The notes under the pieces are model-generated. The model was not told the origin of the DNA, did not search any database, and worked only from the letters and a program-made list of their open reading frames with translations. DNA of 64,000 nucleotides. It comes from Burkholderia sp. USMB20. GTDB lineage: Bacteria > Pseudomonadota > Gammaproteobacteria > Burkholderiales > Burkholderiaceae. The stretch covers positions 310,001 through 374,000 of the forward strand of contig NZ_JTAN02000021.1 in assembly GCF_000949135.2 (NCBI RefSeq). Direction: 5' to 3'. Positions 1-64,000 of the stretch are shown here, piece by piece (the stretch's first letter is position 1; each line of letters begins with the position of its first letter). The position numbers and the translations under genes are program-made.

Positions 1-33
1 CGGCTGCGCGCGGGCACCGAAGCGGCGGCCTGA
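1..33 (+). CDS. 3' end of an upstream gene (partial)
   Basis: The first ten codons in frame 1 read as GC-rich coding sequence and end in TGA at 31-33, 37 bases before the next start codon. This is probably the C-terminus of a gene lying mostly outside the window. Too little is visible to name it, and a chance open frame cannot be excluded. Confidence 0.35.
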   Translation, partial: RLRAGTEAAA

Positions 34-70
34 ACGCCGGCGCACGGTACGAAATCAACGGGACGAACGC

Positions 71-844
71 ATGAACGACAACGGATTTCCGCAGGGCGCG
101 GTACTCGTGTTCGGCGGCAGCGGCGGAATCGGGCAGGGCGTCGCGCTCGAATTCGCGCGCGCCGGCGTGCCGGTCGCGCTCGGTTACCGCAGCAAGGCCG
201 AGGTGGCCGAACGCGTCGCGCGCGAGGTGCGCGCCGCAGGCGTCGCGGCCACCACGCATTGCGCGGACGTGACCGCTCCCGCGCAGATCGATGCGGCGCT
301 CGCGGCCGCGATCGGCGCGCACGGCCGCGTGCACACGATCGTGTGGGCGGCCGGCCCGTTCGTGAACCAGCGTCGCATCGGCGACATGACGCACGACGAC
401 TGGCGTCGCGCGATCGAGGTCGAGACGGTCGGCTTCTTCAATGCGGCGAAGGCTGCATTGCCGCATTTCCGTGCGTCGGGCGGCGGGTCGTTCGTCACGC
501 TCGGCTCGGCCGGGCATCTGCGCTGGCCGGATCGCGACGGTTTGTCGGTCGCGCCGAAGGCGGCGAACGAGGCGCTGGTGAAGGGGCTCGCGCGCGAGGA
601 AGGCCGTCACGAGATTCGCGCCAACTCGATCCTGGTCGGCGTGATCGAGGCCGGGATGTTTCCGGTGCTGCTCGAACAGGGGCAGCTCGACCAGGCGTGG
701 ATCGACGACACGCAGAAGATGCTCGCGCTCAAGCGCTGGGGGAAGGCGCACGATATCGGGCGTGCGGCAGTGTTCCTCGCGTCGGATCGCGCGAACTACA
801 TCACGGGGCAGCAGTTGAACGTCTCGGGCGGGTACGGGTTGTAG
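71..844 (+). CDS. SDR-family protein with Tyr replaced by Ser in the active-site motif
   Basis: This is a complete classical short-chain dehydrogenase/reductase fold of 257 residues. The N-terminal dinucleotide-binding glycine motif (GGSGGIG, about residues 15-21) and the C-terminal signature ending in NVSGGYGL are present. The serine of the catalytic set is visible at S146 and the lysine at K163, but the position four residues before that lysine is Ser159 instead of Tyr (S-V-A-P-K). The usual NNAG motif is also altered, to WAAG. Such SDRs may be inactive or use another chemistry. The neighbouring steroid genes start 2.9 kb downstream, so a role in that pathway is only a guess. The start codon has a weak ribosome-binding site. 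Confidence 0.8.
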   Translation: MNDNGFPQGAVLVFGGSGGIGQGVALEFARAGVPVALGYRSKAEVAERVAREVRAAGVAATTHCADVTAPAQIDAALAAAIGAHGRVHTIVWAAGPFVNQRRIGDMTHDDWRRAIEVETVGFFNAAKAALPHFRASGGGSFVTLGSAGHLRWPDRDGLSVAPKAANEALVKGLAREEGRHEIRANSILVGVIEAGMFPVLLEQGQLDQAWIDDTQKMLALKRWGKAHDIGRAAVFLASDRANYITGQQLNVSGGYGL

Positions 845-857
845 CGGATGCGCGGAG

Positions 858-875
858 CCCGCTCGGGAGAGCGGG
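858..875 (+). terminator. possible hairpin terminator after the SDR gene
   Basis: A 7-bp perfect inverted repeat (CCCGCTC / GAGCGGG, 4-base loop) begins 14 bases after the SDR stop codon. There is no T tract, so it is at best a weak intrinsic terminator. Confidence 0.3.
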
Positions 876-1647
876 GCCGGCAGACGAACGTTCGGTTGCT
901 TTCGGCGCCGAATCCGCCGTATCGATCCCCGATCTTCGCGCCGCAGGCGCCCGGGAGCGACTGCCCGCATGCATGCGTCGAAGCGCATGAACGGCCGTCT
1001 CGGCGGCAACTGGTTGCGCGCGCACCGTCCTCGGTATTCACCCTGATCCGCGCTGCGCGCTTCTCGCATCCTGACCACGCGCGACTCGCGCGAGGTCACG
1101 TCGATGAAACATTTCCTGCCATGCGTGACGTCACACGTGCTTGCACGCCGTTGCGATGTCACGCGTGCCGACAGCCGCGCGTGCTTGCCCGGCGCGCGTC
1201 GCGGCACCCGATGCATCGCTCCGCTGCATCAGGCACGTGCTGACGTGCCGAAAACAGATGCGTTCCTGAAACATTTCCGTCGATTCTCCCCAGCATCACC
1301 GCGGACGTTTGGCCGCGACGCTTGTCCCGTGCCGGTTCGCGCCGCATGGCACATGCCTTGCGGTTAGGTCGGGGCCGCTCGACACAATCGCGACCGATGG
1401 CAACGACAAATCGCGGGAGCGGCACGTAACGACATCGAAATATCGGGGATCGGATCGAGCCGCGGGATAGCGGCCCGTCGTGCCGGACACGCTGCGTCGT
1501 ATCGGCGGCACGCACGGGCATCGTACGCTCGATCCGTCAAACAGCAAGCTTGCTTGCAAGATGTCGTGCCGGGGGACCCGCCGCGCGTGGCGACATGCGC
1601 TGCACGTGGCGGGTCGGCGCGCCCGGCACATGTCGGGGGGGACGCCC
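876..1647. other. long non-coding gap
   Basis: No open frame here has convincing codon use or a ribosome-binding site. The only structure noted is a 12-base direct repeat, TGAAACATTTCC, at 1105-1116 and 1267-1278, each copy containing a GAAA-CA-TTTC dyad. The promoter of the downstream outer-membrane protein gene should lie in this stretch, but no clear -35/-10 pair could be chosen. Confidence 0.4.
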
Positions 1648-2307
1648 GTGAAAATGACAATGAACCAATGGGCAGCGCTGGCGATGGTAGTCACGGCCGG
1701 CGCGCACGCGCAGGAAATCTACCTGCAGGGCGGCACGCAGGGCGTCGGCATCGGCGCGGCCGTCAGCTTCAATTCGGTACTGGGCGCGCACGCGGATTTC
1801 AACGCGATCAATCTGACGCATGACTTCACGGTGGCCGGCAACCGCTACCAGGACGACATCAAGTTGCGGCAAGGCGGCCTGTATGCGGACATCTTTCCGT
1901 GGCGCGGCAGCGGCTTTCGCGCGACGATCGGATTGCGCTTCAACGACGACGATATCCGCGGCGTGTCGGTGCCCACCGACGGGACCTACGTGTTCGCCGG
2001 CAAGCGTTTTCCGGCGCTCCCCGGGATGTACGCGGTCGCGGAGGCACGCTATCCGACCGTGATGCCGTATGTCGGGATCGGCTACGGACACCGCCCGGCG
2101 TCGAAGGGGCTCGGTTTCGTCGCCGACCTGGGCGTCGCGTACGGCATCCCGCGCTGCTCGTACACGCTGTCGCCGCAACTCGCCGCCGCGGCCGGACCGC
2201 AGAAGAGCCAGATTCTGACCGCCAGCGGCCTCGACGAACTGAACCGGGTGATGTCGCGGTATCGGTGGTATCCGGTGCTGCAGATCGGGATCTCGTATCG
2301 GTTTTGA
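1648..2307 (+). CDS. small outer-membrane beta-barrel protein, function unknown
   Basis: A protein of 219 residues with an N-terminal signal peptide (a hydrophobic stretch ending in AHA, cleavage near residue 20). Alternating-hydrophobicity strands follow, and the C-terminus is aromatic (ISYRF), the usual signal for outer-membrane barrel assembly. I chose GTG at 1648 because a run of G at 1635-1640 sits at the right distance; ATG at 1654 or 1660 is also possible. The GIGYGHRP and GVAYGIP segments look like repeated barrel strands. It resembles generic porin-like or OmpW/PagL-sized proteins, but no catalytic motif was recognised. It stands alone, with large gaps on both sides. Confidence 0.7.
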   Translation: MKMTMNQWAALAMVVTAGAHAQEIYLQGGTQGVGIGAAVSFNSVLGAHADFNAINLTHDFTVAGNRYQDDIKLRQGGLYADIFPWRGSGFRATIGLRFNDDDIRGVSVPTDGTYVFAGKRFPALPGMYAVAEARYPTVMPYVGIGYGHRPASKGLGFVADLGVAYGIPRCSYTLSPQLAAAAGPQKSQILTASGLDELNRVMSRYRWYPVLQIGISYRF

Positions 2308-2750
2308 GCGGGACGCGCGTTATGGCACGGCCGCGCTCCGGCCGTTCGACGCTTTCGTGCCGTGGCCGTATCCGCAGACCTTCCCGTTGCCTGTTGCTGG
2401 ACTGCCGGAACGTCCGGCCGAAACGGCTCGAATCTATCGTCCTGGCACTCACCTAGACCGTGCCGGCCCAGGCATTCGTCGCAGTCGTTACCGGCACGAT
2501 GTCGCCGATCGCGTCCGTGATTCTGGTCGCGGTGCTGGTGATGGTCGTGCGGCGCGCGTCGGACATCCCCCACCGGCGCGGACTATCCGTCGGTGAATGG
2601 CCATTCGGCCGTCTTTTTTCGTCGCCGCGGCTGGATTACCTTGGATGACAGCAGTTCGACGCGTCGGGCCGACGGCGGAACGTGGGTGGCTTCATGCCGT
2701 CTGCTGCCGCCGGCCAACGCCGACCACCGGCTTCCGTCCGATCACGACGA
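2308..2750. other. non-coding gap before the toxin-antitoxin genes
   Basis: No gene is supported. A 62-codon open frame at 2460-2648 encodes a hydrophobic peptide but has no convincing ribosome-binding site. The right end of the gap passes into the operator of the toxin-antitoxin operon. Confidence 0.35.
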
Positions 2751-2800
2751 TGATAGCAATGCTTGCAATTCACCGCGTTGGCGCTATCATTGATAGCAAT
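2751..2800 (+). promoter_or_regulatory. operator-like repeats upstream of the antitoxin
   Basis: A perfect palindrome lies at 2783-2797 (GCTATCA, T, TGATAGC), 20 bases before the antitoxin start. Its right half, TGATAGCAAT at 2791-2800, is repeated exactly at 2751-2760. Paired copies of a short palindromic half-site are typical of autoregulated ribbon-helix-helix antitoxin operators. Binding is inferred, not shown. Confidence 0.6.
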
Positions 2801-2816
2801 CTGGATGGAGGGACTC

Positions 2817-3053
2817 ATGGCAAATCTTCTGGTGCGTAACGTGGATGACAGTATCGTTCAGAGCCTTCGAGAGCAGGCTGCGGCGAACGGCAGGAGTGCC
2901 GAGGCCGAACATCGGGCCATTCTGGCCGATGCGCTCGGCCGGCCGAAGCGAAGGACATTCGCGCAAGTGCTGATGAGCATGCCGGACGTCGGCGAAGACG
3001 CGGATTTCCAACGTGTTCAGGATTCCGGCGAGGTCAGGCGTGTTTTTGATTGA
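2817..3053 (+). CDS. fitA: FitA-type antitoxin, ribbon-helix-helix
   Basis: A protein of 78 residues beginning MANLLVRNVDD, a typical FitA/VapB ribbon-helix-helix start. The N-terminal strand and two helices should form the DNA-binding dimer, and the C-terminal tail should bind the PIN toxin. The ATG at 2817 is chosen over an upstream in-frame ATG because GGAGG at 2807-2811 is correctly spaced. The gene overlaps the toxin gene by 14 bases, the usual translational coupling. The complex probably represses its own promoter through the palindrome just upstream. The symbol reflects family resemblance only. Confidence 0.85.
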   Translation: MANLLVRNVDDSIVQSLREQAAANGRSAEAEHRAILADALGRPKRRTFAQVLMSMPDVGEDADFQRVQDSGEVRRVFD

Positions 3054-3456
3054 TACGAACGTCATCAGCGAGATCAGGAAGGGCAAGCGAACCAACCGCG
3101 GCGTGCGCGCGTTCTTCAGGCAGGCCGAGGCCGACGCGAGCCCGCTTTACCTGTCGATCGTCACGGTGGCCGAACTTCGGCGCGGCGTCGATCTGATCCG
3201 CCATCGCGGCGATCATCCGCAGGCGTCGGCGCTCGAGGCATGGATGGCGACGATTCTGTCCGGCTATGCGTCGAACATCCTGCCGGTCGATCTCGAGACC
3301 AGCCAGATGTGGGGCCATTTGCGCGTACCCGATCCGGCCCACGCACTCGACAAGCTGATCGCGGCCACCGCGCTGATCAACGATCTCACGGTCGTCACGC
3401 GCAATGTCGACGATTTCGCCCGCACCGGCGTCCGGCTGCTGAACCCGTTCGAGTGA
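3040..3456 (+). CDS. fitB: FitB/VapC-type PIN-domain toxin ribonuclease
   Basis: A PIN-domain protein of 138 residues. The first acidic residue sits in FLIDTNVISE at the N-terminus, the next in VAELRRG, and further acidic residues lie in the C-terminal RNVDDF segment. Together they form the metal-binding active site expected of a VapC/FitB endoribonuclease. GTG at 3040 is the most likely start because it places the first PIN strand at the N-terminus, although an upstream in-frame ATG at 3013 exists. It is co-transcribed with the antitoxin. The RNA target cannot be read from the sequence. Confidence 0.85.
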   Translation: MFLIDTNVISEIRKGKRTNRGVRAFFRQAEADASPLYLSIVTVAELRRGVDLIRHRGDHPQASALEAWMATILSGYASNILPVDLETSQMWGHLRVPDPAHALDKLIAATALINDLTVVTRNVDDFARTGVRLLNPFE

Positions 3457-3658
3457 GCCGGGTTGCCGCGTCGCGGCAATCCGCCATCGCTTCCCGCCTT
3501 CTTCCCTTGCGCGTTCTCCGTCGCGCATCGCCCGCTTGCAGCCCGTATCACCGGGCTTTAGCGCGCGTCCGATTCCCGGTCCTCTCCCGGCCGGCGTCGT
3601 CCTAAAAGACCCGTCCGCTCTCGTCCCAACAGACGATGTGACGCCATCCCCGACCGGC

Positions 3659-3687
3659 CAGAATCCTTTCACGAACAACGGATTCTG
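3659..3687 (+). promoter_or_regulatory. inverted repeat upstream of the steroid operon
   Basis: CAGAATCC at 3659-3666 and its exact reverse complement GGATTCTG at 3680-3687 are separated by 13 bases. The half-site centres are therefore 21 bp apart, two helical turns. It lies just before the ribosome-binding site of the extradiol dioxygenase gene. It is a candidate operator for the catabolic operon; no cognate regulator gene is visible nearby. Confidence 0.45.
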
Positions 3688-3705
3688 AACCTGGAGGAGG
3701 CCGAC

Positions 3706-4602
3706 ATGATCGATGTCCGTGCGCTCGGCTACGTCGTCGTGGAGGCGACCCGCGTCGATGCGTGGCGCCGCTACGCGGAAGACGTGCTGGGCATGCAGGT
3801 GCTCGACGCGCCCGACGGCGCGCTGTACCTGAAGATGGACGAGCGCGATTTCCGCTACGTGATCGTCCCCGGTGCGACCGATCGCTATTTCGCGTCGGGC
3901 TGGGAACTGCCCGACGGCGCCGCGTTCGACGCCGCGCTGACGGCACTGCGGCAGGCGGGTGTCGAGGCCGTGCGCGCCACGCGCGACGAAGCCGCGCTGC
4001 GCCGCGTGCAGGCGATGGCGTGGTGCACCGACCCGTCCGGCAACCGCCACGAGTTGTACTGGGGCGCGCGCTGCGACTTCCGCCGCTTTGTGTCGCCGCT
4101 GGGCGTCGCGCGCTTCGTCACCGGCGACATGGGGCTCGGTCACGCGGTGCTGCCCGCGCCGCAGTTCGACGCGACCGACGCGTTCGTGCGCGGCGTGCTC
4201 GGCTTCGAGCTGTCCGACATCTACCGCGTGAAGTTCACGCCGGACCCCGCCGAACCCGAGAAGCGCATTCACTTCATGCACTGCCGCAACGCGCGCCATC
4301 ACAGCCTCGCGCTGTTCGAGATGGCGGTGCCATCGGGCTGTGTGCACGTGATGGCCGAAGTCGACTCGATGGACGAAGTCGGCCGCGCGCTCGATCGGGT
4401 CGCCGCGCACGACGTGAAGATGTCGGCGACGCTCGGCCGCCACTGCAACGACCAGATGATTTCTTTCTACATGAAGACCCCCGGCGGCTTCGATCTCGAA
4501 TACGGCTTCGGCGGCCTCACGGTCGACTGGTCGAAGCACGCGGTGTTCGAGGCCACCAAGGTGAGCCAGTGGGGCCACGATTTCAGCATCGGATACCGGT
4601 AA
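3706..4602 (+). CDS. hsaC: type I extradiol dioxygenase, HsaC/TesB-like
   Basis: Cleaves the catecholic A ring of a 9,10-seco steroid (3,4-DHSA) in the meta position; the substrate is inferred from neighbours. The 298-residue protein has two vicinal-oxygen-chelate domains, as in BphC/HsaC. In the C-terminal domain the iron ligands are visible as H146 (GLGHAVL), H214 (CVHVMAEV) and E265 (GFDLEYG). Second-shell residues H198/H199 (RHHSLAL), H246 (GRHCND) and Y255 match active extradiol enzymes. A strong ribosome-binding site (GGAGGAGG, 3693-3700) precedes the ATG. It is the first gene of a long operon that continues with ipdA. A biphenyl-type diol is a less likely substrate given the context. 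Confidence 0.9.
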   Translation: MIDVRALGYVVVEATRVDAWRRYAEDVLGMQVLDAPDGALYLKMDERDFRYVIVPGATDRYFASGWELPDGAAFDAALTALRQAGVEAVRATRDEAALRRVQAMAWCTDPSGNRHELYWGARCDFRRFVSPLGVARFVTGDMGLGHAVLPAPQFDATDAFVRGVLGFELSDIYRVKFTPDPAEPEKRIHFMHCRNARHHSLALFEMAVPSGCVHVMAEVDSMDEVGRALDRVAAHDVKMSATLGRHCNDQMISFYMKTPGGFDLEYGFGGLTVDWSKHAVFEATKVSQWGHDFSIGYR

Positions 4603-4611
4603 GCCAGCACG

Positions 4612-5505
4612 ATGACGATGAAACCTCTCGACAAGACGATGTCCGCGCGCGACGTGGTCGCGCAACTCGCCGACGGCATGACGATCGGCATCGGCGGATG
4701 GGGACCGCGGCGCAAGCCGATGGCACTGGTGCGCGAGATCGCGCGCTCGAACCTGAAGGACCTGACGATCGTCGCGTACGGCGGCGCCGACATCGGCCTG
4801 CTGTGCGCGGCCGGCAAGGTGCGCAAGGCGGTGTTCGGCTTCGTGTCGCTCGACGTGATTCCGCTCGAGCCGCATTTCCGCCGGGCCCGCGAACAGGGCC
4901 GCGTCGACGTGCTGGAACTCGATGAAGGGATGCTGCAGCTCGGCCTGCGCGCGGCCGCCGCGCGCCTGCCATTCCTGCCGACGCGCGCCGGTCTCGGCAC
5001 CGCGCTGCTCGATCACGCGCCGCAGCTGCGCACGGTGCAATCGCCGTACGACGACGGCGAAACGCTGCTCGCGATGCCGGCGATCGAACTCGACGTCGCG
5101 CTGCTGCACGTGAACGCGGCCGACCGGATGGGCAACACGCGCATCGACGGTCCCGATCCGTTCTTCGATGCGTGGATGGCGCGCGCCGCGCAGCGCTGCT
5201 ACGTGTCGGCGGAAACGGTCGACGTGTCGCTCGCGAGCGACGACCTCGACGCCGCGCGCCGCAATCCGTTCGAGCGCTCGCTCGTCACCGGCGTCGTGCA
5301 CGCGCCGGGCGGCGCGCACCCGACGTCGTGCGGGCCGGACTACGGCTGGGACCTGCCGCACCTGCGCGCGTATTGCGCCAGCGCGGAAGACGACGCGAAA
5401 ACGGCGGCGTACCTGCGCGACGTGGTCGGCCAGGACGAGCGCCAGTACCTCGAAGGCGTCGGCGGGCTGTCGCACGTGACGACGCTGCCGTTGCCGATTC
5501 TGTAA
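4612..5505 (+). CDS. ipdA: IpdA-like alpha subunit of the steroid ring-C hydrolase
   Basis: A 297-residue class I CoA-transferase-fold protein that should pair with the product of the next gene. In steroid degraders IpdAB does not transfer CoA but hydrolyses the last carbocycle (COCHEA-CoA, ring C). The conserved N-terminal glycine-rich CoA-binding segment (GIGGWGPRRKP, residues 26-36) is present. An acidic cluster E102/D104/E105 lies in LELDEGML; a catalytic glutamate is reported in this region of the M. tuberculosis enzyme, but an alignment would be needed to match it. Two in-frame ATGs (4612, 4618) are possible starts. It starts 9 bases after the dioxygenase and is followed at 10 bases by ipdB. 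Confidence 0.85.
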   Translation: MTMKPLDKTMSARDVVAQLADGMTIGIGGWGPRRKPMALVREIARSNLKDLTIVAYGGADIGLLCAAGKVRKAVFGFVSLDVIPLEPHFRRAREQGRVDVLELDEGMLQLGLRAAAARLPFLPTRAGLGTALLDHAPQLRTVQSPYDDGETLLAMPAIELDVALLHVNAADRMGNTRIDGPDPFFDAWMARAAQRCYVSAETVDVSLASDDLDAARRNPFERSLVTGVVHAPGGAHPTSCGPDYGWDLPHLRAYCASAEDDAKTAAYLRDVVGQDERQYLEGVGGLSHVTTLPLPIL

Positions 5506-5515
5506 AGGAGCGCCT

Positions 5516-6313
5516 GTGAGCGAATCTCTCGACCATTCCCTCGCGGAACTGATGATCGTCGCGTCCGCGCGACTCTGGCGCGACGACGGCGAAGTGCTGG
5601 CGACCGGCATCGGCACGGGCCCGCGGCTCGCGGCCGGCCTCGCGCGGCTCGCGTACAACAGCGGGCTGATGCTGACCGACGGCGAAGCGTATCTCGTCGA
5701 GGCGCCGATCCCGCTCGGGCCGCGTCCCGACGGCTATCGCGTGCAGGCGAGCGGCTGGATGACCTACGAGCGCGTGTTCGACTGCCTGTGGCACGGCCGC
5801 CGCCACGCGCTGGTGATGCCGACGCAGATCGACCGTTTCGGCCAGGCCAACATCTCGTGGCTCGGCGACGACTACACGCGTCCGAAGACGCAGCTGCTCG
5901 GCGCGCGCGGCTTCCCCGGCAACTCGACGAACCACGCGAACTCGTTTTTCGCGAGCGGCCACGGCAAGCGCACGTTCGTCAATGGCGAAGTCGACATGGT
6001 CTGCACGGTCGGCTACAACCCGGCGCGCCGGCTGCCCGGCATGAAGACCTTCGTCGACCTGCGCAGCATCGTCACCGACCTGTGCGTGATGGATTTCGGC
6101 GGGCCCGACCACGCGATCCGCGTGCGTTCGCTGCATCCGGGCGTGAGCTTCGACGAAGTGCAGGACGCAACCGGCTTCCCGCTGATCGCGGCGCCCGACC
6201 TGGGCACGACGGCCGCGCCGAATGCGGAAGACTTGCGCATCGTGCGTGCGCTCGACCCTCACAACCTGCGCGCGACGATCGTGCGCAACAATCCGGCGCC
6301 GCGCCGCGGATGA
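5516..6313 (+). CDS. ipdB: IpdB-like beta subunit of the steroid ring-C hydrolase
   Basis: A 265-residue CoA-transferase beta-type subunit, partner of IpdA in the heteromeric hydrolase that opens ring C of the indane-derived CoA thioester. The GTG start at 5516 has a good upstream AAAGGAG. Conserved features include the central GARGFPGNSTNHANSF stretch and a C-terminal segment on ring-cleavage-type subunits (PHNLRATIVRNNPAPRRG). I did not see the SENG-type catalytic glutamate motif of true CoA transferases, which fits the IpdB assignment. The stop overlaps an ATG of the next frame. An ordinary 3-oxoacid CoA-transferase is unlikely given EchA20 and IpdC next door. Confidence 0.85.
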   Translation: MSESLDHSLAELMIVASARLWRDDGEVLATGIGTGPRLAAGLARLAYNSGLMLTDGEAYLVEAPIPLGPRPDGYRVQASGWMTYERVFDCLWHGRRHALVMPTQIDRFGQANISWLGDDYTRPKTQLLGARGFPGNSTNHANSFFASGHGKRTFVNGEVDMVCTVGYNPARRLPGMKTFVDLRSIVTDLCVMDFGGPDHAIRVRSLHPGVSFDEVQDATGFPLIAAPDLGTTAAPNAEDLRIVRALDPHNLRATIVRNNPAPRRG

Positions 6314-6321
6314 GGTCCGAC

Positions 6322-7248
6322 ATGGAAGCGACCCAGATGACGTTCGGCGACGGTGTCGTCGACTACGCGGTCGAGGACGGCATCGCGACGATCACGATGA
6401 ACCGCCCCGAGTATCACAACGCGCAGAACTCGAAGATGACGTATGCGCTCGACGCGGCGTTCCGGCGCGCGGCGCACGACGACGCGGTGAAGGCGATCGT
6501 GCTCGCGGGCGCCGGCAAGCATTTCTCGGCGGGTCACGACATCGGCACGCCGGGCCGCGACATCCACGAGTCGTTCGACCGCGCGTCGCTGTGGTACGAC
6601 CACGTCGACAAGGAAGGCGGCGAATTTCTCTATGCGCGCGAACAGGAGGTGTACCTCGGGATGTGCCGGCGCTGGCGCGACCTGCCGAAGCCGACCATCG
6701 CGATGGTGCAGGGCGCGTGCATCGCGGGCGGGCTGATGCTCGCGTGGGTGTGCGACCTGATCGTCGCGTCGGAGGATGCGTTTTTCGCGGATCCGGTCGT
6801 GCGGATGGGGATTCCCGGCGTCGAGTATTTCGCGCATGCGTACGAGCTGAACCCGCGCATCGCGAAGGAGTTCCTGTTCCTCGGCGAGCGGATGCCGGCC
6901 GAGCGCGCGTATCAGATGGGCATGGTCAACCGCGTGGTGCCGCGCGAGCGGCTGCGCGATGCAACCTACGCGATCGCCGCGAAGATCGCTACGATGCCGC
7001 GTCTCGGCCTCACGCTGACCAAGCAGGCGCTGAACCACGTCGAGGAACTCCAGGGCAAGCGCGCGGCGATGGACGCGGCCTTCGCATGGCACCACTTCGC
7101 GCATGCGCACAACGAGCTCGTCAGCGGCGACCGCCTCGGCGGCTACGACGCCCGCAAGATGGCCAGCTCGCAGCGCAAGCCGGAACCGGCGGACGACGAA
7201 GCGCAGGCCGATGCGGCGCCGGCCGCCGTCAACGGAGCCGCCGCATGA
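6322..7248 (+). CDS. echA20: EchA20-like crotonase, steroid ring-D hydrolase
   Basis: A 308-residue enoyl-CoA hydratase/isomerase-fold protein. In steroid pathways EchA20 hydrolytically opens ring D of the HIEC-CoA intermediate before IpdAB acts on ring C. The crotonase oxyanion-hole segments are visible as AGKHFSAGHDIG (near residues 60-71) and QGACIAGGLMLAW. The protein is longer than a standard crotonase, with an alanine/proline-rich tail (KPEPADDEAQADAAPAA). I chose ATG 6322, preceded by TGAGG; an alternative ATG at 6310 overlaps the ipdB stop. The stop codon overlaps the ipdC start (ATGA), so the genes are coupled. Confidence 0.85.
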   Translation: MEATQMTFGDGVVDYAVEDGIATITMNRPEYHNAQNSKMTYALDAAFRRAAHDDAVKAIVLAGAGKHFSAGHDIGTPGRDIHESFDRASLWYDHVDKEGGEFLYAREQEVYLGMCRRWRDLPKPTIAMVQGACIAGGLMLAWVCDLIVASEDAFFADPVVRMGIPGVEYFAHAYELNPRIAKEFLFLGERMPAERAYQMGMVNRVVPRERLRDATYAIAAKIATMPRLGLTLTKQALNHVEELQGKRAAMDAAFAWHHFAHAHNELVSGDRLGGYDARKMASSQRKPEPADDEAQADAAPAAVNGAAA

Positions 7249-8333
7249 GCACGACGCTGCATACGCCGCTGTGCGACCTGCTCGGCTGCCGCTACCCGAT
7301 CGTGCAGACCGCGATGGGCTGGGTGGCCGACGCGCGGCTCGTTGCGGCGACCGCCAACGCGGGCGGCTTCGGCTTCCTCGCCGGCGCGACGCTCGAACCC
7401 GGGCAGGTCGAGGCCGAGATCCTGAAGGTGAAGTCGCTGACCGACAAGCCGTTCGGCATCAATTTCCACATGTTCCAGAAGAACGCCGCACAGGTGGTCG
7501 ATCTCGCGATCAAGCACCAGCTGCGTGCGGTCAGTTACGGCCGCGGGCCGGACGCGAAGACGATCCGACGCTTCAAGGACGCCGGCATCGTCTGCATGCC
7601 GACCGTCGGCGCGCCGAAGCACGCGTCGAAGGCGGTCGAGCTCGGCGCGGACATCGTGACGGTGCAGGGCGCGGAAGGCGGCGGCCACACGGGCTCGGTG
7701 CCGACCACGCTGCTGCTGCCGAAGGTGCTCGACGCGGTGCGGGTGCCGGTCGTCGCGGCCGGCGGATTCTTCGACGGCCGCGGGCTGGCGGCCGCGCTCG
7801 CGTATGGCGCAGCCGGCATCGCGATGGGCACGCGTTTCCTGATGAGCGCCGAATCGCCGGTGCCGCGCGAAACGCTCGACCGCTACGTCGCGGTCGGCGA
7901 CCCGGCGCGCATCCGCGTGTCGGACGCGCTCGACGGGCTGCCGCAACGGATGATCGACAACCCGTACCTGCTGAAGCTCGAACGCTTCGGCCCGCTGCGC
8001 CGTACGTGGTTCGCGCTGAAGACGGCCGAAGCGTGGCGCCGCCAGAACGGCCTGAGCACGGGCGACATGCTCGGCCTCGCGATCAAGGCGCTGCGCTCGC
8101 ACGACTACACGGCGAGCCAGACGCTGATGGCCGCGAACGCGCCGTTCCTGATCCAGCGCGCGATCGTCGAGGGGCGGCCGGACGAAGGCGTGCTGCCGAG
8201 CGGCCAGGCGGCCGCGATGATCGGCGCGATCGAATCGTGCGACGCGCTGATCGCGCGGATCGTCGCGGAAGCCGGCGAGCGGCTCGACGCGCTGGCCGCA
8301 TTGCGCGGCGCGACCGCGGCACAGGCTGCGTAA
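7245..8333 (+). CDS. ipdC: IpdC-like flavin-dependent reductase, nitronate monooxygenase family
   Basis: A 362-residue FMN-binding TIM-barrel protein of the nitronate monooxygenase/2-nitropropane dioxygenase family. In steroid catabolism IpdC uses NAD(P)H and flavin on the 5-hydroxy-HIP-CoA intermediate; here that is inferred from the adjacent ipdAB-echA20. Visible family motifs are the N-terminal PIVQTAMGWVADARLV, the VQGAEGGGHTG phosphate-binding region (near residues 144-154), AAGGFFDGRGL and GAAGIAMGTRFL. The start overlaps the echA20 stop by four bases. A stand-alone nitronate detoxifying enzyme would be the main alternative but does not fit the operon. Confidence 0.85.
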   Translation: MSTTLHTPLCDLLGCRYPIVQTAMGWVADARLVAATANAGGFGFLAGATLEPGQVEAEILKVKSLTDKPFGINFHMFQKNAAQVVDLAIKHQLRAVSYGRGPDAKTIRRFKDAGIVCMPTVGAPKHASKAVELGADIVTVQGAEGGGHTGSVPTTLLLPKVLDAVRVPVVAAGGFFDGRGLAAALAYGAAGIAMGTRFLMSAESPVPRETLDRYVAVGDPARIRVSDALDGLPQRMIDNPYLLKLERFGPLRRTWFALKTAEAWRRQNGLSTGDMLGLAIKALRSHDYTASQTLMAANAPFLIQRAIVEGRPDEGVLPSGQAAAMIGAIESCDALIARIVAEAGERLDALAALRGATAAQAA

Positions 8334-8358
8334 AAAACATCACAGGGAGGCTTTGGAG

Positions 8359-9168
8359 ATGACTGCATCCAATCAACCGGGCGGCGCGACGCCGTTCCGG
8401 ATCGAGCGCGCCGACGGCATCGCCGAACTGGTGATCGCTCATCCGCCCGTGAACGCGCTTGATGCGCAGGGCTGGCATGCACTCGCGCGCGCGCTCGACG
8501 CGCTCGGCGAGGACGACGACGTGCGCGTGATCGTCGTGCGCGGCGAAGGCCGCGGCTTCTGCGCGGGCGTCGACATCAAGGAACTCGCCGCGCATCCGGA
8601 GCGGATCGTGTCGGTCAACGCCGGCAACTACGAGACGTTCCGCGCGGTGCACCGCAACCCGAAGCCGGTGATCGCGGCCGTGCACGGTTTCGTGCTCGGC
8701 GGCGGGATCGGCATCTGCGGCGCGGCGGACATCGTCGTCGCGGCCGACTGCGCGCGCTTCGGCGTGCCGGAGATCGACCGCGGCGCGATGGGCGGCGGCG
8801 CGCATCTGCAACGACTGTTCGGCGTGCAGAAGGTGCGCGCGATGTACTTCACCGGCGACATGATCGACGCAGCCGAGGCGTATCGGCTCGGCGCGGTCGA
8901 GCAGGTGGTGACGCGCGATGCGTTGCGCGACGCGGCGCTCGCGATCGCCCGCAAGATCGCGGAGAAAAGCCCGGCGATGGTGCGGCTCGCGAAGGAGGCG
9001 CTGAACGGCGTCGAGGATGGCGATCTCGAAGACAAATACCGCTGGGAGCAGGGCTTCACGCTGCAGGCGTACATGACGAACGACTCGACGGAGGCGCGCG
9101 CCGCATTCGTCGAGAAGCGCGACGCGCGGTTCGACGCGCAGGCAGGCGTCGAGGAGGCACGCGCATGA
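8359..9168 (+). CDS. enoyl-CoA hydratase/isomerase family protein (ScdN-like)
   Basis: A 269-residue crotonase. The oxyanion-hole strands are GEGRGFCAGVDIKEL (near residues 60-74) and HGFVLGGGIGICGAADIV, and the second catalytic region reads FGVPEIDRGAMGGGAHL. It should hydrate or isomerise a CoA-thioester in the C/D-ring branch; which step cannot be decided. ATG 8359 is preferred over TTG 8353 because GGGAGG at 8345-8350 is then properly spaced. The stop overlaps the start of the following acyl-CoA dehydrogenase (ATGA). Comamonas steroid clusters also carry a crotonase (ScdN) at this step, which is the basis of the bracketed name. Confidence 0.85.
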   Translation: MTASNQPGGATPFRIERADGIAELVIAHPPVNALDAQGWHALARALDALGEDDDVRVIVVRGEGRGFCAGVDIKELAAHPERIVSVNAGNYETFRAVHRNPKPVIAAVHGFVLGGGIGICGAADIVVAADCARFGVPEIDRGAMGGGAHLQRLFGVQKVRAMYFTGDMIDAAEAYRLGAVEQVVTRDALRDAALAIARKIAEKSPAMVRLAKEALNGVEDGDLEDKYRWEQGFTLQAYMTNDSTEARAAFVEKRDARFDAQAGVEEARA

Positions 9169-10334
9169 ACCTGACCTATACGCCGCAACAGCAGGCGTTC
9201 CGCGCGGAAATCCGCGCATGGCTCGCCGCGCACGTGCCGCGCGAGCGGCTGCCGAGCTTCGATACCGAGGAAGGTTTCGCCGCGCACCGCGAATGGGAGC
9301 GCACGCTGCACTCGGGCCGCTGGAGCATGGTCACGTGGCCGCGCGAACTCGGCGGGCGCGGCTGCGACCTGATCGAGTGGCTGATTTTCGAGGAAGAGTA
9401 CTGGCGCGCCGACGCACCGATGCGCGTGAACCAGAACGGCATCTTCCTGCTCGGCCCGACGCTGATGGACTTCGGCACCGACGCGCAGAAGGCGCGCTTC
9501 CTGCCCGCGATGGCGGCCGGCGAGCACGTGTGGGCGCAGGGCTGGTCGGAGCCGAACGCGGGTTCGGACATGGCCGCGATCCGCACGACGGCGATCCGCA
9601 TCGGCGACGAATACGTGCTCAACGGCCAGAAGATCTGGTCGACCCGCGCGGTGTGGGCTGACTGGCTGTTCGGGCTGTTCCGCAGCGATCCCGAATCGTC
9701 GCGTCACCACGGGCTCACGTTCCTGATGGTGCCGCTGTCCGCGCCGGGCATCACGGTGCGGCCGATCCGCCAGCTGAACGGGCAGACGGGCTTCGCGGAG
9801 ATTTTCTTCGACGACGTGCGCGTGCCGGTCGAGAACCGCCTCGCGGCCGAAGGCGCGGGCTGGCAGGTCGCGATGGCGACGGCCGGCTTCGAGCGCGGGC
9901 TGATGCTGCGTTCGCCCGCGCGGTTCCAGCGCACCGCGCAAGCGTTGCGCGACCTGTATCTCGCGCACCGCGACAGCGCGGATCGCGACCCGACGCTGCG
10001 TGAACGCGTGGTCGCCGCGTGGATGGACGCGCAGGCGTACGCGCTGTCGACCTATGCGACCGCAAGCCGGCTGCTGAAGGGCGGCCACATCGGCGCGGAA
10101 TCGAGCACCAACAAGGTGTTCTGGTCGGAGCTGGACCTGCGGATGCACCAGACCGCGCTCGACATTCTCGGCGCGCACGGCGAGGTCGTCCCGCAGACGG
10201 CCGCGCAGCACGCGACGCTCGGCCATTGGCTCGACGGCTTCCTGTTCGCGCAGGCCGGCCCGATCTACGCGGGCACCAACGAGATCCAGCGCAACATCGT
10301 CGCCGAACGGATGCTCGGCATGCCGCGTGCGTGA
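9165..10334 (+). CDS. ipdE1: acyl-CoA dehydrogenase, IpdE1-like subunit
   Basis: A 389-residue FAD-dependent acyl-CoA dehydrogenase with the usual helical N-domain, beta middle domain (WAQGWSEPNAGSDMA, near residues 124-138) and helical C-domain. The C-terminal motif reads IYAGTNEIQRN. The glutamate that is the catalytic base in medium-chain enzymes (Y-E-G-T) is Ala here, as in one subunit of heteromeric steroid dehydrogenases. With the next gene it probably forms an alpha2beta2 enzyme like IpdE1-IpdE2, which oxidises a C/D-ring CoA thioester. It overlaps the preceding gene by four bases. The symbol is by analogy; alignment would be needed to separate it from other FadE types. Confidence 0.8.
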   Translation: MNLTYTPQQQAFRAEIRAWLAAHVPRERLPSFDTEEGFAAHREWERTLHSGRWSMVTWPRELGGRGCDLIEWLIFEEEYWRADAPMRVNQNGIFLLGPTLMDFGTDAQKARFLPAMAAGEHVWAQGWSEPNAGSDMAAIRTTAIRIGDEYVLNGQKIWSTRAVWADWLFGLFRSDPESSRHHGLTFLMVPLSAPGITVRPIRQLNGQTGFAEIFFDDVRVPVENRLAAEGAGWQVAMATAGFERGLMLRSPARFQRTAQALRDLYLAHRDSADRDPTLRERVVAAWMDAQAYALSTYATASRLLKGGHIGAESSTNKVFWSELDLRMHQTALDILGAHGEVVPQTAAQHATLGHWLDGFLFAQAGPIYAGTNEIQRNIVAERMLGMPRA

Positions 10335-10369
10335 GCGCGCCGGCGATTCCCTCACTGAACGGACATCGT

Positions 10370-11440
10370 ATGGATTTCGTATTCGATGAAGACCAGGAAG
10401 CGCTCGCGGACAGCGTGAAGCGCCTGCTGATGACCGAGATGACCCCGGAGCTGATCCGCGAGCTGTGGGCCACGCCGACCGGCCGCTCCGACGCGCTGTG
10501 GTCGCTGTTCGCGTCGCAGGGGCTGACCGCCGTGTCGGTGCCCGAAGCGCACGGCGGCCTCGGCCTGACCGAAGCGGAATGGGCGCTGCTCGCGCAGACC
10601 TACGGCTATTTCGGCAGCCCGGAGCCGCTGCTCGACACGGCGCTGGTATCGGCCGGCGTGCTCGCGCGGCTGCCCGCCAGCGGCTGGCGCGACGCGCTGC
10701 TGCGCGACATCGCCGAAGGGCGCGCGCGTGTCGCGTTCGTGCATCCGGTGAACCCGTATGCGGCCGACGTGCACGTCGCGCAGGCGCTGCTCTGCGAGCA
10801 CCGCGGCGAGCTGCACCGCGTCGATCCCGCGCAGTGCGCGTGGCGCGCGGTCGACAGCGTCGACCCGTCGCGGCGCCTGTTCACGCTTGACTGGGAACCG
10901 TCGGCGGCCACGCGCATCGCGGGCGCCGACGAAGCCGCGCCGCTGCTCGACCGCGCGCTCGACCACGGCGCGTTCGCGGTGGCCGCGCAATTGCTCGGCC
11001 TCACGCAACGCGTGCTCGACGTCGCGATCGACTACAGCGCGCAGCGCAAGCAGTTCGGCAAGGCGATCGGTTCGTACCAGGCGCTCAAGCACCTGCTCGC
11101 CGACGTCGCGATCCGCTACGAGTTCGCGCGGCCGGTGGTCGCGCGCGCGGCTCAAGCGATCGCCGACGATCACCCGCAGCGCGCGGTGCTGGTGTCGCAC
11201 GCGAAGCTCGCGGCGAGCGCCGCCGCGCAGCTGGCCGCGCGCCACACGATGCAGGTTCACGGTGCGATCGGCTACACGTGGGAGCTCGACCTGCAGATCT
11301 TCATGAAGCGGATCTGGGCGCTCTCCGGCAGCTGGGGCGACACCGCGTTCCACAAGGCCCGCGTGGCCGACGCGATCCTCGGCGACGCATTGCCGATCGG
11401 CCCCGCGCAGACCTTCGACTTCGAGGAAACCAATCAATGA
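10370..11440 (+). CDS. ipdE2: acyl-CoA dehydrogenase, IpdE2-like subunit
   Basis: A 356-residue acyl-CoA dehydrogenase of the shorter, divergent type found as the second subunit of heteromeric steroid enzymes. It starts MDFVFDEDQEALADSVKRL and carries the C-domain motif YSAQRKQFGKAIGSYQALKHLLAD, followed by HGAIGYTWELDLQIFMKR. It lies 35 bases after its presumed partner and overlaps the thiolase gene by four bases, which supports a shared complex. The active-site base would have to come from this subunit, since the partner has Ala at the usual position. Substrate is inferred from context only. Confidence 0.8.
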   Translation: MDFVFDEDQEALADSVKRLLMTEMTPELIRELWATPTGRSDALWSLFASQGLTAVSVPEAHGGLGLTEAEWALLAQTYGYFGSPEPLLDTALVSAGVLARLPASGWRDALLRDIAEGRARVAFVHPVNPYAADVHVAQALLCEHRGELHRVDPAQCAWRAVDSVDPSRRLFTLDWEPSAATRIAGADEAAPLLDRALDHGAFAVAAQLLGLTQRVLDVAIDYSAQRKQFGKAIGSYQALKHLLADVAIRYEFARPVVARAAQAIADDHPQRAVLVSHAKLAASAAAQLAARHTMQVHGAIGYTWELDLQIFMKRIWALSGSWGDTAFHKARVADAILGDALPIGPAQTFDFEETNQ

Positions 11441-12588
11441 AACAAGCCTATATCGTCGACGCGCTGCGCACGCCGACCGGCCGCCGCAAGGGCGGGCTCG
11501 CGCACGTGCACGCGGCGGACCTCGGCGGCTTCGTGCTGAAGACGCTCGTCGAACGCAACGCGATTCCGGCCGACGAATACGACGACGTGGTGTTCGGCTG
11601 CGTCGACACGATCGGCCCGCTCGCGGGCAACATCGCGCGCACCTGCTGGCTCGCGGCCGGGTTGCCGCTGCAGGTGCCGGGCGTGACGGTCGATCGCCAG
11701 TGCGGCTCGTCGCAGCAGGCCGTGCACTTCGCCGCGCAGGCCGTGATGAGCGGTGTGCAGGACGTGGTGGTTGCGGGCGGCGTGCAGACGATGACGCAGA
11801 TCCCGATCTCGTCCGCGATGACGAGCGCGGTGTCGCTGGGCTTCAACGACCCGTTCTCGGGCAGCACCGGCTGGCGCGCGCGTTTCGGCGACGCGCCGGT
11901 ATCGCAGTTCGTCGCCGCGCAAAGGATCGCCGATCACTGGAACCTGTCGCGCGACGCGATGGAACGCTATGCGCTGGAGAGCCATCGCCGTGCGGTGGCG
12001 GCGATCGAGGCCGGCCATTTCAAGCGGGAAATCGTGCCGCTCGAAGGCGTGCAGCACGATGAAACGCCGCGCCCCGACACGTCGCTCGACAAGATGGCGA
12101 CGCTTGAACCGCTGATGCCGGGCGGCTCGCTGACGGCCGCCGTCGCGAGCCAGACCTGCGATGCGGCCGCGGCGCTCTTGATCGTGTCCGAAGATGCCTT
12201 GAAGCGCTACGGCCTCACGCCGCGCGCGCGCATTCATCACCTGAGCGTGCTCGGCGACGATCCGCTGTGGATGCTCACCGCGCCGATCCCGGCGACCAAG
12301 GCCGCGCTGAAGAAGAGCGGGCTCGACTGGGCGCAGATCGACGTCGTCGAGATGAACGAGGCGTTCGCGTCGGTCGCGCAGGCCTGGCTTGCCGACACGC
12401 GCTTCCCGCACGAAAAGACCAACCCGAACGGCGGCGGCATCGCGCTCGGCCATCCGCTCGGCGCGACCGGCGCGCGGCTGATGACGACGCTGCTGCACGA
12501 ACTGGAACGCACCGGCGGACGTTACGGGATGCAGACGATGTGTGAAGGCGGTGGTCTCGCGAACGTCACGATCATCGAGCGCCTGTGA
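11437..12588 (+). CDS. fadA6: FadA6-like thiolase of ring C/D degradation
   Basis: A 383-residue thiolase. The nucleophilic cysteine is C89 in VDRQCGSSQQA; the second-half catalytic residues lie in GHPLGATGAR (His) and MCEGGGLANV (Cys). The stretches QCGSSQQA and AGGVQTMTQIPISSAMT closely match what I recall of mycobacterial FadA6, which cleaves a 3-oxo-CoA formed late in steroid ring degradation. It starts inside the stop codon of the ipdE2-like gene (ATGA), so it is co-translated with the dehydrogenase pair. The assignment to FadA6 rather than FadA5 is fairly strong because a second thiolase with a different motif lies at 17.3 kb. Confidence 0.85.
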   Translation: MKQAYIVDALRTPTGRRKGGLAHVHAADLGGFVLKTLVERNAIPADEYDDVVFGCVDTIGPLAGNIARTCWLAAGLPLQVPGVTVDRQCGSSQQAVHFAAQAVMSGVQDVVVAGGVQTMTQIPISSAMTSAVSLGFNDPFSGSTGWRARFGDAPVSQFVAAQRIADHWNLSRDAMERYALESHRRAVAAIEAGHFKREIVPLEGVQHDETPRPDTSLDKMATLEPLMPGGSLTAAVASQTCDAAAALLIVSEDALKRYGLTPRARIHHLSVLGDDPLWMLTAPIPATKAALKKSGLDWAQIDVVEMNEAFASVAQAWLADTRFPHEKTNPNGGGIALGHPLGATGARLMTTLLHELERTGGRYGMQTMCEGGGLANVTIIERL

Positions 12589-12629
12589 GCGCGTCACTTT
12601 CACGATCTCTCGATCCAGGAGGCACCAGC

Positions 12630-13508
12630 ATGGGAATCTGTAACGGACGCACCGTCATCATCACCGGCGCCGGCGGCGGGCTCGGGCGCGAGTACGCGCT
12701 CGCGTTCGCGGCGGAAGGCGCGGCGGTCGTCGTCAACGACATCCGGCACGAGGCCGCGCAGGCCGTGTGCGACGAGATCGCACGACGCGGCGGCCGCGCG
12801 CTTGCGAATTCCGACGACATCACCAGGATCGACACCGCGCAGCGGATCGTCGACGCCGCACGTGAAGCATTCGGCGACGTGCACGTGCTGGTCAACAACG
12901 CAGGCATCTGCCGCGACAAGATGTTCACCAGCATGACCGAAACCGACTGGGACGACGTGATGCGCGTACACCTGCGCGGCCACTTCTGCCTGTCGAGCGT
13001 GCTGGCGCGTGTATGGCGCGACGCCGCGAAGGCCGGCCATCCGGTCGACGCGCGCATCGTCAACACGAGCTCCGGCGCCGGGCTGCAAGGCTCGATCGGC
13101 CAGTCGAACTACGGCGCGGCGAAGGCCGGCATCGCGGCGCTCACGCTGATGCAGGCGGTCGAACTGCAGCGCTACGGCGTGCGCGTGAACGCGCTCGCGC
13201 CGGCCGCGCGCACGTCGATGACCGAAGGCGTGTTCGCCGACATGATGAAGAAGCCCGAGGACGGCGGCTTCGACTATTTCGATCCGGCCAACGTCGCGCC
13301 GCTCGTCGTGTGGCTCGGCAGCGCGCTGTCGGCCGACGTGACGGGCCAGGTGTTCGAGGTCGCGGGCGGGATGATCGCGGTGGCCGAAGGCTGGCGCACC
13401 GGCCCGAGCGTCGACCGCGGCGCGCGCTGGGCGCCGGCCGAGGTCGGCCCGGCGGTCGCGCGGCTGCTGGCCGATGCGCGGCCCGCGCAGCGCGTGTACG
13501 GGAGCTGA
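12630..13508 (+). CDS. SDR dehydrogenase, 17-beta-HSD type 4-like
   Basis: A 292-residue classical SDR. The cofactor motif is ITGAGGGLGREYALAF, typical of the dehydrogenase domain of peroxisomal multifunctional enzyme type 2. The catalytic set is in NTSSGAGLQGS (Ser) and NYGAAKAG (Tyr, Lys). Relatives act as 3-hydroxyacyl-CoA dehydrogenases on side-chain or ring intermediates. A strong AGGAGG at 12617-12622 precedes the ATG. It lies between the fadA6 gene and a second acyl-CoA dehydrogenase pair. The C-terminus after the SDR core is somewhat extended (AEGWRTGPSVDRGARW onwards), as is usual in this subgroup. Confidence 0.8.
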   Translation: MGICNGRTVIITGAGGGLGREYALAFAAEGAAVVVNDIRHEAAQAVCDEIARRGGRALANSDDITRIDTAQRIVDAAREAFGDVHVLVNNAGICRDKMFTSMTETDWDDVMRVHLRGHFCLSSVLARVWRDAAKAGHPVDARIVNTSSGAGLQGSIGQSNYGAAKAGIAALTLMQAVELQRYGVRVNALAPAARTSMTEGVFADMMKKPEDGGFDYFDPANVAPLVVWLGSALSADVTGQVFEVAGGMIAVAEGWRTGPSVDRGARWAPAEVGPAVARLLADARPAQRVYGS

Positions 13509-13510
13509 CG

Positions 13511-14755
13511 ATGGATCTGGCGCTCACCGACGAACAGGCGATGATCCGCGACGCGGCAGCCGACGTGCTCGCCGAGCGCAGCGCGTCGGCCGACGTGCGC
13601 CGCGCGATCGAGCAAGCGGCCGGCCGCGACGACGCGCTGTGGGCCGCGCTCGCGGGCGAGCTGGGCTGGAACGCGCTGGCGCTGCCGGAGGCGGCGGGCG
13701 GGATGGGGCTCGGCGCGGTCGAACAGACGCTGTTGATGGAGCAGCTTGGGCGGCGCGTCGCGTGCGTGCCGTATTTTTCGACCGCGTGCCTGGCGGCCAC
13801 TGCGCTGGCCGGCTGCGATACGCCGGGCGCGACCGGCTGGCTCGCGAAGCTGGCCGAAGGCGCGTGCAGCGCGACGCTGGCATTGCCGCTCGAGCTTCCG
13901 GCCGGCGCGGGTCAACTGCCGGTCGTCGCGGAAGAAGCGGCGGGCGGTTACGCGCTGTCCGGAACGATCGAGCAGGTGATCGACGGTGCGCGCGCCGACC
14001 TGCTGATGATCCCGGCACGGATCGCGAACGAAGGGCAGGCGATCGGGGTGTTCGCGATCGACGTCGCGAAGGTGTCGGGCCTGTGCGTCACGCCGCTCGA
14101 CACGCTCGACGCGACGCGGCCGATCGCGCGCGTCGTGCTCGACGAGGCCCGGGTGAGCCGCGACGCGGTGTTCGCGAGCGGCGCCGCTGCCGCGACGTTG
14201 CTCGAACGCACCGCATGGTTCGCAGCGCTCGCGCTGGCCGCCGAACAACTCGGTGGCGCACAGCAATGCCTCGATCTCACGCTCGACTACACCGGCCAGC
14301 GCGTGCAGTTCGGCCGCGCGATCGCATCGTTCCAGGCCGTCAAGCACCGCTGCGCGCAGATGATGGTGCTGATCGAATCCGCGCGCTCGGCCGTGCTCGG
14401 CGCCGCCCACGCGTGGGACGCGGAAGCCGGCAGCGGCACGCCCGGCGCTGCGCTGCGCGCCGACGTCGCGGCCGCAAAAGCCGCCGCCAACGATGCGTAT
14501 GCGTTCTGCGCACAGGAGGCGATCCAGCTGCACGGCGGCGTCGGCTTCACGTGGGAATACGACCCGCATCTTTATTTCAAGCGCGCGCAGGCGTCGGGCG
14601 CGCAGTTCGGCAGCACGCCGCAACTGCTCGAATGGATCGCCAGCCAGGCGATCGACGGCGGCGCGTCGCAGCACGACGCGGTGCTCGCGTCGTCGTCGCC
14701 GTCGGCTTCGATCGCCACGCGTCCGTCCGCCGCGCGCACCGGAGCCCTTCAATGA
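13511..14755 (+). CDS. acyl-CoA dehydrogenase, small-type subunit of pair 2
   Basis: A 414-residue acyl-CoA dehydrogenase-family protein beginning MDLALTDEQAMIRDAAADVL. The C-domain carries YTGQRVQFGRAIASFQAVKHRCAQM and then HGGVGFTWEYDPHLYFKRA, the pattern of the divergent partner in heteromeric steroid dehydrogenases (FadE28/FadE29-like sets). The C-terminal 35 residues are low-complexity, rich in Ser and Ala. It starts two bases after the SDR stop and overlaps the next dehydrogenase by four bases. With a thiolase and a MaoC hydratase nearby, a side-chain beta-oxidation role is likely but not proved. Confidence 0.8.
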   Translation: MDLALTDEQAMIRDAAADVLAERSASADVRRAIEQAAGRDDALWAALAGELGWNALALPEAAGGMGLGAVEQTLLMEQLGRRVACVPYFSTACLAATALAGCDTPGATGWLAKLAEGACSATLALPLELPAGAGQLPVVAEEAAGGYALSGTIEQVIDGARADLLMIPARIANEGQAIGVFAIDVAKVSGLCVTPLDTLDATRPIARVVLDEARVSRDAVFASGAAAATLLERTAWFAALALAAEQLGGAQQCLDLTLDYTGQRVQFGRAIASFQAVKHRCAQMMVLIESARSAVLGAAHAWDAEAGSGTPGAALRADVAAAKAAANDAYAFCAQEAIQLHGGVGFTWEYDPHLYFKRAQASGAQFGSTPQLLEWIASQAIDGGASQHDAVLASSSPSASIATRPSAARTGALQ

Positions 14756-15951
14756 ACAGCGAAACGCGCGAACAGCAATTGCGGCACGAAGTCGCCGACT
14801 GGGTGCAGTCGCACCTGACCGGCGAATTCGCGTGCCTGAAGTACCGCGGCGGCCCCGGCGACGAGGAAGCGTTTCCCGAACTGCGCAAGGCGTGGGAACG
14901 GGAACTCGCGCAGGGCGGCTGGACCGGCCTCGGCTGGCCGACCGACGCGGGCGGCCGCGGCTTTTCGGTCGCCGAGCAGGTGATCTTCCACGAGGAATAC
15001 GCGCGCGCCGGTGGCCCCGGGCGGATGGGGCACATCGGCGAAGGGCTGCTCGGCCCGACGCTCGTCGCGTGCGGCACCGACGACCAGCGCGCGCGTTTCC
15101 TGCCCGGAATTCTCGCCGGCACGCAGTTCTGGTGCCAGGGTTACTCGGAGCCGGGCGCGGGTTCGGACCTCGCGAACGTGCGCACACGCGCCGAGCAGGA
15201 CGCCGACGGTACCTGGCGCGTGCACGGCCAGAAGGTGTGGACGTCGCTCGCGCACGACTCCGACTGGATCTTCGTGCTCGCGCGCACCGATCCGGCGTCG
15301 AAGGGCAACAAGGGGCTGTCGTTCCTGCTGATGCCGCTCGACCAGCCGGGCATCGAGATTCGCCCGATCAAACAGCTCAACGGCGGCGCCGAATTCAACG
15401 AAGTGTTCTTCGACGGTGCGCGCGCGGAAGCTCGCGATCTCGTCGGCGCGCCGGGCGACGGCTGGCGGATCGCGATGACGCTGCTCGGCTTCGAGCGCGG
15501 CATGTCGACGCTCGGCCAGCAGATGCAATTCGTCCGCGAACTCGAATGGGTGATCGACGCCGCGCGCGAATCTGGCGCCGATCGCGACCCGGTGCTGCGT
15601 CAGCGGATCGGCCGCGCATGGGCCGGGCTGCGCGTGATGCGCTACAACGCGCTGCGGATGCTGTCGGGCGCGGACGACGCGAACGGCGCCACCGCGCCGC
15701 TGCGCCGCGAGGCGCTGATCTACAAGTATTTCTGGTCGAACTGGCACCGCGACCTCGGCCAGCTCGCGATGGATGCGCTCGGGCCGCGCGCGAACGTGAT
15801 CGATCCGGCCGACGAGAAGCTCACCCATCTGCAGCGCGTGTTCCTGTTCTCCCGTGCGGACACGATCTACGCCGGTACCAACGAAATCCAGCTGAACATC
15901 ATGGCCGAGCGCGGGCTCGGCATGCCCAGGGAACCGCGAGGAAACGCATGA
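14752..15951 (+). CDS. acyl-CoA dehydrogenase, large-type subunit of pair 2
   Basis: A 399-residue acyl-CoA dehydrogenase. The middle domain has WCQGYSEPGAGSDLANVRTRA, and the C-terminus reads TIYAGTNEIQLNIMAERGLGMP. As in the first pair, the usual catalytic glutamate before Gly-Thr is Ala, so activity probably depends on the partner encoded just upstream. The pair likely forms a heterotetramer acting on a steroid side-chain or ring CoA thioester. The start lies inside the stop codon of the partner (ATGA), and the stop overlaps the ipdF start the same way. Confidence 0.8.
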   Translation: MNSETREQQLRHEVADWVQSHLTGEFACLKYRGGPGDEEAFPELRKAWERELAQGGWTGLGWPTDAGGRGFSVAEQVIFHEEYARAGGPGRMGHIGEGLLGPTLVACGTDDQRARFLPGILAGTQFWCQGYSEPGAGSDLANVRTRAEQDADGTWRVHGQKVWTSLAHDSDWIFVLARTDPASKGNKGLSFLLMPLDQPGIEIRPIKQLNGGAEFNEVFFDGARAEARDLVGAPGDGWRIAMTLLGFERGMSTLGQQMQFVRELEWVIDAARESGADRDPVLRQRIGRAWAGLRVMRYNALRMLSGADDANGATAPLRREALIYKYFWSNWHRDLGQLAMDALGPRANVIDPADEKLTHLQRVFLFSRADTIYAGTNEIQLNIMAERGLGMPREPRGNA

Positions 15952-16748
15952 CCGAACCCCAGATCCAGAAAGCGCCGGCGTACGTGCCGGGCCACCAGCT
16001 GCTCGCCGGCAAATCGGTGCTGATCACGGCCGCCGCCGGCGCCGGCATTGGCTTCGCGGCCGCGCGCCGCTGCGCGGAGGAAGGCTGTCGCGCGCTGTTC
16101 ATCTCCGACATCCACGAGAAACGCCTCGAACAAGCGGTGGAGACGCTGCGCGCCGAAACGGGGCTGCAGCAGATCTACGGCCGCCTGTGCAACGTCGCGG
16201 TCGAGGACGACGTGCAGGCGCTCGTCGCGGAAGCCCAGGACAAGCTCGACGGCGTCGACGTACTGATCAACAACGCCGGGCTCGGCGGCGCGAAACGCAT
16301 CGTCGAAATGGACGATGCCGAATGGTCGCGGGTGATCGACATTAGCCTGACCGGGACGTTCCGGATGACGCGCGCGATGCTGCCGCACATGCAGGCCCGC
16401 GGCCGCGGCGCGATCGTCAACAACGCATCGGTGCTCGGCTGGCGTGCGCAGGCGGAACAGGCGCACTACGCGGCGGCGAAGGCGGGCGTGATGGCGCTCA
16501 CGCGCTGCGCGGCGCTCGAGGCGTCGCCTTACGGGGTGCGCATCAACGCGGTCGCGCCGAGCATCGCGATGCACGATTTTCTGAAGAAGTCGGCCCCGGC
16601 CGACCTGCTGAATCAACTGGCGTCGCGCGAAGCCTTCGGGCGCGCCGCCGAAGTCTGGGAGGTCGCGAACGTGATGGTGTTCCTTGCAAGCGATTACGCG
16701 TCGTACATGACGGGCGAAGTGCTGTCGGTCAGCAGCCAGCACGCATGA
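15948..16748 (+). CDS. ipdF: IpdF-like SDR, 5-oxo-HIP-CoA reductase
   Basis: A 266-residue SDR. The nucleotide motif is unusual (ITAAAGAGIG, residues 26-35) and the catalytic residues are S161, Y174 and K178 in NNASVLGWRAQ and HYAAAKAGVMALTRC. These stretches, and the C-terminal EAFGRAAEVWEVAN and SYMTGEVLSVSSQH, match what I recall of mycobacterial IpdF very closely. That enzyme reduces the 5-keto group of the HIP-CoA intermediate early in C/D-ring degradation. Both ends overlap neighbours by four bases. This is one of the clearest markers that the operon degrades steroids rather than simple aromatics. Confidence 0.88.
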   Translation: MTEPQIQKAPAYVPGHQLLAGKSVLITAAAGAGIGFAAARRCAEEGCRALFISDIHEKRLEQAVETLRAETGLQQIYGRLCNVAVEDDVQALVAEAQDKLDGVDVLINNAGLGGAKRIVEMDDAEWSRVIDISLTGTFRMTRAMLPHMQARGRGAIVNNASVLGWRAQAEQAHYAAAKAGVMALTRCAALEASPYGVRINAVAPSIAMHDFLKKSAPADLLNQLASREAFGRAAEVWEVANVMVFLASDYASYMTGEVLSVSSQHA

Positions 16749-17233
16749 TGAGCGCGACCCTCGACCCCGTGCGCGCGACGCCCCGCGTGTTCGCGCATCC
16801 CGGCGAACTCGCGGCGGCCGTCGGCGACACGCTCGGCGCGAGCGCCTGGCTCGCGATCGACCAGATCCGCATCGACGGCTTCGCCGACGCGACGGGCGAT
16901 CACCAGTGGGTACACGTCGACCCGGTGCGCGCGAAGGACGGCCCGTTCGGCGCGTGCATCGCGCACGGCTACCTGACGCTGTCGCTCGTCAATTATTTTC
17001 TGCCGCAGATCGTGCGCATCGACGGCGCGCGGCTCGGCGTCAACTACGGCTGCGACAAGATCCGCTTCCCGGCGCCGGTGAAGGTCGGCGCGCGCGTGCG
17101 CGGCGTCGGCGAACTGCTGCGCGTCGAGCCGCTCGACGGCGGCGTGCAGGCGTGGGTCCGCGTGACCGTCGAGATCGAAGGCGAGGCCAAGCCCGGCTGC
17201 GTCGCCGACACGATCAGCCGCTACTACTTCTAG
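16745..17233 (+). CDS. MaoC-type enoyl-CoA hydratase
   Basis: A 162-residue hot-dog-fold protein with the MaoC/R-hydratase active-site pair D52 and H57 in [14 protein letters not shown]. The following helix region ([15 protein letters not shown]) is also typical of the family. It should add water to a 2-enoyl-CoA in side-chain or ring beta-oxidation. Two consecutive ATGs at 16745 and 16748 are possible starts; the first overlaps the ipdF stop. A thiolase gene follows 22 bases later. Confidence 0.85.
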
Positions 17234-17255
17234 TTTCGATTCAGAGAGCCAGCTC

Positions 17256-18461
17256 ATGGAAGACGCAGTCATCGTTTCCGTCGCACGCACGCCGATCGGC
17301 AAGGCGTTTCGCGGCATGTTCAACGACACCGAGGCGCCCGCGCTGGGCGGCCACGTCGTGCGCGCTGCGCTCGAGCGCGCGGGCGTCGCGCCGGCCGACG
17401 TCGACGACGTGCTGATCGGCTGCGCCGCGCAGCAGGGCACGCAGGGCTACAACATCGGCCGCCTGTCGGCCGCGGCGGCCGGGCTGCCGGCGTCGGTGCC
17501 CGGCATGTCGATCGACCGCATGTGCTCGTCGGGCCTGATGTCGATCGCGAGCGCCGCGCGCAGCATCGGCGCGGGCGACGCGCGGATCGTCGTCGCGGGC
17601 GGCGTCGAATCGATCTCGCTCACGCAGAACAAGCACAAGAACGGCTACCGCGCGCGTTCGCAGGCCGTGCTCGACCATCAGCCTGCCGCGTACATGGCGA
17701 TGATGGAAACGGCCGAGATCGTGTCGCGCCGTTACGGCATCTCGCGTGCCGCGCAGGACGAATTCGCGCTGCAGAGCCACCAGCGCACGGCCGACGCGCA
17801 GGCGGCCGGCCGCTTCGACGCGGAAATCGCGCCGCTCGACGTGCGGCGCGCGCTGTTCGACAGGGATGGCAACCCGACCGGCCACGAAGCCGTCCGCGCG
17901 GCGCGCGACGAGGGCGTGCGCGCCGACACGACGGCCGAACGGCTCGCGGGGCTCAAGCCGTCGTGGAGCGGCGGCAAGGTCGTTGAGCAGGGCGAGTTCG
18001 TGACGGCCGGCAACGCGTCGCAGCTGTCGGACGGCGCGGCGGCGGTCGTCGTGATGTCGCGGGCCGAGGCGGAGCGTCGCGGACTGACGCCGCTCGGCAC
18101 GTTCCGCGGGCTGGCCGTGGCCGGCTGCGAGCCGGACGAGATGGGCATCGGCCCGGTGTTCGCGATTCCGAAGCTGCTGGAACGTTTCGGGATGACCGTG
18201 CGCGACGTCGGGCTGTGGGAGCTGAACGAGGCGTTCGCGTGCCAGGCGCTGTATTGCCGCGACACGCTCGGCATCCCCGACGAGCGGCTGAACGTCGACG
18301 GCGGCGCGATCGCGCTCGGCCACCCGTTCGGGATGTCGGGCACGCGGATGACGATGCACGCGCTGCTCGAAGGCGCGCGCCGCGGCGTGCGGCATGCGGT
18401 CGTGACGATGTGCATCGGCGGCGGGATGGGTGCCGCCGCGCTGTTCGAGGTCGGCGCGTAA
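17256..18461 (+). CDS. thiolase, probably for side-chain beta-oxidation
   Basis: A 401-residue thiolase. The nucleophile is C90 in [15 protein letters not shown], the histidine is in [10 protein letters not shown] and the second cysteine in [12 protein letters not shown]. The sequence around the nucleophile differs clearly from the FadA6-like thiolase of this operon, so the two probably act on different 3-oxo-CoA substrates. A FadA5-like role, releasing acetyl- or propionyl-CoA from the steroid side chain, is the most economical guess. It is the last enzyme of the CoA-ester block before the envelope and transporter genes. Confidence 0.82.
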
Positions 18462-18629
18462 CGACGCTCGAGCAAGGCTCACCGGCAGCCGAGCCGGCAG
18501 CCCGGTTCGGCTGCCATCCATTCGGGACCATTCGAGGCCGCGGCAACGACCGACGGCCCGGAGACTTGCAGCGGCAGGGCGAGCGCGTCGGCGCGGGCCC
18601 GGGCCGCTCGCAGAGAAGGAGACAAACCG

Positions 18630-19589
18630 ATGAAACGTACTTTGCCAGGACTCGCGATGTCGGCGCTCGTGCTCGGCGCCGCGCTGTTCGCGTTCTCGCC
18701 GCGCCCGCTGCCGGCGTTCCCGGTCACCGCGATCCATGCGGACCGCCTGCAGATCAACGGGCTCGCCCGCGCCGGCACGCGCATCGTCGCGGTCGGCGAG
18801 CGCGGCGTCATCCTGTTGAGCGACGATGCGGGCGGCCGCTGGCGGCCGGCGTCGGTCACGCCGGACCAGGGATCGACGCTCACGCAGGTGAGCTTCGTCA
18901 CGCCGACGCTCGGCATCGCCGTCGGCCACGACGGCCGGATCCTGCGCAGCGACGACGCGGGTGTGCACTGGCGCGAAGTTCATGGCGACAACGCGCATTC
19001 CGACCCGCTGCTGTCCGTGTGGGGAACCGCGAACGGCCCGCTGTTCGCGGCCGGCAGTTTCGGCCAGCTGCTGCGCTCGGACGATGCGGGGCTCACGTGG
19101 CAGCCGCTCAAGACACCGGCGGGCGACCGCCACCTGAACGCGATCGTCGGCGACGGCCACGGCGACCTGCTGATCGCCGGCGAGAGCGGCACGCTGCTGC
19201 GCTCGACCGACAACGGCGCGAGCTGGGACAAGGTGCCGTCGCCGTACCAAGGCTCGCTGTTCGGCGCGCTGATGCTCGCGAACGGCGACTGGGTCGCATA
19301 CGGCATGCGCGGCAACGTGTTGCGCAGCACCGATCGCGGCGCGACCTGGACGCACGTCGACAGCCACGTGCCGGTGTCGTATTTCGGCGCGACCCAGCTT
19401 GCCGATGGCGAACTCGTGCTGGTCGGGCAGGGCGGCGCGATCGTCGGGTCGCGCGACGGCGGCCTGACCTTCGACGTGCGCAAGCTCGGCGGCGTGCAGA
19501 GCCTCGCGGCCGTGCTCGACATGGGCCGCGGCGCGCTGCTGCTCGGGGGCGAGGCCGGCGTCGCGCCGCTCGCTGCGTCGCCGTCCTGA
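18630..19589 (+). CDS. YCF48/BNR-repeat beta-propeller exported protein
   Basis: A 319-residue protein with an N-terminal signal peptide or anchor (about residues 8-24) followed by six or more repeats of the type LRSDDAGLTWQPL or LRSTDRGATWTHV. These are YCF48/BNR propeller blades related to photosystem II assembly factors. In many proteobacteria such a protein is encoded next to an RND/MMPL exporter, as here, together with DUF1329 and DUF1302 proteins, in loci for degradation of hydrophobic substrates. Its exact job is unknown; an accessory role in envelope transport is likely. The ribosome-binding site AGAAGGAG lies about 10 bases before the ATG. Confidence 0.8.
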   Translation: MKRTLPGLAMSALVLGAALFAFSPRPLPAFPVTAIHADRLQINGLARAGTRIVAVGERGVILLSDDAGGRWRPASVTPDQGSTLTQVSFVTPTLGIAVGHDGRILRSDDAGVHWREVHGDNAHSDPLLSVWGTANGPLFAAGSFGQLLRSDDAGLTWQPLKTPAGDRHLNAIVGDGHGDLLIAGESGTLLRSTDNGASWDKVPSPYQGSLFGALMLANGDWVAYGMRGNVLRSTDRGATWTHVDSHVPVSYFGATQLADGELVLVGQGGAIVGSRDGGLTFDVRKLGGVQSLAAVLDMGRGALLLGGEAGVAPLAASPS

Positions 19590-19665
19590 TGCGCGGCGGC
19601 GCTCGCCTTCGCGCTGCCCGCATCGTCCGCATCGCCTGTTCCGTCCGTTCCGACACGAGAAATCC

Positions 19666-22143
19666 ATGAACGACCTGTCACGCTCCACCGAAGCCGTTCC
19701 CGCGTCGCGCCTCGCCGCGTTCGTCGAGCGCTGCGCCGATACCATCATCCGGCAGCGCCGGCTGCTGATGCTGCTGTGCGTCGCGCTGACGCTCGCGCTC
19801 GGCCTGTCCGCGACGCGCCTGAAGCTCGATCCGGGCTTCAACAAGATGATCCCGATGCAGCACCCGTACATGCAGGTGTTCGAGCGCTACGCGGGCGCGT
19901 TCCCCGGTGCGAACACGATCCTCGTCAGCCTGCGCTGGAAGGGCGACGGCGACATCTACAACCAGACGTTCATGGACGCGCTGCGCCACGCGACCGACGA
20001 CGTGTTCTTCATCCCCGGCGTGAACCGCTCGCGCGTGTTCTCGCTGTTCACGCCGAACGTGCACTACACCGAGGTGACGGAAGCCGGTTTTCGCGGCGAC
20101 GTGGTCGTGCCCGGCCAGTTCTCGAGCGCGAACCCGGACGACCTTGCGAAGGTGCGCCGCAACGTCGCCCGCTCCGGGCAGATCGGCCGGCTTGTCGGCA
20201 ACGACCTGAAGTCGGCTCTGATCCGCGCGGAGTTGCGCGAGACCGATCCGGCCACCGGCAAGCGGCTCGACTACAGCGCGGTCGCGCGCCAGCTCGAGGA
20301 AATCCGCGCGCGCTACGCGAAGCAGGGCATCGACGTGAACATCATCGGCTTCGCGAAGCTGGTCGGCGACGTCGAAGCGGGGATCGCCGGCGTGATGGCG
20401 TTCTTCGCGCTCGCGTTCCTCGTGACGGCCGCGTTGCTGTTCGCCTATACGCGCTCGCTGAAGACCACCGTGCTCGCGCTCGTCGTCGCGCTGCTGCCGG
20501 TCGTCTGGCTGCTCGGCGCGCTGCCGCTGCTCGGGCTCGGCATCGATCCGATGTCGATCCTCGTGCCGTTCCTGATCTTCTCGATCGGCGTGTCGCACGC
20601 GGTGCAGATGACCAATGCGTGGAAGCAGGCGCTGGTGCGCGGCGCGGCGTCGGCCGAGGCCGCGCGCGACGCGTTCCGCAAGCTGTTCGTGCCGGGCACG
20701 GTCGCGCTGCTGACCAACGCGCTCGGCTTCATGGTGATCATGCGGATCAGGATCGACATCGTGCGCGAGCTCGGCATCACCGCGTGCCTCGGCGTGCTGC
20801 TGATGATCGTCACCAACAAGGTGTTCCTGCCGATCCTGCTGTCGTACACGCGCCTCGAACGCGGCACGCTCGCGCGGGCGCAGCGCACCGCGGCGGCCGG
20901 CGGAAGCCCGATGTGGTCGCGCTTCGCGCTGTTCGCGCGGCCGGCGCCGGCGCTCGGCGTGTTCGCCGTGGCGCTCGCGCTGCTCGCGTACGGCACGCTC
21001 GAGTCGCGCAGGCTCGAGATCGGCGACATCGGCACCGGCGCGCCGGAGCTGCGCGCGAACTCGCGCTACAACGTCGACAACGCGGCGATCACGCACCAGT
21101 ACAACATCGGCGTCGACGTGCTGTCGGTGATCGTCGAGACGACCGGTTTCGACGACGCGTGCCTGCATTACCCTGTGATGAGCGCGATCGAGAAGTTCGA
21201 GATGAACATGCGCGGCGTGGCGGGCGTGCAGTCGGTGACGAGCGTCGCGTCGCAGGGCAAGGTGTTCATCGCCGCGTTCAACGAAGGCAATCCGCGCTGG
21301 GCCGCGCTGCCGCGCTCCAGCGACGGGCTCACGCAGGGTTCCAACGCGTTCGACCCCGACAACGGGATGAACACCGCGAACTGCAAGGCGATCCAGGTGC
21401 TGATCTACACGAAGAACCACGAAGGCACGACCATCGCGCACATCGTCGACGAGATCAAGCGCTACGCGGCCGAGAACCCGACGCCGAACGTCGCGTTCCG
21501 GCTCGCGGGCGGCAACGTCGGCGTGATGGCCGCGACCAACGAGGCGGTCGGCGACGCGGAGGTCGCGATGCTGCTGTCGATCTTCGGCGCGATCGCGCTG
21601 CTGTGCGCGGTCACGTTCCGCTCGTGGCGCGCGGTGCTGTGCATCATCGTGCCGCTCACGCTGGTGTCGATCCTGTGCAACGCGGTGATGGCGCGGCTCG
21701 GAATCGGGCTGAAGGTCGCGACGCTGCCGGTGATCACGCTCGGTGTCGGCGTCGGCGTCGACTACGGGATCTACCTGTACGAACGCCTGCAGCACGACCT
21801 GCGCCACGGCGCGACGCTGCCCGACGCATTCGCCGACGCGATGCGCCAGCGCGGCACCGCGGCGCTGTTCACGGCCGTCACGATGTTCATCGGCGTCGGC
21901 ACGTGGGCGTTCTCCGCGCTGAAGTTCCAGGTCGACATGGGCGTGCTGCTCGCGTTCATGTTCCTCGTGAACCTGTTCGGCGCGGTGTTCCTGCTGCCCG
22001 CGCTGGCCGCATGGCTCGGCGTCGAGCGTGCCGAGCGCCGCGTGGCGCAACTGACGCAGCCGTCCGCGTCGTCTGCGTCGTCTGCGCCGGCACCAGCGCG
22101 CGAACCGACGCGCGCGCTCGAACCCGGCAATCCGGCGCGCTGA
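19666..22143 (+). CDS. RND/MMPL-family transporter
   Basis: An 825-residue inner-membrane protein. One membrane segment lies near residues 37-53, then a large periplasmic loop, a five-helix block (about residues 240-400) and a repeat of the same layout in the second half. Motifs such as GVSHAVQMTNAW and GVGVDYGIYLYERL match the predicted-exporter RND subfamily related to MMPL and hopanoid/lipid transporters. Paired with the YCF48-like protein, it may move steroids or their derivatives across the envelope; the direction is not visible. The C-terminal tail after residue 790 is low-complexity (Ser, Ala, Pro). A 76-base gap separates it from the preceding gene. Confidence 0.85.
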   Translation: MNDLSRSTEAVPASRLAAFVERCADTIIRQRRLLMLLCVALTLALGLSATRLKLDPGFNKMIPMQHPYMQVFERYAGAFPGANTILVSLRWKGDGDIYNQTFMDALRHATDDVFFIPGVNRSRVFSLFTPNVHYTEVTEAGFRGDVVVPGQFSSANPDDLAKVRRNVARSGQIGRLVGNDLKSALIRAELRETDPATGKRLDYSAVARQLEEIRARYAKQGIDVNIIGFAKLVGDVEAGIAGVMAFFALAFLVTAALLFAYTRSLKTTVLALVVALLPVVWLLGALPLLGLGIDPMSILVPFLIFSIGVSHAVQMTNAWKQALVRGAASAEAARDAFRKLFVPGTVALLTNALGFMVIMRIRIDIVRELGITACLGVLLMIVTNKVFLPILLSYTRLERGTLARAQRTAAAGGSPMWSRFALFARPAPALGVFAVALALLAYGTLESRRLEIGDIGTGAPELRANSRYNVDNAAITHQYNIGVDVLSVIVETTGFDDACLHYPVMSAIEKFEMNMRGVAGVQSVTSVASQGKVFIAAFNEGNPRWAALPRSSDGLTQGSNAFDPDNGMNTANCKAIQVLIYTKNHEGTTIAHIVDEIKRYAAENPTPNVAFRLAGGNVGVMAATNEAVGDAEVAMLLSIFGAIALLCAVTFRSWRAVLCIIVPLTLVSILCNAVMARLGIGLKVATLPVITLGVGVGVDYGIYLYERLQHDLRHGATLPDAFADAMRQRGTAALFTAVTMFIGVGTWAFSALKFQVDMGVLLAFMFLVNLFGAVFLLPALAAWLGVERAERRVAQLTQPSASSASSAPAPAREPTRALEPGNPAR

Positions 22144-22219
22144 ACGACGCAACCCCCGAACCCCCATTACCCCGGTGCGCGGCGGGCCGCCGCGCGTTCC
22201 CAAAGAGGAGTCAACCCAC

Positions 22220-23299
22220 ATGTCCGCACGCCCTTACAAGATCGAAGCCCAGCCGCTCGTGCAGCGCTATGCGCGCGGCTGGCACTGCCTCGGCCTCGCC
22301 CGCGACTACAAGGACGGCAAGCCGCACACGCTGAACATCTTCGGCCGCAAGCTCGCCGCGTTCGCCGATTCGACCGGCAGGATCAACATCGTCGACGCGT
22401 ACTGCCCGCACATGGGCGCCGACCTGAGCCTCGGCACGGTCGAAGGCGACAACCTCGTCTGCCCGTTCCACGGCTGGGCGTGGAACGGCGCAGGGCAGTG
22501 CGCGTCGATTCCGTATTGCAAGCGGATTCCGCCGAAGGCGCGCATCGGCGCGTGGCCGACCTGCGAGGAGAACAACCTGCTGTTCGTGTGGAACGACCCG
22601 GAAGGCAATGCGCCGCCGCCGGAAGTCGCGATTCCGAGGCTCGACGTGTGCTTCTCCGACGAATGGTCGGACTGGGTCGTCGACAAGATGGTGATCAACG
22701 CGAACTGCCGCGAACTGGTCGACAACATCTCGGACGTCGCGCACTTCGCGACCGTTCACCATGCGCCGATCGACTATTTCGCGAACCTGTTCGAGGATCA
22801 CAAGGCGACGCAGCTGATGGTCGGCCGCAGCGAGAAGCTCGGCGGTGACAGCCTGACCGCGCTGTCGACGTATTTCGGGCCGGCCGTGCACATCACGCAG
22901 ATGACGGGGCAGAGCGGCGGGCAGCCGATCCATTCGGTGCTGCTGAACTGCCACGTGCCGATCGACATGAACAGTTTCGAGCTGCGCTACGGCGTGATCG
23001 TGAAGAAGGTGGCCGGCCTGAGCGACGCGCAGAACCTGGAGATCGCGAACGCTTACGTGAAGGAAGCGCAGCGCGCGTTCTACGAGGACGTCGACATCTG
23101 GCACAGCAAGACGCGGATCGACAACCCGCTGCTGTGCGAAGGCGACGGGCCGCTGTACCAGATGCGCGACTGGTATTCGCAGTTCTATCTGGACGCGGCC
23201 GACGTGCGGCCGTCGAGCGTCGCGCGCAAGTCGTTCGAGATGAAGATCCGCGACGGCGAGACGCCGCCGGCGCTGCATCACGTGTTCGAACCGCAGTAA
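22220..23299 (+). CDS. kshA: KshA-like Rieske oxygenase, 3-ketosteroid 9-alpha-hydroxylase
   Basis: A 359-residue Rieske non-haem iron oxygenase. The [2Fe-2S] ligands are C62/H64 and C81/H84. The mononuclear iron motif is in LVDNISDVAHFATVHH (D172, H175, H180). The C-terminal IDNPLLCEGDGPLYQMRDWYSQFY closely resembles actinobacterial KshA. It should hydroxylate C9 of a 3-ketosteroid so that ring B opens with ring A aromatisation. No reductase partner (KshB) is encoded in the window, so electrons must come from a protein made elsewhere. A good AAAGAGGAG precedes the ATG. This is the last gene before the apparently foreign block. Confidence 0.88.
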   Translation: MSARPYKIEAQPLVQRYARGWHCLGLARDYKDGKPHTLNIFGRKLAAFADSTGRINIVDAYCPHMGADLSLGTVEGDNLVCPFHGWAWNGAGQCASIPYCKRIPPKARIGAWPTCEENNLLFVWNDPEGNAPPPEVAIPRLDVCFSDEWSDWVVDKMVINANCRELVDNISDVAHFATVHHAPIDYFANLFEDHKATQLMVGRSEKLGGDSLTALSTYFGPAVHITQMTGQSGGQPIHSVLLNCHVPIDMNSFELRYGVIVKKVAGLSDAQNLEIANAYVKEAQRAFYEDVDIWHSKTRIDNPLLCEGDGPLYQMRDWYSQFYLDAADVRPSSVARKSFEMKIRDGETPPALHHVFEPQ

Positions 23300-23345
23300 T
23301 GCAATAGCGCAGTCACGGCGCGGCGTGGCGAGTGGCGGGAAAAAT

Positions 23346-23369
23346 GGGGGGCGTATCGCTACGCCTCCC
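23346..23369 (+). terminator. hairpin after kshA
   Basis: A stem of about ten pairs (GGGGGGCGTA / TACGCCTCCC, including one G-T pair) with a four-base TCGC loop ends 70 bases after the kshA stop. There is no T tract. It may terminate the long catabolic operon before the cspA promoter. Confidence 0.4.
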
Positions 23370-23437
23370 GATTGCCGCGAACGCCCGCCGGACAAGGCGA
23401 CGCGTGCTGCCGCGCGCACGCGTCGCATCGAAAGGAC

Positions 23438-23466
23438 TTGACGGATCGGCTTGCACCGCGTAGTGT
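23438..23466 (+). promoter_or_regulatory. sigma-70-type promoter of cspA
   Basis: TTGACG at 23438-23443 and TAGTGT at 23461-23466 are separated by the ideal 17 bases. Transcription would begin near 23473 and give a 5' leader of about 130 bases, the usual design for cold-shock mRNAs. The leader contains a perfect 7-bp hairpin (23508-23524). Confidence 0.6.
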
Positions 23467-23605
23467 CCGAGACCGAAGTCTTCAAGAAGCTCGATTGCTC
23501 ATCATTGGCCGCACGGCGTGCGGCAGTCGTTGGTCTCTCCCTCTTTGATTCTTTCTGTGCCCGTCACGGGCGCATGTTCATTTCATTCGTATTAAGGAAG
23601 TATTT
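23467..23605 (+). promoter_or_regulatory. cspA: long 5' leader of cspA
   Basis: The roughly 130-base stretch between the predicted start site and the cspA start codon has no open frame. GCCGCAC and GTGCGGC at 23508-23524 form a hairpin with a three-base loop. Long structured leaders of cspA-type mRNAs act as cold-sensing elements in E. coli; the same role is inferred here. The ribosome-binding site AAGGAAG lies at 23594-23600. Confidence 0.5.
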
Positions 23606-23809
23606 GTGGATACCGGTACCGTCAAGTGGTTCAACGAAACCAAGGGCTTTGGTTTCATCTCCCCGGACAACGGCGGCGACGATCTGTTCGCCCATTTCTC
23701 TGAAATCCGCGGCACGGGTTTCAAGACCCTGGCCGAAGGCCAGAAGGTCAGCTACGAAGTGAAGCGTGGCCCGAAGGGTCTGCAAGCGTCGAACATCACG
23801 CCGCAGTAA
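23606..23809 (+). CDS. cspA: cold-shock protein CspA
   Basis: A 67-residue single-domain cold-shock protein that should bind single-stranded RNA and DNA and melt mRNA structure. The RNP1 motif KGFGFI and RNP2-like DLFAHF are both present, and the length is standard. The start is GTG at 23606 with AAGGAAG upstream. It is followed by a strong hairpin and then by an infA paralogue. This housekeeping gene has no obvious link to the steroid genes and marks the left part of the block that separates the two halves of the catabolic locus. Confidence 0.95.
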
Positions 23810-23816
23810 GCCGTAT

Positions 23817-23848
23817 CGGCAGCGGTCGCCAAGCGGCGGCCGCTGCCG
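23817..23848 (+). terminator. strong hairpin just after cspA
   Basis: An almost perfect 14-pair stem (CGGCAGCGG ... CCGCTGCCG, with inner CGCC/GGCG pairs) closes on the four-base loop AAGC and begins eight bases after the cspA stop. There is no T tract, but the position and stability suggest termination or 3'-end protection. Confidence 0.55.
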
Positions 23849-23899
23849 GACGGATCTCGCGCGGAGGCCGGCCCGAGCCGGCGTCCAGCGCGTTCCGAC

Positions 23900-23946
23900 G
23901 CACACGACCGATGCATCGCGGCATTCACGATGCATCGGTCGTGTGC
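23900..23946. repeat. perfect 19-bp inverted repeat
   Basis: Bases 23900-23918 are the exact reverse complement of 23928-23946, with a nine-base spacer. The arm begins GCACACGACCGATG. A dyad of this length is rare by chance. It could be an RNA hairpin at the 3' end of the cspA transcript, a protein-binding site, or a remnant of a small mobile repeat. Confidence 0.75.
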
Positions 23947-23957
23947 TTCCCTCATCC

Positions 23958-23982
23958 ATCGCACGTCCGTACGACGTGCGAT
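23958..23982. repeat. perfect 10-bp inverted repeat
   Basis: ATCGCACGTC at 23958-23967 pairs with GACGTGCGAT at 23973-23982 around a five-base loop. It lies only 11 bases after the 19-bp repeat, so three strong hairpins follow cspA in tandem. Confidence 0.65.
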
Positions 23983-24270
23983 CCAACGCCCTCGCGACGC
24001 GTTCGCCGTGTCGCCAGCGGCCCATGCTGCAACCCGAGTAGACCGTCGCCATGCCGCACGCGGCGCGGTCCCGACTTTGCGCGGTGCCGATCGCATCGCC
24101 GCCACTGACCGCCCGACCGCCGCAACGCGCCGGGCTCCGATTGCAAGGCGGGCCCGTCGCCCGTCTGAACGAATTGATACCCGGCATCCTGCCGGCCGCC
24201 GTCCCGTTGCGGGACACGGCGCCGGTGGCTCGCCGCGGCCGCGGTCACTCACTTGTCTGGAGGAATTGGT

Positions 24271-24534
24271 TTGGCAAAAGAAGAACTGCTGGAACTGGAC
24301 GGAATCGTCGACGAAGTGCTGCCGGACAGCAAATACCGTGTCACGCTGGAAAACGGCGTCGTGGTCGGCGCGTATGCGTCGGGCCGCATGCGCAAGAACC
24401 ACATCCGCATTCTCGCGGGTGACCGTGTGACGCTGGAACTGTCGGTGTACGACCTGACGAAGGGGCGTATCAACTTCCGCCACAAGGACGCGAATTCGCC
24501 GCGTCCGCCGCGCACCGGGCAACCGCGTCGCTAA
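24271..24534 (+). CDS. infA: translation initiation factor IF-1 (paralogue)
   Basis: An 87-residue S1/OB-fold protein starting with [10 protein letters not shown] after the initiator. The core motifs [27 protein letters not shown] and [10 protein letters not shown] are those of IF-1, which binds the ribosomal A site during initiation. The start is TTG at 24271, chosen because GGAGG at 24259-24263 is seven bases upstream; rare starts limit expression. The C-terminal tail ([15 protein letters not shown]) is longer and more basic than in the usual 72-residue ribosomal-operon copy, so this is probably a second infA. Adjacent cspA suggests a shared cold or stress role. Confidence 0.88.
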
Positions 24535-24541
24535 GTAGTAG

Positions 24542-24571
24542 CGATCGGGCGGCGCAACGCCGCACCGATCG
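24542..24571 (+). terminator. hairpin after infA
   Basis: CGATCGG-GCGGCG pairs with CGCCGC-(A)-CCGATCG around a CAA loop: 13 pairs with a single bulged A, starting seven bases after the infA stop. No T tract follows. Confidence 0.5.
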
Positions 24572-25226
24572 AAACCCGTCCGGCCCGGTCATGCGGCCGG
24601 GCACACCGGATGGGCGGCGCAGTTCGCGCCGTTCGCCGGTCTGGTTCGCGGATTCGACATCGGCGAGCCATCTTCGACGAGCGCCGGTCCATAGCGCGCG
24701 CTCCGCTCCCATCCAGTTGTACGCATCCACGTATCGCACCGCGCGTTTCAATTTCGAAACGTGCCGATGTGTCGGCACAGCGGCGTGCTCGGTCCGCTCG
24801 TGACGGTGACGCCACCACGTGGTCGCCGGGCGAGCGTGATGGCGGCAATCAACGCGGGCCGATGCAGGAGAGAGTCAGGCCTGTATCAACGCTGCAACAC
24901 ATTCATTCGCCCACCGGGCCCATCTCCGTATTTTTCAGTTCCAACGCGCCTTGCGCACCCGACCCGCATTGGTGGCACGCCACTTGCAGCGGGGATGTGC
25001 CTGCGGGCGCATGATTTCATGGAAACCGCCGTGGGTGACCGTAACGTGGCGCACGGCGTCTTCGGGGGAAGGCCCGTCGCGTGATCTACGGTTCGGTCGT
25101 GCGTTTCTCCGTCGTGACAAGACGTATTCGAGTTCGCCTTTCCTCGCCGGCCGGCGACGGGCGTGATCGAACTTCACGACGGGAAACGTTACAAGAACAA
25201 CCGGTCGGCGTCTGGGGCCCAGAGTC
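24572..25226. other. non-coding gap
   Basis: About 650 bases without a convincing gene. Several short open frames overlap in different phases with no ribosome-binding sites. A second short GC hairpin (CCCGG / CCGGG, near 24584-24602) follows the infA terminator. Promoter sequences for the next gene could not be picked reliably. Confidence 0.35.
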
Positions 25227-27299
25227 ATGACATTCACGTTCACGCTGGTCGATCTCGCCGGCTCGATTGCGCTGGTGCTGCTCGGGACGCAGATGCTTCA
25301 GACCGGCATGCAGCGCGCGTTCGGCGCTGGCCTGCGGTCGCTGCTGGAACGGGCGCTTTTCGGGCGACTCCCTGCCTTCTTCGGCGGCATGGGCGTAACA
25401 GCGGTGCTGCAGAGCAGTACGACGACCGCGGTCATGACGAGCGAGCTCGCCGCGCAGGGGCGCGTTGGCCTTGTCCCGGCACTGGCCGTCGTGCTCGGCG
25501 CGAACGTGGGTACGACGTTGCTCGTGCAGGTGCTTTCGTTCGAAGTCGGCGCCGTGTCGCCCGCCCTGATCCTCGTTGGCGTGCTGATGTTCCGCAAGGT
25601 ATCGAATACATGCGCTCATGAACTGGGGCGCACGCTCATCGGCCTGGGTCTGTTGCTGCTCGCACTGCATCATCTGCAGGAGTTGATGACGGACTACGAG
25701 GATGCACCGAATCTTCGGATGCTGCTGAGCGACGCATCCACGATACCGCTGATCGACGTCCTGCTGGCGGCCGGCCTGGCCTGGGCCGCCGATTCGAACG
25801 TCGCGATCGTGCTCCTGATCATGTCGCTGTGCGCGCAAAACGTCATTCCCCCCGATACGGCTTTCGCACTGGTGCTGGGTGCCAACCTGGGCGTGGCCAT
25901 CCGCCCGGTGCTGGAGGAGACCGCGACACACGATCCTGCCTCCCGATGCGTGCCGGTCGGCATGCTGCTCATTCTGTCGGCCGGCGTGGTGATTGCGCTT
26001 GTCGCACTGACGCCGATCGGCTGCGTCATGGTCAGGATCGAACCGGACAACGGGCGGGTGGTGGCCGATTTCCATACGCTGTTCAACCTGTCGCTGGCCG
26101 GCCTGTTCCTGCCGCTGCTGGTCCCGTACGCCGACCTGCTGACCCGACTGCTTCCTTCGCTCGTGAAGGTCTCGGCCGCGTCCCGATCGCAGTACGCCGA
26201 TCCGCTCGCGGAACAGGTGCCCGGGATCACGCTCGGCATGGAAGCCCGTGATGTGCTTCCCGTCGTCGACACGCGATACGGGATACGTTCACGAGCCCGT
26301 GCCGCATCGATCGCCCGTGCCGGAGCGTCGGTCACGGAAGTCCGTACCCACGACGACGTTCTCGACAACGTCAGGATTGCGCCCCGGACACCGCTGACGC
26401 GCCCCGATGCCGGACAACTTGCCGGCTACGAGGGACGGCACCGGCATGCAGGCGAGGACCGGCTACAGGAGGACCCGCGTCATCGCATCGAAATCGGGAA
26501 ATCCGCCGGCCATACGGTCGAGCACCTTGGCGCCGACGGCAACGTGCAGACGTACTACCCGGCGAAGTCGCTGTGGCTCACCCTGCAGGACATCCAGGTC
26601 GTCAGGCGCCTGGAGCCGGCCGGCGGGACAACGCATTCGACGCTTTCGACCTATGTCCAGGGGACGGCGAGTCTGGACGACTGCTGTCTGTCGATCATGG
26701 GTGACGTGCAGAACAGCACGCGCACGATACACATCACCTTCGCGGCTCGCGAGATCGGCCAGCCTGAACGGCACGGCCTTCGCGAATTGCAGGACGAACT
26801 GGGCATCACCCATTCGGACGATCCGCTTGGCACGGCACGGCTCGGCTACAACGAGTCCGATGACGAGATGCAGGAACCGGCTCAGTGGTGGGCATGGTGC
26901 GACGTGCCGGCGAGCAGCATGCAGGCACTTGCCGACGGCGTCGAGGCGGGACAGGTCACAGCCGTCAAGGCCGGGCTGTGCCTGCGGGACGTCTACACGT
27001 CGATCCCGCCCGGTGCCGTGCTGGCGGGGGGATTGCGCGTGTTCCTGAGACCCGGCGAGGATGGCAACGCATTGAAGGCGGCGCCGATCGCCAGCGGATA
27101 CGTCGTGTATCTCGCCATCGATCTCCCGAAGGTCAGTCTGCCGGGAGATGGCCGGTCAGCGCGGATGCCGCTGCGCACGGACGACGGGAATCCCGTCGTG
27201 GCGCTGACGGAAAGGCTCGACAAGGTGTCCACCGGCTTGAAATGGCTCGCTGCGCTGGTCGCGATCCTGGTTGTCGTGCTTCTGAGCAAGGGGCGGTGA
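25227..27299 (+). CDS. chimeric protein: Na/Pi-cotransporter-like N-half, unknown C-half
   Basis: A 690-residue protein. Residues about 1-350 are a membrane domain of the Na/Pi-cotransporter family: TAVLQSSTTTAVMTSELA (near residues 57-74) and the inverted-repeat counterpart LVLGANLGVAIRPVLEE (near 218-234), with 8-9 hydrophobic segments. The PhoU-like tail expected after it is absent. Instead, about 330 residues with no recognised domain follow (including QDIQVVRRLEPAGGTTHS and GDVQNSTRTIHITFAARE), ending in one membrane segment, WLAALVAILVVVLLSKG. The second QSS motif is also degenerate (AADSNVAIVLL). This looks like a gene fusion or a truncated transporter joined to another frame. The ribosome-binding site is poor. 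Confidence 0.6.
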   Translation: MTFTFTLVDLAGSIALVLLGTQMLQTGMQRAFGAGLRSLLERALFGRLPAFFGGMGVTAVLQSSTTTAVMTSELAAQGRVGLVPALAVVLGANVGTTLLVQVLSFEVGAVSPALILVGVLMFRKVSNTCAHELGRTLIGLGLLLLALHHLQELMTDYEDAPNLRMLLSDASTIPLIDVLLAAGLAWAADSNVAIVLLIMSLCAQNVIPPDTAFALVLGANLGVAIRPVLEETATHDPASRCVPVGMLLILSAGVVIALVALTPIGCVMVRIEPDNGRVVADFHTLFNLSLAGLFLPLLVPYADLLTRLLPSLVKVSAASRSQYADPLAEQVPGITLGMEARDVLPVVDTRYGIRSRARAASIARAGASVTEVRTHDDVLDNVRIAPRTPLTRPDAGQLAGYEGRHRHAGEDRLQEDPRHRIEIGKSAGHTVEHLGADGNVQTYYPAKSLWLTLQDIQVVRRLEPAGGTTHSTLSTYVQGTASLDDCCLSIMGDVQNSTRTIHITFAAREIGQPERHGLRELQDELGITHSDDPLGTARLGYNESDDEMQEPAQWWAWCDVPASSMQALADGVEAGQVTAVKAGLCLRDVYTSIPPGAVLAGGLRVFLRPGEDGNALKAAPIASGYVVYLAIDLPKVSLPGDGRSARMPLRTDDGNPVVALTERLDKVSTGLKWLAALVAILVVVLLSKGR

Positions 27300-28043
27300 C
27301 AACAAGGAAGCCGGGGGCTGCCGATCGCGTGGCGGCCGATTCGGTTACCGGCTCCAAATCACCGCATCAAGCGTGCGCAATGTTCGAGCGGCCGCGTCTC
27401 GCAGGAAATCTTCGACGAACGGCTCGCACAGTGGTGTGAGAGGGCTGAGGGGGGCTCCTCACCCTACTTGATCGACGGCCATATTGGTTTTCGGGATCAG
27501 GCGTCACCGGTCACGGGGTCAGAACGATCACCATCGCAACATCGGAGCCGACAGCGTCGCGCCTGCGCCAGCGACCCGATCAACGAAATTCGCTCGTTTG
27601 TCGTTCTCGGCACAATGAGGCCACTGTTTGCAATGCTGAATTTCCATGATCGAATCCGGCCGCCGCCGTACTATTGAGGCCTGCGAACGATTCTATTCGG
27701 CCGGGGATTTCGATTTAGTACTGGTACTAGTGTCCAATTTGTTTCAAAGTGGTAATTATCGACTTAATCTCAAAATTAAAATAATCGCCATTCGTTTTCG
27801 TGTTGACGCATTGAGTTTGGAAAAATAGAATTTTTCGTCGACCCGGATGGTTTCGGTTTTGTCTTTGGCCTCGATTCTCTCGCGTGGAATGTCTCAAGTG
27901 ACGATGGCGGATCATTCTGCCTTCGTGGATTTGCTTGGCAAATATTATTTGAGTTTTTGATTTTTAAGATTCGATCGAATTGTTGGATTAGTTTTCAATG
28001 GTTCGATCGTGTCCATTCACATTGAAACGATGGAAGTACACCA
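27300..28043. other. AT-rich non-coding gap upstream of the biosynthesis/export operon
   Basis: About 740 bases without a supported gene. From about 27690 to 28045 the sequence is conspicuously AT-rich compared with everything around it, with runs such as AAAATTAAAATAAT and TTTTTGATTTTTAAG. A 6-bp dyad TAGTAC-TG-GTACTA is at 27716-27729. Short open frames here (for example 27646-27828) have no coding character. The promoter of the downstream operon must lie here; the composition suggests acquired DNA. Confidence 0.5.
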
Positions 28044-28151
28044 ATGGATGAAAGAAAATAGTCTCCGGCGGCAACAGAATCGAATATCTACTTCGGTCCT
28101 TCCGCGCAGAGAAAATGGCTGGGACGTGGTCCGGCGCGCGATGTCGACGTC

Positions 28152-29297
28152 GTGCTGCTGACACATCCGCGCGACCGCGCCGACGTTGCGCGGATGTTCC
28201 CTTGGGCAGACATGCTCGACGGCAACGCGCTCGCAGATTTGCTGGACTGTCTGCAGCCCGTCTACGGCGAGATCATCGAGGCGCAGGACATCAACATTGG
28301 CATCCTGTTTCTGCCGATTCTCGCGGAAGACATGATCGACCCGAGAAAGCGCGCATCCAGCCGCAGCCGCATGGAGAAGGAGGGGTTGACCAAGGCGGCC
28401 GCTATGGGCGCGCGGCATGTCTGTCTGGGTGGACTAACCGGGGCACTGACGAATTACGGACGCCGCATCGAAGCGCGCTCGAAGGAACTCGGTCTCGAAT
28501 TGACGACCGGCCATGCGGTGACGTCGGTCTCGATCGTCCGCCAGTTCGACAAGGCGCTGTCCGAGTCGGGATTGAACGGAGGCGACGCCGTCCTCGCCAT
28601 TCTCGGCGCCGGCAGCGTGGGTGCGGGGGTGGCCAGGCTGCTGGCGCATTCGCCCCGGGCCACTCGGCCCGCGGAATTGATCCTCGTCGACACGCTGCAG
28701 CAGCGGGACAGGGTTCGCGCTCTCGCGGAGGAAGCGGCGGCAGGTTCTCCGATGCGGGTATCGGTCGAGGTGCTTCCGACGCGTTACGCGTTGCCGGACG
28801 ACAGCAGGTGCTATCTCGATGCCAACGTCATTGTCAGCGCGGTCAGCACGCCTTCCATCCTCGATATCGACCTCGTGCGCGCCGGTACGATCCTGCTCGA
28901 TGACAGCCAGCCCTATTGCTGGGATCGCGACGCGGCGTGGGCGCGTGTGCGGGCGCGTGGCGACATCCTCCCGTGCGACGCAGGGCTTGTCGATGTAGGC
29001 GAGATCGCATACCGGTCGTTCTTCCCGTTCGATTTCGCCGACGACGTCGGACACGGCAGCGTCGTTTCATGGTCGTGCCTCGCCGAAGGGTTGTTACGCG
29101 CGAGCCTGCCGCGGCTTGCAAGCAATATCGGCGAGGCCGATACGGCGCAGTTGCTTGCCTACGAGCGCGCATTCGATGACATGAAGTTCGGGATTCCGCC
29201 GCTCCAGTGCGGTAAGCATGTGCTCGATGTCGCCGCTTTCCGCCGCTTTCTAGGCAATGCGGCCGGACCCTCCGGCGCGCGGGGAGGTCGTTCGTGA
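28152..29297 (+). CDS. AAR-like NAD(P)-dependent reductase, possibly 5'-interrupted
   Basis: A Rossmann-fold protein resembling cyanobacterial acyl-ACP reductase and shikimate-dehydrogenase-like enzymes. The visible parts are CLGGLTGALTNYG (residues 91-103), TTGHAVTSVSIV (118-129) and the nucleotide loop LGAGSVGAGV (151-160). Such enzymes reduce acyl thioesters to aldehydes; the substrate here is unknown. The open frame begins at GTG 28152 without a ribosome-binding site. In the same frame, ATG 28044 has GGAAG seven bases upstream but is closed by TAG at 28059 (codon 6), after which coding-like sequence continues (NIYFGPSAQRKWLGRG). So the gene either lost its original start or restarts internally. 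Its stop overlaps the next gene. Confidence 0.65.
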   Translation: MLLTHPRDRADVARMFPWADMLDGNALADLLDCLQPVYGEIIEAQDINIGILFLPILAEDMIDPRKRASSRSRMEKEGLTKAAAMGARHVCLGGLTGALTNYGRRIEARSKELGLELTTGHAVTSVSIVRQFDKALSESGLNGGDAVLAILGAGSVGAGVARLLAHSPRATRPAELILVDTLQQRDRVRALAEEAAAGSPMRVSVEVLPTRYALPDDSRCYLDANVIVSAVSTPSILDIDLVRAGTILLDDSQPYCWDRDAAWARVRARGDILPCDAGLVDVGEIAYRSFFPFDFADDVGHGSVVSWSCLAEGLLRASLPRLASNIGEADTAQLLAYERAFDDMKFGIPPLQCGKHVLDVAAFRRFLGNAAGPSGARGGRS

Positions 29298-30502
29298 AGA
29301 CGATCCCGATCCATCGCGGATGCACCCGCTGCGGGATGCCGTTGCGTTACGACGCGCTGATGAACGGCACCGACGCCGACGAGATCGTGGCATCCGGGCT
29401 GTGCACACACTGTTCGGGCATGCAATCCGACCGGCGCGCGGAGTACGAACCGGATGCGGATCACGAATGGTTGCTCGATTCGATCATTTCCGCCGCCGAC
29501 GGCGAGCGCACGTGGCATCACAAGGCGCTCTCGGTCGCGAAACGCCTGCCGTTCGTTGGCGACGCCAGCCTCGGATCGGCAGCGGCCATGCTCGATTCGA
29601 TTCCGGCGCGTGAGCCACGTTCGACCTATTCCGCGATGGTGCTCTACAGCGGCGGCAAGGATAGTACCTACATGCTGGTTCAACTCGCCGAGAAAGGGGT
29701 GAACGTTTGTGCGTGGATGCTGGATCCCGGCTACCAGTCGCCGCAAACCCTCGAGAGCGCGCGGCGCGTTACCGCGAAGCTTGGTATTCCACTGGTGATC
29801 GAACGTCCCGACAAGGCGCTCACGGATGCGCTGTTCCGATCGGGATTCTCGATCGACGGGAACTCGGATGTCGATCTGCAGAAAGGCGCCATGACGTACG
29901 GCTCCGCGTGCTGGCCGTGCTTTTCGCTGATCGCGGTCAGCGCGAGCGCATTCGCGAATCGCCATCGCATTCCGCTTTGTTTCATCGGCACGCAAAAAGG
30001 GCAGAACCGGTTGAATCTCGAGGGTGCCGGCGTGTTGTCGGCGCGCGCATTGCCGAAAGTGAACGATCTCGTCGCCAAGTTCGTGCAGCCGTTTCGGAAA
30101 GCGATTCCGGACCACGCGGGCTCGCTGGACGCCGATCCCGACGACATCAGGTTTCCGACCGTGCTCGTCCCGTACTACGAACTCGTGCGCAAGCCGGAGC
30201 GGGAGGCCCAGATTGCTCATATCGAGCGATATGACTGGATTCTCCCGAAGAACACGGGCGCGTGCAGTTCGAACTGCATGATCAACGAACTGGGTCGGGC
30301 GGTCATGCGTTCGCGATTCGGTTTCGATCTGTATCAGGTGATCGACGCGAACGAGCGTCGGCTCGGGCACGCCCCGGACCAGGCGGCGTCCGGCTCGCCC
30401 GATCCGGCCATCGTGCGTCTCGGTGCAACGATGCTCGGCTTGAGTGAGCAGGAGGCCGCCGAACTCGGCGTGGCGATTCGAAAGGGCAATCACGATGCGT
30501 AA
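29294..30502 (+). CDS. PP-loop ATPase, N-acetyl-sugar amidotransferase-like
   Basis: A 402-residue protein of the adenine-nucleotide alpha-hydrolase superfamily. The PP-loop SGGKDST spans residues 119-125, preceded by a zinc-ribbon-like set of cysteines C10/C13 and C37/C40. Later GSACWPCFSLI and a C-terminal CSSNCMINELGR add further cysteine pairs, as in WbpG/PseA-type amidotransferases. Members adenylate a carbonyl oxygen and replace it with nitrogen, or in some pathways sulfur. No sugar-nucleotide genes are nearby, so a small-molecule substrate made with the AAR-like enzyme is more likely. The GTG start overlaps the upstream stop, with GGGGAGG just before it. Confidence 0.75.
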   Translation: MKTIPIHRGCTRCGMPLRYDALMNGTDADEIVASGLCTHCSGMQSDRRAEYEPDADHEWLLDSIISAADGERTWHHKALSVAKRLPFVGDASLGSAAAMLDSIPAREPRSTYSAMVLYSGGKDSTYMLVQLAEKGVNVCAWMLDPGYQSPQTLESARRVTAKLGIPLVIERPDKALTDALFRSGFSIDGNSDVDLQKGAMTYGSACWPCFSLIAVSASAFANRHRIPLCFIGTQKGQNRLNLEGAGVLSARALPKVNDLVAKFVQPFRKAIPDHAGSLDADPDDIRFPTVLVPYYELVRKPEREAQIAHIERYDWILPKNTGACSSNCMINELGRAVMRSRFGFDLYQVIDANERRLGHAPDQAASGSPDPAIVRLGATMLGLSEQEAAELGVAIRKGNHDA

Positions 30503-31709
30503 CCTGAGCGAAACCGAAACCTACTCCTTTACCGATCACATCCTGAGCCGCGCCGTCTTCGCGCTGTCGCGCGTCGTGGGTGTGAAGAACATCACTCGGC
30601 CGTTCTGGAATCGCTGGCGGGCGGCGCTGTTCGACCAGAACACGCTGGATCGCTTTCTTGCCGCGATGCACGGTCTCTCGGACTGGCCGACGAAGGGCAT
30701 GGCATTTCTGCAAGGCGAGATTCGGCAGGTCGAGGCAATGCTGCCGCGGATGTCCGACGAGGAGGCCATCGCACACTACCGGCGTCTGTCGTTCCTCGCT
30801 CATCTGGTTCAGTGGGGTTGCCTGCCGCTTTCGGATGCAAAGACGATCGCATATCGGCACTGTCGTGACTTCTACGTCGAGGCAGAACGTCGGGCATTCG
30901 GCGCGCGATTCGCCCGCCTGCGTATCGACTGGCAACACAATCCGATGTGGGCGAACCTGCATTTGCCGGAGATGTCGTTGTCGTTGCGGAAGAGTCCCTT
31001 GGTAGTCATCGTACACGGCATGGACGACGTCAAGGAGGAGCATCTCGCGAGCGAACTGCTGTTTATGGAAGCGGGTTTTGCCGTAATGTGCATCGATGGT
31101 CCCGGGCAAGGCGAATCGTTCCTGATCGACGGCACGACGTGGCCCGAGAACTTCGACGAGGCGATCGTCGCGGCCGTCGACGCGTTGAGCAGCCATCCGC
31201 AGATCGACACCGAAGGCTATGCCATCGCCGGCATCAGTTGGGGCGGCATGTGGGCCTACAAGATCGCGGCGGCCGACGCGCGTGTCAGCGCGATTCTCGA
31301 TCTGGGCGGCCCCGTCGACGCGCGTGACTACAACAAGCTGCCATTCTTCCTGAAAAGCAAGTTTTGCCAGATTCTCGGCATCACGTCGCTCGAGGATGCC
31401 CGGGCGGCGGCGGACCATTTCGCCATCCGCGACGTCAAGATGCTTGGCAAGATCCGCGCCCGCGTCCATATCGTTCATGGCGGACGCGACCCGCTTGTGT
31501 CGGTCGCGGACAAGACATGGCTGCGCGATACGTTGAACGGGCTCGGGCTGACCGACGGCATCAAGCTGACGCTATTCGACGACGGGGACCATTGCTGCAC
31601 GCAATACGTGACGGAAATCCGGCGTGCGGCTGCCGCCGAGTTTCTCGACGCCTACACGCAGCGAACCGCCGCGCGATGCCAGCCGGACCGTCGTTTGCCG
31701 ACCGCGTAA
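30495..31709 (+). CDS. alpha/beta hydrolase, FrsA / C-C hydrolase-like
   Basis: A 404-residue hydrolase with a long helical N-terminal part (about residues 1-160) before the alpha/beta core. The oxyanion region reads VIVHGMDDVKEEH (172-184), then CIDGPGQGES. The nucleophile is S248 in GISWGG, the acid probably D332 (HGGRDPL) and the histidine H366 (DGDHCC). This layout resembles FrsA-like esterases and the pseudooxynicotine-type C-C bond hydrolases. It could release or trim a product of the two upstream enzymes. It overlaps the preceding gene by eight bases and ends 42 bases before the exporter genes. Confidence 0.75.
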   Translation: MRNLSETETYSFTDHILSRAVFALSRVVGVKNITRPFWNRWRAALFDQNTLDRFLAAMHGLSDWPTKGMAFLQGEIRQVEAMLPRMSDEEAIAHYRRLSFLAHLVQWGCLPLSDAKTIAYRHCRDFYVEAERRAFGARFARLRIDWQHNPMWANLHLPEMSLSLRKSPLVVIVHGMDDVKEEHLASELLFMEAGFAVMCIDGPGQGESFLIDGTTWPENFDEAIVAAVDALSSHPQIDTEGYAIAGISWGGMWAYKIAAADARVSAILDLGGPVDARDYNKLPFFLKSKFCQILGITSLEDARAAADHFAIRDVKMLGKIRARVHIVHGGRDPLVSVADKTWLRDTLNGLGLTDGIKLTLFDDGDHCCTQYVTEIRRAAAAEFLDAYTQRTAARCQPDRRLPTA

Positions 31710-31751
31710 TCGGTCGTCGCATACCACCGTGCAACATTCGGTTTCTTCACT

Positions 31752-32717
31752 ATGGAACGCATCACGCTTACGCCTCGGCGGGTCGGGTACGGTTTCGTTT
31801 GCGTGTGCCTCCTGACCACAGGTTGCACCCAGTTGCCGGAAACGTATCACGGTTATATCGAAGGGCAGTTTTCCTATTTGTCGGCGCCGTACTCGGGGAA
31901 CCTGAAGACATTGCGTGCCGCGCGTGGTGACCGTGTCGACGCGGGCGCGGGCGTCTTCGAGATCGATGCGCCCGACCTGGAACAGGCGATCAAGCGCCAG
32001 TATCACCAGTGGCAATCGTCGCGGAACGTGCTCGGCGACCTGGAACAAGGCAAGCGTTCATCGGAAATCGATGCGGTGAAGGCACAGCTCGAACAGGCGC
32101 GGGCGAGCGCGGTTTTTTCGACGCAAAGGCTCGCCCGTGCCGAAGCCGACTACGAAATACGCGCGATTTCACTCGATCAGCTCGAAAGCGAGCGCGCGGC
32201 GGCGCGGGTGGACCAAGCACGAGTACGCGAACTTGCCAGTCAGCTGAAGACGGCGCGGTTGCCGGCACGAGACGGTCAGCTGCGTTCGCAACGACAGAGC
32301 ACCGACGCGCTTCAGGCCGAATACGAACGGCTGCGGACGCAGTACCGGCAACTGTCCGTGCAGGCACCTGGAAAGGGTGTCGTCGTCGATACGTTCTTCA
32401 CGCCGGGCGAGTGGGTCGTCGCGGGCAAACCGGTGGTCAAGATTCTCGTCGATCGCAATACGAAGGTGCGCTTCTTCGTGCCCGGGGTCGCGCTGCCTCA
32501 TCTGCGCGTCGGTCATGTCGTGAAGCTCGCATGCGACGGGTGCGCACGCGGCTATTCGGCAACGATCACACATATCGCATCGGACGCGGAATATACGCCG
32601 CCCGTCATCTACAGCAACGACGCGCGTTCGAAACTGGTGTTTCTCGTCGAGGCGCGACCCGACACCGCCGATGCGCGCGGACTGCATCCGGGCTTGCCGG
32701 TCGAGGTGACGCGATGA
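31752..32717 (+). CDS. HlyD-family periplasmic adaptor lipoprotein
   Basis: A 321-residue membrane-fusion protein. A lipobox LLTTGC places the lipidated cysteine at C25, so the protein is probably anchored in the inner membrane. A first half-lipoyl segment (LSAPYSGNLKTLRAARGDRV) leads into a helical coiled hairpin (about residues 75-195, rich in Gln, Arg and Ala). The return lipoyl segment (SVQAPGKGVVVDTFFTPGEWVVAGKPV) and a beta-barrel domain follow. It should link the ABC transporter encoded next to the outer-membrane channel at 34.8 kb. Its stop overlaps the ATPase start. Confidence 0.85.
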   Translation: MERITLTPRRVGYGFVCVCLLTTGCTQLPETYHGYIEGQFSYLSAPYSGNLKTLRAARGDRVDAGAGVFEIDAPDLEQAIKRQYHQWQSSRNVLGDLEQGKRSSEIDAVKAQLEQARASAVFSTQRLARAEADYEIRAISLDQLESERAAARVDQARVRELASQLKTARLPARDGQLRSQRQSTDALQAEYERLRTQYRQLSVQAPGKGVVVDTFFTPGEWVVAGKPVVKILVDRNTKVRFFVPGVALPHLRVGHVVKLACDGCARGYSATITHIASDAEYTPPVIYSNDARSKLVFLVEARPDTADARGLHPGLPVEVTR

Positions 32718-33640
32718 ACCACGCACCGCCGTTGATCGAGGTGCATCGGCTGAACAAGCATTTCGGCGCGCGGCACGTCGTCAAGAACCTGAGCCTGCAG
32801 GTCGGCCGTGGCGAGATATTCGGCTTTCTCGGTCCGAACGGGAGCGGCAAGACGACCTCGTTGCGCATGATGTGCGGACTACTGACGCCGGACTCCGGCA
32901 GCGGGACCTGCCTCGGATTCGACATCCTGACGCAGCGCCAGGAGATCAAGCGGCGGGTCGGCTACATGACGCAGCGCTTTTCGTACTGGGAGGACCTGAC
33001 GGTGCGGGAGAACCTCGATTTCGTCGCGCGACTGTATGCGATCGACGCGCGAAAGGAACGTGTCGCACGGATCCTCGCCGAAATGGGACTGGAATCGCGA
33101 GCGAACCAACTGGCCGGTTCATTGTCGGGCGGCTGGAAGCAGCGCGTGGCGCTTGCGGCTGCGCTGTTGCAGTCGCCTGAGCTGTTGCTGCTCGACGAGC
33201 CGACAGCCGGCGTCGACCCGGGTGTGCGCAGGGAATTCTGGGAGGAACTGCACCGTCTGGCGGCCCGCGGCATTTCGGTGCTCGTCAGCACGCACTATAT
33301 GGACGAGGCCGAGCGTTGCCACAAGCTCGCCTACATCTCGTACGGGACGCTGCTGGCGCACGGCGAGGCCGGCGAGCTCGTACGGCGGCATGCGCTCCAT
33401 ACCTGGTCGCTGTCCGGGGGAGATCTCGTGCGATTGAACGACCGGCTGAAGGGGCGGCCGGGCGTCGAGCAGGTGATTGCGTTCGGGCGTGTGCTGCACG
33501 TTTCGGGGCGTGACGAGGCCGTGCTTGGCGCGACGCTCGAAATGGTCGGCGGCGATGGCGTCGAGATCCAGAGAGTCGCAACGAATCTGGAACACGTTTT
33601 CCTGCACTTGATGAAGGACGGATCCGGGGAGCCACGCTGA
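32714..33640 (+). CDS. ABC transporter ATP-binding protein
   Basis: A 308-residue ATPase with Walker A GPNGSGKTT (residues 40-48), signature LSGGW (137-141) and Walker B ELLLLDEPTAG (156-166). The signature lacks the usual glutamine (LSGGQ), as in several ABC-2 drug exporters. The D-loop region (GVDPGVRREFW) and switch histidine (VSTHYMDE) are intact. The C-terminal 90 residues resemble the regulatory tail of YbhF/CcmA-like exporter ATPases. ATGA overlap with the adaptor and one base to the permease indicate one operon. It should power export by the ABC-2 permease. Confidence 0.92.
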   Translation: MNHAPPLIEVHRLNKHFGARHVVKNLSLQVGRGEIFGFLGPNGSGKTTSLRMMCGLLTPDSGSGTCLGFDILTQRQEIKRRVGYMTQRFSYWEDLTVRENLDFVARLYAIDARKERVARILAEMGLESRANQLAGSLSGGWKQRVALAAALLQSPELLLLDEPTAGVDPGVRREFWEELHRLAARGISVLVSTHYMDEAERCHKLAYISYGTLLAHGEAGELVRRHALHTWSLSGGDLVRLNDRLKGRPGVEQVIAFGRVLHVSGRDEAVLGATLEMVGGDGVEIQRVATNLEHVFLHLMKDGSGEPR

Positions 33641-33641
33641 C

Positions 33642-34772
33642 ATGACCGGATTTTCGATTTCCCGCTGGTGGAGCATGGTGACGAAGGAATTCCTGCAGAT
33701 CCGCCGCGATCGCGTGACGCTCGGGATGATCGCCGTGTTGCCGATCGTGCAGCTGGCGCTGTTCGGTTTCGCGATCAACAGCGATCCAAGGCATCTTCCG
33801 ACGATCGTGCTTGCCGACGACGCAAGCGAATTCTCGCGATCACTCGTCGCCGGCATGCGCAATACAGGCTATTTCGATATCCAGGGGGGCCTGTTTTCCG
33901 AGCGCGCGGCACGTGACGCACTGCAAAAGGGAAGCGTGCAGTTCGTGGTCAGCGTGCCGCACGACTTCTCGCGGCGGCTGGTGCGCGACGAGCAGCCGGA
34001 AATTCTGGTCGAGGCCGATGCGACGGATCCCGCGGCAACGGGAAATGCGATCGCCGCGTTCAACACGATGACGCGTACGGTGCTGAACAAGGATCTGACG
34101 GGAGCGCTGGCGCCAGCCGCGCCGCCGCAAGCATTCTCTGCCCGTGTGCACAAGATCTACAATCCGGCCGGCATTACGCAGTACAACATCATTCCGGGCC
34201 TGATGGGCGTCATCCTGTCGATGACGATGGTCATGATGACGAGTCTCGCCATCACGCGTGAACGTGAGCGCGGAACGATCGAGAACATCCTCGCGTCACC
34301 GGCAACGTCCATCGAGGTGATCTGCGGAAAGATCGTTCCGTACATCGTGATCGGCATCCTGCAGTGCACGATCATCCTGCTGGCGGCGCGGTTCGTATTC
34401 AGCGTGCCGTTCGAAGGCAATCCGGTGACGGTCTACTGCCTCGCGTCGTTGTTGATCCTCGCGAACCTGATGGTCGGCATCGCCATCTCGTCGGTCGCGC
34501 GAAATCAGTTGCAGGCGATGCAGATGACTTTCTTCTATTTTCTGCCAAGCGTCCTGCTCTCCGGATTCATGTTCCCGTTTGCCGGCATGCCGGGCTGGGC
34601 ACGGATGATCGGCAACGGATTGCCGCTGACCTATTTCAACAGGGCCATTCGCGGCGTCCTCCTGAAGGGCAGCGGATGGAATGAAGTTTGGCCCGATGCC
34701 GCGACGATGGTCGGTTTCACGCTGGTTGCAATGACCGTCGGCCTGCTCGCGTACAGAACCACGCTCGATTGA
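33642..34772 (+). CDS. ABC-2 type permease (YhhJ/YbhS-like)
   Basis: A 376-residue inner-membrane permease: one N-terminal membrane helix (about residues 22-44), a periplasmic domain of some 130 residues, then five C-terminal helices. The ABC-2 pattern TSLAITRERERGTIENILASPATSIEVICGKIVPY lies between the second and third helices. It forms the export channel with the ATPase of the preceding gene, one base upstream. The subgroup (YbhS/YhhJ) works with an HlyD adaptor and a TolC-type channel, both encoded here. Transported substrate unknown. Confidence 0.9.
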   Translation: MTGFSISRWWSMVTKEFLQIRRDRVTLGMIAVLPIVQLALFGFAINSDPRHLPTIVLADDASEFSRSLVAGMRNTGYFDIQGGLFSERAARDALQKGSVQFVVSVPHDFSRRLVRDEQPEILVEADATDPAATGNAIAAFNTMTRTVLNKDLTGALAPAAPPQAFSARVHKIYNPAGITQYNIIPGLMGVILSMTMVMMTSLAITRERERGTIENILASPATSIEVICGKIVPYIVIGILQCTIILLAARFVFSVPFEGNPVTVYCLASLLILANLMVGIAISSVARNQLQAMQMTFFYFLPSVLLSGFMFPFAGMPGWARMIGNGLPLTYFNRAIRGVLLKGSGWNEVWPDAATMVGFTLVAMTVGLLAYRTTLD

Positions 34773-34778
34773 ACGACG

Positions 34779-36248
34779 ATGGCACAACGAACACATCCCG
34801 GCCGCCGTGCTTGCCGCGCAATTGCGCTCCTGCCGATCGCGGTCGCCATCGTCCTGGGGCAAGGGTGCCGTCATCCCGCGTTCGTCTCTCGTTCCGCGAG
34901 CGATCTGGCATTGCCTTCCACCTTCATGGGAATGAGCGCCGGATCGGCCGAACGCGACGGCGCTTCCGCGCCGGCCGCACGCGATCCGCGCTGGTGGCGG
35001 CGCTTTGGCTCGCCGGCGCTGGATACACTCGTCGAGCAGGCGATGCAGGATAGTCCGTCCGTGCGGAGTGCGGAGTCGCGGCTGGTCGAAGCCACGAAGT
35101 ATGTCGAGGGCCAGCGCGGAGCAAGTCGCTATCCGCAGGTCGATTTCGGCGCGTCGGCAAAAAAGGAGCAGTTGAATACCGCTGCGGCCGGCCTGCCGAT
35201 GATTCCGAACCCGTCGCCATTCATGTTGTACAACACGAACGTGAGCGTTCGATACGACTTCGATCTCTTCGGTGCGCAGCGCCATCGGATCGCCGCGAAA
35301 CGATACGAAGCGGCGCTGAGAAAGCATCAGGCAGACGCGGCACGCCTGACGCTGGCCGGCAATATCGCGGCCGCGGCGGTCCGGGAAGGGCGGCTGCGCG
35401 ACGAAATCGAATTGAACGAAGGCGTGTTGCAGAACCGGCAGGCCGTCCGGCAGACGCAGCACGATCGCCATGCAATCGGCAGCGTGGCTTATCGGGAAAC
35501 GATCGACGGCGATTCGGACGTCGATCGAATCGAGGGGGAACTGGCGACCTTGCGCGCGCAACTGCAGCAGGTCCGGTTTCAACTCGCGGTCTATGCGGGT
35601 GTTCCATCGCCCGAATCGCTGCCGCGGTTTCGTCTGGACGATTTGCAGTTGCCACGGGACCTGCCGTCGACGGTTCCGTCGGAGTTCGTGCGTCAACGTC
35701 CCGACATCCTCGCAGCGGAGGCGAGCCTGCACATTGCCGGTGAACTGGCCGGTGTTGCCACGGCCAATCTTTACCCGCGGATCGAACTGGGCGCGAGCAT
35801 CGGGGCGTCGCCGCTGGTGCTCGGCCAGTTGTTCGCGGGCGGCACGACGATCTGGAATATCGGTGCCCAGCTAAGCGCACCGGTTTTTCACGGTGGAGAA
35901 TTGCGTGCGTCGCGGGACGCGGCGTATGCCGCATACGATGCGACGTTTGAAGACTACCGGCAGGTGGTGCTCAGCGGATTGCAGAGCGTGGCCGATGCGA
36001 TGACCGAAATCGATCGCGATACGACGGCGCTGCAGGCCCGTAGCGCCGTCGCTCGCCGCCAGCAGACCGTTCTCGAGATGACGCGGCGTCAGTTCGAGAA
36101 CGGCAGCTCGGATCGGCTTCGCGTGCTACGTGCCGAGTATGCGTACGATCTGACGCGGCTGGAGTTGATTCGCCTGCGCGCGGCCAGGATGGCCAGTACG
36201 GTTTCGTTTTTTGCCGCCGTCGGTGGCGACGCGTATCCTGCGCGTTGA
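34779..36248 (+). CDS. TolC/NodT-family outer-membrane efflux lipoprotein
   Basis: A 489-residue outer-membrane factor. The signal peptide ends in a lipobox LGQGC with C30 as the lipidated residue, as in NodT/OprM-type channels. The repeated structure is visible: a first helical half with DPRWWRRFGSPALDTLVEQAM, the conserved RYDFDLFGAQRHRIAAKRYEAA, then SLHIAGELAGVATANLYPRIELGASIG and a second helical half. It completes the four-gene exporter and starts seven bases after the permease. It ends the plus-strand block, converging on hsaF. Confidence 0.9.
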   Translation: MAQRTHPGRRACRAIALLPIAVAIVLGQGCRHPAFVSRSASDLALPSTFMGMSAGSAERDGASAPAARDPRWWRRFGSPALDTLVEQAMQDSPSVRSAESRLVEATKYVEGQRGASRYPQVDFGASAKKEQLNTAAAGLPMIPNPSPFMLYNTNVSVRYDFDLFGAQRHRIAAKRYEAALRKHQADAARLTLAGNIAAAAVREGRLRDEIELNEGVLQNRQAVRQTQHDRHAIGSVAYRETIDGDSDVDRIEGELATLRAQLQQVRFQLAVYAGVPSPESLPRFRLDDLQLPRDLPSTVPSEFVRQRPDILAAEASLHIAGELAGVATANLYPRIELGASIGASPLVLGQLFAGGTTIWNIGAQLSAPVFHGGELRASRDAAYAAYDATFEDYRQVVLSGLQSVADAMTEIDRDTTALQARSAVARRQQTVLEMTRRQFENGSSDRLRVLRAEYAYDLTRLELIRLRAARMASTVSFFAAVGGDAYPAR

Positions 36249-36270
36249 CGGCAGGCATCTATGCGGAAGA

Positions 36271-36293
36271 CGGAGCCGGGATCGCCGCGGCTC
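36271..36293. terminator. hairpin between convergent genes
   Basis: GGAGCCG and CGGCTCC form a 7-bp stem with a nine-base loop in the 101-base gap between the outer-membrane channel gene (+) and hsaF (-). It could serve both strands. No T tract is obvious. Confidence 0.4.
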
Positions 36294-36349
36294 CGGCCGG
36301 AGACTGACCTGCGATGCGTCCATGACATGGAAGGCAGCGCAGATCCCCG

Positions 36350-37381
36350 TTATGCCGCCACCGCCCGTGCCCGCGCCATCGTCAGCGCCGCATCCTCGAT
36401 CATGTCCTCCTGCCCGCCGACGAGCCGCTGCCGACCGAGTTCGACGAGGATGTCGCGCGCCGGAATCCCGTACTTCGCTTCCGCGCGCTTCGCGAACAGC
36501 AGGAACGACGAGTAGACGCCCGCGTAACCGAGCGTCAGCGCATCGCGGTCAAGGCGGATCGGCGCGTCCATGATCGGCACGACGAGATCCTCGGCGACGT
36601 CGGAAATCGCGAACACGTCGACGCCGGTCTCGATTCCCATCCGGTCACACACCGCGACGAACACTTCCATCGGCGTATTGCCGGCGCCCGCGCCGAGGCC
36701 GGCGGCAGCCGCGTCGATCCGGTTCGCGCCGGCGGCGACCGCCGCGACCGAGTTCGCGACGCCCATCGCGAGGTTGTGATGGCCGTGGAAGCCGAGTTCC
36801 GTCTCCGGCTTCAGCGCGGCGCGCACCTGGCCAATCCGCGCGGTCACGTCGTCGGGCAGCATGTGGCCGGCCGAATCGGTGATGTAGATGCAGTTCGCGC
36901 CGTACGACTCCATCAGCTTCGCCTGCACGACGAGCTGCTCGGGCGACGACATGTGCGCCATCATCAGGAATCCGACGGTATCGAGGCCGAGCGTGCGCGC
37001 AAGGCCGATATGCTGTTCCGAAACGTCGGCTTCGGTGCAGTGCGTCGCGACGCGGATCGTGCCGACGCCGAGCTCGTGCGCCATGCGCAGGTGCTCGACG
37101 GTGCCGATGCCGGGCAGCAGCAGCGCCGACACCTTCGCCTGCTTCAGCTCCGGAATCACGGCGCTCAGGTACGCCTCGTCGGTATGCGCGGGAAAACCGT
37201 AGTTGACCGAAGCGCCGCCGAGCCCGTCGCCGTGCGTAACTTCGATCAGCGGCACGCCGGCCGCATCGAGCCCGCGCGCGATGCTGCGCATCTGGTCGAG
37301 CGTGATCTGGTGACGCTTCGGGTGCATCCCGTCGCGCAACGACATGTCGTGGACGGTGATCTTCTTGCCTGCAAGTGACAT
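36350..37381 (-). CDS. hsaF: 4-hydroxy-2-oxovalerate aldolase (HsaF/MhpE family)
   Basis: A 343-residue DRE-TIM-type aldolase. The N-terminal metal- and substrate-binding motif [14 protein letters not shown] (near residues 12-25) is clear. Further family stretches are [26 protein letters not shown] and [20 protein letters not shown], whose histidines bind the divalent metal. It splits 4-hydroxy-2-oxo acids to pyruvate and an aldehyde, which is channelled to the dehydrogenase encoded 16 bases upstream. In this setting the substrate would come from steroid ring A/B cleavage (4-hydroxy-2-oxohexanoate). Generic phenol-type meta pathways use the same enzyme, so the symbol rests on context. Confidence 0.88.
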
Positions 37382-37397
37382 CGTGTGACTCCTCGAC

Positions 37398-38297
37398 TCA
37401 AGCGGTGGCGGCCGTCGCGGCCAGCATCTGTTCGGCGAAACGCTCGGCCGTGGCGGCCGCGGCGGCGGTCATGATGTCGAGATTGCCCGCGTATTTCGGC
37501 AGGTAATCGCCGAGCCCCTCGACTTCCATGAACACCGACACGCGGTTGCCGTCGAACACCGGGCCGTTCTTCAGCGTGTAGCCGGGCACGTAGCGCTGCA
37601 CTTCCTTGACCATCGCATGCACCGACGCGGTGATCGCGTCGACGTCGGGCGGGCCGTCGGTGAGGCAGTGGATCGTGTCGCGCATGATCAGCGGCGGCTC
37701 GGCCGGGTTGATCACGATGATCGCCTTGCCCTTGCGGGCGCCGCCGACCTGTTCGATCGCGCCGGACGTCGTGCGCGTGAATTCGTCGATGTTCTTGCGC
37801 GTGCCGGGGCCGACCGAGCGCGACGACACCGTCGCGACGATCTCGCCGTACGCGACCGGCTGCACGCGCGACACCGCGTACACCATCGGGATCGTCGCCT
37901 GGCCGCCGCAGGTCACCATGTTCACGTTCATCTGCGCGCTGCCGAGATGCGCGTCGAGGTTGACCGGCGGCACGCAGTACGGCCCGATCGCGGCTGGCGT
38001 CAGGTCGATCATCTTCACGCCGAGCGCGGTGAGCTTGTCGGAGTTGTCGCGGTGCACGTAGGCCGACGTCGCGTCGAACGCAATGCGGATCTCGTCGTCG
38101 GCGACGTGCGGCAGCAGCCCGTCGACACCTTTGTCGGTGGTCTTCAGCCCGAATTCGCGGGCCCGCGCGAGGCCGTCGGACGCAGGGTCGACGCCGACCA
38201 TCCACACCGGTTCGAGCACCGGCGAGCGGCGCAGCTTGTAAAGCAGGTCGGTGCCGATGTTGCCGGGCCCGATCAGTGCGCATTTGATTTTCTTCAT
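37398..38297 (-). CDS. hsaG: acylating acetaldehyde/propanal dehydrogenase (HsaG/MhpF family)
   Basis: A 299-residue CoA-acylating aldehyde dehydrogenase. The N-terminal NAD-binding motif [15 protein letters not shown], the [14 protein letters not shown] segment with the catalytic cysteine, and the [19 protein letters not shown] region are all standard. It turns the aldehyde from HsaF into acyl-CoA within a bifunctional complex with that aldolase. It lies between hsaE and hsaF on the minus strand, with short gaps on both sides, so the three form one operon. Confidence 0.9.
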
Positions 38298-38316
38298 CAG
38301 GATTTTTCCTCTTCCT

Positions 38317-39099
38317 TTAGATAAAGCGGACGTCGCAACCGCCGATGCCCGAGATGTGCATCGACAGCGCGTCGCCGGCCGTGACCGGAATCAGTTTCGC
38401 GAGCGAGCCGGACAGCACGATCTCGCCGGCGAGCAGCGGCACGTCGTATTCGGCGAGCGTGTTCGCGAGCCACGCGACCGCGTCGGCGGGATGGCCGAGC
38501 GCCGCATCGCCGCGGCCTTGCGCGACGGTCTCGCCGTTCTTCTCGATCGTCATCTCGCACGCGGCGAGATCGAGCGTGCGCGGATCGACGCGCGCATCGC
38601 CGAGCACGTACACGCCGCATGACGCGTTGTCGGCGACGGTGTCCTCGATGCGGATCGCCCAGTCGCGAATGCGCGAATCGACGATCTCGAAGCAGGGCGC
38701 AACCGCGGCCGTCGCGGCGATCACGTCGGTGCGGTCGATCCCGGGGCCGCGCAGGTCGCGCGCGAGGATGAACGCGATCTCGCCTTCGGCGCGCGGCGCG
38801 ATCAGCGACTCGGTTGCGATCGCCTCGCCGGCCGCGTAGTGCATGCCGGACAGCAGGATGCCGAAATCGGGCTGGCGCACGTTCAGCATGTCCTGCACGG
38901 CCTGGCTCGTCACGCCGATCTTCTTGCCGACCACCGATTCGCCGCATTCGACGCGGCGTTCGATGAAGCGTTGCTGAATTCGGTACGCATCGTCGAGGGA
39001 CAGCCGGCGCGGCCGCCCCGACAGCGGCGCGACAGGCGCGCGGGAGTGCCACGCGGCATACAGCTCGTCGCCGAGCGTCGCATGCAAGCGGTTGGACAT
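38317..39099 (-). CDS. hsaE: 2-oxo-4-enoate hydratase (HsaE/TesE/MhpD family)
   Basis: A 260-residue hydratase of the fumarylacetoacetase-like fold. Family stretches visible include [29 protein letters not shown] and the C-terminal [19 protein letters not shown]. It hydrates 2-hydroxyalka-2,4-dienoate, the product of the meta-cleavage hydrolase HsaD, to feed HsaF. It is the first gene of the minus-strand hsaEGF operon, preceded by the terminator region of the DUF1302-DUF1329 genes, so its own promoter must sit in the 80 bases before it or transcription reads through. Confidence 0.88.
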
Positions 39100-39117
39100 G
39101 GTAGGGCCCTCGAATGG

Positions 39118-39168
39118 AAAAGGCCGCCGTCCCGGGCGGCGTCGGGCGCCGGAGCGAGGCTCCGGCGC
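39118..39168 (-). terminator. tandem-hairpin terminator after the DUF1329 gene
   Basis: Reading on the minus strand, a perfect 10-bp hairpin (GCGCCGGAGC / GCTCCGGCGC, loop of 3, 39146-39168) is followed by a second GCCGCC/GGCGGC hairpin (39123-39140) and a short T run (39118-39121). It begins 15 bases after the DUF1329 stop. Confidence 0.55.
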
Positions 39169-39182
39169 GGGCGGCGATTTGC

Positions 39183-40565
39183 TTAGTTACCCGAACTGCG
39201 GATCGCGTCCGGCGAGAAGTACGCTTCGCTGAACTGCGGGCTGCTGTCGAGCTTCGGCATCGGCCCTTCGTTGGTCAGGCGGTCGGCCATGTAGGCGCCG
39301 GATATCAGGTCGTGGAAGAACACGACACCCGGGTAGAACGTCTTCGCGTCATATGCGTACAGCGTCGTCGCGACGTTGGTGCGCCACAGCTGGCCGCGTG
39401 CGTCGTAGTTGTCGGCGAGCAGCGTCATCCACGAATCCTCGTCGATGTACAGCACGCGCTTCGCATACTGGTGACGATAGCCGCTCTTCAGCGTCGCTTG
39501 CAGCACCCACACGCGATGCAGCTCGTAGCGGATGTACGAAGAGTTTTCATGTCCCTTGGTCAGCAGGTCCGCATACTTGACCGAGCTGTCCATCGCCTTG
39601 TAGTTGTCGTACGGCACGTAGACTTCGCGCTTGCCGACGATCTTCCACTCGTAGCGGTCGCCGGGGCCGTTGTACAGGCGGTCGTCGTCGACGGTGCGGA
39701 AGCCGCCGGGGCCCTGCGGCTGGTCATAGCCGTATTCGGGCGCCTGGCGCACGCGCCGCGTGCCCGGGTTGTACATCCACGTGCGCGACGAGTTGTCCGC
39801 GCCGGCCTTGTCCCAGTTCGTGAAGCCGACGATCAGCGAGCCGCGGTCGGACAGCGGCAGCTCCGTCGCGTTGCGATAGAACGTGCGGTTGTTGAGGTCG
39901 CTCTTCACGTCGTACTTGCCGACGTTGCGCGGCGAGTAGATGTCGTAGCGAACCTTGCCCCACGCGATGTTGCCGTCGGAGTACACGACCGCCTGGTCGT
40001 AGGTTGCCTGCTCGGTGCCGATCGCCGACGAGAAGCGCTGGTTCCACAGCAGCTCGGCGGCCGTCTTCGGGATCGGGTACGGCACCTGCGGCGGCGCGTT
40101 GGTCAGCCCGTTCGCGTCGGACGTCATCGTGGAATCGGGCGCATACGTGCGGATGTCCTTGTAGACGGAATCCGCGTAGCGGAAGTCGCGGTGGCTCGGG
40201 TAGACGTTGATCTTGAACGTGGCCGGATAGCGCTTGAACATCGCCTTCTGGCCGTCGGTCAGGTGCTCCGCGTACTGCGCCATGTTCTCGGCGGTGATCG
40301 TCGCGACCGGCTTCTCGTTCGCGAACGGATCGGGGTAGCGGCTGCCGCGCTTGTACTGCACGTCGGGCGGCGTGCCGAGCCACTTGCCCGACCACTCCGG
40401 CACGCTGTTGTCCTTGCTCGCGGCGCGCACCGCGCCCATCGGCGTGAGCGGGCCGTCGAGCGCCTTCAGGTCGTCCGGCGTGACCTTCGCGAACGAGGCC
40501 GTCGCGACGAGCGCGCACGCGGCCATCACCGATGCGCGCAGGAGGGGGAGACGAGTTCGTTTCAT
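39183..40565 (-). CDS. DUF1329 exported protein
   Basis: A 460-residue protein with a clear signal peptide (ACALVATASFA, cleavage near residue 26) and the DUF1329 pattern: KVTPDDLKALDGPLTPMGAVRA at the mature N-terminus and the C-terminal LYAYDAKTFYPGVVFFHDL. Family members are outer-membrane-associated lipid-binding proteins, often co-encoded with DUF1302, YCF48-like and RND proteins in loci for hydrocarbon, terpenoid or steroid use. It follows the DUF1302 gene by 41 bases, in the same operon. Uptake or processing of a hydrophobic substrate at the outer membrane is inferred. Confidence 0.85.
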   Translation of the reverse strand: MKRTRLPLLRASVMAACALVATASFAKVTPDDLKALDGPLTPMGAVRAASKDNSVPEWSGKWLGTPPDVQYKRGSRYPDPFANEKPVATITAENMAQYAEHLTDGQKAMFKRYPATFKINVYPSHRDFRYADSVYKDIRTYAPDSTMTSDANGLTNAPPQVPYPIPKTAAELLWNQRFSSAIGTEQATYDQAVVYSDGNIAWGKVRYDIYSPRNVGKYDVKSDLNNRTFYRNATELPLSDRGSLIVGFTNWDKAGADNSSRTWMYNPGTRRVRQAPEYGYDQPQGPGGFRTVDDDRLYNGPGDRYEWKIVGKREVYVPYDNYKAMDSSVKYADLLTKGHENSSYIRYELHRVWVLQATLKSGYRHQYAKRVLYIDEDSWMTLLADNYDARGQLWRTNVATTLYAYDAKTFYPGVVFFHDLISGAYMADRLTNEGPMPKLDSSPQFSEAYFSPDAIRSSGN

Positions 40566-40606
40566 GACAAATCCTCTTCTTGCTGGGTGACGAGCGGCCG
40601 GGCCGC

Positions 40607-42172
40607 TCAGAAGTGGTAGGTCGCCGTGGCGAGCACGTAGTCGCGATCCGCGAGCGGACGCGTGACCGGGTTCGGCGAGCCGAGGAACTTCGCGTAGACG
40701 AGCGCCAGCTGCAGGTTGCTCAGGCGCGTGAACGTCACGCCGGCCGTCACGCGGTGATCGCCCTGGCCCGTCAGCGAGCCGAGCGCGCCGGCGAGCGGCG
40801 ACGTGCCGGTCAGGTCGTGCGTGTAGGTCAGCGGCACGTCGAGATCCCAGCCGTTGAACACGTTCTTGTAGCTGAGCGTCCACGCGATCTCCATCGCGAG
40901 CGCGTTGCGCGAGTTGACGAGCGTGGTCGAGCCGTCGAGCGCGGAGATGCCGCCGGCATGCACGTACGTCAGTTCGCCGATCAGCGACTGCGAGTTCGCG
41001 AGGAAGCTCGGCCCGATCGAGTAGATGCCCGACAGGTTGGTCTGCAGCACGTTCGCGCGCGTCGACTGCGCGCCGGTCGGCGTGTTGACGAGCACGGCCG
41101 CGCCCTGGCGATACGACACTTCGCCCGCGACGTTCACCGGGCCGACCTGCGTCGAGAAGCTCGCGCCGGTCAGCTTGATGTTGCTGAAATATTTTTGCTG
41201 GTACTGCAGCGTCGGGAAGTACGTCGTGACGACGCTCGGGTTCATGTCGTTGTAATGCAGGTGGTACACGCCGAGCTCGGTGTCGCCCAGCACCCGCACG
41301 CGTGCGCCGATACCCCACTGGTTGCGGGCGCTCGGCTTGTCGTCGGCCCCGCGCGGAATGATCATCCCGCCCGGGCCGATGATGAACTGCGCGCCCGGGC
41401 CGACCACGTCCGAATAGCTCCAGTACGTGCCGGGCGCGGTCAGGCGGTTCTGCTGGAACGAGAACTGGTAGTAGCCGAGCAGGCTGAAGTTCGGCGTGAT
41501 CTGCCATTGCGTCGAGATCTGCGGCACCGGCAGCAGGATGTCCTTCACCTGAGCGCCCGCGACATAGGACTTGGTGGCATCGGCCGGGCCTTGCGCGCCC
41601 GCGATGTTCGGGAAGAACAGGCTTTCGCCCCACGCGACCACCTGGTCGCCGACCTTCACGTTCAGGCTCGTCGGGCCGATCTTGAAGGTGTTGTAGGCGT
41701 AGGCGGCGAGCAGCGTCGTGTGGCCGCCCGACCAGTAGCGGGCATCGCCGGTGAAGTTGTTGTACTGGCCCGTGTGGTTGACCGTGCCGGGCGCGTCGTT
41801 GTAGTTCGGGTGGCGGTACGCCTGATCGTAGAACGTGCTCGCGCGGACGAACACGCCCCAGTCGTCGTGCTTCAGGTTCACTTCGCCGAGCAGGCTGACC
41901 TGGTTCTCGATCAACTTGTTCTTCGCGAAGTTGCGGTCGCCGTCGTCGCCGTTGATGTTCGCCGGCGTCAGCAGATTGCCGCTCGGCGCACGCGTGCGCA
42001 TGCCAAGGCCGTAACTCAGCGTGAACGTGTAGTCCAGCGTCGTGTCGGCGCCAAGCTCGATCGTGCTGCCGGCGTGCGCGTCGGGAACGACGCAAGTCAG
42101 CAGCGCGGCGGCCAGCGTCGACAGCGCGGCGGTGGCCCGCTTGTCGGTACGGCGCGAAATCCGTTGATGCAT
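40607..42172 (-). CDS. DUF1302 outer-membrane protein
   Basis: A 521-residue protein with a signal peptide (cleavage after AHA near residue 34), a predicted beta-barrel of many amphipathic strands, and a C-terminal aromatic residue (ATATYHF). The sequence WGESLFFPNIAGAQGPADATK is a hallmark of the DUF1302 family. These proteins probably form outer-membrane channels for hydrophobic or aromatic compounds. It is the first gene of a two-gene operon with DUF1329. In many genomes both sit beside YCF48/RND genes; here those lie 18 kb away, on the other side of the interrupting block. Confidence 0.85.
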   Translation of the reverse strand: MHQRISRRTDKRATAALSTLAAALLTCVVPDAHAGSTIELGADTTLDYTFTLSYGLGMRTRAPSGNLLTPANINGDDGDRNFAKNKLIENQVSLLGEVNLKHDDWGVFVRASTFYDQAYRHPNYNDAPGTVNHTGQYNNFTGDARYWSGGHTTLLAAYAYNTFKIGPTSLNVKVGDQVVAWGESLFFPNIAGAQGPADATKSYVAGAQVKDILLPVPQISTQWQITPNFSLLGYYQFSFQQNRLTAPGTYWSYSDVVGPGAQFIIGPGGMIIPRGADDKPSARNQWGIGARVRVLGDTELGVYHLHYNDMNPSVVTTYFPTLQYQQKYFSNIKLTGASFSTQVGPVNVAGEVSYRQGAAVLVNTPTGAQSTRANVLQTNLSGIYSIGPSFLANSQSLIGELTYVHAGGISALDGSTTLVNSRNALAMEIAWTLSYKNVFNGWDLDVPLTYTHDLTGTSPLAGALGSLTGQGDHRVTAGVTFTRLSNLQLALVYAKFLGSPNPVTRPLADRDYVLATATYHF

Positions 42173-42323
42173 GGTGTCTCCTCTGGGGGTATCGACGACG
42201 GTCGACTGTGGTTGTCGTGAGAGGCAGAGTAGGGAGATCGCGATAGCAGGGAATCGTCAAAATGAACTAGATGACTTCCCTAGGACTGGAAACGATCGGC
42301 GCACGCCTCTGGCGGCGCATGCG

Positions 42324-43103
42324 TCAGCGCGCTTGCATCTGCGCCGCGGCCAGGAACGCGGGCCGTTCGCCCCCGCCGTCGAGCCGCAGGTTCGCGCCCG
42401 ACGTGTAAGACGCGTCTGGCGACGCGAGGAACAGGCACGCCGACGCGACGTCGTCGGGTGTCGCGAGCCGTCCGGCCGGAATCGTCGCGCGGATCGCATC
42501 GAGCGCCGCATCGTCGCCGTAGTGGCCTTCGGTCGCGGATTCGGTTTGCACGAGGCTCGGGCTGATCGCACACACGCGCACGCGCGGCGCCCACTCGACC
42601 GCGAGCGACGTGACCGCGTTGACGAGCCCCGCCTTCGCGGCGCCGTACGCGGCGGTGCCGGGCGACGGCCGCGACGCGCTGACGCTCGCGATGAACAGCA
42701 TCACGCCGCCGAGCGGTTGCGGCTGCATGATCGCGTTCACACGCTGCGCGAGTTGCAGCGGCGCGATCAGGTTCAGCCGCACGATCGATTCGGTGAAGCG
42801 CGGCGATGCGTCGGCCGCGAGCACGAACGGCGAGCCGCCCGCATTGTTGACGAGCACGTCGAGGGCGCCCGTCGAGGCGCGGACCGTCGCGAGCATCGCG
42901 TCGACCTGCTCGATGTCGCGCAGGTCGGCCGCGATGAAGGTGGCTGTGCGTCCGCCGGCGGACGGCGGCGTGTCGGGCGCGCTGCGCCCGCACACGAACA
43001 CGCGCGCGCCCGCCGCGAGAAACCGTTCGGCGATGCGCCGCCCGATGCCCTTGGTGCCGCCCGTCACGAGCACCGTCTTGCCGCTGTAGTCGAATCCGTT
43101 CAT
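42324..43103 (-). CDS. SDR-family oxidoreductase
   Basis: A 259-residue classical SDR with TGGTKGIG near the N-terminus, NNAGGSPFV, catalytic serine in IASVSASRPSPG and Tyr/Lys in AYGAAKAGLV. The C-terminus has the usual GANLRLDGGGE signature. It is divergent from the hsaD gene across a 140-base gap that should contain promoters for both. A hydroxysteroid or hydroxyacyl-CoA substrate is likely from context, but nothing in the sequence fixes it. The ATG at 43103 gives a start right before the first strand. Confidence 0.82.
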   Translation of the reverse strand: MNGFDYSGKTVLVTGGTKGIGRRIAERFLAAGARVFVCGRSAPDTPPSAGGRTATFIAADLRDIEQVDAMLATVRASTGALDVLVNNAGGSPFVLAADASPRFTESIVRLNLIAPLQLAQRVNAIMQPQPLGGVMLFIASVSASRPSPGTAAYGAAKAGLVNAVTSLAVEWAPRVRVCAISPSLVQTESATEGHYGDDAALDAIRATIPAGRLATPDDVASACLFLASPDASYTSGANLRLDGGGERPAFLAAAQMQAR

Positions 43104-43270
43104 CGTCTGCCTCCGTTTTCGGTGGCCCGATGATAGGAACAAGCGCGCGCGGCTTCGTAGTCTGAAAGGATGATGCCGGCCGGCGCCGCCAGCGCAATCA
43201 TCGTGGCAGGCATCCATCGACCGACGAAGGAGACAACCCGCGATGACGACCCCCACGACGCCGCCGCCCG

Positions 43271-44014
43271 GTGGTGTTCATCCACGGCAGCGGCCCGGGC
43301 GCGAGCGGTTTCAGCAACTTCAAGCACAACTACCCCGCGTTCGCGGCGGCCGGCCACCGCGCGATCGTCGTCGACCTGCCGGGCTACGGGCAGTCGTCGA
43401 AACCGTCCGACGTCGCCTACACGCTCGATTTCTTCGTCGGCGCGCTGCACGCGCAGCTGTCCGCGCTCGGCATCGGGCCGGCCGTGCTGCTCGGCAACTC
43501 GCTCGGCGGCGCGATCGCGCTGAAATACGCGCTCGATTACCCGGACGAAGTCGACGGGCTGATCATGATGGCGCCGGGCGGCGTCGAGGATCGCGACACC
43601 TATTTCCGGATGGAAGGGATCCAGCGGATGGTGCAGCTCTTCACCAATCGCCAGATGAATGACGACACGATGCGCGAGTTGCTGACGCTGCTGGTGCACG
43701 ATCCGGCGATCGTCACCGACGCGCTCGTCGCCGAGCGGATGAAGGTGTGCGTCGAGCAGCCGACCGAAGTGTTGTCGACGATGAGCGTGCCGAACCTGAC
43801 GGGCGCGCTCGGCGACCTGCGCTGCCCGGTGCTCGGTTTCTGGGGCACGGACGACCGCTTCAATCCGGTCGGCGGCGCGCTGACGTTCCTCGAGCGTTGC
43901 CGCGACGCGCGCTTCGTGCTGCTGAACCGCTGCGGCCACTGGGTCATGGTCGAGCATGCGGCCTATTTCAACCGGGAATGCCTCGATTTCCTGGCTGCGC
44001 CGACGGCGCGATGA
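43271..44014 (+). CDS. hsaD: HsaD/TesD meta-cleavage hydrolase, N-terminus missing
   Basis: An alpha/beta hydrolase that should cleave the C-C bond of the ring-A meta-cleavage product (4,9-DSHA) made by HsaC. The triad S77 (GNSLGG), D194 (GTDDRF) and H223 (CGHWVMVE) and the oxyanion motif HGSGPGASGF are intact. The open frame begins at GTG 43271, directly in the HGSGPG strand, with no ribosome-binding site, giving 247 residues where the family has about 285. A well-placed AAGGAG and ATG at 43243 start another frame (MTTPTTPPP). About 30-40 N-terminal codons therefore seem deleted and the remnant is out of frame, so the gene may be non-functional. Confidence 0.7.
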   Translation: MVFIHGSGPGASGFSNFKHNYPAFAAAGHRAIVVDLPGYGQSSKPSDVAYTLDFFVGALHAQLSALGIGPAVLLGNSLGGAIALKYALDYPDEVDGLIMMAPGGVEDRDTYFRMEGIQRMVQLFTNRQMNDDTMRELLTLLVHDPAIVTDALVAERMKVCVEQPTEVLSTMSVPNLTGALGDLRCPVLGFWGTDDRFNPVGGALTFLERCRDARFVLLNRCGHWVMVEHAAYFNRECLDFLAAPTAR

Positions 44015-44076
44015 TGCGCGATGGTTTTGATGGCCGGCCCGTTCGTGGCCGGTTCGCCTAAATACAAGGAGACACA

Positions 44077-44865
44077 ATGAAACTCATCGAAGACCTGTTC
44101 GACCTGCGCGGCAAGGTGGCCGCGATCACCGGCGGCGCGCGCGGCATCGGCGCGGAAACGGCGCGCACGCTGGCCGCGGCCGGCGCGAGCGTCGCGATCC
44201 TCGACGTGCTGTCGCAGCCCGCCGAAGCGCTCGTCGAGGAGATTCGCGCGCAGGGCGGCCAGGCCGCGTTCTGGTCGCTCGACGTCACGCAGGAGGCCGA
44301 CGTCGAGCGCGTGTTCGGCGAGATCGTCGCGCGCTTCGGGCGCCTCGACGTGCTCGTGAACAACGCGGGCATCGAAGGGCACAACGTGCCGACCCACGAA
44401 CTCACGCTCGCACAGTGGCAGCGTGTGCAGGACGTGAACGTCAACGGCGTGTTCCTGTGCACGCGCGCGGCGATTCCGCGCTTGGAAGCGGCCGGCGGCG
44501 GCTCGATCGTGAACCTGTCGTCGATGTACGGGATCGTCGGCGGCCCGGACGTGCCCGCGTATCACGCGTCGAAGGCCGCGGTGCGGATGATGGCGAAGGT
44601 CGATGCGATGCTGTATGCGGCGAAGAACATTCGTGCGAACTCCGTGCATCCGGGCTACATCCGCACGCCGATGCTCGAGGACGCGTTCCGCCAGATGGGC
44701 CAGGATCCCGACAACGTGTTCGGCTATCTGCAGACCCACGTGCCGATGGCGAAGATCGGCAGCCCGCGCGACATCGCGGCCGGCATCCTGTATCTCGTGT
44801 CGCCGGCCGGGCGCTATGTGACAGGCGCGGAGCTGGTGATCGACGGCGGATACACCGCGCGCTGA
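44077..44865 (+). CDS. SDR-family dehydrogenase
   Basis: A 262-residue SDR. The cofactor motif is [19 protein letters not shown] is present, the catalytic serine lies in [11 protein letters not shown] and Tyr/Lys in AYHASKAAV. The C-terminus ends [13 protein letters not shown]. It is similar to cyclohexanol and hydroxysteroid dehydrogenases in overall pattern, but specificity cannot be read. It lies between the damaged hsaD gene and etfBA on the plus strand, with AAGGAG just before the ATG. Confidence 0.83.
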
Positions 44866-44903
44866 CGCGCCGCGGCGGTCGAAACAAGAGAGGAGGCAAG
44901 CAG

Positions 44904-45654
44904 TTGAAAGCGCTCGTGGCAGTGAAGCGCGTGGTCGACGCGAACGTGAAGGTCGGCGTGAAGTCCGACCGCACCGGCGTCGACATCGCGAACGTGAAGA
45001 TGTCGATGAACCCGTTCGACGAAATCGCGGTGGAAGAGGCCGTGCGGCTGAAGGAGGCCGGCGTCGTGACGGAGGTGGTGGCCGTGTCGGTCGGTGTCGC
45101 GCAGGCGCAGGAAACGCTGCGCACGGCGCTCGCGATCGGCGCGGATCGCGCGATCCTCGTCGAAGCTGGCGACGCGGTCGAGCCGCTCGGTGTCGCGAAG
45201 ATCCTGAAGGCGCTGGTCGACAAGGAACAGCCGCAGCTCGTGATTCTCGGCAAGCAGGCGATCGACGACGATTCGAACCAGACCGGCCAGATGCTGGCTG
45301 CGCTGGCAGGCCTGCCGCAAGCGACGTTCGCGTCGAAGGTGACGATCGCCGACGGTAAGGCAACCGTGGCACGTGAAGTCGATGGCGGCGCGGAAACGCT
45401 GTCGCTTCAACTGCCTGCAGTTGTTACCACGGACCTGCGCCTGAACGAGCCGCGCTACGTGACGCTGCCGAACATCATGAAGGCGAAGAAGAAGCCGCTG
45501 GAAACGGTGAAGCCGGAAGACCTCCGGCGTGGATGTCACGCCGCGTCTGAAGACGCTGAAGGTGGCCGAGCCGCCGAAGCGCGCGGCCGGCGTGAAGGTG
45601 CCGGACGTGAAGACGCTGGTCGAGAAGCTGAAGACCGAAGCCAAGGTGCTGTAA
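44904..45654 (+). pseudogene. etfB: electron transfer flavoprotein beta subunit with a frameshift
   Basis: The first 206 codons encode a normal EtfB ([21 protein letters not shown] onward, with the AMP-binding region [24 protein letters not shown]). At VKPEDL the reading frame breaks. An extra C at 45524/45525 turns the expected Gly-Val-Asp-Val into Arg-Arg-Gly-Cys, and the shifted frame runs to a stop at 45674. Removing one C restores the standard C-terminus ([18 protein letters not shown], then KLKTEAKVL) with TAA at 45652-45654, 16 bases before etfA. The start is TTG at 44904 behind AGGAGG (44891-44896). It is either a true mutation or a sequencing error. EtfAB would accept electrons from the acyl-CoA dehydrogenases of this locus. 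Confidence 0.85.
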
Positions 45655-45670
45655 CAGGGAGCGGACGGAC

Positions 45671-46621
45671 ATGACGATTCTGGTAATCGCCGAGCACGAT
45701 GCGGCATCGGCTGGCGGCGCGTCGCCGATCAAGGCAGCGACGTTGAATGCGGTGGCGGCCGCGCAGGACATTGGCGGCGACATTCACGTGCTGGTTGCAG
45801 GCCACCACGCGCAAGCGGCGGCCGATGCGGCAGCAAAAATCGCAGGCGTTTCGAAAGTGCTGCTCGCCGACGCGCCGCAACTCGCGGACGGTCTCGCGGA
45901 GAACGTCGAAGCGACGGTGCTGACCGTCGCGTCGAATTACTCGCACATCCTCGCGCCGGCCACCGCGTACGGCAAGAACATCGCGCCCCGCATCGCCGCG
46001 AAGCTGGACGTCGCGCAGATCTCCGACATCACGGCGGTTGTATCGGCCGACACGTTCGAGCGTCCGATCTATGCGGGCAATGCAATCGCGACGGTGCAGT
46101 CCGGCGACCCGATCAAGGTGATCACGGTGCGGACGACGAGCTTCGATCCGGTCGCGGGCGTTGGCGGCAGCGCAGCGGTCGAGAAGATCGAAGCGGCAGC
46201 AGATGCGGGTGTATCGCAGTTCATCGGCCGGGAGGTGACGAAACTCGATCGCCCCGAACTCACCAGCGCGAACATCGTCGTGTCGGGCGGCCGCGGCCTG
46301 GGCAGCGGCGAGAACTACATGAAGGTTCTCGAGCCGTTGGCCGACAAGCTGAGCGCCGCACTCGGCGCGTCGCGCGCGGCAGTGGACGCCGGCTACGTGC
46401 CGAACGACTACCAGGTCGGACAGACCGGCAAGATCGTCGCGCCGCAGCTGTACATCGCCGTCGGTATTTCCGGTGCGATCCAGCATCTGGCCGGCATGAA
46501 GGATTCGAAGGTGATCGTCGCGATCAACAAGGATCCGGAAGCGCCGATCTTCAGCGTGGCCGATTACGGCCTCGTCGGCGATCTGTTCACGCTCGTGCCC
46601 GAAGCGGCCGCGGTGCTCTAA
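45671..46621 (+). CDS. etfA: electron transfer flavoprotein alpha subunit
   Basis: A 316-residue EtfA of normal length. The C-terminal FAD-binding region is complete: [23 protein letters not shown], then GAAR-type [43 protein letters not shown] and [11 protein letters not shown]. With EtfB it carries electrons from acyl-CoA dehydrogenases to the ETF:ubiquinone oxidoreductase. A locus-specific copy next to two heteromeric dehydrogenase pairs fits steroid beta-oxidation. Its partner gene is frameshifted, so either another EtfB pairs with it or the shift is an artefact. Confidence 0.92.
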
Positions 46622-46624
46622 GCG

Positions 46625-47155
46625 ATGCCGCTGTTCGAATTCAACGGCATGCGCCCGCGCGTCGCTTCGTCCGCGTACGTTCATCCGAGCGCGGTCGTGA
46701 TCGGCGACGTGACGATCGGCGCGGGCTGCTACATCGGCCCGCATGCGAGCCTGCGCGGCGACTTCGGCGCGATCGTCGTCGGCGACGGCAGCAACGTGCA
46801 GGACGGCTGCGTACTGCACGTCGGCATCCGCGAGACGTGCCGGCTCGGCGCGAACAGCCACATTGGCCACGGCGCGATCGTGCACGGCGCGACGCTCGAG
46901 CCGGACACGATGATCGGGATGAACGCGGTCGTGATGGACGGCGCGACGATCGGCGCGACCACGATCGTCGCGGCCTGCGCGTTCGTGAAGGCCGGTTACG
47001 ACGTGCCGCGCGGCGTGCTGCTCGCGGGCGTGCCGGGTCGTGTGGTCCGGCGGCTGAGCGACGCGGAGATCGACGCGAAGGCGAACGGCACGCGGATCTA
47101 TCAGCAGCTGGCGGTGGATTGCTTGAGGGGGCTCCGGCAGATCGACGACGCGTAA
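46625..47155 (+). CDS. gamma-carbonic-anhydrase-like hexapeptide protein (PaaY/CaiE type)
   Basis: A 176-residue left-handed beta-helix protein with hexapeptide repeats from about residue 15 to 145 (for example VVIGDVTIGAGCYIG and VIHGA-type turns). Histidines in LHVGI, SHIGHGAIVHGA mark the metal site of gamma-carbonic anhydrases. PaaY-like members act as thioesterases that rescue dead-end CoA esters in aromatic degradation, which would suit the end of a CoA-thioester operon. The start is three bases after etfA, so it belongs to that operon. Carbonic anhydrase activity itself cannot be judged. Confidence 0.82.
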   Translation: MPLFEFNGMRPRVASSAYVHPSAVVIGDVTIGAGCYIGPHASLRGDFGAIVVGDGSNVQDGCVLHVGIRETCRLGANSHIGHGAIVHGATLEPDTMIGMNAVVMDGATIGATTIVAACAFVKAGYDVPRGVLLAGVPGRVVRRLSDAEIDAKANGTRIYQQLAVDCLRGLRQIDDA

Positions 47156-47407
47156 GCGATGCGCGTCGTCGTTCGGGCGGCGGAGGCTTGCCGGCGGCAA
47201 GACCGTCGTGCATCAGCGTGAATACCGCAAATCCGTGCGCGCCGAGTGCCGCGCCGAAAGCGCGATGCCACGGTTTTATCGGGGTTTGTGCGGATGGCGA
47301 TTCGCCGTCGTGCATGCCGGTCGCGACGTTCGCGCGGGATCGATTGCCTGATGCGGCGCCGTTGTCTTAAGATCGGCGTCAGACCATCCCACCGCCTCCG
47401 GCGCCGA

Positions 47408-47656
47408 ATGAAAACGACCCTACGCCTGCGCGTCGCCATTGTCGCTTCGGCCTTCGCCGTCTATCACGTATTCATGCACATTCAGTGGGTCGCCAGCGGT
47501 TGCATCGAATTTCGCGGCAGCCGGCATTGCAGCTTCGAGAACAGTGAGAATTTCGAAGGCATGATGGACTTCGACCTGCTGCTGACCTGCGCGTGGGTCG
47601 CGGGCGCGATGATGGCGTGGTTCGCGGTCGCTCGCGCGCCGAAAAAAACTGGGTGA
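47408..47656 (+). CDS. small membrane protein of unknown function
   Basis: An 82-residue protein with two hydrophobic segments (about residues 8-26 and 55-75) and a pair of cysteines in between (CIEFRGSRHC). The family is not recognised. ATG 47408 is the most likely start since upstream codons in the same frame are arginine-rich and non-coding in character. It faces the MFS gene tail to tail with a 23-base gap. Confidence 0.5.
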   Translation: MKTTLRLRVAIVASAFAVYHVFMHIQWVASGCIEFRGSRHCSFENSENFEGMMDFDLLLTCAWVAGAMMAWFAVARAPKKTG

Positions 47657-47679
47657 CCGCGCCGGCATGGCGCCGCCGC

Positions 47680-48843
47680 TTATTGCGTGCGCACCGCCTC
47701 CGGCCGGTCGCGCAGGATCGCGAGCGACAGCGCCGCCAGCCCGCAGCTGGCGATGAGCATCAGCAACGCGCCCTTGCCGGCATGCACCATCACCCAGCCG
47801 CCGAGCGACGGAAACCCGAACGCGCCGATGAAATACGACGCGACGAACCAGGTCAGCACGCCATGCCGTTGCGCGTCCGGGCAATCGTTGACCGCCTGCG
47901 CCTGGATCACCGGATACATGAGGCCGTAGCCGGCGCCCAGCAGGACGGCCGCGACGGACTGCAGCGATGCGTGCGCGGCAGCGCCGAACATCGCGAGCGC
48001 GCCGAGCAGCATCAACATGAGCAGGCCCTTGGTCGCCGTTTCGGGGCGCGCCATCCTGACCCATCTCCCGAGCAGCCAGCGCGCGCTCACCACCGTCATC
48101 GTATAAACGCTGAAGAATGTGCCGGGCCGCGCCTGCGTGCCCTGCATGAGCGACATCTGGAACGTCATCAGGCCGGAGAACACGCAGGTGCCGAGCGCGA
48201 TCATCGCGATCGGCGCGGCGGCCCGCGTGCGCGAGATCGTGCGCAGTTCGCGCACCCACCGGCCGCCGGCGATGGGGGCGGACGGACGCGGGCTCAGGCG
48301 GCCGAATGCTTCCAGCATCAGCGACGCGAGCGCGCACAGCGCGCCGACCGCGTAAAGTGTGTCGTCGATCGACCAGTGGAGCATGCGCATCGCATAGGCG
48401 GCAAACGCCGGGGATGCACCGATTCCGGTCATCTGGAACGTCGCCGATCGAAAGAACCAGGTGCCGCGCTCCGCACCGCTGGTACGCTCGGCCAGCGACA
48501 TCGGCGCGGCCAGGTGAAACGCGCCCCAGCCGAAGCCGACCAGGAAGCCGGACAGCAGGTCCGCGTAGGCCGCGCGCCCGACGAGCGCGAAGCCGACGAT
48601 GCCGGCGCCGATGCACAGTGACGACAGCGCGGCGATCCGTGTGGTGCCGATCTGCTGCGAGAACCAGCCGACGAACGACAAGCCGGCGAACGTGCCGACC
48701 GTCGCCGCGGCCAGTGCCGCGCCGGTATCGAGATCGCTGCCGCCGATCGCGCGAAAGCGCATCGACAGCAGGAAGGTTGCACCGTAGCCGCCGGCGGTGA
48801 GCAGGGTGCCGACGAGAAACAGCAACGCACTTTGAACGCGCAT
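47680..48843 (-). CDS. MFS transporter
   Basis: A 387-residue inner-membrane transporter with twelve predicted hydrophobic segments. The N-terminal helix leads into FLLSMRFRAIGGSDLDTGAALAAATVGTFAGL, and the loop between helices 2 and 3 has the reduced MFS motif (SQQIGTTRIAAL). The second half begins after a loop rich in Arg (RPSAPIAGGRWVRELRTISRTRA). It resembles small-substrate or drug exporters of the YfcJ/UhpC-like groups, but no substrate can be named. An alternative start nine bases upstream (48852) is possible. It is divergent from the DUF1326 gene. Confidence 0.8.
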   Translation of the reverse strand: MRVQSALLFLVGTLLTAGGYGATFLLSMRFRAIGGSDLDTGAALAAATVGTFAGLSFVGWFSQQIGTTRIAALSSLCIGAGIVGFALVGRAAYADLLSGFLVGFGWGAFHLAAPMSLAERTSGAERGTWFFRSATFQMTGIGASPAFAAYAMRMLHWSIDDTLYAVGALCALASLMLEAFGRLSPRPSAPIAGGRWVRELRTISRTRAAAPIAMIALGTCVFSGLMTFQMSLMQGTQARPGTFFSVYTMTVVSARWLLGRWVRMARPETATKGLLMLMLLGALAMFGAAAHASLQSVAAVLLGAGYGLMYPVIQAQAVNDCPDAQRHGVLTWFVASYFIGAFGFPSLGGWVMVHAGKGALLMLIASCGLAALSLAILRDRPEAVRTQ

Positions 48844-48852
48844 GACAGCCAT

Positions 48853-49187
48853 CCGGGGCGACGGCGACGGTCGGGGTGAATCGTCGATTGCGAGACAGTA
48901 TGAACCAGGACCGATGCGGGATGCCCGCATTCGTGATGCTGCGTGCGTGCCGTCGGCTTTTGTCCGACATGGCTCGAACGCGCTCGTCCGAGCGCGCCGT
49001 TGCGCATCGAAACGCCTGCATCGGCGAGGCTGCACGACGAGGTTGAATGCGTCGGGCCGGCATCGTTGCGCGCCGCGCGGCGCCTGGTTTTTTTCGACGC
49101 ACGAGGCACCCGCGCGCACTTTGATTTCCCCTGTCCGCTGCACTAGATTCGAAACATTACGTGCCAGCGACTGCGCGAGGTGAAGCC
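48853..49187. promoter_or_regulatory. divergent intergenic region with a palindrome
   Basis: The 335 bases between the MFS gene (-) and the DUF1326 gene (+) carry no supported gene. A perfect palindrome ATGCGGG-ATG-CCCGCAT lies at 48914-48930 and could be an operator for either gene. Promoters for both directions must be here but were not identified. Confidence 0.4.
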
Positions 49188-49832
49188 ATGACGCCGTGGG
49201 AGATCCAGGGAACCGAACTGATGAACTGCAATTGCTCATACGGTTGCCCCTGCCAGTTCAATTCGTTGCCGACGCACGGCAACTGCGAAGCGATGGGTGC
49301 GATTTCGATCGACAGCGGCCACTACGGCGACGTGGTGCTCGACGGCGTCCGGATCGCGGTCGTGTTCCAGTGGCCCGGACCGATTCACGAAGGCCACGGC
49401 CGGTGCCAGCCGATCGTCGACGAGCGTGCGAGCCCCGCGCAGTGCGAAGCCGTGCTGAAGATCATGACCGGTCAGGATACCGATCCGTTCGCGACGATGT
49501 TTTCCGTGTTCGCATCGACGCTTGAGCAGGCCTACGAGCCGATCTTCGCGAAGATCGATTTCGACGTCGACGTGGATGCGCGGCGCGGCCGGATCAGCAT
49601 CGACGGCGTGCTCGACATCGTCGGCGAGCCGATCCGCAATCCGGTGACGGGCGCCGAACATCGCGTGCGGATCGACCTGCCGCACGGCTTCGAATACGAG
49701 CTGGCCGAGATCGGATCCGGCACCGGCCGGTCGCACGGCCACATCCAGCTGGATCTCGAGCGGAGCTACGCGCAGTTCGCACGGCTGCACCTGAACAACC
49801 ACGGGCTGATCCGGCATCGCGTCGCGGCATGA
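49188..49832 (+). CDS. DUF1326 protein
   Basis: A 214-residue cytoplasmic protein with the DUF1326 signature: ELMNCNCSYGCPCQFNSLPTHGNCEAM near the N-terminus. The cysteine pattern C-x-C-x3-C-x-C followed by another Cys suggests metal binding. The family function is not established. It is regularly encoded next to a DUF2182 membrane protein, as here, where the stop overlaps the next ATG. The GAGG at 49177-49180 supports the ATG at 49188. Confidence 0.8.
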   Translation: MTPWEIQGTELMNCNCSYGCPCQFNSLPTHGNCEAMGAISIDSGHYGDVVLDGVRIAVVFQWPGPIHEGHGRCQPIVDERASPAQCEAVLKIMTGQDTDPFATMFSVFASTLEQAYEPIFAKIDFDVDVDARRGRISIDGVLDIVGEPIRNPVTGAEHRVRIDLPHGFEYELAEIGSGTGRSHGHIQLDLERSYAQFARLHLNNHGLIRHRVAA

Positions 49833-50620
49833 TCCCCGTCGGCGAGCTTCTCGGACGCGAGCGCGTCGTCACGCTGCTCGGCATGATCGCGCTCGTCGGC
49901 GCGTGCTGGGCCTACCTGTGGACGGGGGCCGGCACCGGCATGTCGGCGCTGGACATGACGGCGGTCGCGCTGTTCCCGCATCGGCTGGCCGACGGCATGG
50001 GCGCCATGGATCCGTCGCTGGCGACCGTGATCCTGATGTGGTGGGTGATGATGATCGCGATGATGACGCCCGGCGCGGCGCCGGTCGTGCTGCTGTACCG
50101 GCGCGTGCTGCGGCATCACGATCGGGGCGATGCCGGGTCGGCATTCACGTCGGCGTGCCTGTTGGCCGGCTATCTGGCCGTATGGCTCGCGTTCTCGGTC
50201 GGCGCGGCCGTGCTGCAGATGCTGCTGCAGCCCGCCGGCCTGATCTCCGGGATGATGCTGTGGTCGAAGAGCGCCGTGCTGTCCGCGATCGTCCTCGCGC
50301 TGGCCGGCGTCTATCAATTCACGCCGCTGAAACAGGCCTGCCTGCGGCAATGCCGGTCGCCGGTGCGGTTTCTCGCGACATACTGGCGCCCGGGCATCAC
50401 GGGCAGCTTCCTGCTCGGCGCGCGCCACGGCGCGTATTGCGTGGGCTGCTGCTGGCTGCTGATGGCGCTGCTGTTCGTCGGCGGCGTGATGAACGTCGTT
50501 TGGATCGTCGCGTTGTCGCTGTTCGTGCTGGTCGAAAAGGTGCTGCCGGGCGGCGAGCGGGTCGGCCGGGCGCTGGGTGTCGTGCTGATCGGATGGGCGG
50601 TCGCGACGTTGCTGGTGTAG
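49829..50620 (+). CDS. DUF2182 predicted metal-binding membrane protein
   Basis: A 263-residue membrane protein with about seven hydrophobic segments. The hallmark motif MWWVMMIAMMTPGAAPVV (near residues 70-87) is rich in methionine and tryptophan, and GARHGAYCVGCCW (near 197-209) adds histidine and cysteines; both suggest binding of a soft metal such as copper. It overlaps the DUF1326 gene by four bases and is followed by a CusF-like protein, so a role in copper handling is a reasonable inference. No biochemical function is known to me. Confidence 0.8.
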   Translation: MIPVGELLGRERVVTLLGMIALVGACWAYLWTGAGTGMSALDMTAVALFPHRLADGMGAMDPSLATVILMWWVMMIAMMTPGAAPVVLLYRRVLRHHDRGDAGSAFTSACLLAGYLAVWLAFSVGAAVLQMLLQPAGLISGMMLWSKSAVLSAIVLALAGVYQFTPLKQACLRQCRSPVRFLATYWRPGITGSFLLGARHGAYCVGCCWLLMALLFVGGVMNVVWIVALSLFVLVEKVLPGGERVGRALGVVLIGWAVATLLV

Positions 50621-50664
50621 CGGGTGCGTTCCATGTGTTGCCCGCTGCAGCCGGGAGTCGGTTG

Positions 50665-51018
50665 ATGAAGATTCGAAATATTGCCGTCGCCGTCCTCTGC
50701 GCGATGAACGTCGTCGCGACACCGGCGTATTCAGCCGGCAGCATGTCCGACATGAACATGGACATGGGCGACTCGAAGACGTCGGCGCCGGATGCCGCGC
50801 TGACCAACGCCGAAGTGAAACGGATCGATGCCGAGCACGGCATGGTGACGCTGAAGCACGGCGCGCTCCAGAACGTCGGGATGGCGCCGATGACGATGGC
50901 ATTCAAGGCCGGCGACCCGGCGATGATCGCGTCGCTGCACGTGGGCGACAAGGTCAAGGTCCGGGTCGAGCGCGTGAACGGTGCGCTGACGATCGTGAAG
51001 CTCGTGCAACGACGGTAA
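50665..51018 (+). CDS. CusF-like periplasmic copper-binding protein
   Basis: A 117-residue protein with a signal peptide (cleavage near AYS-A, residue 23), a Met/Asp-rich linker (SMSDMNMDMGD) and a CusF beta-barrel domain. The metal site can be placed by spacing: H65, M76 and M78 match the His/Met/Met set. The tryptophan that caps copper in E. coli CusF is replaced by methionine (M73 in GMAPMTM). That could give a three-Met plus His site with different metal affinity. It is the third gene of the DUF1326-DUF2182 group. Confidence 0.8.
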   Translation: MKIRNIAVAVLCAMNVVATPAYSAGSMSDMNMDMGDSKTSAPDAALTNAEVKRIDAEHGMVTLKHGALQNVGMAPMTMAFKAGDPAMIASLHVGDKVKVRVERVNGALTIVKLVQRR

Positions 51019-51071
51019 CGGTCGCGCAAGCAACCGCTTGCCGGGCAACTGTCACGGACCGGTCGCCAGCG

Positions 51072-51482
51072 CTAACCCGGTCCATCACCGGAATCGCGGC
51101 CGGCTTCCGCAAAATTCAACTCGACGCCATTACCGGCCGGATCGGTGAAAAAGATCTGCAGCTGGCTCGTGACCGGCACGTGCCGGCGCGTGTACCGGAC
51201 CTGCGCGTCGCCAAGACGCCGCTCCATGTCCGCGGCATTCGCGCACGAAAACGCCACATGGTCGAACGTATTGACGACATGCGCCGGCCGCACCTCGCCG
51301 GGTCGCGCTTCCGACAGGTGGAGGATCGCCTGCGCCCCCGCGTAGAGCCAGTAGCCGCTGCTCTGGAACGGCGGTCGATATCCAGGTTCGAGGCCCACGA
51401 CGTTCATGTAGAAGTCGCGCAGCGTATCGAGCGTGGCCCGATCCGCGCGGAGGTTGTAATGATCGAATCCGATGACTGGCAT
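51072..51482 (-). CDS. VOC-family (glyoxalase-like) protein
   Basis: A 136-residue vicinal-oxygen-chelate domain. The first module begins GFDHYNLRA with its metal-type histidine; the second carries NTFDHVAFSCAN and ends in DPAGNGVELNFAE with a glutamate. These are possible metal ligands of a glyoxalase or dioxygenase-like enzyme. The substrate is not recognisable. ATG at 51482 starts at the first strand; a longer version from 51524 is less likely. It is on the same strand as the Lrp gene, 63 bases downstream of it. Confidence 0.78.
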   Translation of the reverse strand: MPVIGFDHYNLRADRATLDTLRDFYMNVVGLEPGYRPPFQSSGYWLYAGAQAILHLSEARPGEVRPAHVVNTFDHVAFSCANAADMERRLGDAQVRYTRRHVPVTSQLQIFFTDPAGNGVELNFAEAGRDSGDGPG

Positions 51483-51545
51483 GGCAGGTTGTCCGGTTCG
51501 CGCAAGCGGCGCATGGCACAGCATCGCGCAGCGCGGGGCATCCTG

Positions 51546-52007
51546 TCACCCCCGAACGCCTTTGACCGCCGCGGCCGGACGCGCGAGCCCGCGCGCCGGC
51601 AACGGCGTCGACATCACGATCGACGTGCGCGTTTCGCCATACAGGTTGATGCGCTCGATCAGCTGTTCGAGATGCGCCATGCTGACGGCGACGAACCGCA
51701 TCACGTAGGAATCCGCGCCGGTCACGTGATGGCACTCGACCACTTCGGGAATGGTCTCCAGCAGCTTCAGGAATTTCGCCTTTGCCGGCTGCGGCACCGT
51801 GATGCCGATCAGCGCGCTCACCGGGTAGCCGGCCGCGGCCGGATTGACCCGCGCCGTGTAGCCGTCGATCACGCCGGCCGATTCGAGGCGCTTCACGCGT
51901 TCCGTGACCGCCGGCACCGACAGGTGAACCTGGCGTGCCAGCTCCGTGTAGCTGATGCGGCCGTTGGCCTGCAGCAGCGCGAGTATTTTCCAGTCGAGTT
52001 CGTCCAT
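51546..52007 (-). CDS. Lrp/AsnC-family transcriptional regulator
   Basis: A 153-residue regulator with an N-terminal winged helix-turn-helix (LDWKILALLQANGRISYTELARQVHLSVPAVTERVKRLE, residues 4-42) and a C-terminal RAM/AsnC ligand domain (VVECHHVTGADSYVMRFV). It is divergent from a LysE-type exporter, the usual arrangement for amino-acid-responsive control of export. The shared promoter region carries a 10-bp inverted repeat that may be its binding site. Confidence 0.9.
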   Translation of the reverse strand: MDELDWKILALLQANGRISYTELARQVHLSVPAVTERVKRLESAGVIDGYTARVNPAAAGYPVSALIGITVPQPAKAKFLKLLETIPEVVECHHVTGADSYVMRFVAVSMAHLEQLIERINLYGETRTSIVMSTPLPARGLARPAAAVKGVRG

Positions 52008-52016
52008 CGCGGCGGA

Positions 52017-52052
52017 GTTTTTAAGGTGAAGCGGCTATTTTTCCTTAAAAAC
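52017..52052. promoter_or_regulatory. 10-bp inverted repeat between lrp-type and lysE-type genes
   Basis: GTTTTTAAGG at 52017-52026 is the exact reverse complement of CCTTAAAAAC at 52043-52052, spaced by 16 bases. The repeat starts nine bases upstream of the regulator's start codon and 70 bases before the exporter. AT-rich arms of this kind suit an Lrp-family operator. Confidence 0.5.
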
Positions 52053-52122
52053 CGCCTTCAGCGGCGACCGGAGTTTCCCTACGATGACGGTTCAACGCAT
52101 TGCATGTCGCGAGGAGCCGGCC

Positions 52123-52770
52123 ATGCTGTTCATCAAGTCCGTCGTAATGGGATTGTCGATCGCGGTGCCGGTCGGCCCGATCGGCATGCTGTGCATCCAG
52201 CGCAGCCTGAGCCGCGGCTTTCACGCGGGGTTCGCGACGGGCATCGGCGCCGCGTGCGCCGATGCGATCTACGGGCTGCTCGGCGCGCTGGGCGTCGCCG
52301 GCATCGTCACCGCGTTCCCGATGCTGACCGTCGCGCTGAAAATCGGCGGCGGCGCGTTCCTCGTGTGGCTGGCGTGGTCGATCGCGCGGCAGGCGCCGGC
52401 GGCGTCGACCGCATCGGCGGCGGTTCGAGACCTGCCGCGCACGACCGTGCTGCGCGATTTCCTGACGACTTTCGGCCTCACGCTGTCGAACCCGATGACG
52501 ATCCTGTCGTTCGTCGGGATCTTCGCGGCGCTCGGCCCGCTGGCGGGCACGCATGAAGGCGCGATGGGGGCGACCGTGGCGCTGATGGTCGCCGGCGTGT
52601 TCCTGGGTTCCGCGACGTGGTGGCTGTGCCTGAGCGGCGCGACCGCCGCGCTGCGCACGAAGATGTCGCTGACGTTCATGCACGGGCTATCGCGCATGTC
52701 GGCCGTCGTGATCGCCGCGTTCGGCGCGATCCAGTTGATCGCGGGCGTGCGGGGCGTCGCAGGGGCGTGA
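52123..52770 (+). CDS. LysE/RhtB-family exporter
   Basis: A 215-residue inner-membrane protein with six predicted helices. The N-terminal motif VVMGLSIAVPVGPIGMLCIQRSLSRG (near residues 6-31) is the LysE/RhtB signature, and a second conserved segment reads FGLTLSNPMTILSFVGIFAALG. Members export amino acids or related molecules. ATG 52123 is supported by GAGGAG at 52111-52116. The adjacent Lrp-type gene probably controls it. Confidence 0.88.
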   Translation: MLFIKSVVMGLSIAVPVGPIGMLCIQRSLSRGFHAGFATGIGAACADAIYGLLGALGVAGIVTAFPMLTVALKIGGGAFLVWLAWSIARQAPAASTASAAVRDLPRTTVLRDFLTTFGLTLSNPMTILSFVGIFAALGPLAGTHEGAMGATVALMVAGVFLGSATWWLCLSGATAALRTKMSLTFMHGLSRMSAVVIAAFGAIQLIAGVRGVAGA

Positions 52771-52888
52771 CGCGTAGCGCGGTGCGAGCGAACGCGATCT
52801 TGCGCTCGCGGCCGACGACATCCGGCACCCGTACACCCGTCGGCATCGCCACCCGCGCACCTGGGTGCCGATGCACCGACCACCCCGC

Positions 52889-54817
52889 TCAGAACGTATA
52901 GCTGACCTTGCCGAACGCCGTGCGGCCGAGCGTGTTGTAGCCGTACGCGGTCATGTACTGACGGTCGAACAGGTTCGACAGCGTGGCGGACACCGTCAGG
53001 TGCGCGTTGATCCTGTACGACGCGCGCAGGTTCACGCTCAGGTACGACGGCAGGTACGTCGTGTTGGCCGGATCGTCGAACGTCGTGCCGCCGTAGCTCA
53101 GCGACGCGCCCGTGCTCAGCGCGTGCAGATGGAATTCGTCCCACGTGTGGTCGACGTTCACGCTGACGGTCTGGCGCGGCCGGCGGTTGAGCCAGCTGTC
53201 GTTGGTCTCGTCCTGCGGATTCAGGATCCCGATCGCGACGCTGACCGGCGTATAGCGGCCGATCGTGCCCTTGTACGACAGGTCGATGCCGCGGATATGC
53301 GCACGGCCGATGTTGATCGGCGAGAACGTCGCGGGGTTGTACGCGATCAGGTTGCTGACGCGCGTGTCGTAGATCGCGGCGCTGAACGTGCCGTATGCGG
53401 TGTTCGCGTCGAGCGCGGCCTCGACCGAATCGCTGCGTTCCGGGCTCAGGTCCGGATTGCCGTAGCCCGGGTAGTACAGGTCGTTGAACGACGGCAGGCG
53501 GAACGCATTGCCGTACGACACGCGCGCCGTATAGACCGGCGTAATGGCCCACGACAGCGCGGCGTTGCCGGTGTTCACGGCCTTCCCGGCGATGATCTCG
53601 TGGCGGCCCGCGACGAACATCGTCACGCTGCCGAGTGTCGCCGACTGATGCAGCGAGAACGCGGAATCGTTGCGCGTCGGCACGCCGTCCGGCACGTCGA
53701 CCGGCAGGAACGCCTGTTCGCGCGTGAAGTCGTACGCCACCTTCGTCTCGCCCGACAGCGGCAGGCCGAACAGGTGGAAGCCGTGCGCCTGATGGGTCAG
53801 CGACGTCGACGAACTGATGCGCTGCGAGTTGATCTGGTCGGTCGGGATGGCCGGGTCGCTCGCGTACAGGAACTGGCGATCGTTCGCATAACCGAGCGAC
53901 TGGTCGAACTGCGTGTCGGGCGTGACGTCGAGATGGAACGCGAGGCCGGTCGTCAGCTGATGATCGAGCTCGCGGTTCGCAAAGCCGGCGTTGTCATAGG
54001 ACAGGTCGGAGCGGTGGTACAGCGCGAACGTCGAGATCGACCAGTTGTCGCGCGCGTAGCCGAGGCGCGCATCGAGGTCCTGCGCGTGATACGGATTGCG
54101 GCCGTCTTCGTGGTAGGGCAACACGGGCCGCGTTGCGTCGATGCCCGCCGTGTTGTAGTCGTGCAGGCCGAGCGTGTAGGTGAGGCCACCCAGCGCGGCG
54201 AGCGGCCCCGTCGACGGCACGGTGCCCGACGTGCGCAACTGCGTGTCGAAGGTCTTGTTCGAGCCGCCGCCGAACGACACGGTGGTCTGGTTCGGCTGGC
54301 CGGCGGCGCGGCGCGTGAACAGCTGCACGACGCCACCCATCGCGTTCGCGCCGAACGACGCGGCGGCCGGCCCCGAGATCACCTCGACGCGCTCGAACGC
54401 TTCGGTCGGCAGGTCGGCCCACGGCGCGATGCCGGTGGTCGGCGAGCCGATCCGGATGCCGTCGATGAACACCGCGACCTGGCTGGCCGACGAGCCGCGG
54501 ATGCTGACCGACGCCGACGAACCCGGGCCGCCGTTCTGCGAGACGGTCACGCCCGGCAGCGTCGCGAGCGCCTGCGTGATGCTCGGGTCGCTCGGCGACA
54601 GCCGGTCGAGATCGGCGCGCGTGAGCACCTGCGTCGTCGCATAGCGCTGGTCGAACGACTCGGGCAGATGCCGCGTGTCGGTCACGCTGATCGTCGGCAG
54701 GTCGGCGCCTTCGGCGGGTTGGGGCGGCTGCGCGGGCGGCATGTCGCCGGCGGCGTGGGCGATCGGGGAGAGCAGCGCCGTGGCGGCGGACGTGGCGAGA
54801 AGGTGGCGAAGATTCAT
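52889..54817 (-). CDS. btuB: BtuB-like TonB-dependent outer-membrane receptor
   Basis: A 642-residue TonB-dependent receptor. The signal peptide ends near residue 22 (IAHA). A TonB box-like stretch (PTISVTDTR) and a plug domain (ITQALATLPGVTVSQNGGPGSSASVSIRGSSASQVAVFIDG, then ERVEVISGPAAASFGANAMGGVVQLFT) follow, then a 22-strand barrel ending in FGKVSYTF. The cobalamin riboswitch upstream on the same strand identifies the substrate as vitamin B12 or a related corrinoid. Its expression should fall when B12 is abundant. Its 3' end converges on the LysE gene. Confidence 0.9.
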   Translation of the reverse strand: MNLRHLLATSAATALLSPIAHAAGDMPPAQPPQPAEGADLPTISVTDTRHLPESFDQRYATTQVLTRADLDRLSPSDPSITQALATLPGVTVSQNGGPGSSASVSIRGSSASQVAVFIDGIRIGSPTTGIAPWADLPTEAFERVEVISGPAAASFGANAMGGVVQLFTRRAAGQPNQTTVSFGGGSNKTFDTQLRTSGTVPSTGPLAALGGLTYTLGLHDYNTAGIDATRPVLPYHEDGRNPYHAQDLDARLGYARDNWSISTFALYHRSDLSYDNAGFANRELDHQLTTGLAFHLDVTPDTQFDQSLGYANDRQFLYASDPAIPTDQINSQRISSSTSLTHQAHGFHLFGLPLSGETKVAYDFTREQAFLPVDVPDGVPTRNDSAFSLHQSATLGSVTMFVAGRHEIIAGKAVNTGNAALSWAITPVYTARVSYGNAFRLPSFNDLYYPGYGNPDLSPERSDSVEAALDANTAYGTFSAAIYDTRVSNLIAYNPATFSPINIGRAHIRGIDLSYKGTIGRYTPVSVAIGILNPQDETNDSWLNRRPRQTVSVNVDHTWDEFHLHALSTGASLSYGGTTFDDPANTTYLPSYLSVNLRASYRINAHLTVSATLSNLFDRQYMTAYGYNTLGRTAFGKVSYTF

Positions 54818-55159
54818 GAGGCAGCGAGCGTGATCGTGTTGCAGGTACGGCGAGCGTAAGCGAGGGGCGGCGAGTACCGCCTGGTTATCGTCGGGTCTAT
54901 CGCGGGACCGGGCAGCGTGGGCGGCATTCAAGCGTGTCGTCATGACGCGTGCCGCACGACACGGCACGGCACACGCGTGCGGACACGCGGCGCAGACTGG
55001 CCGGGCAACGGCACGACGCTTCCGGCGTGGAAGCGGAGGCGGAAAGATCGGACATCTGAAGGGTCCTGAGGTCGGGCCGTCCATGCAACGGGGCGACCGC
55101 CAAAGGCGGTGCTGGCGCATCGGGACACCCCGCCCGGTGCGGCTGCTTGGACCTCGGGT
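54818..55159 (-). promoter_or_regulatory. leader between riboswitch and btuB
   Basis: About 340 bases separate the B12 box from the btuB start codon on the minus strand. No convincing gene was found here. The stretch probably contains the expression platform of the riboswitch, although it is much longer than usual. A clear ribosome-binding site before 54817 is not obvious, which may mean sequestration in structure. Confidence 0.4.
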
Positions 55160-55335
55160 CGATGGCAGGTCTCCTGGCTCGCGGGTCGCGATTCGCACCG
55201 GCCTTCCCGGTTTCCCAGTGGCATCGGGTGGTGCGGATTCGCCGCTCACAGTTGCGGGGGCAGCCGCAGATTCGAGGCACGGCCTCTCCTGCGTTCCCTT
55301 TTGATCCCGTTCCCGGGAACCATCAGCGCGCAAGC
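55160..55335 (-). ncRNA. cobalamin riboswitch
   Basis: On the minus strand the diagnostic B12 box GCCAGGAGACCTGCC is present (55164-55178). Upstream of it the conserved GCCACTG (near 55216-55223) sits before a GGGAAACCGGGAAGGCC segment, and a GAACGGGATC-type P1/P2 region lies near 55300-55320. The order and spacing of these elements match the class I cobalamin aptamer. It controls the TonB-dependent receptor downstream. The exact 5' end of the aptamer is estimated. Confidence 0.9.
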
Positions 55336-55449
55336 GTAATGGCGAGCGCGCCGGTGCGTCAATTATCGAAGTGCGCAGGGATGCGAAAAAACGTCAGTGC
55401 TCGCCGGATGCTTTCGAAATCATTTCAATTCGAGCCTTCGCACCGCGTT

Positions 55450-56493
55450 TCATGTCTGACGAAACGCACCGCCGGCGGCGCTGCAATCGCGCCGGAACCG
55501 GCTCGGCGCGATGCCCGTCCATCGCACGAACGCCCGCCGAAACGCTTCTTCGCCACCGAACCCGAGATGCGCGGCGATCCGCGCGACCGGCCAGTCCGAC
55601 TCGCGCAGGCAGCGCCGCGCGACGTCGGCGAGGCACTGTTCGCGCAACGCGTGATAGCCGCTGCCTTCGGCCGCCAGCCGCCGCCGCAACGTCGCTTCGC
55701 TGACGCCGAGCCATGTCGCCAGCGCCGCGAGCGCGGGCAGCGCCTGTTCGCGCGCGAGCGCCGCATCGAGAAAGCCGCGCACCTGCTGCGCCCATGACAC
55801 GACGGCCGGCGCGGCATCGATCAGCCGAAACGGAAAATCGACGAGAAACGCGGCCAGCTCGCCCGGCTGGCGGATCACGCGCGCATCGAGCCGCACCGCG
55901 TCGAACGCGAAGCCGTAGGTCTTGCGGCCGACGTCGACCGGCGCGTTGAACAGCCCGAGCAGCGGCATCGCGTCTTCGCGGCGCGGATGGCCGAGCCAGA
56001 CTTCGTCCGGCCGCAGCGGCTGCCCGATCAGCCAGCCGAACAGTTGCAGATAGCAGAACAGTCCCGTCAGGTCGACGAGGCACGCGGCGGGGCTGCGCGT
56101 GCGGCGCAGCGAATCCATCCGGAACGTCGCGCGTCCGTCGCGCACCGCGAGCGACAGCGCGCCGGCGCGCGGCGTCAGCATCTCGCAGAACTCGGCGGCG
56201 CAGCGGATCGCGTCGGCGAGCGTCGCGCAACTGAGGAGGCACCGGCACATCAGGTCGACTTCCTGCTTGCGCATCGGCGGATGGCCGTCGCCGCGCGCGA
56301 CCTGCGCCTCGAGCCGCTCGATCGCGTCGCGGTACAGCGCGACGAAGCCGGGTGTCGTCGTCGACGCAGCAGCAACGGCCGTCGGCGCAGGCCGTTGCGC
56401 CGGCGGCACGCCGCTGCGCGCCAGTTCGTCGAGCAGACGGGCACCGAAGCCCGGCAGCACGCGGCCGCGTGCCGGCAATGCGCGCTGTTTCAT
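55450..56493 (-). CDS. AraC-family transcriptional regulator
   Basis: A 347-residue regulator with an N-terminal arabinose-binding-like domain of the OruR/ArgR subgroup (LFCYLQLFGWLIGQPLRPDEVWLGHPRRED) and a C-terminal double helix-turn-helix. The latter shows WLGVSEATLRRRLAAEGSGYHALREQ and VARIAAHLGFGGEEAFRRAFVRWTGIAPSRFRRD. ATG 56493 has GGGAGAG just before it. It is divergent from a five-gene oxidoreductase operon that it probably activates. Its 3' end lies 114 bases before the riboswitch. Confidence 0.88.
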   Translation of the reverse strand: MKQRALPARGRVLPGFGARLLDELARSGVPPAQRPAPTAVAAASTTTPGFVALYRDAIERLEAQVARGDGHPPMRKQEVDLMCRCLLSCATLADAIRCAAEFCEMLTPRAGALSLAVRDGRATFRMDSLRRTRSPAACLVDLTGLFCYLQLFGWLIGQPLRPDEVWLGHPRREDAMPLLGLFNAPVDVGRKTYGFAFDAVRLDARVIRQPGELAAFLVDFPFRLIDAAPAVVSWAQQVRGFLDAALAREQALPALAALATWLGVSEATLRRRLAAEGSGYHALREQCLADVARRCLRESDWPVARIAAHLGFGGEEAFRRAFVRWTGIAPSRFRRDCSAAGGAFRQT

Positions 56494-56662
56494 CTCTCTC
56501 CCGATCTGAGCGTTGCGACAGGGGCCGGTGAGCGGGCCGGTAGGGGTTCGCCGACCGCCGCCACGCAAGAATGCTACTCACGCCGGCCGCTTCCGGCCTC
56601 GCCGGAACGGCGTAGGCGGCCGGCATCGCATCCCGCCACGAACCACCCGAGACGACCCGCGA

Positions 56663-57007
56663 ATGATTCAGATCGTAGACGAAATCACCCTCGCGCCCGA
56701 GCGCATTCCCGACGTGCTGGCGCTGCTGCGCGACCGCTATTTGCCGGGACACGCGGCACGCGGACTGACGGCGGCCGGCCGCTGGGTGTCGCCGCCCGTC
56801 GCGGTGCCGGGGCAGCCGAGCACGCTGTGGCTGACGTGGCAGGTCGCCGATGCGCCGTCGTACTACCGGATGCGCGCGTTGACCGACGGCGACGTGGTCG
56901 CGTTCTGGATGGCCGTCGACGCACTGTGCGACGCCCGCCGCCGCCATGTGATGACGGATGCCGATGCGCCGCTGCCGGCCCTGACGGAGGTCGACCATGC
57001 GGCATGA
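56663..57007 (+). CDS. small dimeric alpha/beta-barrel-like protein, unknown
   Basis: A 114-residue protein with the beta-alpha-beta pattern MIQIVDEITLAPERIPDVLALLRDRY and STLWLTWQVADAPSYYRMR, reminiscent of NIPSNAP or ferredoxin-like alpha/beta-barrel domains. No catalytic residues are recognised. It overlaps the next gene by 11 bases. As first gene of the operon divergent from the AraC regulator, it may take part in the same pathway as the Dabb-like protein that follows. Confidence 0.6.
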   Translation: MIQIVDEITLAPERIPDVLALLRDRYLPGHAARGLTAAGRWVSPPVAVPGQPSTLWLTWQVADAPSYYRMRALTDGDVVAFWMAVDALCDARRRHVMTDADAPLPALTEVDHAA

Positions 57008-57629
57008 CACGGCCCAGATTTTCGTTTCGGCGACCGGCGATGCCGGCGCATTCGAGCACGCGTTGCGCGAAGCCGCGCAGGCGTTGCCGGGCGCGACCCG
57101 CGTGGCGCTCGCGCGCAATCTCGACGGCTGCTGGGGCGCGGGCGACTACACGCTCGACGTGCTGCGCGACGAACGGGAGACTGGCAACGCGACGGATTTC
57201 GCCGCGCTGGCCGGCCTGCCGGGCATCGTGCGGATCGACGGCGCGGCGTGTCATGCGATCGGCGGCGGCCTGCGCGAACCGGCGCTGCGCGACGGCATAT
57301 GGCGCACGCTGATGCTGCGCGTGCGGCCCACGGCCGCCGAAGCGCAGGTGCGCGATCTCGAGCGCGAACTGCTGCGCATGCCGGCATTCATGCCCGGCAT
57401 CCGCAACTGGCGACTGAGCCGGATCGTGACGCCGGGCATGTGGACCCACGTCTGGCAACAGGAATTCGCGCACGTCGGCGATCTGCTCGGCGAATACCTG
57501 CTGCATCCGTATCACTGGGGCTGGGTCGACCGTCGCTTCGATGCCGAAAGCCCCGACTGGACGGTCGAGGCGATCTCGCACGCGTTCTGTCCGCTCGCGT
57601 CGAGCCTGCTGGCCGACACGGCGGCGTGA
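56997..57629 (+). CDS. Dabb-like stress-responsive alpha/beta-barrel protein
   Basis: A 210-residue protein that appears to contain two ferredoxin-like halves. The C-terminal half has the Dabb-type pattern MPGIRNWRLSRIV and WTHVWQQEFAHVGDLLGEYLLHPYHWGWVDRRFD, with histidines at positions used by this fold to shape a small active-site pocket. Dabb proteins include cyclases and decarboxylases of plant and bacterial pathways as well as proteins of unknown role. Here it sits before three oxidoreductases. The substrate is unknown. Confidence 0.62.
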   Translation: MRHDTAQIFVSATGDAGAFEHALREAAQALPGATRVALARNLDGCWGAGDYTLDVLRDERETGNATDFAALAGLPGIVRIDGAACHAIGGGLREPALRDGIWRTLMLRVRPTAAEAQVRDLERELLRMPAFMPGIRNWRLSRIVTPGMWTHVWQQEFAHVGDLLGEYLLHPYHWGWVDRRFDAESPDWTVEAISHAFCPLASSLLADTAA

Positions 57630-57685
57630 CGCGCGACGCGCACGCGACCCGCCGCAATGCAAACCACAACACCGGAGACACCACC

Positions 57686-58678
57686 ATGCGAGCCTTGCTG
57701 ATCGACCGCGTCGGCCATTCCGACGCGCTGCGACTGGCCGACGTTCCCGCCCCGAAGCCGGGCCCCGGCGACGTGCTGATCCGCGTCGCGTACGCGGGCG
57801 TCAATCCCGCCGACTGGAAATGCCGCGAAGGCTATCTCGGCGCGTTCATGCAAATGACGTTTCCGTTCGTGATCGGGTTCGACGCGGCCGGTGTGGTGGA
57901 GGCGGTCGGCGACGGCGTCGAAGGTGTCGCGCCCGGGATGCGCGTGTTCGCGCAGACCGACGTCGGCGCGGGGCGCTGGGGCGCGTATGCGGAATACGTC
58001 GCGGTGCGGCACGATTCGGTCGTGCGCCTGCCCGACGCGGTCGGCTTCGCGGAAGCGGCCGCCACGCCGACGCCCGCGCTGGCCGCATGGGCCGGCCTGT
58101 TCGACGACGGCGGGCTGCGGGCCGGGCAGACCGTGCTGGTGCACGGCGGCGCTGGCGCGGTCGGCACCTTCGCGATCCAGCTTGCCGCGCAGGCCGGCGC
58201 ACGCGTCGTGGCGACGTGCTCGGCGCGCAACCGCGCGAGCGTCGAAGCGCTCGGCGCGGCGGCGAGCATCGACTATCGCGCGCAGGACATCGCGACGGCC
58301 GTGCGGGCGTGGGCGCCCGGCGGCGTCGATCTCGTGCTCGATGCGGTCGGCGGCGATACGCTGCCCGCCGCGCTCGACCTGCTGGCGCCGGGCGGCACGC
58401 TCGTGACCATCATGACGCTCGCGCCCGGCGATGCGCAGCGGCTGGCCGCGACGGGCGCGGAGGCCGCGCGGCGCGGGCTGCGCACCGCGATGACCTACAG
58501 CCGGATGCCGAGCGGCGTCACGCTTTCATCGATCGCCGAGCGGCTCGGCACGCGCACGCTGCGCGTGCCGCGCTTCGACAGTTTTCCGCTCGAACAGGCG
58601 GCGCGCGCGCTCGACCTCGTTCAAACGGGCGACGCGAAAACCAAGTTCGTGCTGCACGTTGCGGATATCGCGGGCTGA
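57686..58678 (+). CDS. zinc-independent MDR oxidoreductase (quinone reductase-like)
   Basis: A 330-residue medium-chain dehydrogenase/reductase. It has the GroES-like N-terminal domain (DVLIRVAYAGVNPADWKCREG), the NADPH-binding motif VLVHGGAGAVGTFAIQLAAQAGA (near residues 150-172) and no zinc-ligand cysteine set, typical of quinone oxidoreductases and enoyl reductases. It starts 57 bases after the Dabb-like gene, with an ACCGGAGAC site. It should reduce an alpha,beta-unsaturated carbonyl or quinone using NADPH; which one is not visible. Confidence 0.82.
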   Translation: MRALLIDRVGHSDALRLADVPAPKPGPGDVLIRVAYAGVNPADWKCREGYLGAFMQMTFPFVIGFDAAGVVEAVGDGVEGVAPGMRVFAQTDVGAGRWGAYAEYVAVRHDSVVRLPDAVGFAEAAATPTPALAAWAGLFDDGGLRAGQTVLVHGGAGAVGTFAIQLAAQAGARVVATCSARNRASVEALGAAASIDYRAQDIATAVRAWAPGGVDLVLDAVGGDTLPAALDLLAPGGTLVTIMTLAPGDAQRLAATGAEAARRGLRTAMTYSRMPSGVTLSSIAERLGTRTLRVPRFDSFPLEQAARALDLVQTGDAKTKFVLHVADIAG

Positions 58679-58721
58679 CGCATAACGACCCCGACACACC
58701 ATCATCTACACCGGAGACATC

Positions 58722-59597
58722 ATGACCGACCACCGAACCGCGACCCTCGCGGGCAAATGCGCGCTCGTGACGGGCGCGAGCCGCGGCATCGGCCGCGCGA
58801 TCGCGCAGCGCCTCGCAGCCGAAGGCGCGACCGTCGTCGTGACGGCGCGCAGCCTCACGCACTCGGCGACGACCGCCGGCACGCTCGCCGAAACGGTCGC
58901 GCTGATCGAACAGGCCGGCGGCCGCGCGATCGCACTCGCGGCCGACCTGTCGAAGCCGGCCGAGCGCGATGCGCTCGTCGCGCGCGCGGCCGAGGCGGCC
59001 GGCGGCCTCGACATCCTCGTGAACAACGCGGGCGTGGCCGACTACGCGTGCATCGACGCGATGCCGATGACGATGTTCGACGCGACGATCGAACACTATC
59101 TGCGCATCCCGTTCGCACTGAGCCAGGCCGCGATTCCGCTGATGCGCGCGCGCGGCGCCGGCTGGATCGTGAACGTCGGCTCGGTCACCGCGCTCGCGCC
59201 GCTGCGGCCGTTCGACGACTTCGCGCGCGCGGGCGGCGCGACCGTCTATGCGGCGGTCAAGGCCGCGCTGTCGCGTTTCACGCAGGGGCTCGCGGCCGAA
59301 CTCGAAGCCGACGGCATCGCGGTGAACCTGGTCGCGCCGAGCACCGCGATCCGCACGCCGGGCGCGGCCCGCTATATCCCCGAAGGCTATCCGACCGAGG
59401 ACGTCGCGTATCTGGCGGAAACCGCACTCGCGCTGTGCAGCCTGCCGGCGCGCGAGCGCACGGGCCTCGTCACGCACAGCCTGCATTTCCCGCTGTCGCA
59501 GGGGCTCGCGGTGCGCTCGCTCGACGGCCGCACGCCGTTGCCGCCGCCCGAGATTCCGGCGTACGCGCATCCCCATATCGACCCGGCAGGACTGTGA
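58722..59597 (+). CDS. SDR-family oxidoreductase
   Basis: A 291-residue SDR with VTGASRGIGRAIAQRLAAEGA, NNAG, catalytic serine in VGSVTALAPL and Tyr/Lys in VYAAVKAALSRF. An insert before the Tyr (RPFDDFARAGGAT) is longer than in the classical family. The C-terminus is extended by about 30 residues rich in proline. It is translated from an ATG with ACCGGAGAC upstream and precedes a second SDR by one base. Substrate unknown; co-transcription with the quinone-reductase-like gene suggests sequential redox steps. Confidence 0.82.
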   Translation: MTDHRTATLAGKCALVTGASRGIGRAIAQRLAAEGATVVVTARSLTHSATTAGTLAETVALIEQAGGRAIALAADLSKPAERDALVARAAEAAGGLDILVNNAGVADYACIDAMPMTMFDATIEHYLRIPFALSQAAIPLMRARGAGWIVNVGSVTALAPLRPFDDFARAGGATVYAAVKAALSRFTQGLAAELEADGIAVNLVAPSTAIRTPGAARYIPEGYPTEDVAYLAETALALCSLPARERTGLVTHSLHFPLSQGLAVRSLDGRTPLPPPEIPAYAHPHIDPAGL

Positions 59598-59598
59598 C

Positions 59599-60423
59599 AT
59601 GACGAACCCGATTCGCTTCGACGGCGGCACCGCCGTGATCACCGGCGCGGCCAGCGGCATCGGCAGCGGGCTCGCGCGCCACGCGGCCGCGCTCGGGATG
59701 CGCGTGGTGCTGGCCGACCTCGACCCGGCGAAGCTCGACGCATTCGCCGCGACGCTCGACACCGACGTGCTGTGCGTGCCGACCGACGTCAGCCGCCCGG
59801 AAGCCGTCGACGCGCTGGCCGACGCCGCCTGGCGGCGCTTCGGCGGCGTCGACCTGCTGTTCAACAACGCGGGTGTGATGGCGACCGGCTTCAGCTGGGA
59901 AATCACGCCGGAACGGTTCGAGCGCAGCGTCGCGATCAACGTGCACGGCGTGATGAACGGGATCCGCAGCTTCGTGCCACGCATGCTCGAGCGCAACGTG
60001 CCGGCGCGCGTCGTCAATACCGCGTCGGTCGGCGGGTTCCTGCCGAGCCCGCTGATGTCGCCTTACTCGGCGACGAAATTCGCGGTGGTCGCGCTGACCG
60101 AATCGCTGTACGGCGAACTGAAGATGCTCGGCGCGCCGGTCGGCGTGTCGCTGCTCGCGCCGGGCCCGGTGCAGACGGGCATCTTCAACGACCCGTTCGG
60201 CGCCGCGCACGACCGGCCCGAAGTACAGGGCTTCGTCGATACGATGCGCGCGATGCTGAACGCGCACGGGCTCACGCCCGACGTGTTCGCGGCGCGCGCG
60301 TTCAACGGCATTCGCGACGGGCGCTACTGGCTGATTCCGCAGCCGGAGACGCTCGACGGCGCGCTGCAGCGGCGCACCGCGGACATCCTCGCCGCGCGCG
60401 ATCCGTCGCTGCCGTCGTTGTGA
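59599..60423 (+). CDS. SDR-family oxidoreductase
   Basis: A 274-residue SDR. The cofactor motif is ITGAASGIGSGLARHAAALGM, then NNAGVMATG; catalytic residues lie in NTASVGGFLPSP (Ser) and PYSATKFAVVALT (Tyr, Lys). The C-terminal part resembles carbonyl reductases and cis-benzene-dihydrodiol-type dehydrogenases. It starts one base after the preceding SDR stop and ends the operon that is divergent from the AraC regulator. Confidence 0.82.
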   Translation: MTNPIRFDGGTAVITGAASGIGSGLARHAAALGMRVVLADLDPAKLDAFAATLDTDVLCVPTDVSRPEAVDALADAAWRRFGGVDLLFNNAGVMATGFSWEITPERFERSVAINVHGVMNGIRSFVPRMLERNVPARVVNTASVGGFLPSPLMSPYSATKFAVVALTESLYGELKMLGAPVGVSLLAPGPVQTGIFNDPFGAAHDRPEVQGFVDTMRAMLNAHGLTPDVFAARAFNGIRDGRYWLIPQPETLDGALQRRTADILAARDPSLPSL

Positions 60424-60478
60424 TGGCGTGACGCGGGCCGGCCGACCGACGCGGCCGGCTCACGCAGCGTGACCCGCG

Positions 60479-60736
60479 TTACATATGCATGCCGCCGTGC
60501 GTGCGGCCGCTCGGGTCGCCGCCGCGATCGGGCGGCGTATTGTTCTGATCGACCTTCGCGAGCACGAAGCCGGCATGCGGCAGCGCGGCGGGCGAACGGT
60601 GGGCTGCCTGCGCGACCGAGGCGTGCGGTGCGTGCAGCAGCGTGGCGGGAAAACCGGATGACGTCACGCCCGGTTGAGCGAACGCCGAAAGGGATGCTGC
60701 CGCGAGGGCGGCGGCGACGATCGCGTGCGTGTTCAT
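60479..60736 (-). CDS. small exported protein of unknown function
   Basis: An 85-residue protein with a signal peptide (AAALAAASLSAFAQ, cleavage near residue 20) and a low-complexity, His/Pro/Gly-rich mature part ending RGGDPSGRTHGGMHM. A good AAGGAG lies before the ATG at 60736. The histidine/methionine-rich tail could bind metal, but the family is not recognised. It faces the SDR operon tail to tail. Confidence 0.6.
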   Translation of the reverse strand: MNTHAIVAAALAAASLSAFAQPGVTSSGFPATLLHAPHASVAQAAHRSPAALPHAGFVLAKVDQNNTPPDRGGDPSGRTHGGMHM

Positions 60737-60867
60737 GGTGACTCCTTCTTCACGACTGACTGCGGGACAACGCATTCAGTCTAGGGCGCGAAACTTAACG
60801 CGGCGTGAAGGAGCGGCGGCGTGCGGATGACAGGATGTTCATGCGGTCATCCGCGCGCCGCGACGCA

Positions 60868-61842
60868 TTACGCGGAGGCGGATACCAGCGCGCAGAAGTT
60901 CTCGAGATCGACGTTGCCGCCGCTGATCACGATGCCGACGCGCTTGCCTTGCAGTTCGTCCTTCATCCGGCGCGCGGCCGCGAACGACAGGCAGCCGGTC
61001 GGCTCGACGACAATCTTCATACGGGTCGCGAAGAAGCGCATGCAGTCGACCAGCTCCGCGTCGGTCGCGGTCAGGATGTCGTCGACGTCGCGCCGCAGGA
61101 TCGGGAACGTCAGGTTGCCGAGGTGCTGCGTCTGCGCGCCGTCGGCGATCGTGCGCGGCGTGTCGATATGGACGATCGACCCGGACCGGAACGATTGCTG
61201 GCCGTCGTTGCCGGCTTCCGGCTCGACGCCATACAGCTTCGCGTGCGGCGACAGCGCGCGCGTCGCGAGCGCCGTGCCCGACAGCAGGCCGCCGCCGCCG
61301 AGCGGCGTGAAGACCGCGTCGAGCGGCCCGACTTCGTCGAACAGTTCCTTCGCCGCCGTGCCCTGGCCCGCGATCACGTCCGCGTGGTCGTAGGGCGGCA
61401 CCAGCGTGAGCCCGTGTTTTTCCGCGAGTTCGCGGCCGATCTGCTCGCGGTCCTCGGTATAGCGGTCGTAGGTCACGACGTTGCCGCCGTAGCCGCGCGT
61501 CGCGGCCATCTTCGCGGCCGGCGCGTCCTGCGGCATCACGATCGTCGCCGGGATGCCGAGGATGCGCGCCGACAGCGCGATCGCCTGCGCATGGTTGCCG
61601 GACGAGAACGCGACGACGCCGTGGCGCCGCTGCGTCGCGTCGAAGCGCGACAACGCGTTGAACGCGCCGCGGAACTTGAACGCGCCCATGCGCTGCAGGT
61701 TCTCGCACTTGAAGAACACCTGTGCGCCGAGCGCTTCGTCGATCGTGCGCGACGTCATCACGGGCGTGCGGTGCGCGTGGCCGTCGAGCCGCGCCGCGGC
61801 GGCTGCGACGTCGTCGTAGGTGGGTAGGGTCGGAGTATTCAT
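60868..61842 (-). CDS. PLP-dependent threonine/hydroxyaspartate dehydratase
   Basis: A 324-residue fold-type II PLP enzyme. The Schiff-base lysine is K56 in MGAFKFRGAFNAL; SGNHAQA (81-87) and the phosphate-binding glycine loop GGGGLLSG (182-189) are intact. The single catalytic domain without a regulatory tail, and the FKFRG sequence, fit threo-3-hydroxyaspartate ammonia-lyases or serine/threonine dehydratases rather than biosynthetic IlvA. It is followed upstream on the same strand by a DauR-like regulator gene. A start 54 bases further upstream is less likely. Confidence 0.85.
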   Translation of the reverse strand: MNTPTLPTYDDVAAAAARLDGHAHRTPVMTSRTIDEALGAQVFFKCENLQRMGAFKFRGAFNALSRFDATQRRHGVVAFSSGNHAQAIALSARILGIPATIVMPQDAPAAKMAATRGYGGNVVTYDRYTEDREQIGRELAEKHGLTLVPPYDHADVIAGQGTAAKELFDEVGPLDAVFTPLGGGGLLSGTALATRALSPHAKLYGVEPEAGNDGQQSFRSGSIVHIDTPRTIADGAQTQHLGNLTFPILRRDVDDILTATDAELVDCMRFFATRMKIVVEPTGCLSFAAARRMKDELQGKRVGIVISGGNVDLENFCALVSASA

Positions 61843-61899
61843 GAGTCGCTCGTCGGAAGAGTCAGTCAACAGGTAAGCGGGGCGCGCCGCGGGCATGCA

Positions 61900-62538
61900 T
61901 CATTTCGCATCGTTGTATACAGTGGCGCGCGACACGCCGAGGTGCTGCGCGACGATTTCCATCGCGCGGCGCACCTCGAGGAAGCCGTCCGCCTTCAGCG
62001 CCTGCATCAGCTCGCGGCGCTGGTCGGTCTTCAGCTCGCGCGGCGTGGTCGCGAGGCGCGTCGCGAACGCGTCGATGCGCTGCCGGATCGCGTCCGCGCC
62101 GGCCGGGTCGAGCGTTTCGGCGACCGGTGCGCCTTCGGTGCTGCAGAACTGGTTCAGCATCCCCTGGAAGCCGCGGAACAGCGTGACGTCCGCGTTCAGG
62201 CACAGCGCGGCCACATAGCGGCCGCCCGAGTCCTTGATGCCGATCGACGTACTTTTCGCGGTGCGGCCGTCGGCGAAGCGGTTCGCGTAGTTCGCGAGCA
62301 CCTGCGGGAAGTCGTCGTCCGCGATGCGGGCGAGCCCGAGTTCGGTCGCCGGATCGCCGATCGCGCGGCCCGACAGGTTGTTGTGGATCGCGAGGATCGC
62401 GTGCTCCGGCGTGCGCAGGTCGTGCACGACGACTTCGGTGAACGGCGCGAACATCGCGCCGAGCCCTTCGGCGATGCGCAGCACCTGCTCGATCAGCGAT
62501 GCCTGTTCCGAATGCGGCCTGGGGCGGGGCGTGTTCAT
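61900..62538 (-). CDS. DauR/YheO-like PAS-HTH transcriptional regulator
   Basis: A 212-residue regulator with an N-terminal YheO-like PAS domain (GLGAMFAPFTEVVVHDLRTPEHAILAIHNNLSGRAIGDPATEL, residues 25-67, then the second half SIGIKDSGGRYVAALCLN) and a C-terminal DNA-binding helix-turn-helix (RRAMEIVAQHLGVSRATVYNDAK). DauR, the best known relative, controls D-arginine use. Its neighbours, an amino-acid dehydratase and a YbaK-type deacylase, point to control of amino-acid degradation. It overlaps the deacylase gene by four bases. Confidence 0.85.
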   Translation of the reverse strand: MNTPRPRPHSEQASLIEQVLRIAEGLGAMFAPFTEVVVHDLRTPEHAILAIHNNLSGRAIGDPATELGLARIADDDFPQVLANYANRFADGRTAKSTSIGIKDSGGRYVAALCLNADVTLFRGFQGMLNQFCSTEGAPVAETLDPAGADAIRQRIDAFATRLATTPRELKTDQRRELMQALKADGFLEVRRAMEIVAQHLGVSRATVYNDAK

Positions 62539-63056
62539 GCGCTGGCCTCGAGCACGGGCGCGCCGGTCGTTTCCGGCCGCGTGATGTCGGCCAGCAGCGG
62601 GCGGGCGATCCGCACGTAGTCGGACGCGTCGAGCACGACCGAGCGGTCGAGGCGGCCCGCGTTGAACGCGATTTCGTCGTTGAGTTCGATCAGGGCAGGG
62701 TCGACGACGAGCGCCACGTTCGCGTCGAACACGAACGGCGGCACGGCGCCCATCACGCAGCGCGTGACCGCGGCGGCCAGTTCGGGCGGCGCGAGCGTCG
62801 TCTTGCGGCGGCCGACCGCGTCGGCGACCTTGCGGAAGTCGATCTTCAGGTGGCCGGGGATTACCGCGAGCGCGGTGGCGTCGCCGCCGTCCTTGAACGT
62901 GCAGAGCATCGCCTTCGCGCCCTGTTCGGGACGCGTGCCGCGAAGCGCGGCGATCGCGTCGGATTTGCCTTCGGCCGGGTGATCGAGCACGCGGAACCGC
63001 GCGCCCGAGGTGTTCAGCAGTTCGCACAGTGCGTCGAAGACGGGGTAGTCGCTCAT
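62535..63056 (-). CDS. YbaK/ProX-type aminoacyl-tRNA deacylase
   Basis: A 173-residue protein of the YbaK/EbsC/ProX family, which hydrolyses mischarged aminoacyl-tRNA in trans. The strand-lysine region GAKAMLCTFKDGG, the DFRKVADAVGRRKTTLAPPEL segment and the glycine-containing VTRCVMGAVPPFVF loop are all typical. It is the first gene of a three-gene minus-strand set with the DauR-like regulator and the dehydratase; protecting tRNA from a non-protein amino acid would explain the grouping. Confidence 0.85.
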   Translation of the reverse strand: MSDYPVFDALCELLNTSGARFRVLDHPAEGKSDAIAALRGTRPEQGAKAMLCTFKDGGDATALAVIPGHLKIDFRKVADAVGRRKTTLAPPELAAAVTRCVMGAVPPFVFDANVALVVDPALIELNDEIAFNAGRLDRSVVLDASDYVRIARPLLADITRPETTGAPVLEASA

Positions 63057-63468
63057 GGGGTTCCGGGCAGGAGGGCGCGCATCGCGGTACGCGGGAACGG
63101 CGCCTGTCGGTTCGCCGTCGATGGATTGTCCAAGTATAGACGTTTTGTCATGTCGGTGGCAAAAGCGCGAAACATGAATCGCCGAGCCTGTCCTCCCACC
63201 AACTGCCGAAAGGCCGTTTCATATCGCGGAATGTGCGCCGAATTCCGGCCGCGTCATCTTCCCGCCGCTTGAAAACCTGTTTTGCATCGCAAAACGCGTT
63301 GCTTATCTCATTGAAAAACAAGAGGAATTTATATCTTATGTCTTATATAAGAGTTGCTCGACAGTGCGTCGCGCGGCGTTACCATTGAGTCCATGCAGTT
63401 CGCTTCGTCACACGGAGCGGGCACGCTGAACCCTTTACTCAAATGCGCTTCGTTCCCAGGAGATTGAC
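63057..63468. promoter_or_regulatory. divergent promoter region of ybaK-type gene and aceA
   Basis: No gene is supported here. An inverted repeat GTTTTGC-ATC-GCAAAAC lies at 63279-63295 and a 12-base palindrome TCTTATATAAGA at 63341-63352, in an AT-rich stretch from about 63300 to 63355. A possible aceA promoter is TTGAAA at 63311-63316 with TCTTAT at 63334-63339 (17-base spacing). Both dyads are candidate operator sites for glyoxylate-shunt control. Confidence 0.45.
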
Positions 63469-64000
63469 ATGTCCCAATATCAAGACGACATCAAGGCAGT
63501 GGCTGGCTTGAAGGAAAACCACGGCAGCGCGTGGAATGCCATCAGCCCCGAGTATGCGGCCCGCATGCGTGCCCAGAACAAGTTCAAGACGGGGCTCGAC
63601 ATCGCGAAGTACACCGCGAAGATCATGCGCGCCGACATGGCCGCGTACGACGCCGACCCGGCCAAGTACACGCAGTCGCTGGGTTGCTGGCACGGCTTCA
63701 TCGGTCAGCAGAAGATGATCTCCATCAAGAAGCACTTCAACAGCACCGAACGCCGTTACCTGTACCTGTCGGGCTGGATGGTCGCCGCGCTGCGCTCGGA
63801 GTTCGGCCCGCTGCCGGACCAGTCGATGCACGAAAAGACCTCGGTCAGCGCGCTGATCCGCGAGCTGTACACGTTCCTGCGCCAGGCCGATGCACGTGAA
63901 CTCGGCGGCCTGTTCCGCGAGCTCGATGCCGCGAAGGACGCCGCTGCCAAGGCCGCGATCCAGGAAAAGATCGACAACCACGTGACGCACGTCGTGCCGA
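63469..64000 (+). CDS. aceA: isocitrate lyase, long form (5' part only)
   Basis: The first 177 codons of a gene cut by the window end. The sequence MSQYQDDIKAVAGLKENHGS, followed by YTQSLGCWHGFIGQQKMISIKKHF and YLYLSGWMVAALRSEFGPLPDQSMHEKTSV, is that of the roughly 530-residue isocitrate lyase typified by Pseudomonas, not the roughly 435-residue E. coli type. The enzyme splits isocitrate to glyoxylate and succinate, needed when acetyl-CoA is the carbon source, as during steroid or fatty-acid degradation. The catalytic KKCGH region lies beyond the edge. CAGGAG at 63457-63462 precedes the ATG. Confidence 0.92.
   Translation, partial: MSQYQDDIKAVAGLKENHGSAWNAISPEYAARMRAQNKFKTGLDIAKYTAKIMRADMAAYDADPAKYTQSLGCWHGFIGQQKMISIKKHFNSTERRYLYLSGWMVAALRSEFGPLPDQSMHEKTSVSALIRELYTFLRQADARELGGLFRELDAAKDAAAKAAIQEKIDNHVTHVVP

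What the first reader, a model, noticed from the sequence alone, without database searches (positions are those of the whole stretch)
28044..36248. Unassigned small biosynthesis/export operon
Three tightly coupled enzyme genes (AAR-like thioester reductase, PP-loop amidotransferase-like ATPase, C-C-hydrolase-like alpha/beta hydrolase) are followed directly by a complete ABC exporter with lipoprotein adaptor and outer-membrane channel. No carrier protein, ketosynthase or NRPS is present, and I know of no described pathway with this set. Reduction of an acyl thioester, nitrogen or sulfur insertion by the PP-loop enzyme and hydrolytic release could make a small exported metabolite or signal.
Basis: partly seen in the sequence, partly recalled or inferred. 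Interest (0 to 1): 0.75.

Follow-up and report, generated by a model that had tools for sequence, protein, structure and literature searches.

The report
Portable three-enzyme small-molecule biosynthesis cassette
A rare set of three enzymes, found side by side in distantly related bacteria and coupled here to an export pump, probably converts a fatty-acid-like precursor into an unknown sulfur- or nitrogen-containing small molecule.

Summary
The gene set is real, but the window's first gene has an in-frame TAG at codon 6. The trio (TAD/AAR-family thioester-releasing enzyme, PP-loop ATPase, alpha/beta hydrolase) recurs in the same order in two phyla: six Burkholderiaceae loci with the exporter, and Frankia and two Streptomyces without it. 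A Streptomyces plasmid keeps the first two genes and a hydrolase remnant. Three Streptomyces loci add an ACP and ketosynthase II, two also ketosynthase III and a fatty-acyl-AMP ligase, so the substrate is probably a carrier-bound fatty-acyl-type thioester. Enzyme 1 best matches the "TAD" domain of the carmabin NRPS, catalytic Cys included. Enzyme 2 has the fold and zinc motif of N-acetyl sugar amidotransferases plus a CXXC-C-like cysteine set that 19 of 19 sampled amidotransferases lack as a set. This favours sulfur insertion over amidation, though the fold list does not separate the two. The segment is accessory: a near-empty site exists in a relative. Two related clusters carry an extra NAD synthetase, apparently acquired separately, and a third an extra FabI, possibly for self-resistance. 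Product and chemistry remain inferred. New variant of a known kind.

The parts
28062..29297 (+). TAD/AAR-family thioester-releasing NAD(H) enzyme (upstream ATG 28044, in-frame TAG 28059-28061). Cys339 (codon at 29076, numbering from 28062) is the predicted nucleophile
29294..30502 (+). NASAT-fold PP-loop ATPase with Zn-type tetracysteine (C10, C13, C37, C40), SGGKDS (119-124), CWPC (C206, C209) and CSSNC (C324, C328)
   Evidence: TIGR03573 only 32.5 bits against cut-off 203.2
30495..31709 (+). alpha/beta hydrolase of the DHPON-hydrolase/AntI group; invariant Ser265, Asp349, His383 (numbering from the GTG at 30444)
31752..32717 (+). HlyD-type periplasmic adaptor, apparent lipoprotein (Cys after hydrophobic leader, judged by eye)
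32714..33640 (+). ABC transporter ATPase (DrrA/NodI-like)
33642..34772 (+). ABC-2 type permease
34779..36248 (+). NodT-type outer-membrane efflux channel
   Evidence: TIGR01845 297.4 bits against cut-off 210.05
24642..36353 (.). variable segment: its two flanks lie 330 bp apart in G001 and about 1.9 kb apart in G005; part of it (24962-27328) is also found in G002, which has no trio

Best explanation
It is an accessory small-molecule biosynthesis cassette. Enzyme 1 takes an acyl group from an acyl carrier protein on its cysteine and releases it with NAD(H) (as aldehyde, or as amide if it works like an amide-forming terminal domain). Enzyme 2, an ATP-dependent PP-loop enzyme, activates a C-O group of the released or carrier-bound acyl product as an adenylate and replaces the oxygen, more likely with sulfur from an iron-sulfur-type tri-cysteine site than with ammonia. 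Enzyme 3, an alpha/beta hydrolase, trims or edits an acyl or C-C bond. In Burkholderiaceae the product is pumped out by the ABC-2/HlyD/NodT exporter of the same operon and the acyl-ACP is presumably borrowed from primary metabolism; in Streptomyces a dedicated ACP and ketosynthases supply it. Shown: gene content, order, recurrence, predicted folds, conserved residues, accessory status. Inferred: substrate, order of steps, sulfur rather than nitrogen, product, export of that product.
Against: No biochemistry, no product. The nearest fold of enzyme 2 is an amidotransferase; below it, sulfur- and nitrogen-handling PP-loop enzymes (TtuA, LarE, TilS, NAD synthetase, ArtA) are practically tied, so the list does not decide. 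The third cysteine did not align with TtcA's, and hhalign covered only the PP-loop stretch. C206/C209/C324/C328 could be a second zinc site. Only one of five models of enzyme 2 was above pLDDT 56, and coordinates could not be read. The hydrolase has decayed in L012, so it is not always kept. The window's first gene is interrupted.
Confidence: 0.6

Rival explanations
1. Nitrogen version: the PP-loop enzyme is an amidotransferase or nitrile/amidine-forming enzyme like NASAT, QueC or ArtA, using ammonia; the product is an amidine, amide or nitrile of a fatty acid.
Against: The 19 NASATs lack the CWPC...C set. No NadE-like gene in the Burkholderia or Frankia stretches; other glutaminase types were not searched for. 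The NadE copies look like complete NAD synthetases, and the S. niger remnant has lost the ICED cysteine.
Confidence: 0.3
2. The NadE and FabI copies in related clusters are ordinary neighbours or biosynthetic helpers, without relation to the product's target.
For: Neither is found in the window, Burkholderia, Frankia or NBC_00470 stretches (the FabI query met only a 31% SDR in L001); the four Burkholderia genomes have one NadE each. FabI fits a fatty-acid-type pathway with KASII and KASIII, and one (G451) of the nine Streptomyces genomes without the trio also has two FabI-like genes.
Against: Both are extra copies in their genomes. NadE seems to have been recruited twice: the two cluster copies as one clade are rejected, p-AU 0.0046 (tested after the tree was seen, and with a long-branch warning). 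In S. cyaneus an ATG for NadE lies 15 bp after the KASII stop.
Confidence: 0.5
3. The window's own copy is a decaying gene set: with the first gene interrupted it makes no product, and only the exporter may still matter.
For: TAG at codon 6 and no ATG/GTG/TTG in frame until codon 37.
Against: The rest of the gene is open and 90% identical to B. aenigmatica; the two other enzymes are open throughout; the sequence may be in error.
Confidence: 0.35

Closest known systems
TAD terminal domain of the carmabin NRPS (PDB 9e4s, 9e4u, 9e4x, 9e50, 9e56) and AAR (6jzu, 6jzy)
   Different: Free-standing, 22-24% identical to TAD, far below the AAR curated score (26.8 against 449.7); reaction unknown. What TAD does was not seen in any call, only PDB titles
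N-acetyl sugar amidotransferases (WbuX/WbpG, LpNASAT 8wex)
   Different: 32.5 bits against cut-off 203.2; additional CWPC and CSSNC; no sugar or LPS genes recognised around it
[4Fe-4S] PP-loop sulfur transferases (TtcA, TtuA, NcsA, LarE)
   Different: N-terminal zinc-type cysteines, no tRNA or Ni-pincer context; third Cys not aligned
2,6-dihydroxypseudooxynicotine hydrolase / AntI
   Same: Among the best solved relatives of enzyme 3; DHPON hydrolases also in plasmids
   Different: About 30% identity over half the protein; no known substrate
PigE/TamH thioester reductase domains
   Same: Acyl thioester reductases of the AAR group with a catalytic Cys in PigE (PMC8341465, passages)
   Different: Fused to an aminotransferase, absent here
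ABC-2 / HlyD / NodT tripartite exporters
   Same: Complete set
   Different: Joined to the trio only in Burkholderiaceae; a homologue in P. sprentiae stands with a TetR gene and no trio within the 24.6 kb shown

Membership tests
N-acetyl sugar amidotransferase (TIGR03573) | Score over the curated cut-off | tested here: not met
   32.5 bits against 203.2
N-acetyl sugar amidotransferase (TIGR03573) | Tetracysteine CXXC-Xn-[GN]XCXXC and SGGXDS | tested here: met
   cysteines and PP-loop in 8 of 8 trio sequences; [GN] before the second CXXC checked in the window protein (GLCTHC) only; motif as given in PMC10607449
N-acetyl sugar amidotransferase (TIGR03573) | Amidation of a sugar N-acetyl group | not testable with these tools
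   no assay
[4Fe-4S] PP-loop sulfur transferase | PP-loop plus CXXC | tested here: met
   CXXC aligned with TtcA in the multiple alignment and in 2 of 3 pairwise alignments
[4Fe-4S] PP-loop sulfur transferase | Third cluster-ligating Cys at the same site | tested here: inconclusive
   C324 and C328 invariant in the trio, C328 also in the NRPS domain, but not aligned with TtcA's
[4Fe-4S] PP-loop sulfur transferase | Binds a cluster and transfers sulfur | not testable with these tools
   needs protein
Acyl-ACP reductase AAR (TIGR04058) | Curated cut-off | tested here: not met
   26.8 against 449.7 bits (protein from 28152)
TAD/AAR structural group | Fold and nucleophilic Cys | tested here: met
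TAD/AAR structural group | Accepts acyl from a carrier protein | not testable with these tools
   suggested by ACP and KASII in L006, L007, L012
DHPON hydrolase / AntI hydrolases | Ser-Asp-His triad | tested here: inconclusive
   S265, D349, H383 invariant in 6 of 6; not mapped on a structure
ABC-2/HlyD/NodT tripartite exporter | Adaptor, ATPase, permease and OM channel in one operon | tested here: met
   (operon judged by spacing)
A characterised biosynthetic cluster (MIBiG/antiSMASH class) | Matching gene set in a curated database | not tested
   no such database on hand; full-text searches listed none

The most novel reading that the evidence does not exclude
The cassette makes a fatty primary thioamide: the TAD-like enzyme releases acyl-ACP as a primary amide, the CXXC-C PP-loop enzyme turns it into a thioamide, and the product acts on NAD-dependent enoyl-ACP reductase or NAD metabolism, as the drug ethionamide does after activation. 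The extra FabI of S. niger and the separately acquired second NAD synthetases of S. cyaneus and P. bryophila would be self-resistance genes, and the pump the protection in Burkholderia. That carmabin ends in a carboxamide and that ethionamide works through an NAD adduct on InhA are recalled, not from a call.
Probability: 0.08. Interest if true: 0.9.

Novelty: new variant of a known kind. Interest (0 to 1): 0.6.

Why it matters
If right, it defines a compact biosynthesis module that crosses phyla, with an undescribed combination of carrier release and PP-loop atom replacement outside tRNA, cofactor and LPS metabolism; a related PP-loop domain inside an NRPS suggests a wider tailoring reaction. 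The extra NadE and FabI copies offer a testable guess at the target. A clean set of three enzymes, with a natural variant that brings its own ACP, can be tested directly.

Tried and rejected
Defence system: no PADLOC match for the five proteins given, of seven. Phage cargo: only generic PHROGs hits for enzymes 2 and 3 of the three given; no relative of enzyme 2 in viral contigs. Common metabolic operon: rejected as rare: 0 of 349 Pseudomonadota (the tool warns that an empty answer without a known positive shows nothing), 4 of 101 relatives, 2 of 295 Streptomyces and 1 of 296 Actinomycetota, these three being loci already known. Those are samples, cut at E 1e-20, where at most 5-6 candidates per genome were scored; the scan finds close relatives only. 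NadE as a source of ammonia for enzyme 2: weakened, since both copies keep the synthetase domain and 161 and 187 of 214 positions invariant in six housekeeping copies, and the S. niger remnant has lost catalytic residues. Proof of the third cluster Cys by alignment with E. coli TtcA failed. A first NASAT comparison read minus-strand loci wrongly and was discarded; one search replaces it (19 of the 20 rows listed; L062, with a stop inside, was dropped; the matches to the trio profile are weak, 3.5-29 bits, so those columns are uncertain). Literature on TAD: searches (listings) and passages sought in three papers gave nothing on it.
Full report
Observation. The window holds seven same-strand genes between 28044 and 36248, with spacing from overlaps to 42 bp. 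Family searches give no Pfam hit for the first enzyme, a PP-loop ATPase, an alpha/beta hydrolase, and a complete ABC-2/HlyD/NodT exporter. G+C of trio and exporter is 63%, against 67% for the window. The open frame runs from 28062, and its next ATG/GTG/TTG is GTG 28152, inside an early strand of the model. Whether this copy is functional is open.

Recurrence. A scan of genome contigs (84,980 species by the tool's description) with the PP-loop protein, which finds close relatives only, gave seven loci: B. aenigmatica (L001), B. ambifaria (L003), Burkholderia sp. MS389 (L004), Paraburkholderia bryophila (L002), Frankia sp. CIT1 (L005), Streptomyces niger (L006), S. cyaneus (L007). Further: G025 (L027) and a Streptomyces sp. 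NBC_00470 plasmid (L012). With the window that makes ten loci. The first enzyme sits directly before the PP-loop gene in 10 of 10; an intact hydrolase follows in 9 of 10, and in L012 only a 45-residue remnant is left. Across phyla the three proteins are 42-49% identical. The exporter is present in 6 of 6 Burkholderiaceae; it is not found in the stretches L005-L007 by tblastn, and none is annotated in the 41 kb of L012, whose gene table is incomplete. The set is rare: 4 of 101 relatives, 0 of 349 Pseudomonadota, 2 of 295 Streptomyces, 1 of 296 Actinomycetota, with the limits told under Tried and rejected.

Accessory status. The window's 20001-24641 and 36354 onwards are 94-96% identical to G001, which has no trio and where they lie 330 bp apart; in G005 they are about 1.9 kb apart. 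The 11.7 kb between is thus a variable segment; part of it (24962-27328) is also present in G002 without the trio.

Substrate. In L006 and L007 the trio is followed by an ACP and a KASII gene and flanked by KASIII and FAAL genes; L012 has the ACP and KASII. In the Frankia stretch none of these was found. This points to a fatty-acid-type acyl-ACP; in Burkholderiaceae and Frankia it would be borrowed from primary metabolism (inference).

Enzyme 3 is nearest, among solved structures, to DHPON hydrolase and AntI; Ser265, Asp349 and His383 are invariant in 6 of 6. A second, FrsA-like hydrolase is shared by L002, L006 and L007, 41-44% identical across phyla.

Possible self-resistance. P. bryophila has a NAD synthetase gene right after the exporter genes and S. 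cyaneus one between KASII and FAAL; both pass the NCBIfam NAD+ synthase cut-off (678 and 658 against 479), keep the catalytic motifs looked at and are second copies (the other S. cyaneus copy is only 36% identical). The two cluster copies as one clade are rejected (p-AU 0.0046; tested after the tree was seen), so NadE was probably recruited twice; long branches call for caution. S. niger has at that place a decayed NadE glutaminase domain and an extra FabI; of the 12 genomes searched, one other, G451, also has two FabI-like genes. The four Burkholderia genomes tested have one NadE each, none in the cluster, so this feature is not general.

Verdict. A real, rare, horizontally distributed biosynthesis cassette with known superfamilies in a combination for which full-text searches listed no paper. 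Its product is unknown. New variant of a known kind; interest 0.6.

Noticed in passing
window 28059-28061: In-frame TAG at codon 6 of the first trio gene, while four relatives have a sense codon there.
   Followed up: partly
L013 5292-13340 (Roseovarius pelagicus plasmid): NRPS whose first adenylation domain appears interrupted by a PP-loop domain related to enzyme 2, with zinc-type cysteines and a CXXC; near it are genes annotated as acyl-CoA dehydrogenase, phosphopantetheine-binding protein and adenylation domain.
   Followed up: partly
L002 9661-11442; L007 13946-15685; L006 about 14790-15700: Second NAD synthetase genes in two trio clusters, apparently of separate origin, and a decayed glutaminase remnant in a third.
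   Followed up: yes
L006 13912-14748: Extra FabI/InhA-type enoyl-ACP reductase in the S. niger cluster, about 60% identical to the other Streptomyces copies found.
   Followed up: partly
window 25227-27299: 690-aa frame with a Na/Pi-cotransporter N-terminal part and no other Pfam match, within the variable segment.
   Followed up: no
L012 21182-21319: 45-residue remnant of the trio hydrolase on a Streptomyces plasmid.
   Followed up: yes
L023 (S. cyaneus, G448:C2): A second TAD/AAR-like match inside an open frame of 4053 aa, perhaps a megasynthase; not examined further.
   Followed up: no
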